DNA of 64,000 bases from Candidatus Melainabacteria bacterium (GTDB lineage Bacteria > Cyanobacteriota > Vampirovibrionia > Obscuribacterales > Obscuribacteraceae): positions 1-64,000 of the forward strand of contig DAIDIP010000013.1 in assembly GCA_027451745.1 (NCBI GenBank), in the 5' to 3' direction. The notes under the pieces are model-generated. The model saw only the letters and a list, made by a program, of their open reading frames with translations, was not told the origin of the DNA and did no database searches. This document shows positions 1 to 64,000 of the stretch, piece by piece. A program made the translations under genes and the position numbers. Numbering within the stretch: position 1 is the stretch's first letter; each line of letters starts with the position of its first letter.

Positions 1-3000
1 ACCAATAATGATAACAGCATTGGCAATGGTAATATCACTCTTAATGGAGCTATGCTTTCTACCGGCGGTGCCATTACCCTCACTGGCGGCGCCAATAGCA
101 CTCTCACTATTAATTCATCTGCTAGCATTGCTACTTCCGGCACTGGTACTGATGTCTCCCTTTCTGCTCAAACAGTCAATAATCAAAGCACAGTTACCTC
201 CAATCAAGACCTCATCATTGCTACCGATGACGTTAGCCACATACATACTATGACCTCCGGCAGAGATTTCGATATTTCTACTTTTACGCCTGGAGCCCCT
301 TTAACTATTAATTCTACTACGGGCTTAAATTTAACAGCCGTAAGAAATATCAATTTTGGCTACAGCAATGCTAGCCAAATTACCGTCACCAACGTTAATG
401 TCTTGGCTGGTAATAATATTTCTTTCAATGGTGGTACTAATTCTGTATCCGCTCCACTCGCTTCTATTTCTGGCACTGTAATTGGCGGCGGTGTTGGTAA
501 TTTAATTGGTAGTTCATTTAGTTTAAGTACTAATTCTGATCATATTACTTTGGGTGCCATGACTTCTCCTGGTAATATAACTGTCACCAATAACGATACC
601 AGTTTAGGTAATGGCAATGTCTCAGTTACTGCTAATATCTCTTCTTCTAGTGGCGCCATTAGCTTAACTACCGGCACTAACGGTACTCTTTCTATTCCAC
701 TTGGTGTAAGCGTTACTGCTTCTGGTACTGATGTTACTTTAGCTGGCAAAACTCTTAATAACGCGGGTTCTGTTTCTTCTAATCGTGACCTCATTATCGC
801 TGCTGATAGTGTAAGTATTTCCGGTACTTTTAGCAACACGCGGGACCTGGACATTTCCAGCTTTACTGCCGGCTCTCCTTTAAATATTACCTCCGCTTTT
901 GGCATCACTTTTGCTGCTACCCGTAACCTCAACTTTGGCTACAGCAATCCTTCTCCAATTACCGTATCTGGTGTACCACTTGTAGCAGGCAATAATATTT
1001 CTTTCAACGGTGGCACTTATTCGGTTTCAGTTTCTGCAACATCTGTTACGGGCACCGTTATTGGCGGTGGTACAAGTAACCTTATAGGTAGCTCTTTCAA
1101 TCTTAGCAATACTACCGGCAATATTTCACTAGGCGCCATGACTTCTACAGGCAATATTACCGTAACCAATGGCGACAATACTATAGGCAATGGTAATGTC
1201 GCTGTTAATTCTGGTATCGCTTCTACTGGCGGCGCCATTAGTTTAGCTACCGGCTCCAATGGCACTCTTTCCATTACTGGCACTGGCAGCTTAACTACTA
1301 GTGGCACTGGCACTGATATCTCTGTCACGGGTAAGACTTTGACTAATTCAGGCTCCATCACTTCCGCTCGTGATGTATATGTCGCTTCTGATGACCTTGG
1401 TCATACAGGCATCGCAAATATCGCTCGCGATTTATATATCTCTAGTTTCACACCTGGCGACCCTATCAATATAAACACCGATAGCTTAGCTTCTGTTTTA
1501 GGTCGTAATCTCATCATCGGTTACAATAGCCCTGCTCAAATTACTATCACTGGTACAGCTTTTGGCTCTGGCAACAATCTCTACTTAAATGGCGGTACTA
1601 ATGCTGTTTCAATTAACGTAGGACTCTTATCATTACCTGGCGCAATCATTGGTTATGGTCCTGGCAATTTAATCGGCAGCTCACTTACGCTCACTACTGC
1701 TACTGGCAATGTTCCACTAGGAGCCATGACTTCTACGGGTAACATTACTGTAACTACAAATGACACTACTGTAGGCAGTGGCAATATCTCTGTTTCTGGT
1801 GCTGTTTCTTCTAGCGGTGGTGCTATTAGTTTAACTGGCGGTACTCACGGCACACTTTCTCTAGCCGGTACTGGTAGCTTAACTACTAGCGGTACAGGTA
1901 CTGATATTACTTTATCCGCTCCAACTGTATCCAATTCTGGTTCTGTCTCTTCTAATCGTGATCTCATCCTCTCATTTAATAATTTAAATATTCCTGGCAC
2001 TTTGGCTTCTGCTCGAGATCTCGATATTTCTAGCTATACTTCTGGCGGACCTCTCGTTATTACTGATGGTACAGGACTTACTTTGTCCGCTGTTCGCAAT
2101 ATCAATTTCGGCTATAGTAATGCTTCGCAAATTACCATTAGCGACATAGCAATTAGCGCTGGAAATAATGTATCTTTCAATGGTGGTACAAATCCAGTTG
2201 CTGTTACTGCAACTTCCATCTCCGGCACAGTCTTAGGCTCTGGCGCTAGTAACTTAATTGGTAGCTCCTTTAACCTTTCCAGCGCCACCGGCAATATTAC
2301 TTTAGGAGCTATGACCTCTCCTGGTAATATTACTGTCGCAAATAACGATGCTGCTGTTGGCTCTGGTAGTGTCTCAGTTAATTCTGGTATCTCATCCACC
2401 GGCGGTGCTATTAGTCTTACAACTGGCGCAAATGGCACACTTACCATTGGCGGTACTGCTAGCTTAACTACAAGTGGCACGGGAACCGATATTAGTGTTT
2501 CCGGCAAAGCCGTTGATAATAATGGAGTTATTACTGCAAATCGCGATCTAATCGTTGCCTCCGACGATTTAAGTCATGCTGGTACTGCTAGCTCGGGCCG
2601 TGACCTCGATATCTCTAGCTTCACTCCTGGCGCTCCTCTCTTAATCAATAGCTCTAGCTTCTCCTCTGCTGTTGTTCGCAATATTAACCTTGGCTTTAAT
2701 AATCCTTCTCAAATTACCGTTACTGGACCTGCCGTTGCTTGCGGTGGATATGTCTCATTTAACGGTGGCACTAATCCTGTTTCTGTCACTATCACTTCTG
2801 GTTCTTTTACTGCTCCTATTATTGGTGGCGGTCCTGGCAATCTCATTGGTAGTTCTTTCACTTTCTCTACTACTTCCGGCAGCGTTACTTTGGGTGCCAT
2901 GACTTCTACTGGTAATATTACTGTCACTAATACTGACAGCAGTATTGGTAATGGTAATGTTAGTATCAGTGCTGCCGTCTCCTCTACCGGTGGCGCTATC

Positions 3001-6000
3001 AGTTTAACTACAGGCACCAATGGCACTCTCTCTATAGCCGGTACTGGCAGCTTAACTACTAGTGGTACAGGTACTGATATTTCTGTTATTGGTAAGAACT
3101 TAACTAACTCTGGAGTCGTTACTTCTGCCCGTGATGTATTTGTCTCTTCTAATGACCTCAGCGATGCTGGCGTAAATAATATTGCTCGTGACTTGTATAT
3201 CTCTAGCTTTACTGCTGGCGCTCCGCTTACAATCAATACTGCCGCTTTAGGTGGCTCTGTTGTAGGTCGCAATATTATTCTTGGCTACAATAATCCTTCT
3301 CAAATTACTGTTACCGGTGTAGCTTTTGGTTCTGGTAATGATCTCTATCTTAACGGCGGCACAAATCCAGTTTCTATTAATGTAGGCGCCTTAATAGTCC
3401 CTGGCTCAATCATTGGCTACGGCCCTGGCAATTTAGTCGGTAGCTCATTCACAATCACAACGACTACAGGCAATATTCCATTAGGTGCCATGACTTCTAC
3501 CGGCAATATTACTGCTACTACTAATGACACTGCTGTAGGTAGTGGTAATATTACTGTTTCTGAAGCTGTTGCTTCTTCTGGTGGGGCTATTACTTTAACC
3601 GGTGGCACTCATGGCACAATTTCCATCACTGGTACAGGTAGTTTAACTACCAGCGGTACAGGTACCGATATTTCTCTCACCGCTCCAACTTATAGCAATT
3701 CTGGTTCTGCCTCATCTAACCGTGACCTTATCCTTGCTGCAGATAGTATTTCTAGCACCGGTCCTATGACTACAACTAGAGACTTTGATATTTCTAGTTA
3801 TACTGCTGGTGCTACTCTATCCCTCAGTTCTGCTACTGGTATTACACTGAGTGCATCTCGCGATATTAACCTTGGCTACAATAACGCTTCTCAAATTACT
3901 ATCACTGGTTTAGCAATTAGTGCTGGTAATAATGTATCTTTCAATGGTGGTACTAATCCTGTTGCTGTTACTGCTACTTCTATCTCCGGTACAATCTTAG
4001 GTGCTGGTGTCGGTAACCTTATTGGCAGCTCTTTCAATCTTTCCAGCACAACAGGCAATATTACCCTAGGCGCTATGACTTCTACTGGTAATGTTACTGT
4101 CGCTAATAACGATGCTGCTGTAGGCTCTGGTAATGTCAGCATTAACTCGCCTATCTCTTCTACTGGTGGTGCTATCAGTTTAACCACTGGTGCAAATGGT
4201 ACTATAGCAATTAGTGCCACTGGCAGCTTAACTACATCTGGCACTGGTACTGATATTTCTGTTGCTGGTAAAAACTTAACTAATGACGGTTCTATTAACT
4301 CTGCCCGTGATGTTTACGTTTCCTCCAATGATCTAACCGCTACCGGCGCAGATCACATTACTCGTGACTTGTATATCTCTAGCTTTACTGCCGGTGCTCC
4401 TATCAATATAAATACTGATAGCTTAGCTTCAACTCTTGGTCGCAATTTAATTCTTGGTTACAATAATCCTTCTCAAATTACTGTTACCGGCACTGCTTTT
4501 GGCTCCGGTAATGATCTCTACTTTAACGGCGGCACTAATGCTGTTTCTATTAACGTCGGCTTCCTAATGGTTCCTGGCTCAATCATTGGCTATGGCCCGG
4601 GTAATTTAATTGGTAGTTCTCTCACAATTACCACCGCCACAGGCAATATTCCATTAGGCGCTATGACTTCTACTGGCAATATTACTGCCACTACAAATGA
4701 TGCTGCTGTAGGCAGCGGCAATGTCTCTGTTAGCGCTGCCATCTCTTCCACCGGTGGTGCTATTAGTTTAACTACTGGTACTAATGGTACTCTCGCTATC
4801 TCTGGCACTGGTAGCCTAACTACAAGCGGCTCAGGTACTGACATTTTTGTCATTGGTAAAAACTTAACCAATTCTGGCTTTGTTACTTCTGCCCGCGACG
4901 TATATGTCTCTTCCAACGACTTAAGTGATGCTGGCGTAAATAATATTACTCGCGATTTATATATCTCCAGCTTTACTGCCGGTGCTCCTCTTACAATCAA
5001 TACTGCTGCTTTAGGTGGCTCTACCGTGGGCCGTAACATTATCCTTGGTTACAATAATCCTTCTCAAATCACTGTCACCGGTGTAGCCTTTGGCTCCGGC
5101 AATAATCTCTATCTTAATGGCGGCACTAATCCTGTTTCTATTACTGTGGGTGCTTTAATAGTCCCAGGATCAATTATTGGCTATGGCCCTGGTAATGTAG
5201 TCGGCAGCTCATTCACAATCACAACGACTACAGGCAATATTCCATTAGGAGCCATGACCTCTACCGGTAATATTACTGTTACTACTAATGACACTGCTGT
5301 AGGCAGCGGTAATATCTCTATCTCTGGTGCAATTTCTTCTACCGGTGGTGCTATTACTTTAACTGGTGGCACTCATGGCATACTTTCCCTAAGTGGCACA
5401 GGTAGTTTATTAACTACTAGCGGTACAGGTACTGATATTTCTTTAACTGCTCCAACTTACACCAACGCCGGTTCTGTTTCTTCTAATCGTGATCTCATCC
5501 TTGCTTCAGATAGTATTTCTAGTACCGGCACTATGACCTCAAGTAGAGATTTGGATATTTCCAGTTATACTGCTGGGGCTGCTCTATCTCTCAACTCTGC
5601 TAACGGTATTACACTAAGTGCTGCTCGTGATATTAATCTTGGTTTCAACAATGCTTCTCAAATTACTGTCACAGGTTTAGCTATTACTGCTGGTAATCAT
5701 GTCTCTTTCAACGGTGGCACAAATTCAGTTGCTGTTACTGCCACTTCTGTTTCCGGTACTGTTATTGGTGGTGGACTTGGTAATTTAATTGGCAGTTCTT
5801 TCAACTTATCCAACACTACTGGTAATATTTCTTTGGGTGCTATGACCTCTACCGGCGGTATTATTGTTATTAATAATGACGCTTCTTTGGGCAATGGCAA
5901 CATTACTCTGGACGGAGCCATTTCTTCTACCGGTGGTGCTATCAGTTTAACGGCCGGTTCTAATAGCAATCTCACTATTAATCCTTCTGGCAGTATTGCT

Positions 6001-7603
6001 ACCTTTGGTTTCGGTACTGATATCTCTCTATCCGCTAAAATTGTCAGCAATCAAAATACAGTTAATTCCAATCGCGATCTCATTATTGCTACCGACGATC
6101 TTGCTCACGTACATTTTATGACTTCTGGTCGAGATCTCGATATCTCCAGTTTTACTCCAGGCGCTCCTTTAGCTATTACCTCTGCTCTTGGACTTAATTT
6201 AACTGCTACTAGAGACATAAACTTTGGCCATAATAATCCTTCCCAAATCACAATCACTAATGTTAATGTCTCTGCTGGCAATAATGTTACTTTTAACGGT
6301 GGCACTAATCCTGTTTCTGCTCCTCTTGCTTCTATTACTGGTACTGTTATTGGCGATGGTGTTGGCAATCTAATTGGCAGTTCGTTTGAATTAAGCACTA
6401 CCTCTGGTCATATTACTTTAGGCGCCATGACTTCTCCTGGTAATATTACTGTCACTAATAACGATACTAGTATCGGCAATGGCAATGTCACTGTCACGTC
6501 TTCTATCTCGTCCACTGGTGGTGCTATTAGTTTAACTACTGGCACTAATGGTACGCTAGTTATTAATGGCACAGGTGGCTTAAATACAAGTGGCACCGGT
6601 ACCGATATTACCGTTGCTGGAGCAGTCCTGACCAATTCTGGCAATGTAACATCAAATAGAGACTTGATCATAAGTGCAAACAATTTATCTCAAGAAGGTG
6701 TTATGACAGCCAACAGAGACTTAGATATTGCCACCTTTACACCTGGTACACCGCTCACAATTAATTCTAGTAGTGGATTGGCATTCACAGCATCGCGAGA
6801 TATCAATTTTGGCTTTAACAATGTTTCTCAAATTACAGTTACAGGCATAGCAATTAATGCTGGAAATAATATAACATTCAATGGGGGAACAAATGCAGTC
6901 GCCGTTAGTGCTACATCTATTACCGGTACAATCAGCGGTGCTGGTGCTGATAATCTTATTGGTAGTTCGTTCAGTCTAAACAATACCTCAGGAAATATAA
7001 CTTTAGGTACCATTAGATCTCCTGGCATAATTACTGTTACCAACGGCGATAATGCAATTGGAATTGGTCATGGGAATATTTCTATTGTTGGTACAGTTGC
7101 TTCTATTGGATCGCAAATCAGTCTAACTTCTGGAAACAATGGCACACTCACCGTTGATATCGGTGGAGAAGTTTCCACATCTGCTAGCGGTACAGATATA
7201 TCTATAACGTCTAAAACATTGATTAATCTCACCAACATAGCGTCTAATCGAGATCTATTGGTACTAACAGATACATTGCAAAATGCAAATACTATAACAG
7301 CTATTCGAGACATAGACATCTCTAGTCTTACACCACTGGGAGCAATATCAATTGGTTCTCCCAATAGCGTATATACTGCTGGCAGAGATATAAACTTTGC
7401 TTATAATAGTCCTTCCCAGATAACAATAACTGGCGGAGCTCTTAGTGCCGGTAATAATATATCGTTCAATGGCGGTACCCATGCTGTAAGCGCTAACCTT
7501 GATTCGGTTGGTAGCACAATAATTGGGGCTGGACCAAGCAATTTAATCGGCAGTTCATTTGACCTAACAACATCTTCTGGTAACATCACTTTAGGAGCAA
7601 TGA
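1..7603 (+). repeat. Tandem array of ~588-bp coding repeats
   Basis: Taking the Thr-Ser codons of the GAMTS motif as phase marker, unit boundaries fall at 562, 1141, 1729, 2314, 2902, 3493, 4078, 4666, 5257, 5845, 6430, 7015 and 7603. That gives twelve complete units plus one partial 5' unit, with spacings of 579, 588, 585, 588, 591, 585, 588, 591, 588, 585, 585 and 588 bp, all multiples of three. Units fall into subtypes: type A carries TSARDVYV and IIGYGPGN (units starting 1141, 2902, 4078, 4666). Type B carries SSNRDLI with an ISAGN-like motif (562, 1729, 3493, 5257; 6430 more distantly). Type C carries the V-N-V plus SAPLASI signature (the first partial unit and 5845). The unit at 2314 is mixed and the one at 7015 is the most divergent. 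Confidence 0.9.
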
Positions 7604-9819
7604 CCTCTCCGGGAAATATTACTGTAACGAACACTGATAATACACCTGGCGCTGGAAATACAAGTATAAGTGGGAGCATATCCTCAACGGGTGCCACAGT
7701 CGCTGTAACCGCAGGCCCTAATGGTATCCTAACTATTGCTTCCGGCATTACAGTTTCAGGTAACACAGGCATTGTATTTACTGCCCCAACCCAAAACATT
7801 AATGGCATAGCCACAGCAGCAACAGGTAATCTCAGCTTACAAAGTAATGCTGCCGATTTCTCACTAGCAGTAAATATGGGAGCAGACGTAGGCAGCATAG
7901 CAAGTCAATTAGTAGCTAGCGGCGGTGATATCATCTTCAACAATACTAACGCTGGAGCCATAACCATCACCGGTGGTGCTAGCAACGGCATCATATCTGC
8001 CAATAATAATGTTGTGATGAATGGCGGTACCGGTGCAATTAATAGTAATAATAAACAAATCATTGGCTGCATACAACCAAATGGCTCGTCCGTATCCATC
8101 CAAACCTCAGTTGGCGATCTCGATTTCTGTCTTGGTGTTGACACTTCATCTCTCACTGGTTCGGGTGGCGCAGTAACAATTGCTGCTAACGGTGGCGCAG
8201 TTAATAGTGGACCAATAACTACTAATGGTATAGGGGCTGGCAATGCTGCTGGCAATATAACTATTACCGCAAGTAATGGTGTAACCATAAGTGATATTAA
8301 TGCTAACGGCACAGGAGGCGCTTCTGGAGGCACAGTCAATATTAGTGCAACAGGACAAACAATAACAGGCACTTATATTAGTGCTACAGGAAGCGGTAAT
8401 GGTGGCAGCATAAGTTTAAACGGAAGTAGTCTGATCTTATCTGGTCAAGATGGCAGCGGAAATAGCATCGATACAGATTCTGCAACTGGAAATCCTGGCA
8501 CCATATCTATAACTACGACAGCATTAAGTCCATTCACAATCGGCGCTGGAGCTGGCAGTGGGAACGGTATTGCTGGAAACATCAGTGCTAATGGAATTAA
8601 TGGTGGCACAATACAAATTACAAATTATGGCAATCAAATTATAAATGGCATAGTAACAGCCAATGGTACTACCGGAAGTGGTGGCACAATATTGTTCCAA
8701 GGACAACAACCGGCAGGTTCAGCAGCTTTAATTACTCAATTTAATGGTGGATTACTCCAAGCTACAAATACAGCCGATGATTCTGGCATTATAGGTTTCA
8801 ATGGCGGCGCCAGCCAAAATGTTAGCTTAACCGGCAATGGCGTCGTTCATGCTGGGCAAGTAGTCCGGGCTGGTAATTTGGATCCAAATACCTTAGCGTT
8901 GTTGTCACAACCAGCCGGCAAGGTAATAGTCGAGCCAACTGTATTAATAAGCAATGCGTTTGAAACTAATGGCAATCAACCAATACCTCCAACACCACAA
9001 CCAACTCCATCGCCTACCCCAACTCCAGGACCTACACCCATAATTATATCTTTACTTCCATCTGGCACTCTTAACGCTGCCTTAGATATATCTCGCACAG
9101 CAACTGACAATACACCTATCTATGGCTATGCAGATCTGCGTCGCAGACAAAAACCAGAACACATGGTCGCTTACGGCAGAGTAGAAGAATTCTCTTATCT
9201 TATCCCCGGAACTAAATTCTACGGTCATAACTTTGACGATCTAAGAATACGTCAATTAACTAATCAAGGAATGGAATTAATGGCCAATTCTAATGGTAAT
9301 TATTTAAACATCGATAAAGGCAACATACTTGTATCACCTGACAGTGATGTAATAATTGGTACTCATGAAGCTAATATACACATAGCCAAAGGTTCTACAG
9401 TATTCGTTATGGAATCTGGGAGTCAAGTTGTTCTCTATGATTTGTGTCAAAGTGCTCCTAATCAAGTTAAAGTATTAGTCAACAAAGAAAAAATCAGCAT
9501 GGAACCAGGACGCCTACTTGTCTTAACCCGAGAACATGCATCAAACTTTGAAATGTTAGATGCGAGCTGCCACAGCGTTCCATACCGTAAAGCTACGCCA
9601 GTAGAACTCAAAAATAAAGAAGTGCAAGCATTTGTTGCGGAATTCTCCATTGCTTCTTCTTTCTTGAATATCAGCCCTCTAAATGATTTAATTGCTTCCA
9701 TTAAAAAAGAAGATCAAGCAATTCTTGATCGAATTATAAAAGGCGCAGCTATTTTGGGCGACTTTACAGATATAATTCAGCCTGAAGAAATCGCTCGTAC
9801 TGGTGGACAGTTACAATAA
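1..9819 (+). CDS. Giant tandem-repeat surface protein with FecR-like C-terminal domain (5' end outside window)
   Basis: The reading frame is open from base 1, so the N-terminus and any signal peptide lie upstream; 3272 residues are visible. Residues 1 to about 2535 are Gly/Ser/Thr/Asn-rich beta-strand repeats of 193-197 residues. Each carries recurring motifs such as GAMTS(T/P)GNITVT, SLTTSGTGTDIS, (S/T)NRDL, RDLDISSF, SQITVTG, SFNGGTN and GNLIGSSF. Residues 2535-2985 are non-repetitive but still Gly/Asn-rich, resembling filamentous-haemagglutinin-type beta-helix sequence. A Pro/Thr linker follows at about 2995-3017, then a globular C-terminal domain (about 3040-3272) with a FecR-like pattern (beta-strands around NIHIAKGSTVFVMESG and a later MEPGRLLVL). 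Inference: an exported adhesin or surface-layer protein; export route unknown. The FecR-like call is tentative. No transporter or processing partner is visible nearby. Confidence 0.85.
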   Translation, partial: TNNDNSIGNGNITLNGAMLSTGGAITLTGGANSTLTINSSASIATSGTGTDVSLSAQTVNNQSTVTSNQDLIIATDDVSHIHTMTSGRDFDISTFTPGAPLTINSTTGLNLTAVRNINFGYSNASQITVTNVNVLAGNNISFNGGTNSVSAPLASISGTVIGGGVGNLIGSSFSLSTNSDHITLGAMTSPGNITVTNNDTSLGNGNVSVTANISSSSGAISLTTGTNGTLSIPLGVSVTASGTDVTLAGKTLNNAGSVSSNRDLIIAADSVSISGTFSNTRDLDISSFTAGSPLNITSAFGITFAATRNLNFGYSNPSPITVSGVPLVAGNNISFNGGTYSVSVSATSVTGTVIGGGTSNLIGSSFNLSNTTGNISLGAMTSTGNITVTNGDNTIGNGNVAVNSGIASTGGAISLATGSNGTLSITGTGSLTTSGTGTDISVTGKTLTNSGSITSARDVYVASDDLGHTGIANIARDLYISSFTPGDPININTDSLASVLGRNLIIGYNSPAQITITGTAFGSGNNLYLNGGTNAVSINVGLLSLPGAIIGYGPGNLIGSSLTLTTATGNVPLGAMTSTGNITVTTNDTTVGSGNISVSGAVSSSGGAISLTGGTHGTLSLAGTGSLTTSGTGTDITLSAPTVSNSGSVSSNRDLILSFNNLNIPGTLASARDLDISSYTSGGPLVITDGTGLTLSAVRNINFGYSNASQITISDIAISAGNNVSFNGGTNPVAVTATSISGTVLGSGASNLIGSSFNLSSATGNITLGAMTSPGNITVANNDAAVGSGSVSVNSGISSTGGAISLTTGANGTLTIGGTASLTTSGTGTDISVSGKAVDNNGVITANRDLIVASDDLSHAGTASSGRDLDISSFTPGAPLLINSSSFSSAVVRNINLGFNNPSQITVTGPAVACGGYVSFNGGTNPVSVTITSGSFTAPIIGGGPGNLIGSSFTFSTTSGSVTLGAMTSTGNITVTNTDSSIGNGNVSISAAVSSTGGAISLTTGTNGTLSIAGTGSLTTSGTGTDISVIGKNLTNSGVVTSARDVFVSSNDLSDAGVNNIARDLYISSFTAGAPLTINTAALGGSVVGRNIILGYNNPSQITVTGVAFGSGNDLYLNGGTNPVSINVGALIVPGSIIGYGPGNLVGSSFTITTTTGNIPLGAMTSTGNITATTNDTAVGSGNITVSEAVASSGGAITLTGGTHGTISITGTGSLTTSGTGTDISLTAPTYSNSGSASSNRDLILAADSISSTGPMTTTRDFDISSYTAGATLSLSSATGITLSASRDINLGYNNASQITITGLAISAGNNVSFNGGTNPVAVTATSISGTILGAGVGNLIGSSFNLSSTTGNITLGAMTSTGNVTVANNDAAVGSGNVSINSPISSTGGAISLTTGANGTIAISATGSLTTSGTGTDISVAGKNLTNDGSINSARDVYVSSNDLTATGADHITRDLYISSFTAGAPININTDSLASTLGRNLILGYNNPSQITVTGTAFGSGNDLYFNGGTNAVSINVGFLMVPGSIIGYGPGNLIGSSLTITTATGNIPLGAMTSTGNITATTNDAAVGSGNVSVSAAISSTGGAISLTTGTNGTLAISGTGSLTTSGSGTDIFVIGKNLTNSGFVTSARDVYVSSNDLSDAGVNNITRDLYISSFTAGAPLTINTAALGGSTVGRNIILGYNNPSQITVTGVAFGSGNNLYLNGGTNPVSITVGALIVPGSIIGYGPGNVVGSSFTITTTTGNIPLGAMTSTGNITVTTNDTAVGSGNISISGAISSTGGAITLTGGTHGILSLSGTGSLLTTSGTGTDISLTAPTYTNAGSVSSNRDLILASDSISSTGTMTSSRDLDISSYTAGAALSLNSANGITLSAARDINLGFNNASQITVTGLAITAGNHVSFNGGTNSVAVTATSVSGTVIGGGLGNLIGSSFNLSNTTGNISLGAMTSTGGIIVINNDASLGNGNITLDGAISSTGGAISLTAGSNSNLTINPSGSIATFGFGTDISLSAKIVSNQNTVNSNRDLIIATDDLAHVHFMTSGRDLDISSFTPGAPLAITSALGLNLTATRDINFGHNNPSQITITNVNVSAGNNVTFNGGTNPVSAPLASITGTVIGDGVGNLIGSSFELSTTSGHITLGAMTSPGNITVTNNDTSIGNGNVTVTSSISSTGGAISLTTGTNGTLVINGTGGLNTSGTGTDITVAGAVLTNSGNVTSNRDLIISANNLSQEGVMTANRDLDIATFTPGTPLTINSSSGLAFTASRDINFGFNNVSQITVTGIAINAGNNITFNGGTNAVAVSATSITGTISGAGADNLIGSSFSLNNTSGNITLGTIRSPGIITVTNGDNAIGIGHGNISIVGTVASIGSQISLTSGNNGTLTVDIGGEVSTSASGTDISITSKTLINLTNIASNRDLLVLTDTLQNANTITAIRDIDISSLTPLGAISIGSPNSVYTAGRDINFAYNSPSQITITGGALSAGNNISFNGGTHAVSANLDSVGSTIIGAGPSNLIGSSFDLTTSSGNITLGAMTSPGNITVTNTDNTPGAGNTSISGSISSTGATVAVTAGPNGILTIASGITVSGNTGIVFTAPTQNINGIATAATGNLSLQSNAADFSLAVNMGADVGSIASQLVASGGDIIFNNTNAGAITITGGASNGIISANNNVVMNGGTGAINSNNKQIIGCIQPNGSSVSIQTSVGDLDFCLGVDTSSLTGSGGAVTIAANGGAVNSGPITTNGIGAGNAAGNITITASNGVTISDINANGTGGASGGTVNISATGQTITGTYISATGSGNGGSISLNGSSLILSGQDGSGNSIDTDSATGNPGTISITTTALSPFTIGAGAGSGNGIAGNISANGINGGTIQITNYGNQIINGIVTANGTTGSGGTILFQGQQPAGSAALITQFNGGLLQATNTADDSGIIGFNGGASQNVSLTGNGVVHAGQVVRAGNLDPNTLALLSQPAGKVIVEPTVLISNAFETNGNQPIPPTPQPTPSPTPTPGPTPIIISLLPSGTLNAALDISRTATDNTPIYGYADLRRRQKPEHMVAYGRVEEFSYLIPGTKFYGHNFDDLRIRQLTNQGMELMANSNGNYLNIDKGNILVSPDSDVIIGTHEANIHIAKGSTVFVMESGSQVVLYDLCQSAPNQVKVLVNKEKISMEPGRLLVLTREHASNFEMLDASCHSVPYRKATPVELKNKEVQAFVAEFSIASSFLNISPLNDLIASIKKEDQAILDRIIKGAAILGDFTDIIQPEEIARTGGQLQ

Positions 9820-9861
9820 TAGCTATCTATGTAACACGTCTCAGGGGAAGGAAGAACAATA

Positions 9862-11592
9862 ATGCGTTATCTGGCTTTAGCTTGTGATTACGATGGCACC
9901 CTAGCTACTCAAGGCAAGGTAGAGAATAGAGTGATTGAAGCTCTTACTCGAGTCAGTGCTTCGGGTCGCTATTTGATCCTTGTTACCGGACGCACACTAG
10001 ATGCACTGTTTGAAATTTTTCCCTATATAGATTTATTTGACTATATAGTTTGTGAAAATGGAGCCGTACTTTACAAACCTGCGAACAAAGTTGTAAAACT
10101 CCTTGCTGAAATACCGCCAAAAATGTTTATTGACCGCCTACAAGCAAAAGATGTCGTGCCCTTAGAAGCAGGTCAAGTTATAGTAGCAACCTGGCATCCA
10201 AATGAGCTAATGATACTCGAAACAATACATGAGCTTGGTTTGGATCTACAAATCACTTTCAATAAAGGTGCCGTTATGGCTCTTCCCTCAGGAGTAACCA
10301 AAGCTAGTGGTATGTTGGCTGCTCTGAACGAGCTAGATATTTCAAGACACAATGTAGTTGGCATAGGAGATGCTGAAAATGACTACAGTTTCCTCACTCA
10401 ATGCGAGTGTTCAGTTGCCGTAGCTAATTCATTACCAATTATAAAAGAACATGCAGACTTAACAACCAATGGCGACCACGGAGCCGGAGTAATTGAATTA
10501 ATTGAAAAACTAATAGTGAATGATTTAAAAGACTATGAGTCAACAATCAAAAGGCATAATATTGAACTAGGTAGTTATAATGGTAGTAAACTACAGTTTA
10601 AATCGTACAACTGTGGCATTCTCATAGCTGGTCCGTCACAAAGTGGTAAGTCAACCGCTTCAATGACCATTCTTGAACATCTTACATCAGCTGGTTATCA
10701 ATACTGCGTCATTGATCCTGAGGGAGATTACGAGCGTGCACCCAGATCTGTGACCGTAGGTAATAGACGACATGCACCTGAAGTAGATGATATCCTACGC
10801 ATTTTAGAAAATACTGACGATAATGTTGTTGTTAATTTATTGGGATTACCTCTTTCAGAAAGACCACCCTTTTTTGCTAGCTTTTTCCCAAAGCTACAAA
10901 ACATGCGTCGCACCAAAGGTCATCCTCACTGGTTAATAATTGATGAAGCCCACCATATGCTGCACCCATATTGGGACGAAGCTTTGAAACACGTCTGGCA
11001 GCAAGGAGCATTTGTAATTATTACAGTAGATCCAAAAGAAATTTCTCCAAGAGTACTGTCCGACATCGATGTTGTTTTAGCCGTTGGCAAAGATCCTAAT
11101 CACACTATAAATATTTTTGCACAGTCTATACAGCAAAAAGTACCCCCTTCAGAAGAGATCGCTCTCGATTGGGGAGAAGCTCTTGCCTGGGCGAGGCATA
11201 ATTATGACCCACCTCAAAGAGTCAACGTCACTCCAAGTTCACTTAATCCATTACGGCATTTGCGTAAATATGCTGATGGAAATGTTGGTAGAGAAAGAAG
11301 TTTTTATTTTCGCGGACCTGACGGTAGTCAAAATTTAAGGGCTCAAAACCTGATGCTGTTCATGCAAATTGGCGATGTGGTAGATGATGCAACTTGGTTA
11401 TTCCACTTACATAAAGGTGACTATTCTAAATGGTTTCATGATGTTATAAAGGATAAGTTTCTAGCTGAAGAAACAAAGCAAATCGAAGCCCAAACAAACA
11501 TTGCCACCAACGAAAGTCGTAAAAAAATTCGTGCCCTCATCGAAGATAGATACACACTTCCATCTCATCCATCTATCAATATTCACGCTTGA
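9862..11592 (+). CDS. HAD-superfamily phosphatase fused to a P-loop (HerA-like) ATPase
   Basis: Two domains in one 576-residue protein. The N-terminal ~220 residues are a HAD-IIB-type phosphatase: DYDGT nucleophile motif at residues 9-13, LVTGRT motif II at about 40-45, and GIGDAEND motif IV near residue 172. The second half is a P-loop ATPase with Walker A GPSQSGKS at 257-264, an IDPEGDYE motif typical of HerA/DUF87-like ATPases, and Walker B LIIDEAHH at about 358-364. A C-terminal helical segment (about 480-540) is of unknown role. The ATG follows a purine-rich GGGGAAGGAAG ribosome site. It faces a phosphoribosyltransferase gene convergently, 20 bp apart. Substrate is unknown; a sugar-phosphate phosphatase regulated by or coupled to nucleotide binding is inference. 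The sequence shows one uninterrupted frame, so the fusion is genuine here. Confidence 0.8.
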   Translation: MRYLALACDYDGTLATQGKVENRVIEALTRVSASGRYLILVTGRTLDALFEIFPYIDLFDYIVCENGAVLYKPANKVVKLLAEIPPKMFIDRLQAKDVVPLEAGQVIVATWHPNELMILETIHELGLDLQITFNKGAVMALPSGVTKASGMLAALNELDISRHNVVGIGDAENDYSFLTQCECSVAVANSLPIIKEHADLTTNGDHGAGVIELIEKLIVNDLKDYESTIKRHNIELGSYNGSKLQFKSYNCGILIAGPSQSGKSTASMTILEHLTSAGYQYCVIDPEGDYERAPRSVTVGNRRHAPEVDDILRILENTDDNVVVNLLGLPLSERPPFFASFFPKLQNMRRTKGHPHWLIIDEAHHMLHPYWDEALKHVWQQGAFVIITVDPKEISPRVLSDIDVVLAVGKDPNHTINIFAQSIQQKVPPSEEIALDWGEALAWARHNYDPPQRVNVTPSSLNPLRHLRKYADGNVGRERSFYFRGPDGSQNLRAQNLMLFMQIGDVVDDATWLFHLHKGDYSKWFHDVIKDKFLAEETKQIEAQTNIATNESRKKIRALIEDRYTLPSHPSINIHA

Positions 11593-11612
11593 TATGAAGG
11601 AGCAAAATTAGA

Positions 11613-12299
11613 CTAATGCGCAATCCGTATATCTTCGAGGCTATGTCCTAAAGTCAGCGCATTAATAACTTCGCTATCAGCCGTTTGGCTGAAATCAATG
11701 TAGAATTGTCCTACAGCATGAAAATCTTCAGGAATATCCAAGGCGATGAGCTGATCGTACTCTTTCTGCAACATTTGATAAGCTCGCGTAGAGATAACTG
11801 GTGTAGCAAAGATCGATTTTTGCACACCTTGTTCCTTTAAACTACGAGCAGCAGCAAGTGCTGTCATACCTGTAGCAACACCATCGTCTACCACTATGGC
11901 TTGCATATCTTTAAGATTAAGATCTTTAGGCAATCCCGCCGATTCACGCCAAGACTGCTCCATTTTTTTGGTCTTATTTGCTAGATATCCTCTTTCCTTT
12001 TCTAAATAAGAATCGCTCACACCAAGATATTCTTTAAGTTGAACATCTACAACCACTACACCGTCAGAAGTTACTGCGCCAATAGCCAACTCTGGTTGCT
12101 CAGGAGCACCAATTTTTTTAGAAGTAATTACATTTAGTGGCACATTAAGGTTAAGTGCCAGTTCTAAGGCGACAGGCACACCGCCTCTGGGTAGGCCCAA
12201 AACAATCATCTTGCTTTTATCATATTGTCCATCTTGGTCAATTACTTGCTGTACCTTTTCTGCTAATAAAGAGCCGGCCTGTTGACGATTTATAAACAT
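11613..12299 (-). CDS. Phosphoribosyltransferase-domain protein
   Basis: 228 residues with the type I PRTase core: an N-terminal LGLPRGGVPVA segment (residues about 34-44) and the PRPP-binding loop IVVDDGVATGMTA (about 135-147), in which two acidic residues precede the Thr/Gly loop. This resembles the predicted PRTases related to mycobacterial Rv0571c rather than a base-specific salvage enzyme, so the substrate is not assigned. The ATG has an AGGAAAAAG ribosome site. It is convergent with the HAD/ATPase fusion; the two may act in one nucleotide or sugar-phosphate process, but only proximity supports that. Confidence 0.8.
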   Translation of the reverse strand: MFINRQQAGSLLAEKVQQVIDQDGQYDKSKMIVLGLPRGGVPVALELALNLNVPLNVITSKKIGAPEQPELAIGAVTSDGVVVVDVQLKEYLGVSDSYLEKERGYLANKTKKMEQSWRESAGLPKDLNLKDMQAIVVDDGVATGMTALAAARSLKEQGVQKSIFATPVISTRAYQMLQKEYDQLIALDIPEDFHAVGQFYIDFSQTADSEVINALTLGHSLEDIRIAH

Positions 12300-12438
12300 T
12301 TCTTTTTCCTGCGTTAAGAAGCACGATTTTACTTTTTGTCGGTCAATTAAATCAAATAGCTACAACCCATATAACTATATCTAAATCAATTACTGTCTTT
12401 ATATTCCTGCGGAATGATCTTTTGCCGCGACAGTTAAT

Positions 12439-13428
12439 TTAGTTCAAGTAAGCTTTAAGATTCATCGTTTCCATATTATTTTGCAGCTTTTTAATTGCTC
12501 TATTTTCCAGCTGACGAACTCTTTCTCTGCTTAGTCCCATTTCTTGGCCGCACTCTTTTAGCGTCAGCGGAGTCCCTTTAGTGAAACCATAACGCAATTT
12601 AATTATGTCTCTTTCTTGCATAGTAAGCTTAGCAAGAACACGATCTATTTGACCTCGTAACAGACGGCTATCTGTCAACATTTCAGGATCTGCAACTTTT
12701 TCATTTTCGATCATTTCAGACATAGTAGTGTCACCTTCATTTGTTAAGGTGGCATCTAATGAGATCATAGTTTTTTCTGCTTCAAAAGCGCGTTTTACTT
12801 TATTCGCTTCCATCCCCAAACTCGCTGCAATCTCTTCTGGTGTAGGAGCATGTGAAAGTGAAAGTGATAATTCACGAAAAGCTTTGCGCACTTTTGACAA
12901 AGTTTCATTCATATGTACAGGTACTCGGATAGTGCGAGATTTGTCAGCTAAAGCTCGCAAAATGCCTTGACGAATCCACCAAGTAGCATACGTAGAAAAT
13001 CGACAACCTTTTTCAGGATCGAATTTATCTACTGCCCTAAGCAAGCCAAGACTTCCCTCTTGCACTAAATCCTGAAAGCTAAGTCCATGATTTTGATACT
13101 TTTTGGCAATGCTTACAACAAGCCGCAAATTAGCTTCCGCCAATTGCTGACGAGCTGTCTGACTGCCAGTCTTTATTTTTCTGGCTAATTCAATTTCTTC
13201 AGCACCAGTCAATAATTTATGTTTACTCAAATTTTTAAGATATGCATAAACAGAATCAGTTGAATCAGTATCGGCTCTTCCTACATTTATAGTTTCGGTA
13301 TCAAGAGCAGCATAACTATCGGCTTCCTCTACCATCGGTGAAACATCACCAAAGTCATCCTCTCCTTTTAAAGAAGAAGATAAATCGATTCTTTCATCAT
13401 CTATTGCATAGTCCAAATTTCTAGCCAT
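12439..13428 (-). CDS. RNA polymerase sigma-70 factor, RpoD-like (group 2)
   Basis: 329 residues with the sigma-70 regions in order: region 1.2 around [15 protein letters not shown], region 2 with [19 protein letters not shown] and the -10-recognition segment [17 protein letters not shown], region 3 with the TPEEIA helix, and region 4 with a helix-turn-helix around [14 protein letters not shown]. The long acidic region 1.1 of primary sigma factors is missing and the protein is short, as in cyanobacterial group-2 factors (SigB/C/D type). Inference: an alternative, stress- or growth-phase-linked sigma factor rather than the housekeeping one. It is transcribed on its own, 138 bp upstream (in its reading direction) of the PRTase gene. 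Confidence 0.9.
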
Positions 13429-13469
13429 TCTATTTGCTTATCTTTTAAGCTTTTGTTGACACATACACA

Positions 13470-13504
13470 AGAAAAAATGATGCGGTCACTTTTTTTAGGA
13501 CCGC
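13470..13504 (-). terminator. Likely intrinsic terminator after the ETF operon
   Basis: Read on the minus strand, GCGGTC, an 11-base A-rich loop and GACCGC form a perfect 6-bp GC-rich stem (plus-strand 13482-13487 with 13499-13504), followed by ATCATTTTTTC. It lies about 160 bases downstream of the ETF:quinone oxidoreductase stop codon and upstream of the sigma factor gene, where separation of the two units is expected. Confidence 0.6.
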
Positions 13505-13666
13505 CTTCTCATTATGTCTCAGTCATACCTACGCCCAGGTAATGACTCACACATTCTATGTTCCCTAGACAATAATTGCCCTAACCAAATAGATAGTGCA
13601 TTAATTTATTTGTAATTATTATCCACCTTTTGTCAGCTTAACAAAAAATGAATTTAAATATTTTCT

Positions 13667-15394
13667 TTATAGTCCAATAAAATCAGGTCCACTACCTTGC
13701 GAAGTAGCGTTCACTCTTAGATTCACCTCAGGACAGACGATTTCGCAAGTACGACAATGGATGCAGTTTTCTAAGGACATTCCATGTTTTCTTAAATCGC
13801 CAATTATATCTATACGATGCACCTCGGCTGTGCAATCAGCAACGCAAGGTGTTGTTTTGCCCATTCCTTCATACTTACTTATGCAACGTATACAAGTTTC
13901 AGCATTGAACTCATCAATATGATGATTGCCTTCATGGTAGCGAGTTGAGGCATAGAAAACTGCATCAGGTCTGGAATAAATAGTCGACTTATCGTAAGGA
14001 GGCTCATCATATTTAGGAGCGACAAAATTCGGCACAATATGTTTATAATCAGCCTCATATTTAATTGGCCCAATATTTACTTTGCCTTCAATTAAAAGCA
14101 ATGCTCTTAAAGCATCCGCAGGCGCTTTTAAAGGATGCGCCAAGCCAATTTTGAGCATGCCTATCCATGGATTTGATTTATCGATGCTATTAGCTAGTGA
14201 GGGTAAATACTCACCCAACAATTTCGGATTTTCCAAAAAAGCGTAGCGGAAATATCTATTATTGTAGGATTCTTTGATCACAAAGCTGTCGGTCAATCTC
14301 TGTTGATAAGGCTGAAGTGCTGCTTCGCTATAGTCTTGAGCTATAAGTGCACCATGCAAAACCTCGGCCCCAACAAAACCACACTCCATAGCGCGATCTA
14401 TACCTGCCAAGCTTTTTACGTCCAGAACCCCTAATGCATCTCCCAATAGGATTGCTCCAGGCACAGCAAATCGCTTCGGCAAACTATAGTACCCACCCTC
14501 TGGTAAAACAGCTGCGCCGTATTTGAGTAACTTGCCTCCCTGAATCATACTTTGTATCCATGGATGCTTTTTATACTCTTGTAATTTCAATTGTGGATTT
14601 AAGTTTGGATCTTGGCTGTCAAGACTAATAACCATACCAATAGTTAGTCGATTGTCTTTCATGCCATAAACAAAGCCACCACCGAAGGTGCCTTCTAATA
14701 GTGGCCAACCCAATGTATGCCAAACTTTACCAGCATAACTTTCTTTGCATTGCCAAACTTCCTTAACACCTACTGACCAGGTTTGGGGACAATCTCTCAA
14801 GTTGTAGTGATCGATTACATCTCTAGAAATGAATCCTTTGTCACCAAAGCAAGTGAATTTTGCAAAAACATAATCATCATCACTCTTTGGATTTTCGCTA
14901 ACACATACACCAGCTACTCTGCCTTCCTCAAAAACAACTTTATGTGCCGAAAAACCAGTAAAAAGATCCACTGTTACATTGGGAACTTCTTTTGCTTTCT
15001 CTTGCACTTGATTGGCTATCCAAGCAGTCACATAACTCAAAGTGAGAACTAAATAGCCAGTTTTATCCAGAGATTTTGGATAAAAAAGATGGGGCATATC
15101 CCATTTTTTTTCTACACCCAGAACAGAAAATCCACTTGTTTCACAAACCGCTTCAATCGGAAAATTGAGCTCTTTATAATTAGGCCAGACCTTTTCTATA
15201 ATATGCGGTTTACAAACAGCACCACTAATAATATGAGCACCAAATTCTTTTGATTTCTCTAAAATCGCAATAGAAAATTCTTTTCCGTTTGCTTTCGCTA
15301 ACTCTAAAAAATGATACGCCAAAGTCAGATTTGAAGGACTGCCGCCTACAAGTAGAAGATCGTACTCTATGCGTGTACTAGCGTGCTCTGCCAA
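13667..15394 (-). CDS. Electron transfer flavoprotein:quinone oxidoreductase
   Basis: 575 residues, the usual size of ETF-QO. An N-terminal dinucleotide-binding segment ([16 protein letters not shown], residues about 12-27) binds FAD, and the C-terminus carries the Fe-S region with [12 protein letters not shown], matching the [4Fe-4S] site of the family. It passes electrons from reduced ETF (loaded by acyl-CoA and related dehydrogenases) to membrane quinone. The start is TTG: a GGGGGAG ribosome site sits inside the etfA 3' end, six bases upstream, and the two genes overlap by 17 bp, indicating translational coupling. One oddity: the FAD loop reads GGSPSN rather than a canonical GxGxxG. It is the last gene of the etfB-etfA-ETF-QO operon. 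Confidence 0.92.
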
Positions 15395-16484
15395 CTGGCT
15401 CCCCCTCTTCTTTTTTTATTACCGCACCAAATTCTTTGATCATTTCAGGAATAATTTGATAAACATCCCCTACAATTCCATAATTAGCAAATTTAAAAAT
15501 CGGCGCATCTGGATCTTTATTTATAGCAATTATCATGCCAGATTTAGACATCCCTACTCTATGTTGAATCGCACCTGAAATACCACAAGCAATATAAAGT
15601 TTGGGACGCACAGTTTTACCTGTTTGCCCAACTTGATGTTGATAAGGAATCCATCCTAAATCAACAACTTTGCGCGAAGCGCCAATTGCAGAATTAGGAA
15701 AACAATCAGCCAGCTTTTTGAGCAATTCAAAACCATCAGCCGACCCAAGTCCAAAACCACCAGCGATAATTACATCTGCTTCAGTGAGCTTAAACCCTTT
15801 AGATATTTCACGGACAGTATCTGCCACAACCAAACGATAATCTTCTGGTTGAAGATTTACTGGCACATTAACGATTTTGCCAACTCGATTAGGATCTAGC
15901 TTTAAAGGAATCATCACTCCTGGACGCGCCGTTGCCATTTGTGGATTTTTCCACGGACCAAGAATTCTTGCTTTTAAACTTTCACCAAAGCTTGGCCTAA
16001 TCGCGTAAAGACAATTTGGATAAAGTCCCACTTTAGATGGATCGACTTTGCTTTTATGCTCGTATGGACCAATATCAAGTTCAGTACAGTCTGCCGTTAG
16101 TCCAGTATCAAAATGCGCGGCAATTCGCGGAGCTAAATCGCGTCCAGTTGTCGTTGAGCCCAACAGTGTAGTATGAGGTGGTTCGGGTAATGATTCTAGA
16201 AAATCGCAAACAGCTCTGCGGTAAGTAAGAGTACGGTATTGGTATAGCTCAGGATGATCTGCCACATACACCACATCAGCCCCATATTCAATCAACTTTT
16301 GCGGTATATCACCCAGATTATGTCCTAACACCAAACACAAAAGTGAACGTTCCATCTTATCGGAAAGTATACGTCCAGCCCCAAGCAATTCTAGAGTCAC
16401 TGGTTGCAACTCACCAGCAGCTACTTCAGCAATTACAAGCACATCACCCTTAGGACAAAAGTTTGTCACGGCTTCATCACTCAT
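15378..16484 (-). CDS. etfA: Electron transfer flavoprotein alpha subunit
   Basis: 368 residues. The C-terminal FAD-binding half shows the ETF-alpha pattern: an [17 protein letters not shown] segment, followed by [25 protein letters not shown] and [16 protein letters not shown] (described in parts because of length), ending with [19 protein letters not shown]. These residues wrap the FAD in the alpha/beta heterodimer. ATG preceded by GGAGGCGAA; its ATGA overlaps the etfB stop. The N-terminal half is the usual Rossmann-like ETF domain. Pairs with EtfB to move electrons to the ETF:quinone oxidoreductase encoded next. Confidence 0.95.
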
Positions 16485-17332
16485 TTCGCCTCCAATGCCG
16501 CGATATATTCTTTGACATTTGCAGCCGCTAAAAGATCACTGATTAAAACTTCTGGTGAATTACCTTCAAACATGCAGCAATTGCCACCTATTTCTCCTAC
16601 TTTTTCTGTAGCAGCAACAATTGTCGGCGAACCCTTTAAACCGCAACGTTCTGCATCAGCTCCAATGACATCCAGATCCACAGTTCGTATATATTTACTC
16701 ATTTCTTCTGGATTACGCTTGAGTTGTTGGACGCGCCAAGCACCACGAAACGATTTATATTCCAGAGCATGATATGAATTAGCTACCGTAACTAGCACTG
16801 GTAAGTCAGTGACTACCTTCTGCGTACCACCCTCGATTATGCGCTGCGCTTCAACTTTACCGTTAACTATGGCAAAGTCTTCACAATAAGTAATTTGGGG
16901 TAAGTTTAATCTTTCAGCTAATTGAGGACCAACTTGAGCAGTGTCACCATCTGTTGTTTGCAATCCACAAAAAATCACATCTGGCTTACCAACATATAAA
17001 ATAGTTTTATATAGCGCATAGGCTGTGGCTAAAGTATCTGAGGCAGCTAAACGTCTATCGCATAACAAATAACCAAGATCGACCCCATGCTCCAATGCTT
17101 CCAGTAAAACTTCTGTGGCTGGTGGAGGCCCCATAGAAATGGCCGTAACAGTCCCACCGTATGTACGTTTAGTAAAAAGAGCCGCCTGCAAAGCATAACG
17201 ATCGAATGGATTAAGCATCCGTTTAGCTTTGGCCCGATCAATAGTGCCATCCGGATTAATTCCGGCTTTAGATCCTTGATCAGGTACCTGCTTGACTAGG
17301 ACAAAAATATTGTAACTTCCAGTTGCCAACAC
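16481..17332 (-). CDS. etfB: Electron transfer flavoprotein beta subunit
   Basis: The protein begins close to [15 protein letters not shown] and contains [14 protein letters not shown] and [21 protein letters not shown], the AMP/adenine-binding signature of ETF-beta. I place the start at GTG 17332 (283 residues): a strong GGAGG ribosome site lies five bases upstream. The longer reading, from a TTG at 17350, has no such site and would put GGAGG inside the gene. First gene of the operon; it overlaps etfA by four bases (ATGA). Confidence 0.93.
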
Positions 17333-17532
17333 ACTTAGCCTCCGAATCAAATATTACCTGTATTTCGCCGCATTGAAATCAGCTAAGACCTGTTTGTTAC
17401 GAGATCCCAATGCTTTTTCATGGATAATTTAGTTTTATCTGCGCAGCTGAATGTAATACACTTATTATGGAATAGAAATTAGCTTTATCTATAAATTTTA
17501 TCTCTCCAAACGATCAACAAAAAGGAGTCGCA

Positions 17533-18012
17533 ATGAGAACAAAAGAACAGCTTGGTAAACAATATACTCAGCATGGTAAAGGAAAAATTCTTCTCCAAAC
17601 TATATTTACTACTCTTGCTTTTTTCCTCAGTATTGCCTCCGTCTGCGCCGATAGCCAAATTCGCTGGAAAGATGTTAATTCCGGTTTGCAAGAAGGGAAG
17701 CAATCTCATAAATATGTTTTGGTCGATGTCTATACCGAGTGGTGTGGTTGGTGTAAAAGTCTGGACAGAGACACTTTTAGCAATCAGGACTTAATTCACT
17801 TCCTTGAATCCAAATTCGTTTGTGTGAAAGCTAATGCCGAGGACAATGGTCCTGGACAAAAAATGGCCGGCGAATATGGAGTCAATGGCTACCCCTGTGC
17901 TCTTGTCTTCGACCAAAATGGCAAATTGGTTGGCCGCATAATCGGTTATAAAGATGCTCACGGTTATCAAACCGCTTTAAGTAATATTCTCATTAATCCA
18001 TCAACTAAATAA
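17533..18012 (+). CDS. Secreted thioredoxin-fold protein
   Basis: 159 residues. Residues 1-39 form an export signal (basic stretch, hydrophobic segment about 19-36, cleavage after VCA). The mature part has the thioredoxin-like active site EWCGWCK with Cys71 and Cys74, and a cis-proline region GYPCALVFDQNG. The spacing and the phrase CGWCKSLDRDTF match the DUF255/thioredoxin_7 group of short periplasmic thiol proteins. ATG with AAAGGAG eight bases upstream. Likely periplasmic disulfide reduction or isomerisation; the partner is unknown. An extra Cys follows the cis-Pro, which is uncommon. Confidence 0.85.
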   Translation: MRTKEQLGKQYTQHGKGKILLQTIFTTLAFFLSIASVCADSQIRWKDVNSGLQEGKQSHKYVLVDVYTEWCGWCKSLDRDTFSNQDLIHFLESKFVCVKANAEDNGPGQKMAGEYGVNGYPCALVFDQNGKLVGRIIGYKDAHGYQTALSNILINPSTK

Positions 18013-18028
18013 TCTGGTCAATAACAAC

Positions 18029-19033
18029 TTAATACACACGTTCTGCTTCCCATTCGCCACCGCCTTGGGTCTTTCCACTCATGTAAGGACCTGCATAGTC
18101 CTTATCTGAAACATAAGTCACATGAGCCTTAAAAGTAAGACTTCGTCCTGGTGGGGAACCATCTAAATATTGGCGAATAATTGTCAAACGGGGAAATGAA
18201 TACCAACCTTTTTTTATAACAAATTTTTCTTTAGTATCTGCATCAAATCCATGTCCAGTTAGCTTATTACCGTCTTGCTCTAAAAACATAATAGAGTGAG
18301 AAATTTTGAAATTGTACTCATAAGCCACATTCCATTTGCCTGACAAGTCCGGACTATGTTCAAACGTGTGGACACTGACTCGTTCTTCGCTTGGGGCTTT
18401 TTTGCTTGGCGCAACTGCTTGTGCTACTGGGGGTGCCTTTACTTCAGCCATCGCACCCTCCCATTCTCCTACCAATATAGCTCCGTTTGTTTCTACAGAG
18501 AAATCACCACCCATATAAGGGGTTTCTCCGCTTTCGCTCTTCAAATAATCGAATTGTCCATGACATTGAATCGACAGATTTGGACGATTTTCATAGCGTT
18601 TTACAAAAATAATTTCGTTCCCATTAATTGATCCATTTTCAATTTTAAAAGGTGTCCCGTTTTGCTCATCTTTGCCAAACCCGGAAAATGTATTATCGTT
18701 TTGTCGAATTTGTATATCAGAAAGACAAGTTTTTCCTTGATAACGAAAACCCATTTTCCAAGAGCCACTAAGATTTACTGGCTTATTTAAATTACTGTTG
18801 GGCGAGCGAAATCTGTCTTGATCATTAGAATTGTTTTTAATTAACTTATGACCAGATTTATTACTTAGCGATATCTGGCTGCACGATGTTAGTTCTATAC
18901 ACAAAGCTATAGGAAGCAAGTATAGTGTTGACAAACGAATAGCCTCAATGACAACTCTGGATGCCAATTGCAAACGCGGAAGCGTTTTGTTAACAGGTAT
19001 TGATTCTTGCTTAAAGTAGCTGATATTTCTCAT
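18029..19033 (-). CDS. Lipoprotein with two tandem lipocalin/avidin-like beta domains, function unknown
   Basis: I start it at ATG 19033 (334 residues); an upstream in-frame TTG at 19060 has no visible ribosome site, but the chosen ATG also has only a weak one. A hydrophobic stretch ends in LTSC, a plausible lipobox, with Cys51 as the lipidated residue. The rest consists of two related beta-rich domains, each opening with LSG(S/K)W and closing with a Y-M-G or Y-M-S-G segment followed by GEWE: about residues 85-200 and 235-334. The shared pattern (GSW, then a GxG turn after xNxFSGFG or GNKLTGHG) suggests an internal duplication of a small up-and-down barrel. The order is signal, linker, domain 1, charged linker, domain 2. 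No enzymatic motif is evident. Confidence 0.65.
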   Translation of the reverse strand: MRNISYFKQESIPVNKTLPRLQLASRVVIEAIRLSTLYLLPIALCIELTSCSQISLSNKSGHKLIKNNSNDQDRFRSPNSNLNKPVNLSGSWKMGFRYQGKTCLSDIQIRQNDNTFSGFGKDEQNGTPFKIENGSINGNEIIFVKRYENRPNLSIQCHGQFDYLKSESGETPYMGGDFSVETNGAILVGEWEGAMAEVKAPPVAQAVAPSKKAPSEERVSVHTFEHSPDLSGKWNVAYEYNFKISHSIMFLEQDGNKLTGHGFDADTKEKFVIKKGWYSFPRLTIIRQYLDGSPPGRSLTFKAHVTYVSDKDYAGPYMSGKTQGGGEWEAERVY

Positions 19034-19084
19034 GAGTTCTTGGCAAAATGTCTTTAGCAAATAATATAGGAAAGGAGGGCTTTT

Positions 19085-19312
19085 GTGGCAATTCCTCTCA
19101 ATACGCCAGTAACAGTCCTAATGATGAGTGGTGAACAAATAGACGGAGAGGTGGCCATGATTGATCAAGGCACATATCTCTGCTTAAGGCGAGAAAACGA
19201 ATCTCTTTATCTACCTTGGACGGCAATTAAATGTGTGCGCGGACCAGCCTTACCTCAAAGAATGGTTGGCAATCCTTATCCGGGGAATAAGCCCCAACAA
19301 AGCGCGCAATAA
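19085..19312 (+). CDS. Small Hfq/Sm-like protein
   Basis: 75 residues from a GTG start with a strong AGGAGG ribosome site. Residues 7-35 follow the Sm1 pattern of Hfq: TPVT, four hydrophobic/polar positions, then Gly16, Gly21, Asp27-Gln28 and a beta-strand ending YLCLR. Known Hfq reads VPVT...NG...G...DQ at the same spacing. A second strand, LYLPWTAIKCV, occupies the Sm2 position but lacks the Hfq YKHA motif. A flexible Pro/Gln-rich tail ends the protein. This suggests an Sm-fold RNA-binding or ring-forming protein, comparable to the divergent Hfq of cyanobacteria; the assignment is by eye. It is divergent from the lipoprotein gene. Confidence 0.6.
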   Translation: MAIPLNTPVTVLMMSGEQIDGEVAMIDQGTYLCLRRENESLYLPWTAIKCVRGPALPQRMVGNPYPGNKPQQSAQ

Positions 19313-19326
19313 ATAGCCACAAATCA

Positions 19327-19764
19327 TTAACTATTGGGTGAAAGTGAAGTTGGCGCAATCGCATTAGCCTTTAACCATGCTAATACTTCTTTTTTGCTTT
19401 GCTCATATAAAAAAGTTTCCAATTGATTATAGAGGTCAGGACAAGAAGACAAAATCTTTTTAAAAGCCTCAAGAACATGAGGGCTATCGAAAGCTACTAA
19501 AAGAATTCTTTTTATATCATTGTTCTCCAGGCTATCAGCAAATATTTGCAAATCAGCAAGTAGCTTTTGTCGACTAGCCTTAGGAATATATAAAAAACGA
19601 TTTACAGACAATTCAATTTCATCTGTTAGATCACGCAGATCATCTAATTGTCGATGAACTAACCTTATGTCACCGAATTCAGTGTCAAGATAATATTTAT
19701 TATCTTGACAGTCATCTTGATAAGCAAATATCAAATAAGGAAAATCAATTTCGATTGTTTTCAT
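19327..19764 (-). CDS. UPF0158-family protein
   Basis: 145 residues matching the UPF0158 layout: an N-terminal YYLDTEFGDI strand pair, RFLYIPKASRQ in the middle, and a helical C-terminal part with EAFKKILSSCPDLYNQL and EVLAWLKANAI. These correspond to the family's YYLD, R-Y-hydrophobic-x-I-P and F-K-x-x-L...P-E-L...W segments. No function is known for the family. ATG with a GGAAG ribosome site; convergent with the Sm-like gene and divergent from the dehydratase gene. Confidence 0.7.
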   Translation of the reverse strand: MKTIEIDFPYLIFAYQDDCQDNKYYLDTEFGDIRLVHRQLDDLRDLTDEIELSVNRFLYIPKASRQKLLADLQIFADSLENNDIKRILLVAFDSPHVLEAFKKILSSCPDLYNQLETFLYEQSKKEVLAWLKANAIAPTSLSPNS

Positions 19765-19833
19765 TCAAAGCTTCCATGAGTAAAATAAGTTTAGTAGATT
19801 ACTATGCAAGAATAAATCAGACAGACAAAAATC

Positions 19834-20178
19834 ATGTTGAATATTTCTCAGTTTTTATCGAAGAAATGCGTTCCTTGTTCTAACAAAACTCCAAAGTTAG
19901 AGCAAGAACAAATCAATGCTTACCTTGATTCATTGCCTAACTGGCAGTTAAAGGAAAATAAATTGGTAAGAGAAATCAAATTGAAAGACTTTCAGGAATC
20001 TTTATCTCAAGCTAATCTTATTGGTCAAATTGCTGAATCTGAAAATCATCACCCAGATCTCCATATTGCTTGGGGATTACTTGAAATCAAGATTTATACA
20101 CATTCAATAAACGCATTGTCCGAGAATGATTTCATTCTCGCTGCAAAAATAGACAAAGCCTTGTCGCGAAACAATTAG
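19834..20178 (+). CDS. Pterin-4a-carbinolamine dehydratase
   Basis: 114 residues, full length for PCD. The N-terminal KKCVPCSN...LEQEQI matches the family start, and the active site SENHHPDLHI (His72, His73, His77) carries the conserved histidines; a further His90 follows in the ITH-type strand (YTHSI). It dehydrates 4a-hydroxytetrahydropterin, recycling pterin cofactor, or acts in other pterin chemistry; no aromatic amino-acid hydroxylase is in the window. It is a single gene, convergent with the coiled-coil protein gene. Confidence 0.9.
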   Translation: MLNISQFLSKKCVPCSNKTPKLEQEQINAYLDSLPNWQLKENKLVREIKLKDFQESLSQANLIGQIAESENHHPDLHIAWGLLEIKIYTHSINALSENDFILAAKIDKALSRNN

Positions 20179-20192
20179 TCGCTACATCTCGT

Positions 20193-22478
20193 CTATAAAC
20201 TGAACCCACTCAGTCCACCAGCTGTAGATAAGATGATTTGACGAACGTTTTCAGGATTGACTTTACCCAGTTTCACATCAAGATATATACTAATTAGTTG
20301 AGCGGTCGAAACCAAACAAATATTCTTACGTTTGGCAAATTCGATCATAAGCTCAGGAAAATCTGCTTCTTTGCGGGCAGAAATAGGCGTATCACTAAAA
20401 GTACATGCAATCAATATTCCCTTTGGTTCGTTACCATGACTATCCCAAAAATTGATAAGAGTTTCAGTTAGTCTTGCTAATTCCGTTCTTTCAGACGCTC
20501 CTTGACTGAGGGCAACTCGGACAACAGCAACAGAATGATCTTCCTCTATTAAAACCAATTCGTTGGCACTACGATTATTTATTTCAGTTTTCCAACCGAT
20601 TGTTTCGAGAACTAATTTGCAGCCTGCCAAGAGATCGCCTGGCTTACCTGCAAGCAGTGTTGATTTCACCCCTTCAAGGGATGAAATAGTATTTTCATTG
20701 CTAACTAACTTTTTCTCTAAATCTTTTATTTGTTTGCGTAGTACCTGCACTTCCTTAATTAAACTATCGATTCCAGGCAACCAATAACTCTTGCACCACT
20801 CTGGCACATTTTCCAGATTTCCAACCTCTCCAGCAATTTGTACACTCGTAAAATCAAGTTCGGTATCAATATCTTGAGCAGCAATATGCTCTGGCTCAGC
20901 AATATGTGCTAACTCAGCACCGCTTTCTTCAGCAGGCGCTCTGTGTGAAACACTTACCATTTTTGGCTCAATATCGTATTCTTCTAATTTCTGGCTATTT
21001 GATGTCTGTTTCTTAGATAATGCTTTTTTTGCACCTGTATGATTTTCCTCGCCATTCTTATTAGACAAAACAGGCATATCTTCTTTAGCTGCAAGCTTTT
21101 CTGCTTCTGCTAATTTTTTAGATTCTCTTTTTGTCTCCTCATCTAGAGCCTTGGCTCCCGCCATAGCAAATTCTTCATCTGCCATTTGTTTGGCTGCTCG
21201 TGCTGCCTCTTCATCTGTCACTTGTTTGGCTGCGCGCAAGAACTCTTCTTCAGCAGCAGCTTTTTTTGCTGCACGTTCAGCATCTTGTTCAGCAACTTTC
21301 TTTGCTGCCTCTAAAAATTCCTCTTCGGCAGCTTTTTTTGCTGCCTGCGCCGCTTCTTCATCTGCGATTTTTTTAACTGCAGCTAAAAATTCATCTTCAG
21401 CAACTTTTTTTGCTGCACGTTCAGCACTTTCTGCAGCAAGCCGTTTGGCTGTTCTCTCAAATTCGTCATCAACAGCTTGCTGCGCTGCTTGCTGCTCAGC
21501 TACTATTGCTGCTACAGCTGACTGTTTTATTTCAATTTTTGCCTGTTGCGTAATAACTTGAAAGTCTTCTTGTGTGGCTCCAGATTCATTATCTCCGGCG
21601 GTATTTTCGACATTATCTATCCCTAAACCTTCTTTATCAGCATACCAAGATTTTATACAATCAATAAGTACTCGATCAAAATCTGGAGAATAAGGTGCTG
21701 GAAGGAAAACTACCCGTCCTCCTTTATCTCCGGCGATTAAGTCACCGGCTATGCATTTTTTTGGTCCAGCAAGAGCTAAAGCCGTGTAACCACTCGTTAA
21801 AAAATCGGTTCTAATAATAGTGTTCCACTCTAAACCAACTTGATCAAAGTACTTGCTAAACTGGGATTGATTTGTTGCTAAAGTCTTATCTATATTGCGG
21901 CCATGAGCTACAGTGCTCATATGTCGCACAGTTTGCTCACTCATGGTTGATTCACCTGATTGATCCGGTGCCAAACCACAAAGCCACGCATAATTATCCA
22001 TAGAACGAGATTCGCTCATTACTACAAATGGACGACATAAATAATAAATCAATAAACCTCCTTCAGCTAAAAACTGAAAGAGTTCAGGCGACCGCAGCTC
22101 TATTTGCTGCCCTATCCTGTCAATTATTTGATCCTCTGCTAATCTGCATGAAGTAAGCCCCTCTGCTTGAGCCATATCTATCTGTTTAATGACAGATGGA
22201 TCTTCTCCAAACAGATGAACAATACTAGTTGGATTAACAATAATTACTTTATATTCTGTCAAAGATAAGGCATCTCCATCGCTAAGCGATGCAGATTTGC
22301 CAAAACCTGGACAATTAAGTCTTAAAATTGCTGGGGCTTGGAGGGATTTAACGTCCTCAGCTATCTTCATAATTTCCTTTTCCCTGTCCCAATCTTTATA
22401 CCCGAACTTAGGCTCAAATGTTGCTTTATTGCAACTTCTTAGTAAGAGACTGATAATATTTAGCCTCAGTCGTACCAT
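20193..22478 (-). CDS. Large coiled-coil protein with Ala/Lys/Glu repeats, function unknown
   Basis: 761 residues. Residues 1-310 form a globular region without a motif I recognise. Residues about 337-461 are Ala/Lys/Glu repeats of ~24 residues, each starting with Phe (F-L-x-A-A-K-K...A-E-E-E) and predicted to be a long helix. A second short coiled coil (about 575-605, VQVLRKQIKDLEKKL) precedes a C-terminal ~150-residue alpha/beta domain. That domain contains ELVLIEEDHSVAVVRVAL and PKGILIACTF, a layout reminiscent of PD-(D/E)xK nuclease-like folds but with Arg-Val where a catalytic lysine would be expected. Hence it may be an inactive or unrelated fold. No TM segment. ATG with a weak ribosome site. 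Divergent from ispH. Confidence 0.6.
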   Translation of the reverse strand: MVRLRLNIISLLLRSCNKATFEPKFGYKDWDREKEIMKIAEDVKSLQAPAILRLNCPGFGKSASLSDGDALSLTEYKVIIVNPTSIVHLFGEDPSVIKQIDMAQAEGLTSCRLAEDQIIDRIGQQIELRSPELFQFLAEGGLLIYYLCRPFVVMSESRSMDNYAWLCGLAPDQSGESTMSEQTVRHMSTVAHGRNIDKTLATNQSQFSKYFDQVGLEWNTIIRTDFLTSGYTALALAGPKKCIAGDLIAGDKGGRVVFLPAPYSPDFDRVLIDCIKSWYADKEGLGIDNVENTAGDNESGATQEDFQVITQQAKIEIKQSAVAAIVAEQQAAQQAVDDEFERTAKRLAAESAERAAKKVAEDEFLAAVKKIADEEAAQAAKKAAEEEFLEAAKKVAEQDAERAAKKAAAEEEFLRAAKQVTDEEAARAAKQMADEEFAMAGAKALDEETKRESKKLAEAEKLAAKEDMPVLSNKNGEENHTGAKKALSKKQTSNSQKLEEYDIEPKMVSVSHRAPAEESGAELAHIAEPEHIAAQDIDTELDFTSVQIAGEVGNLENVPEWCKSYWLPGIDSLIKEVQVLRKQIKDLEKKLVSNENTISSLEGVKSTLLAGKPGDLLAGCKLVLETIGWKTEINNRSANELVLIEEDHSVAVVRVALSQGASERTELARLTETLINFWDSHGNEPKGILIACTFSDTPISARKEADFPELMIEFAKRKNICLVSTAQLISIYLDVKLGKVNPENVRQIILSTAGGLSGFSL
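21090..21470 (-). repeat. Tandem 24-residue coding repeats (Ala/Lys/Glu helix)
   Basis: Five consecutive units of 24-25 residues within the coiled-coil gene, each beginning with Phe and containing the pattern A-A-K-(K/R)-x-A-(D/E)-(E/D)-(E/A). Coordinates are approximate. They form a continuous charged helix; similar Ala/Lys/Glu arrays occur in TolA-like spacers. Confidence 0.7.
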
Positions 22479-22618
22479 AATTTAATCAATAAGAAGGGGC
22501 TCGTTTCTTTTCGCCTGTTATCCTTATAAACGCTCCTTCGTATTGCTGTTCCAATGAGTTAAATTATTTCATTGAAACTTTGTTGTCCCCATCCAACGTT
22601 CCCCATCTTTAGAACATT

Positions 22619-23797
22619 ATGACAAAAGCTACTTATCACCGTAAAGGGTTCGGACTTCAGGACGAAATTGCCTGCGAATTGACAAACGAATACCAATCTA
22701 CCCTTATAGGGCAACTTCGCGACAACGGCAATGTGCTTAGCAATGGTCGCGTAACAATAAGGCTAGCCAAAGCTTTTGGTTTTTGTTGGGGGGTGGAGCG
22801 AGCGGTCTCTATGGCTTATGAAACTCGACAACACTTTACCGAACGCAGAATTTGGATTACTAATGAAATCATTCACAATCCTTTGGTAAACGAAAATTTG
22901 CTGCGCAAAAACATTAACTTTGTTCCTCTAAAAGAGGACGGTAACAAGGATTTTAGCAAAGTCACTCCGACCGATGTTGTTATTCTGCCAGCATTTGGTG
23001 CAAGCGCCCAAGAATTAAGCACTTTAACAGATATTGGTTGTGAAATAGTCGATACAACTTGTCCTTGGGTTTCGAGAGTCTGGAATCGTATTGCCAAATA
23101 CGAAAAAGATGAATTTACAGCTATTATCCATGGCAAATATAATCATGAAGAAACTATTGCCACAGCTTCACGCACCAAGCGTTTCCTGATTTTAGAAAAT
23201 TTATCTGAAGCCAAGTATGTATGTGACTATATTCTTTCTGGCGGGTATACAGAAGACTTTCTGGACCGCTTCAAACAGTCCAGCTCAGTCGGGTTCGATC
23301 CACTAATCCATTTAGAAAAAGTTGGGGTAGCTAATCAAACTACGATGCTTAAAACAGAAACGGAACAAATAGGTAAACTCTTCGAACAAACTATGTTGGC
23401 AAAATATGGTCCTCAAAAGTTAGATATGCATTTTACCTCAGCCGGAGATACTATTTGTGATGCAACCCAGGAACGCCAGGATGCTATGTATGAACTAATA
23501 GAACCGGGACTTGACTGTCTTTTAGTAATCGGTGGCTTCAACTCCTCCAACACTGGCCATTTGCAAGAAATTGCTGAAAGCAAGAATGTTCCCTCCTATC
23601 ATATAGATGGTGTAGAGCGCATTGGTCCTGGCAATATCATTAGACACAAAACTAAAGGTAGCAAAGCTCTGCAACAAACAAAAAACTGGTTACCTACAGG
23701 TAATATCACAGTTGGTATTACTGCTGGTGCTTCTACTCCCGATCAAGTCGTAGCACAAGTTATTGACGAAACATGTCGGCTAGCAAATTCATTTTAA
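22619..23797 (+). CDS. ispH: 4-hydroxy-3-methylbut-2-enyl diphosphate reductase (cyanobacterial/plant type)
   Basis: 392 residues, longer than the ~310-residue E. coli type and matching the cyanobacterial form, including the N-terminal YHRKGFG and NEYQS(T/S)LI segments. The three [4Fe-4S] cysteines are Cys56 (FGFCWGV), Cys148 (TTCPWV) and Cys280 (DTICDA). The enzyme makes IPP and DMAPP, the last step of the MEP pathway, feeding quinone side chains and undecaprenyl lipid. It heads a run with hemE, hemG and the Ppx gene, 49 bases before hemE. The cyanobacterial type is the best single taxonomic pointer in the window. Confidence 0.95.
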
Positions 23798-23846
23798 TCT
23801 ACTTAGCAATTTGAAAAATCATCCTCACGAGCACGAAATAAAAACC

Positions 23847-24908
23847 ATGTTAGAAGACCCACTAACAAGTTCAGCCATGATTTTATCTTGTGCATCCAAA
23901 CCATCTGCCTATACCCCTATCTGGATAATGAGACAAGCGGGCAGATATATGCCTTCTTACAGAAAAATACGAGAAAAAGTTGGCTTCTTAGAACTTTGCA
24001 AAAATCCCGATCTTGCTGCAGAAGTAACATTATTACCCATTCAAGAATTAGGTGTCGATGCCGCTATAATTTTTGCTGATATTTTGCTTATTCTCGAATC
24101 GTTGGGTGCCAATTTAAGTTTTGCTGCTGGCGAAGGGCCTGTCATATCTAATCCTATTAGAAAGGACTCGGACATAACTCGCTTACAAACCGATAACCTT
24201 AGCGACTCTCTTTCGTATGTTTATTCTGCCATCAAAAAAACACGCTCCTCTTTAAATAACAATATTCCACTCATAGGATTTTCTGGCGCACCATTCACTC
24301 TTGCATCCTATTTTATTGAAGGCGGCAGCGTGGGCAATTTGTCCAAGACTAAAACTTTTATGTACTCGCATCCTCACGCATGGCAGAATTTAATGGAAAT
24401 TTTGACCCACGCTTGTGCTCAGTATTTATCAGACCAGATTGATGCAGGAGCCAATATTGTCCAAATATTTGATAGCTGGTTAGGCAGTCTATCGCCAGCA
24501 GATTTTATTCAATATGTTCTTCCCTATAGTAAAAAACTTGTATCTGCCATAAAATATAAAGCCCCAGTAATTTATTTTGGCACTTCGACCAGTACCCTTT
24601 TACCTTATATAGAAGAATTAGGTGCACAAATAATCGGTTTAGACTGGCGGACCGATTTGTCATTAGAGTGGAAAAAATTAAATTATAAAGTTGCAGTACA
24701 GGGTAATCTGGACCCAATTGTCTTACTCAGTGATAAGCAAACAATAGCCCAACAAACTAAAAGAATACTGAAAGAAGCTGCTGGACGACCTGGACACATA
24801 TTTAATCTAGGACACGGAGTACTGCCTGAGACTCCTTTAGAAAACGTAAAATATCTTGTCGAATTAGTTCATGAAATAAGCCACTCAACGAACAAGGAAT
24901 ATAGATGA
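23847..24908 (+). CDS. hemE: Uroporphyrinogen decarboxylase
   Basis: I choose ATG 23847 (353 residues), which gives the usual length and distance to the first signature; a TTG at 23811 would add 12 residues with no ribosome site. Signatures: WIMRQAGRYMPSYR near the N-terminus, IIFADILLI, GFSGAPFTLASYFIEG, and VQGNLDP followed by GHGVLPETP near the C-terminus. It decarboxylates uroporphyrinogen III to coproporphyrinogen III in haem synthesis. Ends with an ATGA overlap into hemG. Confidence 0.94.
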   Translation: MLEDPLTSSAMILSCASKPSAYTPIWIMRQAGRYMPSYRKIREKVGFLELCKNPDLAAEVTLLPIQELGVDAAIIFADILLILESLGANLSFAAGEGPVISNPIRKDSDITRLQTDNLSDSLSYVYSAIKKTRSSLNNNIPLIGFSGAPFTLASYFIEGGSVGNLSKTKTFMYSHPHAWQNLMEILTHACAQYLSDQIDAGANIVQIFDSWLGSLSPADFIQYVLPYSKKLVSAIKYKAPVIYFGTSTSTLLPYIEELGAQIIGLDWRTDLSLEWKKLNYKVAVQGNLDPIVLLSDKQTIAQQTKRILKEAAGRPGHIFNLGHGVLPETPLENVKYLVELVHEISHSTNKEYR

Positions 24909-26344
24909 TGAGATATTCCATAGCCATTATAGGTGGTGGCATAACAGGATTAACGGCGGCCTATAAGCTTACGGTTGCCAAAGAACAAAACAATTTACCA
25001 ATAGATATTGTCTTGATTGAGGCAAGTTCACGCTTGGGTGGAGTAATACAATCAGAAAAAATCGACGACTTTGTTGTAGAGCACGGACCAGATGCCTTTC
25101 TTATAGACAAGCCTGAACTAAAAAATTTACTAATGGAGCTTAATCTTGACTCACAGATATTGCCAATCAACAAACATAATCGCCAAGCATTCGTCGCAAA
25201 ACACGACAAATTAATTCCTCTTCCCAATGGCTTTTTTTTAGCAGCACCAACCAAGCTTTGGCCATTTATTAAAAGCCCCCTGTTTACCATAAAGGGCAAA
25301 TTACGCATTGTCTTAGAATTTTTCTTGCCTCGTAAAAATATGTCCACTGATGAAAGTGTTGCCTCTTTTCTCAATAGAAGATTCGGCAAGGAACTAGTCG
25401 AGGTTGCCGGTCAGTCATTAGTAGGCGGTATATACATGGCAGATATTAATTGTCTCAGTGCTCAATCTTCTTTATCCCAATTTACAGCTCTTGAACAAGA
25501 ACATGGCAGTGTAATTAAAGGGTTAATAAAAAATACAGCTTCGGGAGCACACACAGCTAGTGGGGCTCGTTATAATTTATTTGCTTCTTTGAAAGACGGC
25601 ATACAGATGCTCGTCAATTGTCTAGTCCAAAGCTGTTCCAATATCCAAACTTGTTCGAATACTAAATTGCTTTCAGTTAGTCAAACCAAAAATAACAAAT
25701 GGCTGCTTAATACCACAAAGCAAAACTTCGAAGTAGATAGTGTCGTTTTTGCCTTGCCAGCTAAGCAGGCGTCCCCTATTTTAAGCGATATGAATGCTAA
25801 TCTTAGTAATGCTTTGTCATCAATAAAGAACAGTAGCTCGGCAGTCGTAAATCTTTTGTACAAAAGCTCAGACATCAAGCGCCCTCATAAAGGATTTGGT
25901 TTTGTAGTACCTGTAATCGAAAACAAAAAAATTATTGCTAGCGGCTTTATAAGTCAAAAATTCGATCATAGAGCACTTCCTGGATTTGAAATGATAAGAG
26001 TTTTTATTGGTGGACAACTTGCTCCGGATCTATTTAAGCAAAGTGATGAAGAATTAGTAAAAATAGCTCAAGATGAGATAGCTGAATATTTGCAAATCAA
26101 GACTCCTCCAACTAGAACATGGTTATCTCGTCATAAAGATGGCTTGCCTATTTATCAAACAGGACATAAAGAAACCGTCGCTCAAATTGAACAACTGGCT
26201 CAATCACATCCAGGATTATTTTTTGCGGGATCTTCTTATTCTGGAGTTGGCATTCCTGACTGCATACGCAGTGGTGAAAAAGCAGCACTATCAGTTTGTC
26301 AGTTTATACACAAGAAGGAATCACTATGCCTCAATCATCTTTAA
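24905..26344 (+). CDS. hemG: Protoporphyrinogen oxidase, FAD-dependent HemY/HemG type
   Basis: 479 residues. FAD motif IIGGGITGLTAAYKL near the N-terminus, VEHGPDAFL at about residues 60-68, and C-terminal GLPIYQTGH plus FFAGSSYSGVGIPDCI, which are typical of the oxygen-dependent HemY-type protoporphyrinogen oxidase. It converts protoporphyrinogen IX to protoporphyrin IX; in some bacteria related enzymes act on coproporphyrinogen III, which the sequence alone cannot exclude. Starts inside the hemE stop (ATGA overlap; a second ATG follows at once) and overlaps the next gene by 19 bases. An alternative symbol is hemY. Confidence 0.92.
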   Translation: MMRYSIAIIGGGITGLTAAYKLTVAKEQNNLPIDIVLIEASSRLGGVIQSEKIDDFVVEHGPDAFLIDKPELKNLLMELNLDSQILPINKHNRQAFVAKHDKLIPLPNGFFLAAPTKLWPFIKSPLFTIKGKLRIVLEFFLPRKNMSTDESVASFLNRRFGKELVEVAGQSLVGGIYMADINCLSAQSSLSQFTALEQEHGSVIKGLIKNTASGAHTASGARYNLFASLKDGIQMLVNCLVQSCSNIQTCSNTKLLSVSQTKNNKWLLNTTKQNFEVDSVVFALPAKQASPILSDMNANLSNALSSIKNSSSAVVNLLYKSSDIKRPHKGFGFVVPVIENKKIIASGFISQKFDHRALPGFEMIRVFIGGQLAPDLFKQSDEELVKIAQDEIAEYLQIKTPPTRTWLSRHKDGLPIYQTGHKETVAQIEQLAQSHPGLFFAGSSYSGVGIPDCIRSGEKAALSVCQFIHKKESLCLNHL

Positions 26345-28005
26345 GACTGAAAGGCAGCAAGCCTGAACAATTAAAGACCAATCTTACTGGACCTATTTTG
26401 GCATGTATAGACATAGGCACTAATTCTTTTCACATGATAGTTTGCCGTGCCACTGTCGATCGTGATCATTTCGATATTATGTTTCGGACCAAAGAAGCTG
26501 TTCCTTTTTTCCGTAAAGCATTATCTGATCATTTTATTGACGATAGTGCTATACGAGCTGCTTTACGCATTATTAAAGAAATGACCCTCCATGCTAAAGA
26601 AAGAGGTGCATCAACAATAACAGCCGTTGCTACTTCGGCTGTACGCGAATCAAAAAATGGTGAAGATTTTCTTGATCGCATTCGAAACAGTTTAAACATT
26701 GACGCCAATATGCTCTCCGGTACCGAAGAAGCAAGACTTATATACCTAGGTGTAGTTTGGAGCATGCCCGAATTAAAAGGTAATTTTGGTATAGTCGATA
26801 TCGGTGGCGGCAGTACCGAAATTATCGCCGCTGATCTCAAACACCCCTTTTTCTTACAGTCTTATAAACTCGGAGCAGCAAGACTTACACAACGTTTTTT
26901 TGGCAAAGATCTCCCTAGGCGCGAAAAAATCAAAGAAGTTCATGAAGAAGTTGCTGGGGTCTTGCAACCAGCAGCAGTAAAAATCGAAAACGGCGGCGGC
27001 TATAAAAAACTTATCGGCACTTCAGGAACCATTCAAGCATTAGCAAAAATAGATAAAGAATTGCAGGGACTACCTCAAGCAGATTTGCATGGTTGGCAAT
27101 TGTCACTAGAACGTCTCGAGGAAATAATTTCTTATATAGAAGATTGTTCTATACGTGGAGAAAAAATTAGATTTATTAACAACGACCGTGCCCAAACTAT
27201 TCTTGCCGGTTCAATCGTTCTTTTAGAAGCAATGAAAGCACTCAAAGCACAAGAAATTACTATTTGTACTTCAGCATTGCGCGAAGGGGTGGCAGTAGAC
27301 AGATTTTTACAAGCGGGTTGGCTCGAACCCAGGCTAAACCCTCATCGAGATCCCCGCTCTACAAGCATTTCTTTCTTACTAGACAAATATCGTGCCGATA
27401 TTGATCACGCTCAACAAGTTGCATGGCTTGCTTGCGAAATCTTTTGGCAGACACGAAAAACCTTGCACAATTACTCTGATGAAGTAGTTCACTTGCTTTG
27501 GGCGGCAGCAATGCTACATGACCTGGGTATGTTTATCAGCCGCAGCGGTCATCATAAGCATTCATATTATTTGATCAAACAAGAAGAACTATTAGGGTAT
27601 AACCGCGAAGAAATCCAAATGATAGCCAGTATTGCTCGCTATCATAGAGGAAGTGGACCCAAAGACGCACATGAATCTTTATGTGCTCTACCTAATCAAG
27701 AACGAAAACTAGTGACTGATATGGCTGCAATGTTACGTCTTGCAGAAGCACTTGACCGTAGTCATCGTCAAATAATTGAGACGGTAAATATTATAGAAAA
27801 ATCGAGCACTAATACCAAAGATACTCGAACCAAAAAGAATGAGAATCAAAAAAATAATAGTCTTTTATTTGAAATCACATTGAATAATAAACAAGACTGT
27901 AAGGCTGAGACTTGGGCTTTTAACGAAAAAAAATCACTATTTGAAAGTCAATTCAAAAAAGAAGTATTTGTACAGTTTAGTCCTAAATCAGTTAGTAAGA
28001 AATAG
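26326..28005 (+). CDS. Ppx/GppA-type exopolyphosphatase with C-terminal HD domain
   Basis: 559 residues from ATG 26326, which has an AAGGA ribosome site; an upstream in-frame TTG at 26296 lacks one. The N-terminal part is the actin-like Ppx/GppA fold: ACIDIGTNSFHMIV, then AVATSAVRES, VDIGGGSTEI, and GTSGTIQALA. The C-terminal part is an HD-type segment with MLHDLGMFISRSGHHKHSYYLI and a downstream ARYHRG. Such proteins hydrolyse polyphosphate or convert pppGpp to ppGpp. The last ~60 residues are charged and variable. The link to the haem genes is positional; polyphosphate accumulation is known for relatives of the proposed host. Confidence 0.9.
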   Translation: MPQSSLRLKGSKPEQLKTNLTGPILACIDIGTNSFHMIVCRATVDRDHFDIMFRTKEAVPFFRKALSDHFIDDSAIRAALRIIKEMTLHAKERGASTITAVATSAVRESKNGEDFLDRIRNSLNIDANMLSGTEEARLIYLGVVWSMPELKGNFGIVDIGGGSTEIIAADLKHPFFLQSYKLGAARLTQRFFGKDLPRREKIKEVHEEVAGVLQPAAVKIENGGGYKKLIGTSGTIQALAKIDKELQGLPQADLHGWQLSLERLEEIISYIEDCSIRGEKIRFINNDRAQTILAGSIVLLEAMKALKAQEITICTSALREGVAVDRFLQAGWLEPRLNPHRDPRSTSISFLLDKYRADIDHAQQVAWLACEIFWQTRKTLHNYSDEVVHLLWAAAMLHDLGMFISRSGHHKHSYYLIKQEELLGYNREEIQMIASIARYHRGSGPKDAHESLCALPNQERKLVTDMAAMLRLAEALDRSHRQIIETVNIIEKSSTNTKDTRTKKNENQKNNSLLFEITLNNKQDCKAETWAFNEKKSLFESQFKKEVFVQFSPKSVSKK

Positions 28006-28144
28006 TATTCAGAAATCCCAATATTCGTTTCTTCTTTTCTTTTTAAATTTTATCTTCAAATGATTAATTTATAGCGTCATTTTCTTTGTTCTGTGATCTA
28101 GGGTTCCATTGCTGTTCCTCGGTACACCATGAGGTCTATAAATG

Positions 28145-28801
28145 CTAAACACCAAAAGGAAATATTATCGGCACAAGTCTGCGCCACTTTAAGTGCTCAC
28201 CGTAAGTTTTGTAATCCGGTCCAAGATGCTCAATCAAGTTTTTCTCTTCGTATTTCGCTCGTTTCAACCATAGTGGAGCCACCATTATAATCGTGAATAA
28301 AGCACAATATATTGAGGTTGCTGCCAGCGATGCTCCAAACAAACATTGAATTATTCCAGAATAAATAGGATGCATCACATATTTAAAAAAGCCAGTATTA
28401 CGAACACCTTGTCCTTCTAATATTTCAGCATCTGTAGTGAAATATTCTCCCAAGCAATACCAGCCGCCCACCATAAAAATCATGCCACTAAATAAAATTG
28501 CCACTCCTAACCAAGAAATTACAGCAGCAATTCCTTGTGGTTCTCCGGTCGCCAACACAAATGACACTGGATATTGTGGACCAAAATTGGGACATATGCC
28601 TGTATAGCTCAGAAATGCCAATACAATTAACAATACATTCAACACGCTCATTAATTGGGGTAGGCGCTGAATAGAAAAATTGTTTTCATATTTTATGCCG
28701 GTGCCTCTGCGCTTCAAACCTTGAATAAAAATAGGAGTGGCAACAATAGCGCCCACCAATGTTATTGCGCATGTACAAATTGTTTGCAGATTCAAACACA
28801 T
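28145..28801 (-). CDS. Isoprenylcysteine methyltransferase-like (ICMT/PEMT family) membrane protein
   Basis: 218 residues from ATG 28801, supported by a GGAAAGGAA ribosome site; a TTG at 28816 is less likely. It has about five hydrophobic segments. The C-terminal half carries the ICMT/phospholipid methyltransferase signature: TGFFKYVMHPIYSGI, with the catalytic-region His-Pro and Tyr, then EEKNLIEHLGPDYKTY near the end. The family methylates isoprenylated or lipid substrates at the membrane using S-adenosylmethionine; substrate unknown. Alone on the minus strand, convergent with the Ppx gene. Confidence 0.8.
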   Translation of the reverse strand: MCLNLQTICTCAITLVGAIVATPIFIQGLKRRGTGIKYENNFSIQRLPQLMSVLNVLLIVLAFLSYTGICPNFGPQYPVSFVLATGEPQGIAAVISWLGVAILFSGMIFMVGGWYCLGEYFTTDAEILEGQGVRNTGFFKYVMHPIYSGIIQCLFGASLAATSIYCALFTIIMVAPLWLKRAKYEEKNLIEHLGPDYKTYGEHLKWRRLVPIIFPFGV

Positions 28802-29109
28802 AAAATTCCTTTCCAAATACCTAAAACTTTGTTCTCCGTTCTTATGGAATACTGAACGGCAAAATCTCTATCCAACGATTTACTAATTGTTTTAGCAGGA
28901 AGTCGCTCCTTATATGCAAAAAATAAGCCAATTGAAAAACAGTATTGAGTGACAAAAAGATAACCTTTAAACAAAGTCGACAATAAACGTTGTAAAGTAG
29001 AAGGCTGTAATCTATAGTTTTCCTTTGCTGACCTAAAATAGCGATTGCTCAGCTAGAATAGTCTTGATTTCAGATTAATCCATTATCATCAATTTAGAGA
29101 GTAATAGTT
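28802..29109. other. Divergent intergenic region (308 bp)
   Basis: Lies between the ICMT-like gene and the GH3 cluster, so it should hold promoters for both. The only clear element is the minus-strand GGAAAGGAA ribosome site beside 28801. I could not settle on -35/-10 pairs. A 63-codon minus-strand frame here starts with TTG and has no ribosome site. Confidence 0.5.
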
Positions 29110-30057
29110 TTGACCGAGCACCAAACCAGTCTACCCCAATCATTACCTGCTATTGAAATTCAATCTGCTAAAGACCGGAAAACGCCAACTATAGAATGGC
29201 TGAAGTCGTCTGATGGGGCAAGATTAGGCTGCCGGGTCTGGATTGGCAGTGAAGATGCGCCTGTAGTTATCCATTTGCATGGTATAGAAGGACATAGTCA
29301 ATGGTTTGAAAATACTGCTAGTTCTCTCAATGAAAATGGCATAACAGTATATGCCCCGGATCGACGCGGTTCGGGAATGAACGGCAATTTACGAGGACAT
29401 TTGGATAATTACAACATTTTATTATCTGACCTAGAGTACCAAATCCAGCATATACGACGTCAGCATAGAGGACAGCGCGTAATTCTTATTGCCAATTGTT
29501 GGTCAGCCAAAATAGCCACTATATTCGCTCAATCAAATTATCAAAACACCGACCATACTCTAATACCGCCGCTGGCTGGGCTCATTCTTACCGGTCCAGC
29601 CATTTACACTAAGGCGGATTTTCCTTTAATAACCAAATTACAGATTGCTTTCAGCTGGCTATTAGGTAGCCATGCTCTTCAAAAATATTGGTCTATACCT
29701 CTTAAAACTAGCATGTTCACTAATGATCCTGACTTTATAAACTTTATAGACAATGACCCTTTGCATTTGACTAAAGCCACAACATCCTTTTTTGTCCAGA
29801 CTTTTCTTCTTTCTCGAAAGGCGCAACAAGCGGCAAAATTTATCAAAATGCCTCTTTTAATTCTCCAGGGAGAAGATGATCAAATTGTTGATGTGACAAA
29901 GTTAGAAAACTGGTTTGAACAAGTCTCCTCAACTGATAAAGCGCTTCAAGTTTTTCCAGGAGCCGCTCATAGCTTAGACTTCGATAGAACTTGGTTCAAA
30001 GAGTACACACATACACTCTGCAATTGGATCCTCAAAAGAGGACAATTAGGAATATGA
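29110..30057 (+). CDS. Alpha/beta hydrolase, monoacylglycerol lipase-like
   Basis: 315 residues, TTG start. The pattern is the alpha/beta-hydrolase fold of lysophospholipases: an oxyanion-region HLHGIEGHSQWF, a YAPDRRGSGMN segment, and C-terminal GEDDQIVD (acid) with AAHSLDFD (His). The nucleophile elbow is ANCWSAK, so the usual GxSxG is not kept, although a Ser is in place. That may alter activity. No signal peptide, hence probably cytosolic. First gene of the GH3 cluster; overlaps the enolase-superfamily gene by four bases. Confidence 0.8.
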   Translation: MTEHQTSLPQSLPAIEIQSAKDRKTPTIEWLKSSDGARLGCRVWIGSEDAPVVIHLHGIEGHSQWFENTASSLNENGITVYAPDRRGSGMNGNLRGHLDNYNILLSDLEYQIQHIRRQHRGQRVILIANCWSAKIATIFAQSNYQNTDHTLIPPLAGLILTGPAIYTKADFPLITKLQIAFSWLLGSHALQKYWSIPLKTSMFTNDPDFINFIDNDPLHLTKATTSFFVQTFLLSRKAQQAAKFIKMPLLILQGEDDQIVDVTKLENWFEQVSSTDKALQVFPGAAHSLDFDRTWFKEYTHTLCNWILKRGQLGI

Positions 30058-31286
30058 AAATACGGGCCTTACACCTTTATATAGTTGATCTTCCTTTCCG
30101 CTTTAGTTTCAACCATAGCTTGGCTAAACGATCATCTTCCACAAATCTTATTGTTAAAGCCATAGTCGAAAAAAATGGTCTATTCTTCGAAGGTTTTGGA
30201 GAAGGGATACCCAGAGAATATGTAACAGGTGAAACAATTGAACAAGCAACTGTTTTGCTTCAGGAAAAATATTTTCCCTCTGTAATAGATCAGTATTTCT
30301 CCAACGTCTATGAACTAGTTGACTTTCTTGCTGAGCAATTTAATAACTTCGGACTAACTCACAAACCCAGTGGTGCTTCTTGGTGTGCTCTTGAACTTGC
30401 TTTGCTTGACGCCGCCTGTAAGTCCGATAATATTTCACTCAAACAATTACTTGATGTTGATAGCAAGGTTGACGCTCCAGATAGTATTAAATATGGTGCT
30501 GTAGCGTCCTTAACTAACAGGAAAAGTTTGATAGCTCTACTGACATTGTTCAAGCTTTATGGCTTTAGTACAGTCAAACTCAAAATTGGCAAAGACTTAC
30601 AAAGCGACATCGAAAGAATTGCATTAGCAAGAAAAATCCTAGGCAACGATGTCATTATTAGAGTAGACGCTAATTGTGCTTGGTCAGTAGCTCAAACTAT
30701 AGAATTTGCCCAAAGTGCCCAAGCTTATAATATTGCTTCTATAGAGCAGCCTGTTAAAGCTGATAATATTGCTGCTATTGTTCAGCTAAGCTCAACTATT
30801 CCTCAGCCAATTGTTCTTGATGAATCTCTATGCACAGTTAATCAAGCCTTAGACTTTGTAAATAAGCAAGTTAAAGCCGACTTTAATATTCGCATTTCAA
30901 AAATGGGCGGCATTATTGCCGCTAACAAGATACGAAATATTGCTAAACAGGCTGGTGTTGCTTGTCACTTAGGTGCCCAAGTAGGCGAAAGCGGTATTCT
31001 TACCATGGCTGGTCGAATATTTGCCATTAGCAGAGGTCCATTTGTTAATCATGAAGGGGCAGCAAATAGTTTCTTGTTAAAACATGACCTTACTCGGCAA
31101 AACTTAACTTTCGGTTATGGCGGAGAAGGAAAGTTGCCTGATAAAGACAAAACAAGAACTGGATTAGGCATCACTCTGAATGAAAGAAACTTTCGCAATC
31201 AAATTACAAAAGAGTTTTTCTTAAAATCAAATGAGCTTCGCTCAAATAACACCACAGAGCTGATAGTAGCAGGCGAAAAATTATGA
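30054..31286 (+). CDS. Enolase-superfamily enzyme (dipeptide epimerase/N-acylamino acid racemase/OSBS group)
   Basis: 410 residues from ATG 30054, whose ATGA overlaps the previous stop; a longer frame starts at 29991 but would overlap the hydrolase by 67 bases. Catalytic and metal residues of the muconate-lactonising subgroup are all present: K-x-K at Lys175/Lys177, and the metal ligands Asp205 (RVDAN), Glu231 (IEQP) and Asp256 (LDESL). A further Lys283 (ISKMGG) matches the second base. The substrate could be a dipeptide (Ala-Glu), an N-acylamino acid or O-succinylbenzoate (MenC). The neighbouring GH3 gene makes an N-acylamino acid epimerase attractive, but this is inference. Confidence 0.85.
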   Translation: MKIRALHLYIVDLPFRFSFNHSLAKRSSSTNLIVKAIVEKNGLFFEGFGEGIPREYVTGETIEQATVLLQEKYFPSVIDQYFSNVYELVDFLAEQFNNFGLTHKPSGASWCALELALLDAACKSDNISLKQLLDVDSKVDAPDSIKYGAVASLTNRKSLIALLTLFKLYGFSTVKLKIGKDLQSDIERIALARKILGNDVIIRVDANCAWSVAQTIEFAQSAQAYNIASIEQPVKADNIAAIVQLSSTIPQPIVLDESLCTVNQALDFVNKQVKADFNIRISKMGGIIAANKIRNIAKQAGVACHLGAQVGESGILTMAGRIFAISRGPFVNHEGAANSFLLKHDLTRQNLTFGYGGEGKLPDKDKTRTGLGITLNERNFRNQITKEFFLKSNELRSNNTTELIVAGEKL

Positions 31287-32968
31287 TTAACTGGCGAAAA
31301 ACTGACATAGCAATCGGGCAAATGTTACGTGAGAGTACTCACGTAACACATTTTTATAAAGCCTGTTTGAATCCTGCTCTTACTCAAAAGCAAAAACTTC
31401 TACAGATTATAAAAGCCAATACAAATGCTGCATTTGGCCGTGCCCATCATTTTGATCGAATATCGAGCGTTAAGGACTATCAGAAATATGTCCCACTAGC
31501 TACTTATGAAACTCTTAAGCCCTACATTGATGCAGCAATGGCCGGAGAAAAAAAACAATTAACGGAAGATGAACCATTTATGTTTGCCACTACAAGTGGC
31601 ACTACAGATAAACCTAAATATATTCCTATAAACAAGAGTCATTTAGCTGACTACACACATGCTTTCCAAGTCCACAACTATCATTTAGTCAAAGATTTTT
31701 GGCATGCTACTGATGGACAATTTTTCATTATTAGCAGCAATGATCAAGAAGGAAAAGTTGACTCCGGACTTCCTTATGGAGCGGTCTCTGGACTTTTAAA
31801 CAAAAGACAGTCACCTTTGGTACGCAGACACTTCGCCGTACCATATGAAGTTTGCAAAATTAAAAACGTCGAAATGAAATATTATTTGATGCTGCGAACG
31901 GCTTTAGCACAAAATGTTACTGCCTTTATGGCGTGCAATCCTTCCAGTTTAATTTTGCTTGCCGATCAATTGAAGGAACATTGTACTGAGCTCATAGCCG
32001 ACATTTTTGATGGTACTATAAGAAAGGCTTATTCTCCTCCCAAAGAATGGCTGGGTGCCTTTGCCAAATTTTTAAAACCAGATCGTGAGCGAGCTGGGAT
32101 TTTAGAAAAAACACTTGAAAAAGATTCAGTACTTCTGCCAAAAACCGTCTGGCCACAATCATCTGTTATTTCCTGCTGGAAAGGTGGTCCTATGTCTTTC
32201 TATTTGGAAAAACTCCCTGAATATTACGGTGATATTCCTGTAAGAGATTTTGGCTATATGGCTAGCGAAGGACGCGGCAGTATACCACTATCTGATCAAG
32301 GAGCCGGTGGAGTGTTAGCTCTAACTAGCCACTTTTTTGAATTTGTTGCTGAAGATGACATCGATTCAACAAACCCTCAATTTTTGCTAGCTGATGAATT
32401 ACAACTACATGGGCGATACTATATTTACTTCACAACCAATGCCGGGCTCTATCGCTACAATATAAATGACTTAATTGAAGTAACAGACTTCCATGGTAAA
32501 ACTCCTATAATTCAATTTATTCGCAAAGGTATGGGTATTAGCTCCATCACCGGAGAAAAGATCACTGAAGAACAAGTCTTAACTGCCTTTAGACAAGTGA
32601 CGCGACAGTTAAATCTTGATTGTATTAAACATTTTACCGCCGAAGTGAAGTTGTGCTTACCGCCATACTATGTATGTTTTGTTGAGCTCGATGAACCTTT
32701 GCCTCAATCAGTTCAAGAAGAATTTGTGCGTTTATTTGATCAGTCTTTATGCTCTCAGAACCCTGAATACGAAGAAAAGCGCACTAGTCATAGACTGGCG
32801 ATGCCCAGAATGGAAAGTCTTCCAGCAGGCACGTATAAAAATCTAAGACAGCAAAGAGTTACAGAAGGAGCACCTGAAGCACAAGTAAAAATCCCTCTAT
32901 TAAGTACACCTTCTTCCTTTTCGGGTCGATTAGCACTTCTGAAGAAAAAAGAGGTAATTGCAAGTTGA
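31283..32968 (+). CDS. GH3-family acyl-adenylating enzyme (auxin-responsive GH3 type)
   Basis: 561 residues with the GH3 layout. The N-terminal opening includes TNAAFGRAHHFD and DYQKYVPLATYE; the ATP-binding A3 motif TTSGTTDKPK is at about residues 103-112; then a middle part with YMASEGRGSIP; and a C-terminal domain with GEKITEEQV. Plant GH3 enzymes adenylate an acyl acid and transfer it to an amino-acid amine; bacterial members have mostly unknown substrates. Overlaps both neighbours by four bases, so it is co-translated with the epimerase and the SDR. Complete relative to plant GH3 (~600 residues). No pathway symbol can be assigned. Confidence 0.9.
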   Translation: MINWRKTDIAIGQMLRESTHVTHFYKACLNPALTQKQKLLQIIKANTNAAFGRAHHFDRISSVKDYQKYVPLATYETLKPYIDAAMAGEKKQLTEDEPFMFATTSGTTDKPKYIPINKSHLADYTHAFQVHNYHLVKDFWHATDGQFFIISSNDQEGKVDSGLPYGAVSGLLNKRQSPLVRRHFAVPYEVCKIKNVEMKYYLMLRTALAQNVTAFMACNPSSLILLADQLKEHCTELIADIFDGTIRKAYSPPKEWLGAFAKFLKPDRERAGILEKTLEKDSVLLPKTVWPQSSVISCWKGGPMSFYLEKLPEYYGDIPVRDFGYMASEGRGSIPLSDQGAGGVLALTSHFFEFVAEDDIDSTNPQFLLADELQLHGRYYIYFTTNAGLYRYNINDLIEVTDFHGKTPIIQFIRKGMGISSITGEKITEEQVLTAFRQVTRQLNLDCIKHFTAEVKLCLPPYYVCFVELDEPLPQSVQEEFVRLFDQSLCSQNPEYEEKRTSHRLAMPRMESLPAGTYKNLRQQRVTEGAPEAQVKIPLLSTPSSFSGRLALLKKKEVIAS

Positions 32969-34020
32969 AAAATCTAAAAGTCGCTATTACAGGAGCCACA
33001 GGGCTGGTTGGCAGTCGCTTATGCGAATATCTTGCTCAAAAAGGCTATCAAATTAGAGCCTTGGTACGTACTTTAGAAAATACTGCTCCGTTCAATAAAA
33101 CTTGGTCAAAACTTAATATTGAAATTCAACAAACCAATATTTTAAATCGAGCCGAGCTAGAACAATCTTTAAAAGACATTGATATCGTTATCCATGCCGC
33201 TGGCATTGTTGATCCTTATGCTGCACCTGAAGAAATCACAGCCGTAAATGTTATTGGCACTCAATCAGCTCTAGAGACTGCAATTCAAACAGGTGCAAAG
33301 CAATTTATTTTTTTAAGCAGTTTATCTGTCATAACTGGCAATGATGATCAATATAATACAGCCGAAGATGCACCAAGAATTCTATGTGGCGAATCTTATG
33401 CAGACTCAAAAGTACACGCTGAACAAATTGCTACTAACGATGTATATAAAAACAAAATAGCAATAACAATAATGAGACCAGGTTTTATATATGGACCCAG
33501 AGAACGCGCTTGGTTACCGAATCTAATAAATGCCATTGCTAGCAGAAGAGCTATCCTGGTTGATGGCGGCAGCAAAGAAACAAATGTAATTTATATAGAT
33601 AACCTCTGCCAGGCAATAGAATCTTCAATGTTAAATGAAAAAGCTTATGGCCAAATTTACAATCTTACCGATGGTCAGCACATCACTAAAAAACAACTAT
33701 TTGATACTGTTAGTGACAATATGGGGTTGCCCCGAGTAGAAAAAAACATGCCTAGCTGGCTTATAAAACCAATATTCAGCCTTCTGTCATCAATAATCTC
33801 TCGCATGCCGCTGGAAAAGAAGAAAAAACTTGCTCGTTTTTCAAAAGCAGCTTATCGTCTCATAGGTATCAATCAAAGTTATTCGATTGCTAAAGCTCAA
33901 AAGGAACTTAACTATACAAACCTAATTCCTTTTACAGAAGGTATGGCCAAAACTCTTGAATCCTTTAAAGAACAAGCAGCAGCTTTTCCTGTTAAACAAA
34001 CTGTTAAAGCAGGGAGATAA
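32965..34020 (+). CDS. Extended SDR: NAD-dependent epimerase/dehydratase-like
   Basis: 351 residues, TTG start overlapping the GH3 stop codon (TTGA). N-terminal Rossmann motif AITGATGLVGSRL, then VIHAAGIVDPY. The active-site segment has SSLSVI (Ser) and, further on, ESYADSKVHAE, giving the YxxxK pair. MRPGFIYGPRE follows. Such enzymes oxidise, reduce or epimerise a hydroxyl or keto carbon on a nucleotide sugar, sterol or acyl substrate; substrate unknown. Central gene of the cluster. Confidence 0.85.
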   Translation: MKNLKVAITGATGLVGSRLCEYLAQKGYQIRALVRTLENTAPFNKTWSKLNIEIQQTNILNRAELEQSLKDIDIVIHAAGIVDPYAAPEEITAVNVIGTQSALETAIQTGAKQFIFLSSLSVITGNDDQYNTAEDAPRILCGESYADSKVHAEQIATNDVYKNKIAITIMRPGFIYGPRERAWLPNLINAIASRRAILVDGGSKETNVIYIDNLCQAIESSMLNEKAYGQIYNLTDGQHITKKQLFDTVSDNMGLPRVEKNMPSWLIKPIFSLLSSIISRMPLEKKKKLARFSKAAYRLIGINQSYSIAKAQKELNYTNLIPFTEGMAKTLESFKEQAAAFPVKQTVKAGR

Positions 34021-34022
34021 CA

Positions 34023-34328
34023 TTGAACAATAATTTCCTGACTAACGTTAAAGATTTCATTGTCGATTATTGTCAACGTCATGCTCATCCAGTTAATGCG
34101 TTATTGCATATTGTCGGCGTACCTGCTGCATTTTTTGGTTTCTATAAATTTTTCACAGGCAATTTTGCTTATGGTCTGTCTTTGATTTTTTTGGGCTATC
34201 TATTTCAATACTTAGGACATAAAGCCCAAGGCAATGAAGTAGGAGAAGTAACTTTGATAAAAAAATGCTACAAAGCCTTAAAGAACAAAAATAGTAATAA
34301 AACTGATCCCACATCAATAAATACCTAA
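34023..34328 (+). CDS. Small membrane protein, DUF962/Mpo1-like
   Basis: 101 residues, TTG start two bases after the SDR stop. Two hydrophobic segments (about 28-45 and 48-65) surround a motif DYCQRHAHPVNALLHIVGVP, which follows the Mpo1/DUF962 pattern Y-x3-H-x4-N-x3-H-x2-G-x-P. A second His motif, QYLGHKAQGN, matches the family's QxxGHxxxE region except that Glu is not obvious. Yeast Mpo1 is an Fe(II)-dependent dioxygenase acting on 2-hydroxy fatty acids. If this member is active, the cluster would process long-chain hydroxy-acyl groups. Function here is inference. Confidence 0.7.
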   Translation: MNNNFLTNVKDFIVDYCQRHAHPVNALLHIVGVPAAFFGFYKFFTGNFAYGLSLIFLGYLFQYLGHKAQGNEVGEVTLIKKCYKALKNKNSNKTDPTSINT

Positions 34329-34350
34329 GAATCTTCGGAATAAGTCACCT

Positions 34351-35307
34351 ATGAATCTCCAAACAACACAAGTTACTGTCCTCTTAATAGATGGTGCTAC
34401 AGGCTATATCGGTTCTCATTTTATTGCCTCTGCACAAAAAACCAAAACTGATTTACTCAGCATCCGATGTCTGGCACGAAAAACCGCCAACACATCCGAC
34501 ATCTCTTTTTTAAAAGGTACTGGTGTTCTTGTGTTTCAGGCAGACCTAAAGGACGACTCAGTCAACGATGCATTTTCACAAGTGGATGTCGCTTACCATC
34601 TGATCGGCAGTATTGCCCCTCGTCGCGGTGAAACTTCAGAATCCTTACACATTGATCAAACAAAACATTTTGTAGAATCTTGTCTAAAAGCCAAAGTGAA
34701 AAAGATAATCATGGTTAGCGCCTGCGGAGCAGCACCAGATGCCATTAGCGAATATCATCGTACAAAATGGCAAGCTGAACAAATAATAGAACGAAGCGGT
34801 ATTCCATCAATAATCTTGCGTCCCTCCCTTGTATTAGGTAAAGGAATTGGACAAAGAAACAGTAAGCTAGTCAATCGTATCGAAGAATTGATTCGCAATA
34901 AAAAAATTGTTCCTTTAATCGGCGGTGGCAAGAATAAAGTTCAACCGCTTTATATAAATGACTTAGTAGAAGCAATGCTTGCTTCGGCACAGTTAACAGC
35001 CCTGCCTAACAAGTTAACCATTTTAGAATTGGGCGGACCTGATATTTTAACTCTGAAAGACTTGGCACAAAACATGATGATTAAGATGGAAACAACAAGA
35101 CCCATTTTAGATCTACCAATCCCCGCAGCTAACGCTATCGCTCAGTTAGCCGAACTAACTCAAGAAGTACCTATAGTAAGCAGAGATCAAATAAAGCTTA
35201 GCCAGAAAGACAATGTATGCCAAAATAACTACTTGAGTAAATTACTAAAAAATCCTCCAACATCGCTGAATGAAGCTCTCGACTCTTATCAATGGACTAA
35301 GAATTAA
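34351..35307 (+). CDS. Extended SDR, NDUFA9-like NAD(P)-binding protein
   Basis: 318 residues; ATG with GGAATAAG ribosome site. N-terminal LIDGATGYIGSHF Rossmann motif, then AYHLIGSIAPRRGE, IMVSACGAAPD, and YHRTKWQAEQII, where Y-x3-K is kept (Tyr-His-Arg-Thr-Lys). LRPSLVLG follows. The pattern is of the NDUFA9/complex I-associated and NmrA-like extended SDRs, which bind NAD(P)H and often act on acyl or lipid-linked substrates. Third dehydrogenase-like gene candidate of the cluster; substrate unknown. Confidence 0.82.
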   Translation: MNLQTTQVTVLLIDGATGYIGSHFIASAQKTKTDLLSIRCLARKTANTSDISFLKGTGVLVFQADLKDDSVNDAFSQVDVAYHLIGSIAPRRGETSESLHIDQTKHFVESCLKAKVKKIIMVSACGAAPDAISEYHRTKWQAEQIIERSGIPSIILRPSLVLGKGIGQRNSKLVNRIEELIRNKKIVPLIGGGKNKVQPLYINDLVEAMLASAQLTALPNKLTILELGGPDILTLKDLAQNMMIKMETTRPILDLPIPAANAIAQLAELTQEVPIVSRDQIKLSQKDNVCQNNYLSKLLKNPPTSLNEALDSYQWTKN

Positions 35308-35337
35308 AAAATCTTCGTCAGTCCACTAAATTGTTTT

Positions 35338-36345
35338 ATGAACGATATAAATACATCTCGAAAAATATTAGTTACAGGTGCAAGTGGTTTTATTGGACAG
35401 AGTCTAGTGCCAAAACTTGTAAAACTCGGGCACAAGGTTCGCACATTTGGTCGCAGCCCTAATTTACCGTCTAGTTTAAGTCAATTAAACCTGGAGCATT
35501 ATAGCGGTGATATAACTAACTTTGATCAACTGCTAGAGGCAATGCAAGATAGAGATCTTGTTTATCATTTAGCAGGACTTGTATCGTATAAAAAACGAGA
35601 TATTGAAAAGATACATGCGATCAATGTCATAGGTACAGGCAATGTTATGAAAGCGAGCCTAGTCGCAAATGTTAAAAGAGTTATACACACAAGCTCAGTT
35701 GCGGCCTTTGGTATTCCTGAGCACGGAGAAATCGGCTCTGAGGATATTGAATACAATCTAGAAGGAAAAGGACTTAGCTATTGCGATACCAAGCATTTAG
35801 GTGAAAAAGAAGTTCTCAGATATGTATCTTCAGGTTTGTCTGCCATAATTCTGAATCCAGGAATTATATTTGGCGAAGGTGATACGCACCCTCATCATCA
35901 CGCTATTTTTGCAGCCATGTCTAAAGGATGGATGATCGGAGTCCCCTCTGGCGGCGTTACTTTCTCCGATATTAATGATGTTGTACAAGCACACATAAAT
36001 TGCATAGATAAAGGCACTATAGGAGCTCGCTATGCTGTAGTTAGTGCAAACCTTTCTTTTAAAGAAGCCGCTCTTATTTTTGCTCAACTCAATGATTTGC
36101 GTGGTCCTTTATTCGAAATCCCCAATAATTTTTTGACAAGATTGGGTGCCATCGTAGAAAACATTTGCCCTTTATTTGGCATAGATCCTCCTCTGACGCG
36201 TCAGGTCGCCTGGCTTAGTCAACAAAAAATATTTTTTAGCAGTGCCAAAGCCATTAATGAGATAGGTTTCCAACCAACACCCTTTATTGATACAGTGCGA
36301 CGAACATCAGATTATTATTTGCACAAAAATAAAAACCAGACATAA
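35338..36345 (+). CDS. Extended SDR, dihydroflavonol reductase/3-beta-HSD-like
   Basis: 335 residues. ILVTGASGFIGQSLVPKL forms the NAD-binding motif; VYHLAGLVSYKKRD, HTSSVAAFG (catalytic Ser region), SYCDTKHLGEKEV (YxxxK) and LNPGIIFGEGDTHPHH follow. It most resembles DFR/hopanoid-associated-epimerase-like SDRs, with a C-terminal substrate-binding part. Last gene of the cluster, 30 bases after the preceding SDR; no clear ribosome site. Ends six bases from a convergent gene, so any terminator must lie inside coding sequence. Confidence 0.83.
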   Translation: MNDINTSRKILVTGASGFIGQSLVPKLVKLGHKVRTFGRSPNLPSSLSQLNLEHYSGDITNFDQLLEAMQDRDLVYHLAGLVSYKKRDIEKIHAINVIGTGNVMKASLVANVKRVIHTSSVAAFGIPEHGEIGSEDIEYNLEGKGLSYCDTKHLGEKEVLRYVSSGLSAIILNPGIIFGEGDTHPHHHAIFAAMSKGWMIGVPSGGVTFSDINDVVQAHINCIDKGTIGARYAVVSANLSFKEAALIFAQLNDLRGPLFEIPNNFLTRLGAIVENICPLFGIDPPLTRQVAWLSQQKIFFSSAKAINEIGFQPTPFIDTVRRTSDYYLHKNKNQT

Positions 36346-36351
36346 AGCACT

Positions 36352-37095
36352 CTAAGTTCTTGGCGGCTTAACGGCTCGATTGAGCTGCTTATTTAAATAC
36401 TTCATTTCGTCATAGGCTTGTTTACTAGCCTGTTCATCCCCTAATTCACGATAGGTTACATACTTTAGCAATAGAAGATTTGAAATTGTTGCCGTACTAG
36501 GATCTTTTTGATCGTGCCACATTGCTTGTGCTTTGTTTATGTGTCCAAGAGATTTTTCAAAATATAATTTGCGTTTTTTCAAATCTTTTTCGCTATCTCC
36601 CCTAAGATAGCTTATCATTGCCAAATTTATTTCATCTCTCGTCAGTCTTGGATCTTGAGCCTCTAGATTCCTCTCGTCCATTCTTTGGATATCTTGATAG
36701 TACTTCTGTGCTTCTTGCAATTTATTTAAATCTCGACAGACTCCTGCTATCAGTAACGTTGTATTGATCAATTTTTGATTGTAGCCGCTATTCAGCTTCT
36801 CTCGCCGACTTTTGATTTTGAGCAACAATTTCAAAGCCTCAGGGACTCTAAAACTTGCCCATAAATTTTTTGCCAGAGTTTCGTCGTAGTCTAGCTTTAC
36901 GCTTTCGGCAACAGGCACTTTCGAAAGTTTTTCTTGCTGTTTGCGAATTGCAAATTCTTGCGATGCCATCAAGTCATCATAATAGTGAGCTACTGAATCA
37001 TTTAAAACTGACAGCTTGCGCGGCATGGTAGCAATAGACAGCCAAAGGAGAACAGCTAATGCAAAACCGATTTTTATCCAATCTCGTCTATTCAT
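36352..37095 (-). CDS. Membrane-anchored helical (TPR-like) protein
   Basis: 247 residues. A single N-terminal TM anchor (about 8-24) is followed by helical repeats resembling TPRs (LNKLQEAQKYYQDIQRMDE and similar). Last gene of a three-gene unit with the HTTM protein; its start ATGA overlaps that stop. No enzymatic motif seen; likely a periplasmic or membrane-side scaffold for the neighbouring membrane protein (inference). Confidence 0.65.
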   Translation of the reverse strand: MNRRDWIKIGFALAVLLWLSIATMPRKLSVLNDSVAHYYDDLMASQEFAIRKQQEKLSKVPVAESVKLDYDETLAKNLWASFRVPEALKLLLKIKSRREKLNSGYNQKLINTTLLIAGVCRDLNKLQEAQKYYQDIQRMDERNLEAQDPRLTRDEINLAMISYLRGDSEKDLKKRKLYFEKSLGHINKAQAMWHDQKDPSTATISNLLLLKYVTYRELGDEQASKQAYDEMKYLNKQLNRAVKPPRT

Positions 37096-38081
37096 GTTCG
37101 TTCTCTTTGACTAAAACCAATAGTAAGGCGTGATTTTATTTGTTCAAAAAGGATCAAGAACCACCGTCCTAATTTTTTAAGATCATTTGGATCTACGAAC
37201 AAAATATACATAGACATAAAAGTGAATTCAAAAACAGGTATATTGAGCAACCAGTCAATACCTAAATGCAAAAGAATTCCAGCCAGAATTACCCAATACC
37301 TTAACTCTTTAACCCAGATTAGAGTGCCCAATGCCAATTCAATAAATACTGTGCCAAAACAAAGGGCATATAAAGGTATTCGGTGGTCAAGCAATGTATG
37401 TTCTAAAAAGTCAGGCAAAGGAAATTTGGCAAAGTCCATTAGCCTGGTAGCTAGATAAACTCCGTTGCCCGAAAACCAAAATATTGAATTTATCTTTAGG
37501 ATTCCGGTTGAAAAATAAGCAATCGCCATTTGCATTTGCAGCATTCTTTGCGCCCAGGGAGCGCATATTTCGGGATTAAAAAATGGCTTACACCAATTCA
37601 CGCCGCGATTTTTAATAAAAGTATCCAGCGACAACGCATCACCAGCATGGCTAAACAATAATAGAAAAAGAGCAATCCTTTGCATGTTGTCGCCAGCATT
37701 GCATAGAAAAGGACATTGCCTATCTAAAGAGCAAATAAGAAGATAAACAAGAAAGATGCTCAGTCTTGTATAAAAACCTAAAATCATCATGATTATGCAT
37801 ATGGCAGTAAAAGCAAGAATTGCTATATGCCAACTATCTTGAGCCGGTACAAACTCAAAAATATTTGCACCTAAATCTTTTCTCCACCAATACGCAATAT
37901 AATCATTGTAAGGAATAATTGGATTCGTCCCAAAAAAGACTCCAAAATCATACCAATATTGCGTCCCTATATGAGTAAGCAGCACCAAGCCATATAAGAT
38001 ACGGAATACTGATACTGCAATGGGCGATTCCGGCGCAAACCAAAACTGTTGCCAAATTTTCGCTAGATCACGGAGGCTCAT
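37092..38081 (-). CDS. HTTM-domain (vitamin K-dependent carboxylase-like) membrane protein
   Basis: 329 residues with about eight hydrophobic segments. The pattern is of the HTTM family: SVFRILYGLVLLTHIG near the start, an NMQRIALFLLLFSHAGDALSLD segment with the typical loop after it, W(A)QRMLQMQMAIAYFSTGILK in the middle, and IELALG...LLHLGIDWLL near the end. HTTM proteins are related to gamma-glutamyl carboxylase, but most bacterial members have unknown roles. Overlaps both neighbours by four bases, so the three genes form one operon. Confidence 0.85.
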   Translation of the reverse strand: MSLRDLAKIWQQFWFAPESPIAVSVFRILYGLVLLTHIGTQYWYDFGVFFGTNPIIPYNDYIAYWWRKDLGANIFEFVPAQDSWHIAILAFTAICIIMMILGFYTRLSIFLVYLLICSLDRQCPFLCNAGDNMQRIALFLLLFSHAGDALSLDTFIKNRGVNWCKPFFNPEICAPWAQRMLQMQMAIAYFSTGILKINSIFWFSGNGVYLATRLMDFAKFPLPDFLEHTLLDHRIPLYALCFGTVFIELALGTLIWVKELRYWVILAGILLHLGIDWLLNIPVFEFTFMSMYILFVDPNDLKKLGRWFLILFEQIKSRLTIGFSQRERT

Positions 38082-38659
38082 TTAATATCCTCAACTCTTA
38101 CCTGATAAACAAAAAACGTATTCCGCTTGGTCCCAGTAAGTGGATGATTATGCGGTATGAGTTTGGGTAATCGTCCTATGTCGTCAGCGTTATAACACAA
38201 ACTAACTTGTGTAGGTTCATTATTTGGATCAGCATAAGCCCGAGCAATATAACGTGCGATACTTGGACGGAAAACACTAAAATCACTCCAAGGCATGATG
38301 TCATAAAAATGTTTACGCACCCTTTCCCGCATTAGAGCCTGAAATTGACTCATTTTATCCGGACGCGGAAATTCGTAATATGCAGTTGAGCCATCCTGAA
38401 AAGTTATTACAGCGTAAGGATGGAAGCAAAAATCTCGGGGATTGGGACAAAACATTCGCCATGATTGGTCCACACCAAAAAAAAGTTCAAGTCCTCGCGT
38501 ATATTGATGGACAAATTGTCTAAGAGGACAGTCAGCGGTGATGGCAATTCCAATAATAAAAAAATAGACAATAATAAAAGTACTAATTAAAATCTGGTCT
38601 CGTTTGCTCATCGATTGAGTGTTCATTATTGAACCGTTAGCTACCAAATCAAGAATCAT
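38078..38659 (-). CDS. HTTM-associated membrane-anchored protein
   Basis: 193 residues. A single TM segment (about residues 24-44) is followed by a presumably periplasmic domain with WRMFCPNPRD and FCFHPYAVITF, a Trp-x-Met-Phe-x-Pro motif seen in proteins encoded next to HTTM genes. Overlaps the HTTM gene by four bases. A later ATG at 38626 is an alternative start. No function known; coupled expression argues for a complex with the HTTM protein. Confidence 0.7.
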   Translation of the reverse strand: MILDLVANGSIMNTQSMSKRDQILISTFIIVYFFIIGIAITADCPLRQFVHQYTRGLELFFGVDQSWRMFCPNPRDFCFHPYAVITFQDGSTAYYEFPRPDKMSQFQALMRERVRKHFYDIMPWSDFSVFRPSIARYIARAYADPNNEPTQVSLCYNADDIGRLPKLIPHNHPLTGTKRNTFFVYQVRVEDIK

Positions 38660-38679
38660 AGCGATTCATCTAACGCCCT

Positions 38680-39186
38680 CTACATGCCCCATATACGATA
38701 AAAATATTCATGGCTAGTTTTATTAATCAATAATGCTTCATTAACAATCTTGCCTACCGTATGTTCAGTACGCACCAGATAATCATAAGTATTAACAGGC
38801 TGTTGAAGTGACCTGTCTCCAGGATATTTTTCTGCAAAACCACTGCGTCCAACCTCTGATATATAAGGTTTAAAATCTGTTGCATTCTTCAAATGAATTT
38901 CAGAATTGCTCTTAAATCTTATCCAGGAATCAAAACCCAAAAGATTTTTGCTATCTCCGCTTATCATTGTTACCGACTCAACAGGCTCAACGAAAGCTTG
39001 CTCAAAAAGCTTTTGCGGTGAGAATTCCATAGTTTTAATCATCTTAAAATATGAGTAAACGCCACCGATAACAAATATAATTATAAGAGTAAAAATAATA
39101 AGCAGCTTAAGCTGGCTGGCACTTTTGGCATTATGCACAGGCAAAGTCGAAATATTATTCACTGACTTTTTACCACGTTCTTGCAT
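38680..39186 (-). CDS. Single-pass membrane protein, function unknown
   Basis: Chosen start ATG 39186 (168 residues) has a GGAGAGG ribosome site; a longer frame from 39273 would overlap the MqnD-like gene and has no such site. One TM segment lies at about residues 28-48 (LLIIFTLIIIFVIGGVYSYF), with a C-terminal, probably extracytoplasmic domain of about 115 residues containing EKYPGDRSLQQPVNTYDY. Not recognised. Same strand as, and 20 bases upstream of, the HTTM triad; it may belong to that unit. Confidence 0.6.
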   Translation of the reverse strand: MQERGKKSVNNISTLPVHNAKSASQLKLLIIFTLIIIFVIGGVYSYFKMIKTMEFSPQKLFEQAFVEPVESVTMISGDSKNLLGFDSWIRFKSNSEIHLKNATDFKPYISEVGRSGFAEKYPGDRSLQQPVNTYDYLVRTEHTVGKIVNEALLINKTSHEYFYRIWGM

Positions 39187-39250
39187 ATCGATAAAGACCT
39201 CTCCTATAGCTAGTAAATTGAACTTAGACTTATTGGCGCAACTATAAAAA

Positions 39251-40096
39251 TTATGACACGAATTCAGTAACAAATTGGTCTTCTAATAAATGAGCTTCTT
39301 TGGCCAAGTTAAAAAGTTGCTTGACAGCCAATTGTCCAGCTTCCCCACAATCAACACTCAAATCGTTTACATACATACTTATATATTCATCGACTATTTT
39401 TTCAGACATGTCGCGTGCAAAGCCAAAAGCATATTTCATTGCTGCTGCTCGATTCTTTAATCCATGGACAACAGAATCTCTAAAAATATTTGTCAATTCA
39501 ATAATCCGATCGTGACCAAGATCGCGCTTTATCGCATTGCCTCCTAGCGGTAATGGCAATTTGGTCTTCTGTGACCACCATACCCCAAGATCCACTACTT
39601 TTTGCAGCCCAAATTGCTCGTGAATAAGTTGCCCTTCGTGAATTATTAGCCCCGCATCAACAAATCGATTTTGTACAGCCGAAATGATCTGTTCAAATGG
39701 CATAACAATTACTTTTACTTGCGGACAATATAAACGCAATAACAAATATGCTGTTGTCATATACCCGGGAATAGCTACTTTAACTGAATCAAGTTGAGGT
39801 TCTGCTTCACCTTTGCGGCTAACGACCATAGGTCCATATTCCTGCCCAAAACTTGCACCACAGGGCATGAGTAAATAATCTTTCTTTATTTCAGGATAAG
39901 CAGCAAAAGAAATTGCCGTAATTTCGTATTTACCCTCTTTTGCCTCCTCATTCAGTGATTGAATGTCTTTCATTACCTGCTTAAAAATAAAATTGCCCGT
40001 AGGTACCGCACCACAAGCAATACCATAATACATAAAAGCATCATCACTATCAGGGCTATGAGCACAATTTATTACTATTTTTTCTAAATCTTTCAT
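39251..40096 (-). CDS. MqnD-like 1,4-dihydroxy-6-naphthoate synthase/menaquinone family protein
   Basis: 281 residues of the periplasmic-binding-protein fold without a signal peptide. The N-terminal HSPDSDDAFMYYGIA matches the MqnD/MqnA start (S-P-D-x-D-D-x-F), followed by DIQSLNEEA, ISFAAYPEI and LPCGASFGQEYGPMVV, the pattern of the MqnD branch that has this spelling. MqnD turns cyclic dehypoxanthinyl futalosine into 1,4-dihydroxy-6-naphthoate in the futalosine route to menaquinone. Other members of the family have unassigned functions, so the symbol is withheld. No other mqn gene is in the window. ATG with AGAAGGAG. Confidence 0.75.
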   Translation of the reverse strand: MKDLEKIVINCAHSPDSDDAFMYYGIACGAVPTGNFIFKQVMKDIQSLNEEAKEGKYEITAISFAAYPEIKKDYLLMPCGASFGQEYGPMVVSRKGEAEPQLDSVKVAIPGYMTTAYLLLRLYCPQVKVIVMPFEQIISAVQNRFVDAGLIIHEGQLIHEQFGLQKVVDLGVWWSQKTKLPLPLGGNAIKRDLGHDRIIELTNIFRDSVVHGLKNRAAAMKYAFGFARDMSEKIVDEYISMYVNDLSVDCGEAGQLAVKQLFNLAKEAHLLEDQFVTEFVS

Positions 40097-40111
40097 ATTG
40101 AGCTCCTTCTA

Positions 40112-41359
40112 CTAAAGTCCACCAGTTAAAAACTCTCCGCCCAATTTTAAACTCGCCTGGAGACTAGTAATATTTTCATGAAAGACTCTGCTTAAAACCT
40201 TTGTTGGGGCTAAAACAAGATTGGTCAAAATATCGTACATAACAGGATCGAATTCTCTAAGATGGTCGCGCGTTGTTTTTATAGAAAAAGCGGCAAGCGA
40301 TTCTGCCCAATATTCATAAGCGCTTGATTTTGCATACCCAGAAATAAAATGTCTTTTTTCAATTTGCTGCCGCATTAACAGTTCTGATGGACTCTCATTT
40401 TCGTCCGGCAGCGGATGAAGTTTATCACAACTTTTACGCTTCTTCTCATAAAGCTCAGCTACTTGTTCTTGCACAGCAGAAGTCAGCACAAAATCAACCT
40501 GATGTCCAAACTCGTGAGCTAGAACTAGATTGAGACGCACCTCAAGATAGTCAACAATATTTTTAGGAACAATCATCATTGCTCCATGTTGTTTATAGTA
40601 ATTCACTTCTCTTTCGAATTCTTCTTTATCCAGACTCACTTTGCCTGTGCGAACACGTGTCACGCCAGTTACACCGTGCTTCACATTACCTAAAGAGGCA
40701 TCTCCCTCACTTTTTCTGACTATTTGTAATAAACCACAAGACGACCAAAGAGCCATTGTTTCAAGCACATATTTTTTCTGCAGGTTATTTAGAGCATCAA
40801 AACCGTCAAAATAACGAATAATCTCGTTATCTATATAGGTACGATCTATCTTATATAAAGGTCTCCTGAATTGATGCTGGCAATTTGCACCGGTACTGCT
40901 TATTCCTTCAAAAGTAAAATTCAATAAAGTAGTGCCTTCTACTTTAACTTTTCCGCCTTCGCCATTTTTATCGCGTACAAATATCTCACCACTATCAGTT
41001 ATTTGGCCAACATATTTATGATCTTCAGTTACTACTCGTCCATTAATGACATTATAAATTTTGGCGTTATATTCTAATTTTCCGCTTGGACCAGGATGCT
41101 CATCCGGCAAAACAATTTCTAAACCCTGACAATCTATACCCCTAAATTGCCAGGGCGAAATATTTTCTATGAGCGAGAGTTTATTTTGCTTGCCAAGAGG
41201 TTGATTGTTATTTTTAATATAGCCATCTTCAAATAAAAAGCCGACTGCTTGCCCGTCTTTGTAAATATGTCCGTCTTCTACAACTAATGTATTCTGTCCA
41301 TCGGTGATAAAGCCTGTTGGTCCTTTATCAGATGGTGAACTTGTATTTTCAGTCGACAT
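40112..41359 (-). CDS. Zincin-like protein with HEFGH motif, function unknown
   Basis: 415 residues from ATG 41359, which has a GGAA ribosome site; a TTG-led or upstream frame adds twelve residues. Residues about 15-135 are short repeated beta-hairpins (DGHIYKDGQAVGFLFEDGYI and similar), like DUF3659-type repeats. In the C-terminal half, LVLAHEFGHQVDF (His282, Glu283, His286) is a zincin metalloprotease motif, and AESLAAFS (about 60-70 residues later) could supply the third ligand Glu. No signal peptide, so the cellular place is unclear. The enzyme function is inference. Fifteen bases upstream of the MqnD-like gene. Confidence 0.6.
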   Translation of the reverse strand: MSTENTSSPSDKGPTGFITDGQNTLVVEDGHIYKDGQAVGFLFEDGYIKNNNQPLGKQNKLSLIENISPWQFRGIDCQGLEIVLPDEHPGPSGKLEYNAKIYNVINGRVVTEDHKYVGQITDSGEIFVRDKNGEGGKVKVEGTTLLNFTFEGISSTGANCQHQFRRPLYKIDRTYIDNEIIRYFDGFDALNNLQKKYVLETMALWSSCGLLQIVRKSEGDASLGNVKHGVTGVTRVRTGKVSLDKEEFEREVNYYKQHGAMMIVPKNIVDYLEVRLNLVLAHEFGHQVDFVLTSAVQEQVAELYEKKRKSCDKLHPLPDENESPSELLMRQQIEKRHFISGYAKSSAYEYWAESLAAFSIKTTRDHLREFDPVMYDILTNLVLAPTKVLSRVFHENITSLQASLKLGGEFLTGGL

Positions 41360-41487
41360 AATAATTCCAGTTATCTTAATGAAGAATTGGACCAATGTTT
41401 ACAGGTATTTTCCTAGTCTTAATAGTCTTTCAGTATATCGAACTGCGAGCACGCTAGAATTGACTAATATCAAGATAGTAATAAAAC

Positions 41488-42972
41488 ATGAACCTCATGA
41501 GTAAACTTAGACAATTACAAAACATCAAAGTTGAACTGGCCAATCAAAATCCAAAAAAACGCCGTTCTATAAATAAGCAAGCCCTGGCTGCTGTCAGTAT
41601 TATTTCTGTAGCCACAGCATCACTCTTTGCTTATTTTGTTTTGCGGGCTGATAAACCAAAGAATAACAGTTCTGTCGATAAAACATTAGTCAATTTACCA
41701 GGTGGTCAATTTCTTCCTTCGCTGAAACAGCCTATTAATATTTTGATAATGGGTGTTGATTCAAATGGCAAAAATACTGAGCGCTTTACCGGCACACGCT
41801 CTGATTCAATGTTATTGGTAAGTTTAGATCCTGGCAAACAAAAAGCAGGGGTCATATCTATACCTAGGGACAGTAGAGTCCAAATCGCTAATAATCACGG
41901 CATAGACAAAATTAATTCCGCTCATGCTTTTGGTGGACCGGAATTAGCTATGGCAACTGTGAGTCAATCCTTCAATGTGCCAATCGATAAATATATAGTG
42001 GTAGATGAAGACGGCGCAAAACGTATTTTGGAAGCTGTGGGTTCAGTTGATGTTCTTGTCGAAAAGAAAATGAGCTATACTGACCATACAGCTAAACTTT
42101 ATGTCGACCTCGAACCAGGAATACAAACTCTTAACGCCAAACAAGCTGAGCAGTACTTGCGCTACAGGCACGATGCAAAAGGCGATATTGGTCGTATCGA
42201 AAGACAACAGTGGTTTGCTCGTCAATTATTAACCAAACTCGCTCAACCGGAAATATTAGTTAAATTGCCATCTTTACTCGACATTGTTCGTGAAAGTGTG
42301 ATCACAAATTTAAGTGTCGATGAAATGGTAAGACTCTTTGGTTTTGCCTGTCACCTTAATACGAAACAAATTGAAATGGCTACTTTGCCAGGCATACCTG
42401 GCAGTATCGACGGCATTAGTTTTTGGCTGCTCGATCCTTCGGCCTGCAATGCCATATGCAATAAACTAATCAACTACCATCCAGTCACAGTCAGCACATC
42501 TAGTCAATCAACAAATGTCCTGGCTATTAGTCAAGACAGCGCCATAGCCTCAACCCCAATGATAGATCGATCTATATCTTCCCTGGGGACTAGTAATGTC
42601 AATTCAAGCAGCATTAGCAATAACACTGCGCATTGGTCAGCGATGATTCGCTACCCTAAGCACTGTGATGATCCAGTAGCTATAGAAGAAGCTGCGGTTA
42701 ATTTAGAAAAAGCTTTGAGTGATGCTGGCTTCACATTAAAGGGAAAGTACAAAACAGACTTAGCAGATTGTCAGCACGAGCAAATCGTAGAATGTTCCGA
42801 ACATGCCTTATCTTATGACCTGGAAGGACTACGCAATAAAATACCTAATGTCGGTGCGTGGCCAGCAACTATAAATATTGACTCGCAAATGGGCACTGAT
42901 TTTATCTTCGTTGTTACACCCAATAGTAGATTTGCTACATCCAGTATTGCTTCTCAAGCTACACAACAATAA
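41488..42972 (+). CDS. LytR-CpsA-Psr (LCP) family protein
   Basis: 494 residues. A TM anchor (about 29-53), then the LCP catalytic domain: NILIMGVDSN, TRSDSMLLVSLDP, VISIPRDSRVQI, INSAHAFGG and YLRYRHDAKGDIGRIERQQWF, described in parts. The conserved Arg and Asp residues are all present. The C-terminal part (about 400-490) looks like the LytR_C domain. LCP proteins transfer undecaprenyl-linked glycans to peptidoglycan outside the membrane. It is monocistronic on the plus strand, divergent from the zincin-like gene. Confidence 0.9.
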   Translation: MNLMSKLRQLQNIKVELANQNPKKRRSINKQALAAVSIISVATASLFAYFVLRADKPKNNSSVDKTLVNLPGGQFLPSLKQPINILIMGVDSNGKNTERFTGTRSDSMLLVSLDPGKQKAGVISIPRDSRVQIANNHGIDKINSAHAFGGPELAMATVSQSFNVPIDKYIVVDEDGAKRILEAVGSVDVLVEKKMSYTDHTAKLYVDLEPGIQTLNAKQAEQYLRYRHDAKGDIGRIERQQWFARQLLTKLAQPEILVKLPSLLDIVRESVITNLSVDEMVRLFGFACHLNTKQIEMATLPGIPGSIDGISFWLLDPSACNAICNKLINYHPVTVSTSSQSTNVLAISQDSAIASTPMIDRSISSLGTSNVNSSSISNNTAHWSAMIRYPKHCDDPVAIEEAAVNLEKALSDAGFTLKGKYKTDLADCQHEQIVECSEHALSYDLEGLRNKIPNVGAWPATINIDSQMGTDFIFVVTPNSRFATSSIASQATQQ

Positions 42973-42994
42973 ATGAGTGTAAGCAGAAACGAAA

Positions 42995-43342
42995 CTACTT
43001 ACCGGATAATTCTTTAATTACTTGCCCATAACGTTTTTCAACCGCCCCGCAGACTAACTCACACATGTCATAAATGCTGTGATCCGCAATGCTGTAAAGA
43101 ACAAAAAGCCCTTCTCGTTTTTTCTTTAAAATTCCATTTTCTGATAGGACAGACAAATGTTTACTCACATTAGCCTGGCTTAAACCGCTAAGATTGCAAA
43201 GCTCTTGAACAGAATATTCTCCTTGGAACAGATACTGTAGAAGTTGGAGTCGCGAAGCATCTCCAAGACAACGGAAACGCATAGCTATAACTTCCAATGC
43301 TTGTCGAGATAATATGCTTTGTTTATGTTTCATATAAGCCAT
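42995..43342 (-). CDS. ArsR-family winged-helix repressor
   Basis: 115 residues from ATG 43342 (ATG 43333 also possible). A longer TTG start at 43369 would place translation inside the predicted -10 box of its own promoter, so I reject it. The fold shows FRCLGDASRLQLLQYL, a helix-turn-helix ELCNLSGLSQANVSKHLSVL, and a beta-wing LKKKREGLFVLYSI. Cysteines: one in CLGDA, one in ELCNL, and two in MCELVCG; such pairs allow redox or persulfide sensing, as in BigR/SqrR, or metal binding. The adjacent rhodanese genes favour sulfur sensing. Autoregulation is likely through the inverted repeat at 43383. Confidence 0.85.
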   Translation of the reverse strand: MAYMKHKQSILSRQALEVIAMRFRCLGDASRLQLLQYLFQGEYSVQELCNLSGLSQANVSKHLSVLSENGILKKKREGLFVLYSIADHSIYDMCELVCGAVEKRYGQVIKELSGK

Positions 43343-43360
43343 CCAATCGTCACACAATTG

Positions 43361-43389
43361 AGCATACAACTGTATAAGCGATTAAGCAA
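43361..43389 (-). promoter_or_regulatory. Candidate promoter of the ArsR gene
   Basis: On the minus strand, TTGCTT (plus 43384-43389) and TATGCT (43361-43366) are separated by 17 bases, close to consensus -35 and -10 boxes. The -35 box lies within the left arm of the inverted repeat, so repressor binding would block it. Confidence 0.55.
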
Positions 43390-43412
43390 TCATCCTAAAG
43401 ATTGATTGCTTA
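43383..43412. promoter_or_regulatory. Inverted-repeat operator between ArsR gene and rhodanese gene
   Basis: A perfect 10-bp inverted repeat, TAAGCAATCA (43383-43392) and TGATTGCTTA (43403-43412), with a 10-bp spacer. Position between divergent genes, next to a winged-helix repressor, makes it a likely binding site controlling both directions. A candidate -35 TTGATT of the plus-strand promoter overlaps the right arm. Confidence 0.65.
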
Positions 43413-43466
43413 TATAACTATTTGGTGATATTATTGACTCAACTGTCATATCCAAAGGGGGGGTAA

Positions 43467-44024
43467 ATGTCTAATACATTAAATACTGTTCCATTCATAT
43501 CAGCCATGCAAGCGCGCCAACTGGACGCTAATTCTATCGTTTTATTAGACGTAAGAACTGCTAGTGAATTCTCATCTGCCCATATACCTAATTCAATAAA
43601 TATTCCTTTGAACGAATTATCAAAACAAAATATCTTGACCGATAAACTCATTGTGCTAATTTGCCAAACAGGTAAAAGAGCAGAAAATGGTGCGGCAGTT
43701 TTAAGAACCAAAGGACTTGCCTGTAAAATTCTTGCCGGTGGACTCCTTGCCTGGAAAAATGCAGGATTTGTTATAACCAAAAGTCGGAAGCACTTATCTA
43801 TTGAACAACAAACACAATTGACGATCGGTACTGGCATAATGAGCGGCATGTTACTTGGATTTACCGTAAACAAATACTTTTTTGCCCTACCTCTATTCTT
43901 TGGACTAGGTTTAGTTTATGCAGGACTTTCTGGATCGTGCACCCTAGCAATGATATTGTCCAAAGCGCCATGGAATCGCAGTCAAGATGCTGTACCCCAC
44001 TCAGACAATAGTTGCCTGAACTAA
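43467..44024 (+). CDS. Rhodanese with C-terminal membrane segment (DUF2892-like)
   Basis: 185 residues. The rhodanese fold occupies about 1-105: VLLDVRTASEF, HIPNSINIPL and active-site VLICQTGKRA with Cys66. Two hydrophobic segments (about 118-135, 140-160) match a YgaP-like DUF2892 anchor, placing the enzyme at the membrane. It moves sulfane sulfur to acceptors. ATG with an AAAGGGGGGG ribosome site. First gene of the plus-strand sulfur unit, just downstream of the operator. Confidence 0.88.
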   Translation: MSNTLNTVPFISAMQARQLDANSIVLLDVRTASEFSSAHIPNSINIPLNELSKQNILTDKLIVLICQTGKRAENGAAVLRTKGLACKILAGGLLAWKNAGFVITKSRKHLSIEQQTQLTIGTGIMSGMLLGFTVNKYFFALPLFFGLGLVYAGLSGSCTLAMILSKAPWNRSQDAVPHSDNSCLN

Positions 44025-44058
44025 CCATCACCCCTTCAATAGTTTTAGGAGCGCTCAT

Positions 44059-45801
44059 ATGAATAAGCTTGATACAAACAGTAAGACAAAAAAAATAGTT
44101 ATAGTCGGGGGCGTGGCAGCCGGAATGAGTGCAGCAGCCAGAATAAGACGTCTTTCTGAAGGCTCAGAAATTATAGTCTTTGAAAAGGGCGGACATGTAT
44201 CATTTGCGAATTGCGGACTACCATATTATCTTGGTAATGAGATAACCTCGCGCAACGACCTGCTCTTACACACTCCTCAATCACTAAAACAAAGATTCAA
44301 TATTGATGCTCGTGTCTATCATGAAGTTGTCGACATTAACTCAAAGGACAAATTTGTCACTTTTAAAAACCATAAAACAATGACAGTCGCTACCGAAAGT
44401 TATGACGATCTTATACTAGCAGTAGGTGCTGCTCCCATAAAGCCCTCCATACCTGGCATAGATCTGCCAGGTGTATTCACTTTACGCAGTATTGAGGATA
44501 TGGACAATATCCACTCTTGGATCGAAGATGAAAAACCATCTAATGCAATAGTAGTTGGCGGTGGTTTTATAGGATTGGAAACTGCTGAACAATTAGTAAA
44601 AAGAGGAATCAATGTAACTATAGTAGACAATCAAGATCAAGTACTCAAACCAATTGATATAGAAATGGCAGGCTTAGTTCATCAAGAACTAATTTCTAAT
44701 GGAATCCAATTAATCCTTAATAGTCCTATTAAAAAAATTAGCGTGTCAGAAGAACAGTCAAAAGACAAGCAAAAATCAAAGCTATTATCAGTAACAGTCG
44801 GCACCAGAGAAGCTCTCTTGTCCGATTTGGTTATTCTAGGAATGGGGATTCGTCCAGAGCTAGATTTAGCACGCAAAGCTAACATAGCCATAGGCAAAAG
44901 TGGCGGAATCATAGTTAACGAACTATCACAAACTAATGTGCCTCACATTTGGGCAATTGGGGACGCAATCGAGGTTGTGCATCCTATCAGTCAACAACCG
45001 ACTCGCATTGCCCTGGCTGGTCCGGCCAATAAGCAAGGAAGAATAGTAGCCAACAATATATTTGGTCAACACGACAAATATGATGGTACGTTAGGCACAG
45101 CCATCATTAGAGTTTTTGATCTGACTGTAGCTACCGTCGGACTAAATGAAGCACAGATCAAATCGGCTGCTCTAGATTACGACGCAGTGCATATACACCC
45201 GACTCAGCACGCCAGTTATTTTCCAGGCGCTAAAAGATTAGCTATGAAAATTCTATTTAATAGAAGTAATGGGCAAATCTTAGGTGCACAAATAATTGGT
45301 AATGACGGTGCTGATAAAAGAATAGATATTCTTGCTACTGCAATAAAAGGAAAGCTAGCCATCCAAGATTTGGCAGACCTAGAATTAGCTTATGCGCCAC
45401 CTTATGGTTCAGCCAAAGATCCTATTAATCTAGCGGGAATGGTAGCTGAAAATATTTTGGAAGGTCGTACCGAACAAATTCAATGGCATGAAATATCTAA
45501 GGCAGACACAAAGCAATACTTTATTCTGGATGTACGCAATGATCAGGAGAGAAGCGAAGGTTTTATTTCTGGTAGTTTCCACATTCCACTTCCAATTATC
45601 AGAGAACAAACATCCAAAATTCCTCTCGAAAAAACAATTATAGTTTATTGCCAAAGCGGACAAAGATCCTACATAGCGTCACGTATTTTGGTCCAACTTG
45701 GCTATCGCGTCAAAAACCTGTCAGGTGGCTATCTAACCTGGAAAACTGCTGTAAACGCCCAAGCTATCAGACAACCACTTAAACTAGTTACAACCAGATG
45801 A
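44059..45801 (+). CDS. CoA-disulfide reductase-like flavoprotein with C-terminal rhodanese (persulfide reductase type)
   Basis: 580 residues. FAD-binding VIVGGVAAGMSAAARIRRL at about 14-32, then the CoA-disulfide-reductase active site SFANCGLPYY with Cys52, and NAD(P)-binding AIVVGGGFIGLETAEQL at about 173-189. The C-terminal rhodanese domain carries IVYCQSGQRSY with Cys531. This fusion is the CoADR-RHD/Npsr type, which reduces CoA or glutathione persulfides, or polysulfide, with NAD(P)H. ATG follows TAGGAG. 34 bases after the rhodanese gene, so almost certainly in the same unit. Confidence 0.9.
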   Translation: MNKLDTNSKTKKIVIVGGVAAGMSAAARIRRLSEGSEIIVFEKGGHVSFANCGLPYYLGNEITSRNDLLLHTPQSLKQRFNIDARVYHEVVDINSKDKFVTFKNHKTMTVATESYDDLILAVGAAPIKPSIPGIDLPGVFTLRSIEDMDNIHSWIEDEKPSNAIVVGGGFIGLETAEQLVKRGINVTIVDNQDQVLKPIDIEMAGLVHQELISNGIQLILNSPIKKISVSEEQSKDKQKSKLLSVTVGTREALLSDLVILGMGIRPELDLARKANIAIGKSGGIIVNELSQTNVPHIWAIGDAIEVVHPISQQPTRIALAGPANKQGRIVANNIFGQHDKYDGTLGTAIIRVFDLTVATVGLNEAQIKSAALDYDAVHIHPTQHASYFPGAKRLAMKILFNRSNGQILGAQIIGNDGADKRIDILATAIKGKLAIQDLADLELAYAPPYGSAKDPINLAGMVAENILEGRTEQIQWHEISKADTKQYFILDVRNDQERSEGFISGSFHIPLPIIREQTSKIPLEKTIIVYCQSGQRSYIASRILVQLGYRVKNLSGGYLTWKTAVNAQAIRQPLKLVTTR

Positions 45802-45808
45802 GTTTTCT

Positions 45809-46945
45809 ATGCCTTGCTATTACAATAAGAATCAAAATCAAACATTTTTGGATAGACGTTCTTTCTTTAGACTTACTTTGCTTATAAGCTTGGTAATCAC
45901 ATTTACTGAAAAACTAGACACTTTGTCATTCCCCCCTCCAAACGAAGAAATCTCACAACCAGTACAATCGTCTACATCAAGCTTCATCGAAGAAACACAA
46001 TGCTGCAACAAGTCTCATACAGAGGGGTTGTTTTGGATTGATCCAAAACAACCCGTAAGAGCCTGTTTACTTTGTATTCACGGCATGGGGCTATGTGCAC
46101 AGGCTTATCATGACTTTGGAATAAAAATGGCTCAGTACGGCATCGCTACGTATGCCATAGATGTTGAGGGATTCGGACCACGACGCAGACAGAACAGCCG
46201 ACTCGATCTTGACCATACGGTTTCAGACGTCAAAGACGTTATCAAAACAATACGCAGTAAAAATCCTAATAAACCAGTGTTTCTCTTAGGTGAATCAATG
46301 GGAGGTAGCATAGTTATTCGAGTTGCGTCCCTCTATCCAGAGAGCATAGATGGATTAATTTGCTCTGCTCCAGCATGGCATATATACAAGAAAAAACGAA
46401 CTACTTTAAATGGTTTGATAACACTTATCATCCATAAGAATAGTGCTCCCAAGCGGATCGCCACGCAGGTAGTCAAACAAGCAACTACTAATCCCGACCT
46501 ACAAAAACATTGGCTAACCGACGAAAAACACAAATTGGACTTGTCTCCCAAAGACGCATTATCCTTTTTGCACTTTATCGCTCATACTCCCACAAATGCT
46601 TTGTTAATAGATAAATTACCGGTCTTAATTATAGTAGGATTGCACGACAATTTGGTTAAACAAAGCGGAGCAGCCGTTTTGTTTCATGATATGCCCACCA
46701 ACAACAAAACATTCGTTATTGATGCCGCTGCAGAACATTTAATATACGAAGAAAACCAATTTTCATCAGCTGACATTAATGAACTCCAAACCTGGATTGA
46801 AAAAAATATGAATCAGGAAACAGACAAGCCAGTCCAAATGCTAAAGGAAAGCTCAGTACTCTTAAACTCCGCGACTATGAAAAAGCAGGACGAACATAAA
46901 GCTCATTCTCTTTTTTCTAAGGCGGGAATAAATAATAGACACTAA
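45809..46945 (+). CDS. Alpha/beta hydrolase (monoacylglycerol lipase-like), membrane-anchored or secreted
   Basis: 378 residues. A hydrophobic N-terminal segment (about 18-36) suggests export or anchoring. The hydrolase core has CIHGMGLCAQAY, a nucleophile elbow LGESMGGSI (GESMG, canonical), a VGLHDNLV acid segment and AAAEHLIYEE for the His. The C-terminal ~50 residues are charged and may be disordered. It follows the persulfide reductase gene by 7 bases. The role in sulfur metabolism, if any, is unknown; it may act on lipid or thioester substrates. Confidence 0.78.
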   Translation: MPCYYNKNQNQTFLDRRSFFRLTLLISLVITFTEKLDTLSFPPPNEEISQPVQSSTSSFIEETQCCNKSHTEGLFWIDPKQPVRACLLCIHGMGLCAQAYHDFGIKMAQYGIATYAIDVEGFGPRRRQNSRLDLDHTVSDVKDVIKTIRSKNPNKPVFLLGESMGGSIVIRVASLYPESIDGLICSAPAWHIYKKKRTTLNGLITLIIHKNSAPKRIATQVVKQATTNPDLQKHWLTDEKHKLDLSPKDALSFLHFIAHTPTNALLIDKLPVLIIVGLHDNLVKQSGAAVLFHDMPTNNKTFVIDAAAEHLIYEENQFSSADINELQTWIEKNMNQETDKPVQMLKESSVLLNSATMKKQDEHKAHSLFSKAGINNRH

Positions 46946-46978
46946 TGATTTATTTGGGCTAATAAAAAACTAAATCAT
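46945..46978. terminator. Possible bidirectional terminator between convergent genes
   Basis: A perfect 8-bp inverted repeat, ATGATTTA (46945-46952) and TAAATCAT (46971-46978), with an 18-base loop lies between the hydrolase gene and korB stop codons. It is AT-rich and weak, and it partly overlaps the coding ends. Confidence 0.3.
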
Positions 46979-47854
46979 ATGTTCGACAAATTTATCAAAT
47001 AATTTTTTATCTGGAGCATATGACTGTTTCACCAAAGCACCCTTTTGTAGAATCGGTTCTTGATCTTCATAAGTAGGTTGTTCGGTTTTATAGATAATGC
47101 CTAATGGAATACGATCATTCCACTCATAAGATTTTGCCATCGAGCGGTGAAAATCAGAAGGATCAAAACCTTCATCTTCCAACTTGTAAACTCTTTCTTT
47201 AAAGAAAGGATATGTATTTACTTTGTTGTAAGTTACACATGGACTAAATACATCAATTAAAGCAAAGCCTTTATGAGCCATTCCTTGAGCAATTAAATCT
47301 GTGAGCAATTTTGCTTCACCAGAAAAACCACGAGCAACAAATGTAGCACCACAAGTAATAGCCAGAGCCAATGGATTAATAGGTGTTTCAATATTGCCAT
47401 TTGGAGCTGGCGTTGATTTAGTAACAACGCCTTTTGTAGATGTCGGCGAAGCTTGTCCAGTTGTTAAACCATAGATCTGATTGTCCATTACTATATAAGT
47501 AATGTCCAAGTTACGTCGCATAGCATGGATTAAGTGTCCAACACCAATTCCGTAACCATCTCCATCTCCACCGGTCACTACTGTTTTCATATCAGTATTA
47601 GCTAAGTGTGCCCCAGTTGCCACAGGTATTGATCTACCATGAAGACTATGCACACCGTAAGCATGAATAAAGCCAGGCAAATTAGAAGAGCAGCCGATGC
47701 CTGAAACAATCATCAGATCTTTTGGTTGAATACCATTTTTTCCCGCTGCTTCTTGCACTGAGCGCAAAACACCATAATCACCACAACCAGGACACCAATC
47801 TGGGCTAACTGGTCCTTTATATGTATCAAGTGGTAGCTCTATAACAGTAGCCAT
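46970..47854 (-). CDS. korB: 2-oxoacid:ferredoxin oxidoreductase beta subunit (KorB type)
   Basis: 294 residues. WCPGCGDYGVL with Cys21 and Cys24 and SGIGCSSNLPGF with Cys55 form the Fe-S site together with a later Cys near CVTYNK. GDGDGYGIGVGHLIHAMRRN followed by MDNQIYGLTTGQASPT is the thiamine diphosphate-binding region. It oxidises 2-oxoglutarate (or a related 2-oxoacid) to the acyl-CoA and reduces ferredoxin, working with KorA encoded upstream. ATG with AGGAGA. The exact 2-oxoacid is not fixed by sequence. Confidence 0.9.
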   Translation of the reverse strand: MATVIELPLDTYKGPVSPDWCPGCGDYGVLRSVQEAAGKNGIQPKDLMIVSGIGCSSNLPGFIHAYGVHSLHGRSIPVATGAHLANTDMKTVVTGGDGDGYGIGVGHLIHAMRRNLDITYIVMDNQIYGLTTGQASPTSTKGVVTKSTPAPNGNIETPINPLALAITCGATFVARGFSGEAKLLTDLIAQGMAHKGFALIDVFSPCVTYNKVNTYPFFKERVYKLEDEGFDPSDFHRSMAKSYEWNDRIPLGIIYKTEQPTYEDQEPILQKGALVKQSYAPDKKLFDKFVEHMI

Positions 47855-47911
47855 TACTTATTTTCTCCTATTCAATAAACTCTTAAATAAAATAATCTCG
47901 TTTGCCTAAAC

Positions 47912-49903
47912 TTACTCGTCTCTTTGTACGGCGTAAGTAGCACCCGTTTTTAAACCAACCTTCACATAGCCTTTTTTCTGACCAGTTGTTCTTTCGGCTA
48001 ATTCAACATACCAAGTTGGCTCGCCATAGCCATTAACGGCTTCTTGCAGCACTTTGCTTGGGCGTAGTTTTTCACCATTGTGAGTGCGCAAATAGTGATA
48101 AGCAATTTCTTTGGCGTCTTCAGCAGTGACATCCAAAGTACTAGGCTTTTTGGCAAGCTTATCTTGAATTTCTTGAGCCAATTCTTTAGGTGTGAATGGT
48201 TCGCCATCATATTTATTGATGTAAGCGTCCATAGCAATACCTGTTTCACTGCGAATATAACGAGCCATTTGGCTTGTGAAATTGAGTTCAACAGAAATTT
48301 TCTTCTTAGCCTTACTCAAAATATCCAATACTTCTTTAGCATGGAATGGATAAATATATTTGATGCAAAGAATGTTAGTTTTTACACCAGCAGCATTTAA
48401 TTGGTCAGCCGCTTCTCTTACTACACCAAAAGTTGAACCCCAGGTGACCAAGGTTACATCAGCATCTTTAGGTCCGTACAATTGTGGAGCTGGCAATTCT
48501 TTAAGTAGATTGTCCATTTTTCTCATGCGCTTTTCCATAATCTTGCGACGTATTGGCGGAGAGGTGAACATATCAGAGATCAAAATGCTTTCTTCATCAT
48601 GATCATCGCTTGGATTAACGTATAGTGTATTTGCTGTGCCAGGAAGGGCTCGAGGTGAAATACCTGATTCAGTAAAAGCAAAGCGTTTATATTTGCCTTT
48701 TTCTTCTGGCCAAGAAGTAACCACTTCACCACGATCAATTTTGACTTCGCAAGGAAAATCTTTTTTGTCTACAGTTTCATGATGTTCAGAAAGAAGTAGA
48801 TCGGACATGATTGTTACTGGCATCTGATAGCGATCGGCATAATTGAATGAATCAACAGTTGTCTGATAGGCATCAGCTATATCGCAAGGCGCCACAATTA
48901 AACGTGGGTATTCACCTTGAGAAGCGCCATAAACTTGGAACAAGTCAGCTTGTTCAGTTTTTGTTGGCAAACCAGTAGAAGGACCGCCACGCTGAACTTC
49001 AACACAAACCATAGGTACTTCCATAATACCGGCCATGCCGATAGCTTCTGTCATAAGAGCAAAGCCACCACCGGCAGTAGCGCACATTGCTCTAGCACCA
49101 GCGATACCGGCTCCAATTGTCATATTCATAACAGCCAATTCATCTTCGCCTTGTTTGACCAAGATTCCTGTTTTTTGCGAATTGGCACTCATCCAATGCA
49201 AAATAGTAGAAGCTGGAGTCATTGGGTAAGCAGAGTAGAATTTGCAACCAGCAGCATATGCTGCCAATGCCATAGCCTCATTACCCGTAGTGAATGGTCT
49301 AGCTTCATTAGTGAACTTCCAAGCTTTGGAAATAGGCTTAGCTTGTGAAGCTGCGTAATCATAACCACACTTAAGTAGCCCGGTATTTAAATTTACAATT
49401 TTCTCGCCTTTATGCTTAAAGGTATCGTTAATAACGTCATTAGCCTTTTCAAGACTAAACTGGGAAAGATTGAGCACCGCTCCCAAAGCTACGGTGTTTT
49501 GCATAACAGGAGCAAGAGCGCCATATTCTTTAACTAATTCAGCTGTCATTTGATTGATAGGCAGAGGCAAAATAGTGACATCTTTTTTGACTAATGCCGG
49601 ATCACATTTGAGCTTATCTGAATTAAAAACAATTACGCCACCCGCCTCTACTTCTGGCGCGTGACGTTCAATAGTGTCTTGATTCAAAGCAATAAGGGCA
49701 TTTAATTGATCACCGTGGTTATAAACCTTTTCAGCCCCAACACGAAGCTTCAGCCAAATATGACCACCTCTAATAATTGACTGGTAGCTGTTATAAGCAT
49801 ATACATGCAAACCAAGGCGTCCGCAAATTTTAGCTAAAGTGTCGCCTGACTTATCCAGACCGTCTCCGGCAGCACCGCCAATCCCTATTGTGACTTCCTG
49901 CAT
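47912..49903 (-). CDS. korA: 2-oxoacid:ferredoxin oxidoreductase, fused gamma-alpha subunit (KorA type)
   Basis: 663 residues. The first ~185 are the gamma domain (GIGGAAGDGLDKSGD and a later RGGHIWLKLRVG); from ~205 the alpha chain begins, with GNEAMALAAYAAGCKFYSAYPMTP described in parts, then KQGEDELAVMNMTIGA and RGGPSTGLPTKTEQADL. The gamma-alpha fusion is the usual KorA arrangement in many bacteria. It joins KorB to give a heterotetramer. ATG with GAGGAGA. 57 bases before korB. Confidence 0.9.
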   Translation of the reverse strand: MQEVTIGIGGAAGDGLDKSGDTLAKICGRLGLHVYAYNSYQSIIRGGHIWLKLRVGAEKVYNHGDQLNALIALNQDTIERHAPEVEAGGVIVFNSDKLKCDPALVKKDVTILPLPINQMTAELVKEYGALAPVMQNTVALGAVLNLSQFSLEKANDVINDTFKHKGEKIVNLNTGLLKCGYDYAASQAKPISKAWKFTNEARPFTTGNEAMALAAYAAGCKFYSAYPMTPASTILHWMSANSQKTGILVKQGEDELAVMNMTIGAGIAGARAMCATAGGGFALMTEAIGMAGIMEVPMVCVEVQRGGPSTGLPTKTEQADLFQVYGASQGEYPRLIVAPCDIADAYQTTVDSFNYADRYQMPVTIMSDLLLSEHHETVDKKDFPCEVKIDRGEVVTSWPEEKGKYKRFAFTESGISPRALPGTANTLYVNPSDDHDEESILISDMFTSPPIRRKIMEKRMRKMDNLLKELPAPQLYGPKDADVTLVTWGSTFGVVREAADQLNAAGVKTNILCIKYIYPFHAKEVLDILSKAKKKISVELNFTSQMARYIRSETGIAMDAYINKYDGEPFTPKELAQEIQDKLAKKPSTLDVTAEDAKEIAYHYLRTHNGEKLRPSKVLQEAVNGYGEPTWYVELAERTTGQKKGYVKVGLKTGATYAVQRDE

Positions 49904-50271
49904 TGTCTCTCCTCTTTTAAGCGCCGCCTCGGTTCAGTCTCTTCACCTCGTACGCGCATTCCGTTCCCCGTTCTGCTCTCGACGGCTCCTCGCCGTCGTC
50001 CGCTCCACTTCTTCTTTCTCTCCCTAACAACTGAAACCTAAATAAAAGCTATATGCCAAAGCTAAGCTTGCTATGCGGCAAAAATTCCTGATAAAAGATA
50101 CCACAATAATATGCTCTCGTTGACAAGCATTTTCTATTCTGTTGTAGCTTTAATCCTAGTTCTAGACACAGTGTAACAAATGCATCCAACACACAACAAA
50201 GTAAACCCAATAGACAAATTGAAAAGATGCAAATGGAGCTTATCCGCAAGCAGGATGAATTATAACTCACT
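49904..50271. other. Intergenic leader region upstream of korA (368 bp) with GC-rich hairpin
   Basis: The half next to korA is unusually G+C- and purine-rich on the minus strand. A perfect 7-bp stem, CGACGGC (49980-49986) and GCCGTCG (49992-49998), with a 5-base loop is its main feature. No T-run follows on either strand, so a terminator is unlikely. I see no convincing gene; a 73-codon minus-strand frame (50049-50270) is Cys-rich and unlike neighbours. Confidence 0.5.
49980..49998 (-). promoter_or_regulatory. GC-rich hairpin in korA leader
   Basis: Perfect 7-bp stem with a 5-base loop, about 77 bases upstream of the korA start, in otherwise AT-rich DNA. The role could be RNA stability, attenuation or a protein-binding site; not known. 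Confidence 0.4.
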
Positions 50272-50466
50272 TTATTTCTTAACAGTTTCTTCTTCTGCTT
50301 GTACTGTGGGCAATGGCAAAGACTGCCAGTAATAGCCTAAGACTAGCAGTCCAACCAAACATAAAACAGCTAATGCTGATAGAAGTTTATCTTGAATACT
50401 TTTCTCATCAATAATATGACCAACATTTTCATGTCCAGAACCGTGCCCATTATGATCAGACGACAT
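50272..50466 (-). CDS. Small His-rich single-pass membrane protein next to NuoL
   Basis: 64 residues. His/Gly-rich start (MSSDHNGHGSGHENVGH), one TM segment (about 29-46) and a short acidic tail. A strong GAGGAGG ribosome site seven bases before ATG and the 16-base spacing after the nuoL stop support a real, co-transcribed gene. Not recognised. Candidate accessory subunit of complex I, or metal-binding peptide; both inference. Confidence 0.65.
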   Translation of the reverse strand: MSSDHNGHGSGHENVGHIIDEKSIQDKLLSALAVLCLVGLLVLGYYWQSLPLPTVQAEEETVKK

Positions 50467-50482
50467 AAATTCCTCCTCGTCT

Positions 50483-52483
50483 TTAAGGTCTCACAATATA
50501 AGCAAATATAGTAAGCCCAGCTACCCAAGCAAAAATGACCAGAGCATAGTACTGACCACGTCCGTTTTGCATAAGCCTTACAACCGACCCTGTTGCCAGA
50601 GTTGCCACGCCAGTAAAATTCACGAAAGTATCAATTATGTATTTATCAACTAATTGCCAGATAAAGCTAAAGAACGGCAAGAATATTTCGTTTACCAACC
50701 ACAAATAGAATTCATCGAATTTCCATTTGTTTAAAGAAAAATCGTACAAGAATGCAACTAGTGGTTGCTTGCTTGTTGCAATGTCACTGTTTACATGCAC
50801 GCTTCCAGTTTTATATACTGCCCATGCTAGGCAAAATCCAAGTAATGCAGCAGTAGTTGAAATAAGCATGATTAATCCATTCATACCCTCAAAATGCGGC
50901 ACTTGTCCAAAATGAACAAAAGCAGCAAATTGATTCGCTAAAGATGCTCCTTCAGTACCATCAAATTTGAGACCATTCAAACTTTGCCAGTTAAAACCAA
51001 GATATCCAGAAAGCACAGATGGGAAGGCCAAAACAACTAATGGTAGCCAAACTACTGGTGGCGATTCGTGTGGATGTGCGTCTCCTCTATATTCATTCTC
51101 AAAAGTCATAAAATAGAGTCTGAACATATAAAAGGCTGTAAGGAAAGCAGTAAAAATCATCAATGCTCCTAGCCAAACATTGTATTTGCATGCAGAAGCA
51201 ATGATCTCATCTTTAGAGAAAAATCCACTTAAACCAGGACATCCAGAGATTGACAATGTGCCAACTAAACAACAGTAAGCAGTAATTGGCATATATTTTT
51301 TAAGACCGCCCATCTTTCTAATATCTTGTTCGCCATGCAAGCCGTGAATTACAGCACCGCTGCACAAGAAAAGCATGGCTTTAAAGAAGGCATGATTGAA
51401 AAGATGGAAAATACTACCACTAAATGCACCGGTTCCTAAACCAACAAACATATAGCCAAGTTGCGAAACAGTAGACCAAGCAAGAATGCGCTTGATGTCA
51501 AATTGACTAAGAGCAATAGTAGCCGCCATAAAAGCAGTAATTGCTCCTACCACTGTTATTACTGCTAGTCCGATGCTGCCAGTATGACCATCTGGAGTTA
51601 GCCAAATAGGATAAGCTCGAGCTACTAAATAAACACCAGCAGCAACCATTGTTGCAGCATGAATCAATGCCGATATTGGAGTTGGACCTTCCATAGCATC
51701 AGGCAACCAGACATGTAAAGGAAATTGAGCTGACTTAGCCATCGGCCCCAGTAATGTCAAGCATGCAGCTAGAGTCAAAAGCCCAGCTGACAGAGCGCCG
51801 GATTGATGAGCTCTTTGAATTACCCCACCCAAATCAAAGCCATTAGGATCAACATATCCTAAAACCACATGTGACCCCCAGATATCTTTAGTAGCCGCCA
51901 AAAGCAATAAAATACCAATTAGGAAACCGCAATCACCGATACGATTAACAAAGAATGCTTTCAAAGCAGCTTCAGCAGCTGAAGCTTTGTACCACCAGAA
52001 GCCAATTAAGAAATAGCTGCAAACGCCCACTAATTCCCAGAAAAAGTAAGTTTCAAAAAGGTTGGTAGAAACAACCAAGCCAAGCATTGAGCCTGTAAAC
52101 AAAGATAGATAGGCATAAAAACGTGAATAGCCAGGATCTTCACGCATATAACCATGGGTATATATTTGTACTAAAAGACTGACTGTAGTAACGACAAGCA
52201 ACATTACCGCTACTAAATTGTCTACCAAAAGCCCCATAGACAAGTGAAAATTGCTAGTTGCCAACCAATCAACATTGATTTGCCAAGGTACTAATTTGGG
52301 ATTGGCTGTAATAGCAAAAAAGAGAAACATGGAATAAACAAAACCAAATGCTACTGCTCCAACTGAAAGAAGCATTGAAATAGTTTTTGATCGCCACAAT
52401 CCAAGGACAATTAGCAATCCGGCTAAGAATGGAGCGCTCACTACATAGCCTATATTTTCAACAAAGAACTGTCCTGATGGCAA
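50483..52483 (-). CDS. nuoL: NADH-quinone oxidoreductase subunit L
   Basis: 666 residues, about 16 hydrophobic segments. The proton-antiporter signatures are kept: FFWELVGVCSYFLIGFWW, the conserved-Lys helix with LGPMAKSAQFPLHVWLPDAMEGPTPISALIHAATM described in parts, and HLFNHAFFKAMLFLCSGAVIHGLHGEQDIRKMGG. C-terminal long-helix region is present. It pumps protons in respiratory complex I. TTG start, supported by AGGAGATAAAAA. Divergent from nuoM, which is unusual: most genomes place L and M in tandem. Confidence 0.95.
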   Translation of the reverse strand: MPSGQFFVENIGYVVSAPFLAGLLIVLGLWRSKTISMLLSVGAVAFGFVYSMFLFFAITANPKLVPWQINVDWLATSNFHLSMGLLVDNLVAVMLLVVTTVSLLVQIYTHGYMREDPGYSRFYAYLSLFTGSMLGLVVSTNLFETYFFWELVGVCSYFLIGFWWYKASAAEAALKAFFVNRIGDCGFLIGILLLLAATKDIWGSHVVLGYVDPNGFDLGGVIQRAHQSGALSAGLLTLAACLTLLGPMAKSAQFPLHVWLPDAMEGPTPISALIHAATMVAAGVYLVARAYPIWLTPDGHTGSIGLAVITVVGAITAFMAATIALSQFDIKRILAWSTVSQLGYMFVGLGTGAFSGSIFHLFNHAFFKAMLFLCSGAVIHGLHGEQDIRKMGGLKKYMPITAYCCLVGTLSISGCPGLSGFFSKDEIIASACKYNVWLGALMIFTAFLTAFYMFRLYFMTFENEYRGDAHPHESPPVVWLPLVVLAFPSVLSGYLGFNWQSLNGLKFDGTEGASLANQFAAFVHFGQVPHFEGMNGLIMLISTTAALLGFCLAWAVYKTGSVHVNSDIATSKQPLVAFLYDFSLNKWKFDEFYLWLVNEIFLPFFSFIWQLVDKYIIDTFVNFTGVATLATGSVVRLMQNGRGQYYALVIFAWVAGLTIFAYIVRP

Positions 52484-52818
52484 TTTTTATCTCCTGAATT
52501 GTTTGCTTACCTTTTAATGGCAAATCCTACATATATAGTTCAGCCATTGCTTTTGTACTTATCTCAGTAAGTCTATCGTCAGTCTTTGTATTTTTCCAAA
52601 TTTAAATCGCATGTTGAAACAAATGATTGAGACTGTAGGTGCTCTTGATAATCTCGCTGAGCCGGCTGTAACATTTTGTTTTCCTTGAGCAAATGAAAAG
52701 AGCAAGGTTTATACTTTATCGGAGATCCTAGAGTTTGGAGTATGCGTCAATTCTCTGAAATCTCTTGATTACTCTGATTGTCGGTTACAGATTTTAATTT
52801 GGTTTATAGGAGTTACTC
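52484..52818. other. Divergent nuoL-nuoM promoter region (335 bp)
   Basis: Gene-free. It carries the ribosome sites of both genes (AGGAG on the minus strand at the nuoL side, TAGGAG before nuoM), and a plausible plus-strand promoter around 52685-52715. No long inverted repeat found. Confidence 0.5.
52685..52715 (+). promoter_or_regulatory. Candidate nuoM promoter
   Basis: TTGAGC (52685-52690) and TATACT (52710-52715) are 19 bases apart, or 18 if TTATAC is read as the -10. This would give a leader of about 100 bases before the GTG at 52819. Confidence 0.35.
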
Positions 52819-54363
52819 GTGCTTTTTAATTTCGGGCAAATGTCACTTACGTGGTTATTATTTCTCCCACTAATTGCTTCTTTAGTAATTGCTCTTGCAA
52901 ATGAAAAGCATGCTAGAAAATTGGCGATTGTTTTTAGCATCGTCATGTTCGGACTTTCTCTTTTGATCTGGCAACAGTTTCATCCCGCTCTTTCTGGGAT
53001 GCAATTCGAATATAAAGCTATTTGGTTTAATTCGCCTATACCAGTTCAATATCATGTTGGTGTTGACGGCATCAGTCTAGCGTTAGTAGTTCTCACTACA
53101 TTTATTGTATTAATGGCGGTTCTAGCTAGCGAGACTATTACTACCAGACCAAAACTTTATTACAGTTTTGTCATGCTGCTTAGCCTTTCAATTTTAGGCG
53201 TATTTGTTTCGCTTGATCTTTTACAGTTTTTTGTTTTTTACGAGCTTGAATTAGTCCCCATGTATTTCTTAATCGCAATTTGGGGCGGTCCGAATCGTAG
53301 TTATGCAGCTATGAAGTTCTTGCTGTATACATTCTTTGGCGGTGTATTTATGCTCGGTGGCATTATTTATTTGTATTCGCAGCTCATAATGCTAGACCCA
53401 GGTGCGTCGTTTGACATGATTGCCCTTGCAAGACAATGTCCTTATCTACCAAAATTGATTCAAGGAATTGCTTTCTTAGGATTCTTTCTTGCTTTTGTTA
53501 TCAAACTGCCTTCTTTCCCTCTGCATACTTGGTTGCCGGATGCTCATGTCGAAGCTCCCACACCAATTTCAATGATTTTGGCAGGATTGCTTTTGAAAAT
53601 GGGCTCTTATGGTTTAGTAAGAATTTGTCTTGGTTTTTTCCCGAACACAGTCATTGATTATGGCAAGTGGATAATGCTACTTGGCGCATTCAATATTGTC
53701 TGGGCAGCTATGGCTTGTCTTGTCCAAAAAGATATGAAACGCATTATCGCTCTTTCCAGCGTTAGCCATATGGGTTTTGTTTTACTTGGAATAGGTTGCC
53801 TTTCGTCTTTAGCGTTGCAGGGTGCTGTTTTTCAAATGATTAGCCACGGCGTCATTTCCGCTCTCTTGTTCTTTTTGGTTGGTACAGTATATGAACGCTG
53901 CCATACCCGTGACATAACTGAAATTGGTGGTGGGTTAGCAAAACAAATGCCGGTTCTTTTTTATTTCTGGATGTTTGCTTGCTTAGCCAACTTAGGGCTA
54001 CCAGGACTATCAGGTTTTGCCGCAGAAACAGCAATATACTACGGCTCATTCACATCTATCATGGTATCAACTTTGGTGAAAGGAATTTTGGGCAAACCAG
54101 TTGTGATTTTCGCCACATTTGGAGTTGTGTTGACTGCAGCTTATATGCTCTGGTTATTGAAACGTCTTTTCTTTGGACCGGAAACATCACGTTGGGCAGG
54201 ACATCTGTCTGATGCTCGTCCTAACGAAAAATTGATTGCCTGGTCATTAAGTGTAGTGGTCTTGGCTCTGGGTATTTTCCCCTTACTTCTCACCCAACAA
54301 TATAATCCTGCAACCGAATCAATAAATAGGCTCATGGTATCCCGTTTACCTGGTTCTCATTGA
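52819..54363 (+). CDS. nuoM: NADH-quinone oxidoreductase subunit M
   Basis: 514 residues, about 14 hydrophobic segments. Signatures: VGVDGISLALVVLTTF, FFVFYELELVPMYFLIAIWGG (with the conserved Glu), KLPSFPLHTWLPDAHVEAPTP, and ALSSVSHMGFVLLG. GTG start with TAGGAG eight bases upstream. Antiporter-type subunit of complex I. It is followed within 12 bases by a TPR lipoprotein gene. No nuoN follows in the window, so the remaining subunits lie elsewhere. Confidence 0.95.
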   Translation: MLFNFGQMSLTWLLFLPLIASLVIALANEKHARKLAIVFSIVMFGLSLLIWQQFHPALSGMQFEYKAIWFNSPIPVQYHVGVDGISLALVVLTTFIVLMAVLASETITTRPKLYYSFVMLLSLSILGVFVSLDLLQFFVFYELELVPMYFLIAIWGGPNRSYAAMKFLLYTFFGGVFMLGGIIYLYSQLIMLDPGASFDMIALARQCPYLPKLIQGIAFLGFFLAFVIKLPSFPLHTWLPDAHVEAPTPISMILAGLLLKMGSYGLVRICLGFFPNTVIDYGKWIMLLGAFNIVWAAMACLVQKDMKRIIALSSVSHMGFVLLGIGCLSSLALQGAVFQMISHGVISALLFFLVGTVYERCHTRDITEIGGGLAKQMPVLFYFWMFACLANLGLPGLSGFAAETAIYYGSFTSIMVSTLVKGILGKPVVIFATFGVVLTAAYMLWLLKRLFFGPETSRWAGHLSDARPNEKLIAWSLSVVVLALGIFPLLLTQQYNPATESINRLMVSRLPGSH

Positions 54364-54375
54364 TTTATAATAAGC

Positions 54376-54984
54376 ATGAAAAACATTGCCCGGAATAGCA
54401 TTATTTCTATGATGCTCTATCTTATGGCCGCCACTTTAACATCCTGCAGCCCTGAGACAAACTCGACTGTAAAAGCAATTTATTTGGCTAAACTGGGAGA
54501 ACATCAAAAAGCTGTTGATGGATTTACTAAAACAATAAGTCTCGCTCCCAACCAAAGAGATCCTAATCTAGCCAGTACTTATTACTATCGTGCTTGTGAG
54601 TACGCCCAGCTAAAACAATATGATCGCGCCATTGATGATTGTGACAGATGTCTAGGATTAAATCCTCGCTATGTATCAGCTTATAGTGGGCGCGGTAGTC
54701 TTTATGACAGCTTAGGACAATACCAAAAAGCTATTGCTGATTACAGTCAATGGATTTCTCTTAGTTCAAAAGATGCAATCGCCTATCAAAGACGCGGCAA
54801 TGCCTATACAGCAATTGGGCAATATCAAAAGTCTATAGATGATTGCACAACAGCTATTAATTTAGATCCAAAATTTGCTTTGTCCTATGCCACAAGAGCA
54901 ACAGCCTATAAGCTATTGAAAAATGACACTCTTGCTAATAGTGATAAAGAAATGGCCAGCAAATTAGGTTATGTATTCAAATAA
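54376..54984 (+). CDS. TPR-repeat lipoprotein
   Basis: 202 residues. A lipoprotein signal with LTSC lipobox (Cys24), then four to five TPR units of ~34 residues (AYSGRGSLYDSLGQYQKAI; AYQRRGNAYTAIGQYQKSI). TPRs mediate protein-protein contact at the periplasmic side of the membrane. 12 bases after nuoM; probably co-transcribed, but no functional link is implied. Confidence 0.85.
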   Translation: MKNIARNSIISMMLYLMAATLTSCSPETNSTVKAIYLAKLGEHQKAVDGFTKTISLAPNQRDPNLASTYYYRACEYAQLKQYDRAIDDCDRCLGLNPRYVSAYSGRGSLYDSLGQYQKAIADYSQWISLSSKDAIAYQRRGNAYTAIGQYQKSIDDCTTAINLDPKFALSYATRATAYKLLKNDTLANSDKEMASKLGYVFK

Positions 54985-55144
54985 AAGTCCTCGAAACCCC
55001 AAATTCACACTACTGAAACAGCAAAGGATAAAACAATTTGGGCATGTCTGGTGCTTATCTACCCACGTGGAAGACGTCAGTCCTGAAGAAATGGAGAAGC
55101 GCAGCGCAGAAGCCTGTAAGCAAGCTGCGGCAACTAAAAAATAG
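54971..55144 (+). CDS. Possible small protein (57 residues)
   Basis: An ATG frame overlapping the TPR gene end by 14 bases in another frame and ending at TAG 55142-55144. The product is basic at the start and has the charged segment VEDVSPEEMEKRSAEACK. There is no recognisable family and no clear ribosome site; translational coupling to the TPR gene would explain initiation. Confidence 0.3.
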   Translation: MYSNKSPRNPKFTLLKQQRIKQFGHVWCLSTHVEDVSPEEMEKRSAEACKQAAATKK

Positions 55145-55146
55145 AA

Positions 55147-55479
55147 TTAGCGCTTTGGTCGATAAAAGCGTATATGCGCCTTTTCTACAGTTGCTAATCC
55201 CTCTTTTATAACAGGATCGATGATTGAAAGAAAATCTTCGATCTTTTGTAACTCGTCGACTATTTCAACTATAACTGGCAAATTGGTAGACATTTCTATC
55301 AATTTTGCTGTATGAATATGACTGTGAGCTCCGTAGCCCTCTATTGCCCGAACCACTGTCGCACCAGCTAGTCCTTTTTCTTTTGCCTTTCGTATGAGCC
55401 ATTCGTATAAAGGCTTACCTTCGCATTTATCACCTTCGCTAATAAAAATACGCAGCAAATGTCCATTTTCAGGTAGCAT
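55147..55479 (-). CDS. DUF190 family protein
   Basis: 110 residues: LLRIFISEGDKCEGKPLYEWL at the start, then GLAGATVVRAIEGYGAHSHIH and LPVIVEIVDELQKIEDF, a PII-like ferredoxin fold typical of DUF190. DUF190 genes commonly sit next to crcB, as here (11 bases downstream of it). The function is not established; a role in fluoride response is inferred from the neighbour. Confidence 0.88.
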   Translation of the reverse strand: MLPENGHLLRIFISEGDKCEGKPLYEWLIRKAKEKGLAGATVVRAIEGYGAHSHIHTAKLIEMSTNLPVIVEIVDELQKIEDFLSIIDPVIKEGLATVEKAHIRFYRPKR

Positions 55480-55490
55480 AAGTCATCCTC

Positions 55491-55865
55491 CTAGGGTAAT
55501 CGCCCTATCATTTGTCCAAGCCAAACACAAACAACTCCTAGAACAACTTGCGATACAGCATTTCCCACCGCATACACCAAGGCGCCTTCTCTTAGTAATT
55601 GAAATGTTTCAAAACTAAAACTAGAAAAAGTTGTGTAGCCGCCTATAACGCCAACAAAAAGAAATAATCGTGTATCGCTATGAAAAAAACCTTTACTTTC
55701 CATAAGCTGCGCCAACAAACCAATGATAAAACAGCCAAGCATATTGACGCTAAATGTACCGATTGGGAAAATCCAATCATTAAATGCACGCTGAACTGCT
55801 GAACTCATCAGCAATCGCAACACACCCCCTATACCAGCTCCAACAAATACAATTAAATAACTCAT
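55491..55865 (-). CDS. crcB: Fluoride exporter CrcB/Fluc
   Basis: 124 residues with four TM helices. Family signatures: VGAGIGGVLRLLMS at the start, PIGTFSVNMLGCFIIGLL with the conserved Asn, and GVIGGYTTFSSFSFE with the Phe box. Fluc channels export fluoride as dual-topology dimers. Typical length. No fluoride riboswitch is visible upstream. Confidence 0.95.
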   Translation of the reverse strand: MSYLIVFVGAGIGGVLRLLMSSAVQRAFNDWIFPIGTFSVNMLGCFIIGLLAQLMESKGFFHSDTRLFLFVGVIGGYTTFSSFSFETFQLLREGALVYAVGNAVSQVVLGVVCVWLGQMIGRLP

Positions 55866-55923
55866 CGTACTCTCCCTGAATTTTCCTAAGCTTAAGCATT
55901 CTACTTAGAGCACAAAGTGTAAT

Positions 55924-56817
55924 TCATTGATTATCTTCTATTTGATAATTCTTTAGGGTCGGGGCCACAGCTTTTGGTAACACTCGTCCTGATATAGCCT
56001 TATTAACACTCTCTGAAACGCTATCTATTAATTGCCCCGCTGTGCTGGCATCATAATACTTCCCACCCGAATTTTGCGTGATGCAATTTAATTGATCTCT
56101 AGCTACATGATCGCGTTTCAAATCCAGGCCAACTACATCAACCTTGATTTTAATTCCGTAAGCGGGCAACATTCTTATAAATCTGCAAGGATCGCCACCA
56201 CAGGTATCTGCACCATCACTTATGAGAATAATTATTTTCTTTCCCTGCGCGCCAGCAAAATCACTTTCGGCTGCTTGCTCTAGAGCAAATTCAAGTGGAG
56301 TCATACCAAAAGCTCTTATATTACGCACTTGTTCAATAATAGCTCGACGATTACCTTGTCCAAGAGGCACCAATAAAGCGGTTTGTCGACAGTCGTCAGC
56401 AAAGAACCCTCTACTACTACCAGCATCACCCAAACCAAAGACACGCAGTCCAATATTAACATCGCCTGGAATACGAGCTAAAGCATTTTGCAATACTTGT
56501 TTAGCCGCCTCCATTTTTTGCATATGATCACCCATTTTCTCTTTCATACTAAAAGAGCAGTCGAGCAAAAAGAGAATATTTATCGGCTCATTTGTATGCT
56601 CAATAGTAGCTTCTACAACGGAGTTTTCGACTCCTGTTTGCATTTTAGTCAAGCTTAAGTCGCTATTGTTTTGGCTTTGGTCGACCTGACTGTTGCTTCT
56701 CACTTGTCGCGGAGGAGCAATGGGGATTTGGTTTAAATTCTCAGCCCTACTTGTTATAGTCCAGAAGAATGAAATAACTAGCACTAGCCATATCGCTTTT
56801 ATTTTTTTGTAACTCAT
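55924..56817 (-). CDS. Secreted von Willebrand factor A domain protein
   Basis: 297 residues. Signal segment 1-25, a Gln/Ser-rich linker, then a VWA domain (about 78-275) with the MIDAS motif LLDCSFSMKE (Asp86-x-Ser-x-Ser) and later MTPLEFAL (Thr) and ISDGADTCGGDP. Cysteines near CGGDPC may form disulfides. Likely periplasmic or surface-exposed metal-dependent adhesion or assembly protein. 35 bases downstream of the CAP-domain gene; the two may be co-transcribed. Confidence 0.85.
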   Translation of the reverse strand: MSYKKIKAIWLVLVISFFWTITSRAENLNQIPIAPPRQVRSNSQVDQSQNNSDLSLTKMQTGVENSVVEATIEHTNEPINILFLLDCSFSMKEKMGDHMQKMEAAKQVLQNALARIPGDVNIGLRVFGLGDAGSSRGFFADDCRQTALLVPLGQGNRRAIIEQVRNIRAFGMTPLEFALEQAAESDFAGAQGKKIIILISDGADTCGGDPCRFIRMLPAYGIKIKVDVVGLDLKRDHVARDQLNCITQNSGGKYYDASTAGQLIDSVSESVNKAISGRVLPKAVAPTLKNYQIEDNQ

Positions 56818-56852
56818 TAGTCTTTAGCCTGCATCAAACTACTGTTATTATT

Positions 56853-58388
56853 CTAACTATGCTTGTCGCTTGTATCACTACTTTCTGTTAATACAAAAGC
56901 ACGTCTGCTTATTGGTATTTGTTTAGGACTCTTGCCCAACGTTGCCCAAACAGTAACATAATAAATGCCTGGCTTACCAGCATTTGACATAGTTACTTTG
57001 CCTTTGAAACTATTTCCATCTATTTTTACCCCGCCATGCAAAGGAATGTCTGACATAGGCTTGGGCTCCGAAGTCGGATCAGGTGTCATCAAAACTAATG
57101 GCGCAGCCAGTGCTACAGGTGGGATAAAAACACCCCCAGCTATTACACCTACCAAACAACCCATTTTTAAAGCTGTTGTCACACCACTATAGTCATGCTC
57201 TCCTTTATGCTTATAACCTACATAATCGAGTGGTGGAAAGTATGGTAATGCTTCTTCAGTTTCATCCGCTCCAGAAGGAAAGTCTTTAGAAATACCTTCC
57301 CAAGCCAAAGTTAGCCGGGCAAATTTATAAGGTTTTTCAACGTAGCCGCTAATTTCTATCTTATCTCCCACTCGAACTGAATTTGGTATTGCCTCCAAAC
57401 TACCATGATTTGTTGTTACTTCTACGCAAGCTATTGCTCGGCGCTGCTCAGGCAATATTTTAAGCGCAAAGCCTAATCCTGTAGCATCCGGTGAGAGCAA
57501 TGACTCACGATCATCTTGCCTGTCAATTAACTGTTTTAGTACCTGAGCAACTAGTGCACGTGTATATTGTCGATCCTTTGTCTGTCCAGACCTTAACGAA
57601 GTCACGCTCTCCACAATTGCTCCATTACCACCTAGATTTGTATACCGCAAATCCGGATTTTCACCTTGTTCATTAATGTGTGAAACTACTCGACGTTTGT
57701 GCAAGTCAGCTATATGTCGCTCAGCCACTAAGCTGGCTGTTTTGTCATTGTTAAGGGGTGGGAAATTAAGCTGTAAACGGGCTTTATTAATCAATTCCAA
57801 CGCATAGGCGGGAAGATCTCTTTCATCAACAGTCGTTTGATTCTCAGGACTTTGGACGACCATTTCAAAATAAGTCAATTCCGGTAGCTCATGAGGTATT
57901 ATTTGTCTCATGGGTGGATTAACCAAAGGCAATATGGTCGAATTATTTTGAAAATCTGGATTTTCTTCTTGCAATAATTCATTAGGTCCCAGAATAGTCA
58001 ATTTCAACTTTTGAGTTCTATCAAACAATGATAGATTTTTGTAGTTAGCATGAAATATCTCTTGTTCCAAAGCATTGAGACGATCTTCAATTGGATCAGT
58101 AGGCTTTGCTTTTCCAAACGTTATTGTTTCCAGTTTACCAATTAAAGGATATTGCGTTTCATCCGTCACCATATTTGGTGCTATGGTAGTTTTTGTCAAA
58201 CCAGACAAATCACCACTTGAAGTCTTCTCGGTACTTTTTTTATTATTTACAGGTGCAGCAACAGGTTTTTCAGGGATCAGGACGGTTTCTTGTCCGTTTG
58301 CTGTATTAGCCTGCATTGCCGATGCGCTGAAGCGAGTAAGGCAGAAAACTGCCAATACCAGTTTAATTTCTAACCTCAAAGCTTTCAT
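56853..58388 (-). CDS. Secreted CAP (SCP/PR1) domain protein
   Basis: 511 residues with a signal peptide (cleavage about 24) and a long low-complexity spacer. The CAP domain lies at about 190-320: ALELINKARLQLNFPPL, then SLVAERHIADLHKRRVVSHINEQGENPDLR (in parts), which keeps the His positions and SH-N-x-x-G-x-x-P pattern. The C-terminal ~170 residues include a beta-sandwich-like region (VGDKIEISGYVEKPYKFARL) and a hydrophobic stretch (about 415-440). Role in the envelope unknown. Confidence 0.8.
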   Translation of the reverse strand: MKALRLEIKLVLAVFCLTRFSASAMQANTANGQETVLIPEKPVAAPVNNKKSTEKTSSGDLSGLTKTTIAPNMVTDETQYPLIGKLETITFGKAKPTDPIEDRLNALEQEIFHANYKNLSLFDRTQKLKLTILGPNELLQEENPDFQNNSTILPLVNPPMRQIIPHELPELTYFEMVVQSPENQTTVDERDLPAYALELINKARLQLNFPPLNNDKTASLVAERHIADLHKRRVVSHINEQGENPDLRYTNLGGNGAIVESVTSLRSGQTKDRQYTRALVAQVLKQLIDRQDDRESLLSPDATGLGFALKILPEQRRAIACVEVTTNHGSLEAIPNSVRVGDKIEISGYVEKPYKFARLTLAWEGISKDFPSGADETEEALPYFPPLDYVGYKHKGEHDYSGVTTALKMGCLVGVIAGGVFIPPVALAAPLVLMTPDPTSEPKPMSDIPLHGGVKIDGNSFKGKVTMSNAGKPGIYYVTVWATLGKSPKQIPISRRAFVLTESSDTSDKHS

Positions 58389-58487
58389 TTTATATATTCT
58401 GTGTTGGTTTCAACAGTAATTGTAGTCCCTTTTCCTATCACCGAACCAAAAAGTATAAAAAATACCTTACTCGATAATTTAAGAATA

Positions 58488-59468
58488 TTAAACCAAGCAA
58501 GCTATTGCAGCTTGGCGCCCGGTTGGGCCTTCGCCACAAACGTAAGAACGACGATAAGAATAAAATAGATCCTTTTTGCAGGACGTACAAAAATTTGTTA
58601 TATCAACATCTGAAACGTTCAGGTCAAGAAGTTGATAAGCATTTATAGCTTTTAAGTCAACATGAATTTGTGTTTCTCCTAACTTAAAAAAGTCTGTTAG
58701 ATTGAGTTTATTGATCAAGTCCCAAATTTTACCAGTCATATTTTTTAGCTCGTCTTTTAGCTCTGAGCATGGTTGCTTGAATGCCTCAACCGCTTCGACC
58801 ATTTTTAATAATTCGTCTGTGCTAATTAAACTAGCCATCAACTTTACGACTACGTCTACTCCAACTGGATAACAACAAGAATCGATAGCTGGACCAATAG
58901 CAACAACTAAATCATTTGCTTTACTATCACATTTTTCCATCATGAATTGCACAGCCTCTTTGCCAATACCGCCAGCAGTACCACGCCAACCGGCATGTAT
59001 CAGGCAAAGGATATGCTTTGCCTGATCATATACAATCATGGGAACACAATCTGCAAATGTCATATACACTGGTCTCAGGCGAGTTCTGGTAGCAATCCCG
59101 TCTACTTCACCTGGATCACTATGTGTTTCCAGCATAACTACATCCGCCGAATGAACCAAACGTTTTGCTGTAATTAAATGTTGAAATGGTAAGTTCAAAG
59201 CCTGGCAAAGCAATGCTTTATTGTGGCGTGCATCTTTTCGTGTTTCCTCATCAGTTGTATTGTTGATCCCCACATTGAATGAATCGAAAGGGGGCTTACT
59301 TTGTCCTCCTAGGCGCGTAGTAAAAGCATGAACAAAGTTTGGATACTTATTTAATAAAGGCGAAAATACCAAAACCAGTCCATTTCTTTCTTCAAGTACC
59401 CACTCATCTTTAGTAAGTGCTTTTTCTTTTTTATCAACAATAATTGTATTCATACCAGATACATTCAT
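58488..59468 (-). CDS. Laccase-domain (YfiH/PgeF) family protein, purine nucleoside phosphorylase-like
   Basis: I choose ATG 59468, which overlaps the SDR stop by four bases (ATGA); ATG 59453 is also possible, and a longer frame at 59531 is not supported. The product is 326 residues. Family motifs: HAFTTRLGGQS, FNVGIN, TFADCVPMIVYD, LIHAGWRGTAGG and AIGPAIDSCCYPVG, and a C-terminal FYSYRR region. These carry the His-Cys-His metal site. The family includes multicopper-like purine nucleoside phosphorylases/adenosine deaminases and PgeF, which edits peptidoglycan. The region around residues 200-250 is expanded compared to the ~245-residue family norm. Confidence 0.85.
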   Translation of the reverse strand: MNVSGMNTIIVDKKEKALTKDEWVLEERNGLVLVFSPLLNKYPNFVHAFTTRLGGQSKPPFDSFNVGINNTTDEETRKDARHNKALLCQALNLPFQHLITAKRLVHSADVVMLETHSDPGEVDGIATRTRLRPVYMTFADCVPMIVYDQAKHILCLIHAGWRGTAGGIGKEAVQFMMEKCDSKANDLVVAIGPAIDSCCYPVGVDVVVKLMASLISTDELLKMVEAVEAFKQPCSELKDELKNMTGKIWDLINKLNLTDFFKLGETQIHVDLKAINAYQLLDLNVSDVDITNFCTSCKKDLFYSYRRSYVCGEGPTGRQAAIACLV

Positions 59469-60319
59469 AATGAAAGGCCGCCACATATTTTTATACTTTG
59501 TCCGGTAATCCCCTGGGCTTCTTCGGAACAAAGGAATGCCGTAAGATGAGCAATTTCATCTGCAGATAAAATACGTTCCTGGGGAGATGAAAGACGTGCG
59601 ATTTCTACAGAATCATTTACAGCAATATTATTCAGACGACACCACTCTAAATCATTCAATTGATTCAGGGACATCTCTGTTTCAACCCAACTTGGACAAA
59701 CAGCATTTACCGTAACTCCATATTTCGCCAATTCCAAAGCTAGAGACTGAGTTAAACCAAGCAATCCTGCTTTAGCAACACTATAAGATAATGCATATGC
59801 TTCTCCATTTGCCGAAGTAGACGAAATATTCACAATCCGTCCCCATTTCTTTTTGATCATAAATTGTGATAAATAACAAGACAATTCATAAGCTGCCGTC
59901 AAATGAATAGCAAGAGTATCATTCCAAATTTTTCTATTCTTTTTGTAAGCACCATCCAAAGCAAAATTACCAGCGCTGTGGATAAATATTTCCGGACCTG
60001 TTTTATCAAAATTCGCTTCTAACTCTTCAATCAAATTAGAACTCTCTTTCAAATCACAAACAATTATCTGGCAATTGATATTTTCGTTTTGCAAATAAAT
60101 TTCTTCTTGTATCAATTGCAATCGATCTTTGTCACGACTGAGAAGTACTAGATTCGATCCATTTTGTGCAAAAGTAACAGCTATTGCTCGCCCAATTCCT
60201 CGACTAGCGCCGGTAATTAAAGCAGTTTTACCGGCGAGGCTATACCTGTTAACTCCATGCAAGCGTGGGTTGTGCAGTTGTTCTTTTTCTTCTATTTTTT
60301 TCAAATCAATTAATCTCAA
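59465..60319 (-). CDS. Short-chain dehydrogenase/reductase (FabG-like)
   Basis: 284 residues, TTG start without a clear ribosome site. Classical SDR fold: ALITGASRGIGRAIAVTF, LLSRDKD, IHSAGNF (N-A-G variant), IVNISSTSANGEA (Ser) and SYSVAKAG (Tyr-x3-Lys), then VNAVCPSWVETEM and ILSADEIAHLTAFLCSEEAQGITGQ. It may reduce a 3-oxoacyl or another keto group. It overlaps the laccase-domain gene by four bases; the two form an operon. Confidence 0.85.
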   Translation of the reverse strand: MRLIDLKKIEEKEQLHNPRLHGVNRYSLAGKTALITGASRGIGRAIAVTFAQNGSNLVLLSRDKDRLQLIQEEIYLQNENINCQIIVCDLKESSNLIEELEANFDKTGPEIFIHSAGNFALDGAYKKNRKIWNDTLAIHLTAAYELSCYLSQFMIKKKWGRIVNISSTSANGEAYALSYSVAKAGLLGLTQSLALELAKYGVTVNAVCPSWVETEMSLNQLNDLEWCRLNNIAVNDSVEIARLSSPQERILSADEIAHLTAFLCSEEAQGITGQSIKICGGLSL

Positions 60320-60441
60320 ATCTATAAATATCGTGTCTTCACGCGGCTCTTAACGAACTCATGATAGTATTTGATAAATCATCTACACTAAAGATATCAC
60401 TAATCTCCCTACAGTTAAGCTAATTGTATATAGGAGCAAAT

Positions 60442-61866
60442 ATGAAAAACCTCAGAAACACTCATCCTGCAGTCCAAGTCAAAAATGCATTAATCGCTCT
60501 TTTTCTTAGTCAAAGTTTAACTTTATTATCTTTGCCGGTCCTGGCTGATACAGCATATGTAAAAATCGCCGGTCAACCTATATTTCCCATTTCATCAGCG
60601 GCTGACGCCGGTACTGTGGCAAAGCGAGCCGAAACCATCCAAGAATATCTTGATAATGCTTTAGTTGCCGCTAAAGATCGTTCACCAAATTCTGTAAATA
60701 TCACATATGTCAAAGGTACGCCTGTTATTACTCTGGGGGGTTACCAAGTAGTCACTGTTGACACCCATGATGCAAGCGCCGCAAATACAACCCCTGCCTT
60801 GTTAGCTAATCAATGGGCAGACAAAATTCGTGCAGCCCTTTCAAATCAAGCAAGTGTAAATAGCTACGTAGCACAATTAACAGGTTCCTACGCTTCAAGC
60901 GCTCCGCCAGTTAATTCGGTCAATACTGCTCGTCCAGAAATCAGTCAGCCGCAAAGCAATTTTGTACCTTATAGTGGCAATCAAGTTACCAGCGGGGCAA
61001 ACAATTACCCACCCGCACCGAATAATTACCCCCAGCAGCAAAATAATTATTCTGCTCGCCCATCTAATAATTTTCCACCCCAAAACCAACCATTTAATGG
61101 TAGCCCGCAACAAGGATATGATTCGTATCACGCTAATTCATATAATCCAAATACCAACTATAGTCCTGGCTATCAATCCAATTTTGGACAGAATCCCAAC
61201 CAAGTTTATTATCAAGGCGGACCAAACAATCAGCCGCAGGGATATCGGCAAGGGCGTATAGCCTATGCTCAAGTAGGACAAATTATTCCAGTCACACTTT
61301 CTACATCTATTGCTACCCAAGTTGCTAAAAGCGGTGATCTTATACAAGCTACTGTTTCTCAGAACGTCAATGTTGGTGACTCAGTCATTCCTGCTGGCTC
61401 TGTTGTAATAGGACAGGTTACTGATGCCCGTGCTGGTGGACGGCTAACTCGTTCCGGTGAATTACAAATAAGATTTAATCGTCTACGTTTGCCTGATGGG
61501 TCTGAAACTCCCATCACTGCTCACATAGTAGGCAGCATAGCTAAGTATGCTGAGGTTGGTGGCGATCAGTCAGACACGTTTAAAGGTGAAACAACTAAAA
61601 ACAAGGTTGGCTCTGTAGCGTTTAGAGGACTATTAGGAGCTGGCGGCGGAGCGGCTCTTGGTACTGCAGTTGGTGCAATTGCCGGTGGTGGGCATGGGGC
61701 TGGCATGGGTGCTTGGTCTGGTGCTGCCATTGGCGGTGGACTTGGCGCAGCAGACAGCTTAATCCTTCGCAAAGGCAAAGATGTAACCATACCTTCAGGC
61801 ACCAATATGCAATTACAGCTTGATTCACCTGTAGCAATATCTGGTGTTGCACCAGCTGGATATTAA
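60442..61866 (+). CDS. Secreted protein with N/Q/P-rich linker, VirB10/TrbI-like beta segment and glycine zipper
   Basis: 474 residues from ATG 60442 (TAGGAG ribosome site; a TTG at 60424 is rejected). Signal peptide ends at VLA-D. Residues about 40-155 are an alpha/beta region, 160-280 a low-complexity Asn/Gln/Pro/Tyr stretch. About 285-400 is beta-rich, with GQIIPVTLSTSIATQVAKSGD and VNVGDSVIPAGSVVIGQV given in parts, resembling the beta-barrel of VirB10/TrbI. Then a Gly/Ala zipper (RGLLGAGGGAALGTAVGAIAGGG in parts) that could insert in a membrane, and a C-terminal strand pair. The function is unknown. Confidence 0.75.
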   Translation: MKNLRNTHPAVQVKNALIALFLSQSLTLLSLPVLADTAYVKIAGQPIFPISSAADAGTVAKRAETIQEYLDNALVAAKDRSPNSVNITYVKGTPVITLGGYQVVTVDTHDASAANTTPALLANQWADKIRAALSNQASVNSYVAQLTGSYASSAPPVNSVNTARPEISQPQSNFVPYSGNQVTSGANNYPPAPNNYPQQQNNYSARPSNNFPPQNQPFNGSPQQGYDSYHANSYNPNTNYSPGYQSNFGQNPNQVYYQGGPNNQPQGYRQGRIAYAQVGQIIPVTLSTSIATQVAKSGDLIQATVSQNVNVGDSVIPAGSVVIGQVTDARAGGRLTRSGELQIRFNRLRLPDGSETPITAHIVGSIAKYAEVGGDQSDTFKGETTKNKVGSVAFRGLLGAGGGAALGTAVGAIAGGGHGAGMGAWSGAAIGGGLGAADSLILRKGKDVTIPSGTNMQLQLDSPVAISGVAPAGY

Positions 61867-61976
61867 AACGCCATATTTGGCACTTGATATAAATTTTGCC
61901 ATCTACATTAAATTAGCAAAACAGAATTCTAATAAGCGCATATAATTTCACAGTCATCATTACTGAGAGTATTAGA

Positions 61977-62144
61977 TTGAATATTCGTTCGTTTGTTTTG
62001 ATTCTTTTCTTACTGCTAAATATTGCAGACATATATTCAACCAGCATATACGCTAGCAATCGTAGCTATGATAAAAAAGTTTCTATTTGCTCCACAAAGA
62101 AAGACATCGCTCTTACAGACAATCTGTTCTCTAGAGTTTTTTAG
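61977..62144 (+). CDS. Possible small secreted peptide (55 residues)
   Basis: In the 315-bp gap downstream of the preceding gene, a TTG frame encodes a hydrophobic N-terminal segment (VLILFLLLNIADIY) followed by a polar tail with SYASN-like and CSTKKDIAL parts. It looks like a signal peptide, but there is no clear ribosome site. Apart from this, nothing is seen in 61867-62181. Confidence 0.25.
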   Translation: MNIRSFVLILFLLLNIADIYSTSIYASNRSYDKKVSICSTKKDIALTDNLFSRVF

Positions 62145-62181
62145 TCAAATTTCTGCAAGAACGAATCTCCAGCGACCGATT

Positions 62182-63501
62182 CTATAGCTGTGCGACTTTC
62201 TTTTTCTTACTTGACTTAGCAGGCACAACCTGTCCATGTACCTTAGCCTTTGCATTAGCTATTAAACTAGCTTCGGTTGCAGGTTCACCTGTAAATTCTT
62301 CTTTGAATTCACACAAGAATTCGTCCCCAGGTTTGATGATTGCTTCTTGTCCTTTAATTACGCAGTCTTCCACAACCCAGCTGCCAGGCACTCCACTAAA
62401 AAATCCCACAGCAAAACCTTTCAGTCGGCGATGTCTAACATTCAAACCAACTGGTTTAGTAAAAGCAAAAGAAGGATTAGCTGCACCGATTAGACCTAAA
62501 GCAACTGGCATAGCACCAAAGCTAAATACTCCTGCTGGAGCCAAAGCAAAGTTTAATCCTACACGAATAGCTTTATAGCGCAATTGTTGTGACCACGGAC
62601 CTGTTACTTGTCCGTAATGGTTTACACCCAATACTCGTCCTTCACCTTTATTTTTAACTATACGGGCAGTTTGCGCTGGTGTAGCGACCAGAGGTAAATG
62701 TTCACCTTTATCGTTAATTATTTCGTCGAATGACACACCTAAACAGCCTGAATTTCTATACCAGCGTTCAGTAGACAATAATGAACGCATTGTACAACGT
62801 GCTTTCAAGACATAATTTAAATGCCCATTTACAGTTGAGCCTTTTTTGGCAATTAGTCTGTCGCCAATTTTGAGATCATATTTAAGCTTAGCTTCAAACG
62901 GATCGCCTTCTTTAGCAGTTTTGCTATTAATTTGTGAGCACACTACAACTGGGAATTTGGCTCCGGTAATAATTTTTGTTTTGCCACCATCAGTTGGCAA
63001 ATCCTTATATTTAATTGTTGCTTCGACTTCAACAGCTTCATCAGCATCAATTATTATGGGACGCTCTTCAGTCAAAAAACTTGCTTGTTCTTCTAGTGTT
63101 TTGAATGGCGTTGGTGTCGGTACGGCTAAAGCAAGACTATCGCTCAATATGCCATTAGGTCCAATTGCTTCTTGTACTTGTTTATGCACTTCTCCCCTGA
63201 TTACCGAGTCCTGCACTTCGGAAGAAATATTTTTTGAAGTTGCCTCAGCTTGGTCTATTATTGACATGTCCGCATAAGACAAAGATGTAGGTAACATCTC
63301 TTTCAAAGGATCGTTTGCAGTAGCTGGCAAAACGAGATTAGCAGGATTAATTGCCGCCTCCAACTGAGCTGACTTAAGTTCAACAGTAGTTACTTCGGCT
63401 GCATATAAAGCTGTTGAATTCAGGAGCAATATACCGACGCTAGTAAGGGCGCCGAACGTAGCTATATTTTTGCGATTTGAATTTGTTTTATTAGTTGACA
63501 T
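62182..63501 (-). CDS. Secreted beta-rich protein, function unknown
   Basis: 439 residues. Signal peptide ends near ALYAAEV. The central part contains KFPVVVCSQINSKTAKEGD and KIGDRLIAKKGSTVNGHL, which follow the same pattern (polar start, K-x-G-D, then V-G-D-x-(V/I)...G-S-x-V-x-G) as the VirB10/TrbI-like segment of the preceding gene. A Lys-rich tail (KSSKKKKVAQL) ends the protein. Ribosome site weak (AGAAAG). Convergent with the small frame; no family recognised. Confidence 0.6.
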   Translation of the reverse strand: MSTNKTNSNRKNIATFGALTSVGILLLNSTALYAAEVTTVELKSAQLEAAINPANLVLPATANDPLKEMLPTSLSYADMSIIDQAEATSKNISSEVQDSVIRGEVHKQVQEAIGPNGILSDSLALAVPTPTPFKTLEEQASFLTEERPIIIDADEAVEVEATIKYKDLPTDGGKTKIITGAKFPVVVCSQINSKTAKEGDPFEAKLKYDLKIGDRLIAKKGSTVNGHLNYVLKARCTMRSLLSTERWYRNSGCLGVSFDEIINDKGEHLPLVATPAQTARIVKNKGEGRVLGVNHYGQVTGPWSQQLRYKAIRVGLNFALAPAGVFSFGAMPVALGLIGAANPSFAFTKPVGLNVRHRRLKGFAVGFFSGVPGSWVVEDCVIKGQEAIIKPGDEFLCEFKEEFTGEPATEASLIANAKAKVHGQVVPAKSSKKKKVAQL

Positions 63502-63617
63502 TGGTTTATAAATTCTTTCTGGAAAAATAATTGTACTGTCAAACGAATGTCAAGCGTATGCCTGATAAATATCGCTTGCAGAGGTCCTTGGATATTAATA
63601 CCCCAAATAATCAGAAC

Positions 63618-64000
63618 TTAATACAAGGGACCAAAAATTTGAAAAGAAGCCCAATTTATTGGTCTCACATTTCGACTTAATTGAGCAAGCTCTGCTTGCC
63701 GCAAAGCAATTACCGCCGATTCCCCTGACAACTGCTTCTTGTAGAAATCAATCAATTCTTCTGTCCTGTTATTTGATTCCTGATGCCAAAGATCAATTAC
63801 ACCATTGCGAACACCAGCATAGCGCAAAGCGCAAGCGGCAGAAGATACAGGATACATACTATTTCTATCTTGATCTTCATTCTTAGCTACGGCCGATCCA
63901 CTAAGCACCACAGCATCACAAGCCATCGGCGTAGCCAACACTGTTGCTATAGAAGTAGCAGTGTCTTCCTTACTTTGCTTAAGTGGCAAGTCTGTGGCTA
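63618..64000 (-). CDS. CHAT-domain protein, C-terminal part (gene continues past window edge)
   Basis: The frame is open to the last base of the window, so the start is outside; 127 residues remain. The fold matches the end of CHAT (caspase-HetF-associated with TPRs) domains: LATPMACDAVVLSGSAVA, then AACALRYAGVRNGVIDLWHQ, ELIDFYKKQLSGES, ALRQAELAQL and NWASFQIFG near the end. In active members the first motif is V-V-L-S-A-C with a catalytic Cys; here the last two residues are Gly-Ser. The protease is therefore probably inactive or degenerate. The conserved His should be upstream. Confidence 0.65.
   Translation of the reverse strand, partial: ATDLPLKQSKEDTATSIATVLATPMACDAVVLSGSAVAKNEDQDRNSMYPVSSAACALRYAGVRNGVIDLWHQESNNRTEELIDFYKKQLSGESAVIALRQAELAQLSRNVRPINWASFQIFGPLY

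Follow-up and report, generated by a model that had tools for sequence, protein, structure and literature searches.

In Singulisphaera acidiphila, an ornithine lipid is made by the products of an operon encoding the GH3 enzyme OlsH, the alpha/beta-hydrolase acyltransferase OlsI and the methyltransferase OlsG, as demonstrated by knockout and by in vitro work (PMC12493201). It is the only pathway worked out for the bacterial GH3 enzymes, of which there are thousands (PMC12493201). A comparable gene set is found in the window analyzed here, a 64,000-nucleotide stretch of a Candidatus Melainabacteria genome (Obscuribacterales), where seven ORFs, all on the plus strand, form a block at positions 29110-36345. 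As in the OlsH-OlsG-OlsI operon, a GH3 protein and an alpha/beta-hydrolase-superfamily protein, comparable to OlsI at the level of superfamily, are encoded in the same gene string, together with a methyltransferase gene. The block differs in having an additional enolase-superfamily epimerase, three extended SDRs and an Mpo1-like protein, in the divergent ICMT/PEMT type of its methyltransferase, and in its GH3 protein, for which OlsH is the best NCBIfam model (NF052613) but at 106.4 bits, far below the equivalog cut-off of 620. An earlier sequence-only reading of this DNA proposed synthesis, epimerization, oxidation and turnover of an N-acyl amino acid or a modified lipid. The lipid part of that proposal is strengthened by the published OlsH/OlsI work, which also removes some of its novelty (PMC12493201); the cluster itself was regarded as undescribed, and no description of it was found in the literature searched.

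The genes follow one another in the order hyd, epi, gh3, sdr1, mpo, sdr2 and sdr3. Read directly from the sequence, the first three junctions are overlaps (ATGA at 30054-30057, ATGA at 31283-31286 and TTGA at 32965-32968), and junctions four to six are gaps of 2, 22 and 30 bases. This is the layout given by the sequence-only reading, whose family calls (hydrolase, epimerase, GH3, Mpo1-like protein and three SDRs) also agree with the Pfam assignments. The block is probably a biosynthetic unit transcribed as a single unit; promoter and terminator scans returned signals at background only. Upstream on the minus strand, at 28145-28816, lies a divergent gene for an ICMT/PEMT-type membrane methyltransferase, which exceeds the cut-offs of both PF04140 (40.4 bits) and PF04191 (33.5 bits). 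Although omitted from the original seven-gene neighborhood, it belongs there as well, being the divergent neighbor at 31 of 34 loci in the family (Obscuribacterales) and at 41 of the 45 loci of a wider contig collection; it is associated with the cluster but probably not co-transcribed.

The 34 GH3-cluster loci known from the family, drawn from 24 genera, share one gene order without exception, so the arrangement is not due to chance. All seven genes are present in 29 of these loci, four more run off the end of a contig, and in the remaining one (G017) mpo and sdr3 are missing; hyd and epi stay paired in every complete locus. Mean identity of the family loci to the window proteins is only ~41-59%, and the gene downstream of the block differs among them. 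In the wider contig collection, which was scanned with family-specific patterns and returned loci of this lineage only, the set is complete in 38 of 45 loci, many of them from the same species. Some of the records that hold these lineage loci bear an Actinobacteria, Proteobacteria or Chloroflexi label. Within the family, then, the epimerase and SDRs adjoin GH3 in relatives. A near-complete genome, G008, has neither GH3 nor a cluster-type epimerase, and the homologues of epi and GH3 on plasmids were so remote that they did not reveal a cluster.

In a sister family hyd-epi-sdr1-mpo-sdr2 is retained but GH3 and sdr3 are missing from it, and G036, a 94% complete genome of that family, lacks GH3 altogether; the core may therefore use a substrate whose synthesis does not involve GH3, and the description of the cluster as GH3-centered was overstated. 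Epimerase-GH3 adjacency recurs in a second class, Sericytochromatia, at locus L113 of G060 and locus L118 of G081. At L113 an ICMT-like gene comes after the pair, while at L118 an OlsE-like ornithine-lipid hydroxylase (182 bits to NF052566; 101 bits to PF04116, FA_hydroxylase) precedes the GH3 within a single fused protein. The survival of five genes without GH3 would suit a hydroxy-fatty-acid (alpha-oxidation) unit, in which epi would racemize 2-hydroxy fatty acids, the Mpo1-like protein would oxidatively cleave one enantiomer, the SDRs would interconvert keto and hydroxy acids, the hydrolase would release or transfer the acyl group, and GH3 would play an accessory part, recycling the acid or conjugating it. 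The enolase superfamily is known to racemize 2-hydroxy acids, and the motif residues of mpo are invariant. However, such a unit does not account for epimerase-GH3 adjacency in two classes, and G017 retains the cluster without mpo. Its epimerase is, moreover, of the MLE/NAAAR type, in which strands 2 and 6 carry lysines, as opposed to the mandelate-racemase type with its Lys and His. We consider this explanation unlikely.

The putative GH3 acyl-acid amido synthetase itself (gh3, 31283-32968) contains all three domains (PF03321 at 224 bits, GH3_M and GH3_C). Its nucleotide-binding motifs, recognizable in OlsH too, are intact (TSGTT..K, Y..SE and YRY..D), with 11 of 12 key positions identical in all 33 sequences and the twelfth in 32. 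In the GH3 tree the cluster proteins are separate from paralogues, and the junction of the Sericytochromatia GH3s is poorly resolved.

The product of epi (30054-31286; PF13378, MR_MLE_C, 130 bits) is an enolase-superfamily racemase/epimerase of the MLE subgroup, with the full set of subgroup lysines and metal ligands (K175xK177, D205, E231, D256 and K283) invariant across 33 sequences. A tree containing all references was unstable, with long branches, and was rebuilt without them, the divergent YcjG also being left out; here epi forms its own clade (support 100/99), distinct from those of MenC, the dipeptide epimerases and the muconate cycloisomerases. Foldseek ranks an N-acylamino-acid racemase (2zc8) first and an N-succinyl-Arg/Lys racemase (2p88) second. 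With these racemases epi shares the fold (TM 0.80-0.83 by query), the KxK motif, the D/E/D metal ligands and the strand-6 Lys; it differs in its clade, in identity (~23-28%), in a one-residue insertion that gives GxQVGE in strand 7, in NxEG at strand 8, and in its co-occurrence with GH3 and SDRs. Dipeptide epimerases are almost as near by fold, so the enolase fold cannot fix the substrate. L-Ala-D/L-Glu dipeptide epimerases belong to the same subgroup and have the same catalytic lysines, but they fall in a separate clade, and their DxD at strand 8 is absent from epi, where the family has NxE (in E. coli YcjG the residues aligned to NxEG are DLDGP). A housekeeping dipeptide epimerase as the identity of epi was rejected on its clade and strand-8 motif.

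Adjacent alpha/beta-hydrolase, enolase-superfamily and acyl-adenylating enzymes are also a feature of the MenH-MenC-MenE segment, and the occurrence of the same three chemistries in neighboring genes could reflect synthesis of a small specialized metabolite (e.g., a quinone-like compound or aromatic acid amide). The hydrolase would then carry out an elimination, epi a dehydration or cycloisomerization, and GH3 the formation of an acyl-adenylate, followed by tailoring by SDRs and an oxygenase. The best-scoring NCBIfam model for epi, that of a muconate cycloisomerase family, points the same way, although its 123 bits are below the cut-off of 335, as do the heme-oxygenase-fold proteins and methyltransferases encoded close by in relatives. 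Against this, epi lies outside both the MenC and muconate clades, and a block kept throughout a family whose members stand at ~50% identity would more usually serve the membrane or housekeeping. Among 36 relatives none had a menD scoring over the cut-off, and the window itself encodes a menaquinone protein of family PF02621 (39251-40093); both point to the futalosine route. A literal MenH-MenC-MenE pathway was rejected on the missing menD and the position of epi outside the MenC clade, the GH3 protein also not being a MenE; the broader specialized-metabolite reading is quite unlikely.

The hydrolase (hyd, 29110-30057) belongs to the monoglyceride-lipase family (PF12146, Hydrolase_4, 165 bits), and the nearest PDB fold to its structure model (pLDDT 91.4) is human monoglyceride lipase. 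It resembles the human and mycobacterial lipases (3jw8, 6eic) in its alpha/beta-hydrolase fold and the positions of the catalytic Asp and His, but shares ~21% identity and has GNCWGA, with Cys, in place of GHSMGG, with Ser. Residues C130, W131, D257 and H287 are invariant in 33 aligned sequences, C130 aligning with the nucleophilic Ser of the human enzyme; the Ser in GxSxG that marks monoglyceride-lipase-type serine hydrolases is absent, with Cys in 33/33. Both sister-family hydrolases examined also carry Cys for Ser, and a sister-family hydrolase matches Acyl_transf_2/LuxD. Judged from these residues, a Cys nucleophile would be no less suited to acyl transfer than to hydrolysis. Removal of an acyl group, the role previously put forward, is not the obvious one because the nucleophile is Cys throughout. 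The same substitution argues against the cluster serving turnover instead of synthesis, with hydrolase and epimerase degrading or salvaging either cell-wall peptides or amino acids that carry an acyl group, and GH3 acting as a detoxifying conjugase. Such a role could be read into the hyd-epi pairing in every complete locus and into related plasmid dipeptide epimerases, which adjoin M20 peptidase or amidohydrolase genes. It is improbable, given that none of the seven ORFs of the block encodes an amidase, peptidase or transporter and that most family genomes have a second, generic enolase-superfamily homologue away from the cluster.

The remaining genes encode candidate tailoring enzymes. The ~100-aa product of mpo (34023-34328), a putative Fe dioxygenase of 2-hydroxy acyl groups, resembles Mpo1/DUF962 2-hydroxy fatty acid dioxygenases at the sequence level, scoring 41.8 bits against the PF06127 cut-off of 24. 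N25xxxH29, Q62xxxH66, E72 and E75 are invariant in 30 sequences, and match what we take to be the Mpo1 motif (NxxxH, QxxxH and E). The extended SDRs are sdr1 (32965-34020; 3beta-HSD/OleD-like; PF01370 112 bits, PF01073 104 bits), with OleD-type models at 119 and 111 bits, far below cut-off; sdr2 (34351-35307; extended/atypical, NmrA/NAD(P)-binding; PF01370 62 bits, PF13460 55 bits); and sdr3 (35338-36345; HpnA-like; PF01370 102 bits), at 200 bits against the TIGR03466 HpnA cut-off of 368. YxxxK is kept in all three (34/34, 33/33 and 29/29, respectively). In relatives, heme-oxygenase-fold proteins and methyltransferases occur near the cluster. A catalytic role for the heme-oxygenase-fold gene of the divergent arm was rejected, since the family copies have not kept a putative metal-ligand region present in Sericytochromatia. 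The gene is not at the cluster locus in the window's genus, and the sole PF14518 protein of the window's genome is encoded elsewhere, beside genes read as folK and folP.

The OlsB/OlsF-type N-acyltransferase domain (PF13444) was found in none of 36 relatives, the window's genome included, with a positive control; OlsE had no match in the window's genome and few, weak matches in the family. Overall, conserved order, the clade and nearest folds of epi, adjacency in Sericytochromatia, the missing OlsB/OlsF domain and the OlsH/OlsI precedent best fit a new variant of amino-lipid biosynthesis that depends on GH3 and contains an epimerase. The joint absence of GH3 and cluster-type epimerase from G008, the complete MLE-subgroup lysines and metal ligands of epi, and the Acyl_transf_2/LuxD match of the sister-family hydrolase also count in its favor. 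That the cluster is a biosynthetic unit for an N-acyl-amino-acid ("amino") lipid is, in our estimation, close to an even chance, if somewhat short of it. The block has a conserved order, assigned families and intact active sites, on which a tentative substrate, product and order of steps can be set out. The GH3 protein would convert a fatty acid to acyl-AMP and then amidate an amino acid; epi would use its two lysines for a 1,1-proton transfer that inverts the alpha-carbon of the N-acyl amino acid; and the hydrolase would pass on an acyl group by way of an acyl-S-enzyme, taking a role like that of OlsI in planctomycete ornithine-lipid synthesis. The three SDRs may set keto and hydroxy groups on the chain, the Mpo1-like protein may oxidize 2-hydroxy acyl groups, and the divergent ICMT/PEMT protein could possibly methylate the product. 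Counting against amino-lipid synthesis are the GH3-less sister family and G036, the distance of gh3 from the OlsH cut-off, the few and weak OlsE matches, and the lack of lipid data on these bacteria in the literature searched, where no paper joined Melainabacteria and ornithine lipids and the lipids of the group seem little studied. The earlier pathway proposal is thus partly supported, the cluster proving conserved and the lipid part being strengthened; its hydrolase role is not the obvious one, and its GH3-centering goes too far.

A more specific form of amino-lipid synthesis, which we regard as doubtful, would be a fourth amino-lipid route, in which a GH3-built N-acyl amino acid is epimerized by a dedicated enolase-superfamily racemase, so that membrane lipids would bear a D-configured or racemic amino-acid headgroup, and is then O-acylated by a Cys-nucleophile acyltransferase of the alpha/beta-hydrolase fold; the route would be family-wide in Obscuribacterales and have roots in Sericytochromatia. 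An amino-lipid pathway that includes a racemase would, to our knowledge, be without precedent. The GH3-epimerase pairing in two classes, once with an ornithine-lipid-hydroxylase fusion, offers a handle on the products of other bacterial GH3s, and the lipid, if amino-lipid synthesis proves correct, would provide a marker for these non-photosynthetic relatives of cyanobacteria.

The sequence-only reading proposed a GH3-centred cluster, and its seven plus-strand genes are confirmed at 29110-36345, on contig 13 of a 3.0-Mb draft genome. Their order is hyd (alpha/beta-hydrolase), epi (enolase-superfamily epimerase), gh3, sdr1, mpo (Mpo1-like, DUF962), sdr2, and sdr3 (sdr1-3 are extended SDRs). Four-base overlaps are indeed present at the first three junctions (ATGA, ATGA, and TTGA), later gaps measure 2, 22, and 30 bases, and Pfam supports the family assigned to each gene. 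Just within gh3 lies a perfect 11-base-pair hairpin (TGTTACGTGAG AGTA CTCACGTAACA, then ATTTTTAT; 31323-31348), whose conservation was not seen among six relatives examined.

Neighborhoods in relatives show that the cluster is conserved. A search of 60 relatives, all within the phylum, found the cluster-type GH3 in the window's own genome and in 34 of 35 relatives of the same family, and all 34 fetched loci keep gene order and strand. The complete seven-gene cluster occurs in 29 of these, four others being interrupted by contig ends, and one locus (G017) is without mpo and sdr3. Mean identity to the window's genes ranges from 41% (sdr2) to 59% (mpo), the GH3 value of 57% taking in six distant paralogue loci. 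The gene after sdr3 differs from genome to genome, and the right-hand boundary is therefore sharp. A scan of genome_contigs with family-specific patterns recovered all seven genes in 38 of 45 loci, mostly from the same species. Records labelled Actinobacteria, Proteobacteria, and Chloroflexi (L067, L072, L087) also contain the cluster; the labels of L072 and L087 look wrong, since both correspond to genomes from the family to which the window belongs. In the same-family genome G008 (98% complete), neither GH3 nor cluster-type epimerase was found, and thus presence and absence of the pair coincide; its enolase-superfamily content is only a generic distant homologue, the usual second copy in most family genomes. 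The window's genome and that of its genus mate lack this second homologue, common in relatives, as do three more genomes of the family.

The encoded enzymes retain their catalytic features. GH3 has three intact nucleotide-binding motifs, and its structurally solved relatives are plant amido synthetases; among named bacterial models it matches OlsH best, but its 106 bits fall short of the 620 cut-off, and it is therefore not classed as OlsH. In the epimerase, KxK on strand 2, Lys on strand 6, and three metal ligands do not vary among 33 sequences. An extra strand-7 residue (GxQVGE) is common to all cluster epimerases, and at strand 8 the family has NxEG, in contrast to DLDGP in E. coli YcjG. 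The epimerase stands apart from MenC and from dipeptide epimerases (plasmid-borne in this tree, which was built without long-branched references), as well as from muconate cycloisomerases; family and Sericytochromatia epimerases group together with support of 100/99. The nearest structures to its AlphaFold model (pLDDT 89.6) are an N-acylamino-acid racemase (2zc8) and an N-succinyl-Arg/Lys racemase (2p88), and the fold is too permissive to assign a substrate. The hydrolase model (pLDDT 91.4) has a monoglyceride-lipase fold; its nucleophile, aligned to the Ser of human MGL, is Cys in 33/33 family sequences, lies between strand 124-129 and helix 132-139, and is accompanied by invariant Asp and His. 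Mpo matches PF06127 with invariant N25xxxH29, Q62xxxH66, and E72/E75, residues that correspond to the Mpo1 iron site. YxxxK is kept in every copy of the three SDRs.

Outside the family, the epimerase is present in three genomes of a sister family of the same order. In the two neighborhoods read there (L134 and L136) the shared genes keep their order, hyd-epi-sdr1-mpo-sdr2, GH3 being absent from the epi/sdr1 junction and sdr3 absent past sdr2; both hydrolases examined have the Cys nucleophile, and sister-family hydrolase matches Acyl_transf_2 and LuxD. GH3 is absent from one of the three genomes and on a different contig in two, and the one copy placed in a tree groups with a GH3 paralogue of the window's family. 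Since five genes are kept without the cluster GH3, they may process a substrate of other origin, e.g., 2-hydroxy fatty acids, a possibility we consider rather unlikely. The paralogue itself, about 41% identical and outside the cluster (L057, on contig 7 of the window's own genome, and L058-L062), is divergent from an adjoining gene that, judged by eye, resembles a glycosyltransferase; a proline-dehydrogenase-like gene is often close by.

A further class carrying the epimerase is probably Sericytochromatia (3/18 genomes); strong matches occurred in 3 of 292 genomes sampled across the phylum, namely the window's own and two of this class. L113 carries a haem-oxygenase-fold protein, epi, GH3, and an ICMT-like gene, and L114 the haem-oxygenase-fold protein and epi. 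At L118, epi overlaps and is directly followed by a natural fusion (1848-4490, minus strand) of an OlsE-like part, then a GH3 part; the former scores 182 bits to NF052566 (OlsE), below its cut-off of 475, and 101 bits to PF04116. An LCM-family methyltransferase is divergent from the fusion. The fusion links the GH3/epimerase pair independently to amino lipids. In the window's family OlsE-like matches are scarce and weak, and the window's genome yielded none. The most parsimonious history is an old epi-GH3 pair with later loss of GH3 from the sister-family cluster, the alternative being that the pairing was gained twice, separately.

Upstream of the window's cluster, a divergent gene encodes an ICMT/PEMT-type methyltransferase (28145-28816, minus strand). 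In most relatives this arm adds TENA/haem-oxygenase-fold, weakly DUF1571-like, and Polyketide_cyc2/START-like proteins (e.g., L024:7521-8246, L025:13074-13805), all lost from it in the window's genus; the metal-ligand region of the Sericytochromatia haem-oxygenase-fold copies is not retained in family copies. The sole Haem_oxygenas_2 protein of the window's genome (L139:5676-7675) adjoins folK- and folP-like genes (read by eye), as do CADD-type para-aminobenzoate synthases. Past the cluster, a convergent minus-strand string (36352-39273; a TPR protein, an HTTM-domain membrane protein [PF05090], and two proteins of unknown family) is retained in the same genus only. A PF02621 menaquinone-biosynthesis protein of futalosine-route type, named by no NCBIfam model, is encoded at 39251-40096 (minus strand). 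Because this protein is present and menD is absent from 36 relatives, assigning the cluster to a menaquinone-type pathway is unlikely.

No description of the cluster was found in open PubMed Central papers. Among published systems, the planctomycete OlsH-OlsG-OlsI operon comes closest. There, a GH3 enzyme uses ATP to join ornithine and a free fatty acid into N-acyl ornithine, a protein of the alpha/beta-hydrolase superfamily attaches the second acyl chain, and the lipid is completed by a methyltransferase; the authors note that non-planctomycete GH3 homologues may use other amino acids (PMC12493201). Shared with this operon are GH3, an alpha/beta-hydrolase-fold protein (here with a Cys nucleophile), and a nearby methyltransferase gene (here of membrane type). 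On evidence drawn wholly from sequence, amino-lipid synthesis is favored because of these shared genes, the GH3-OlsE-like fusion, and the failure to find OlsB/OlsF-type acyltransferases in 36 relatives. Counting against it are the five sister-family genes kept without GH3, the scarcity and weakness of OlsE-like matches in the window's family, and the permissiveness of the enolase superfamily. Tentatively, then, and with the amino acid, chain, product, and step order being those we infer, the cluster would make and tailor an N-acyl amino-acid lipid, with an epimerization step.
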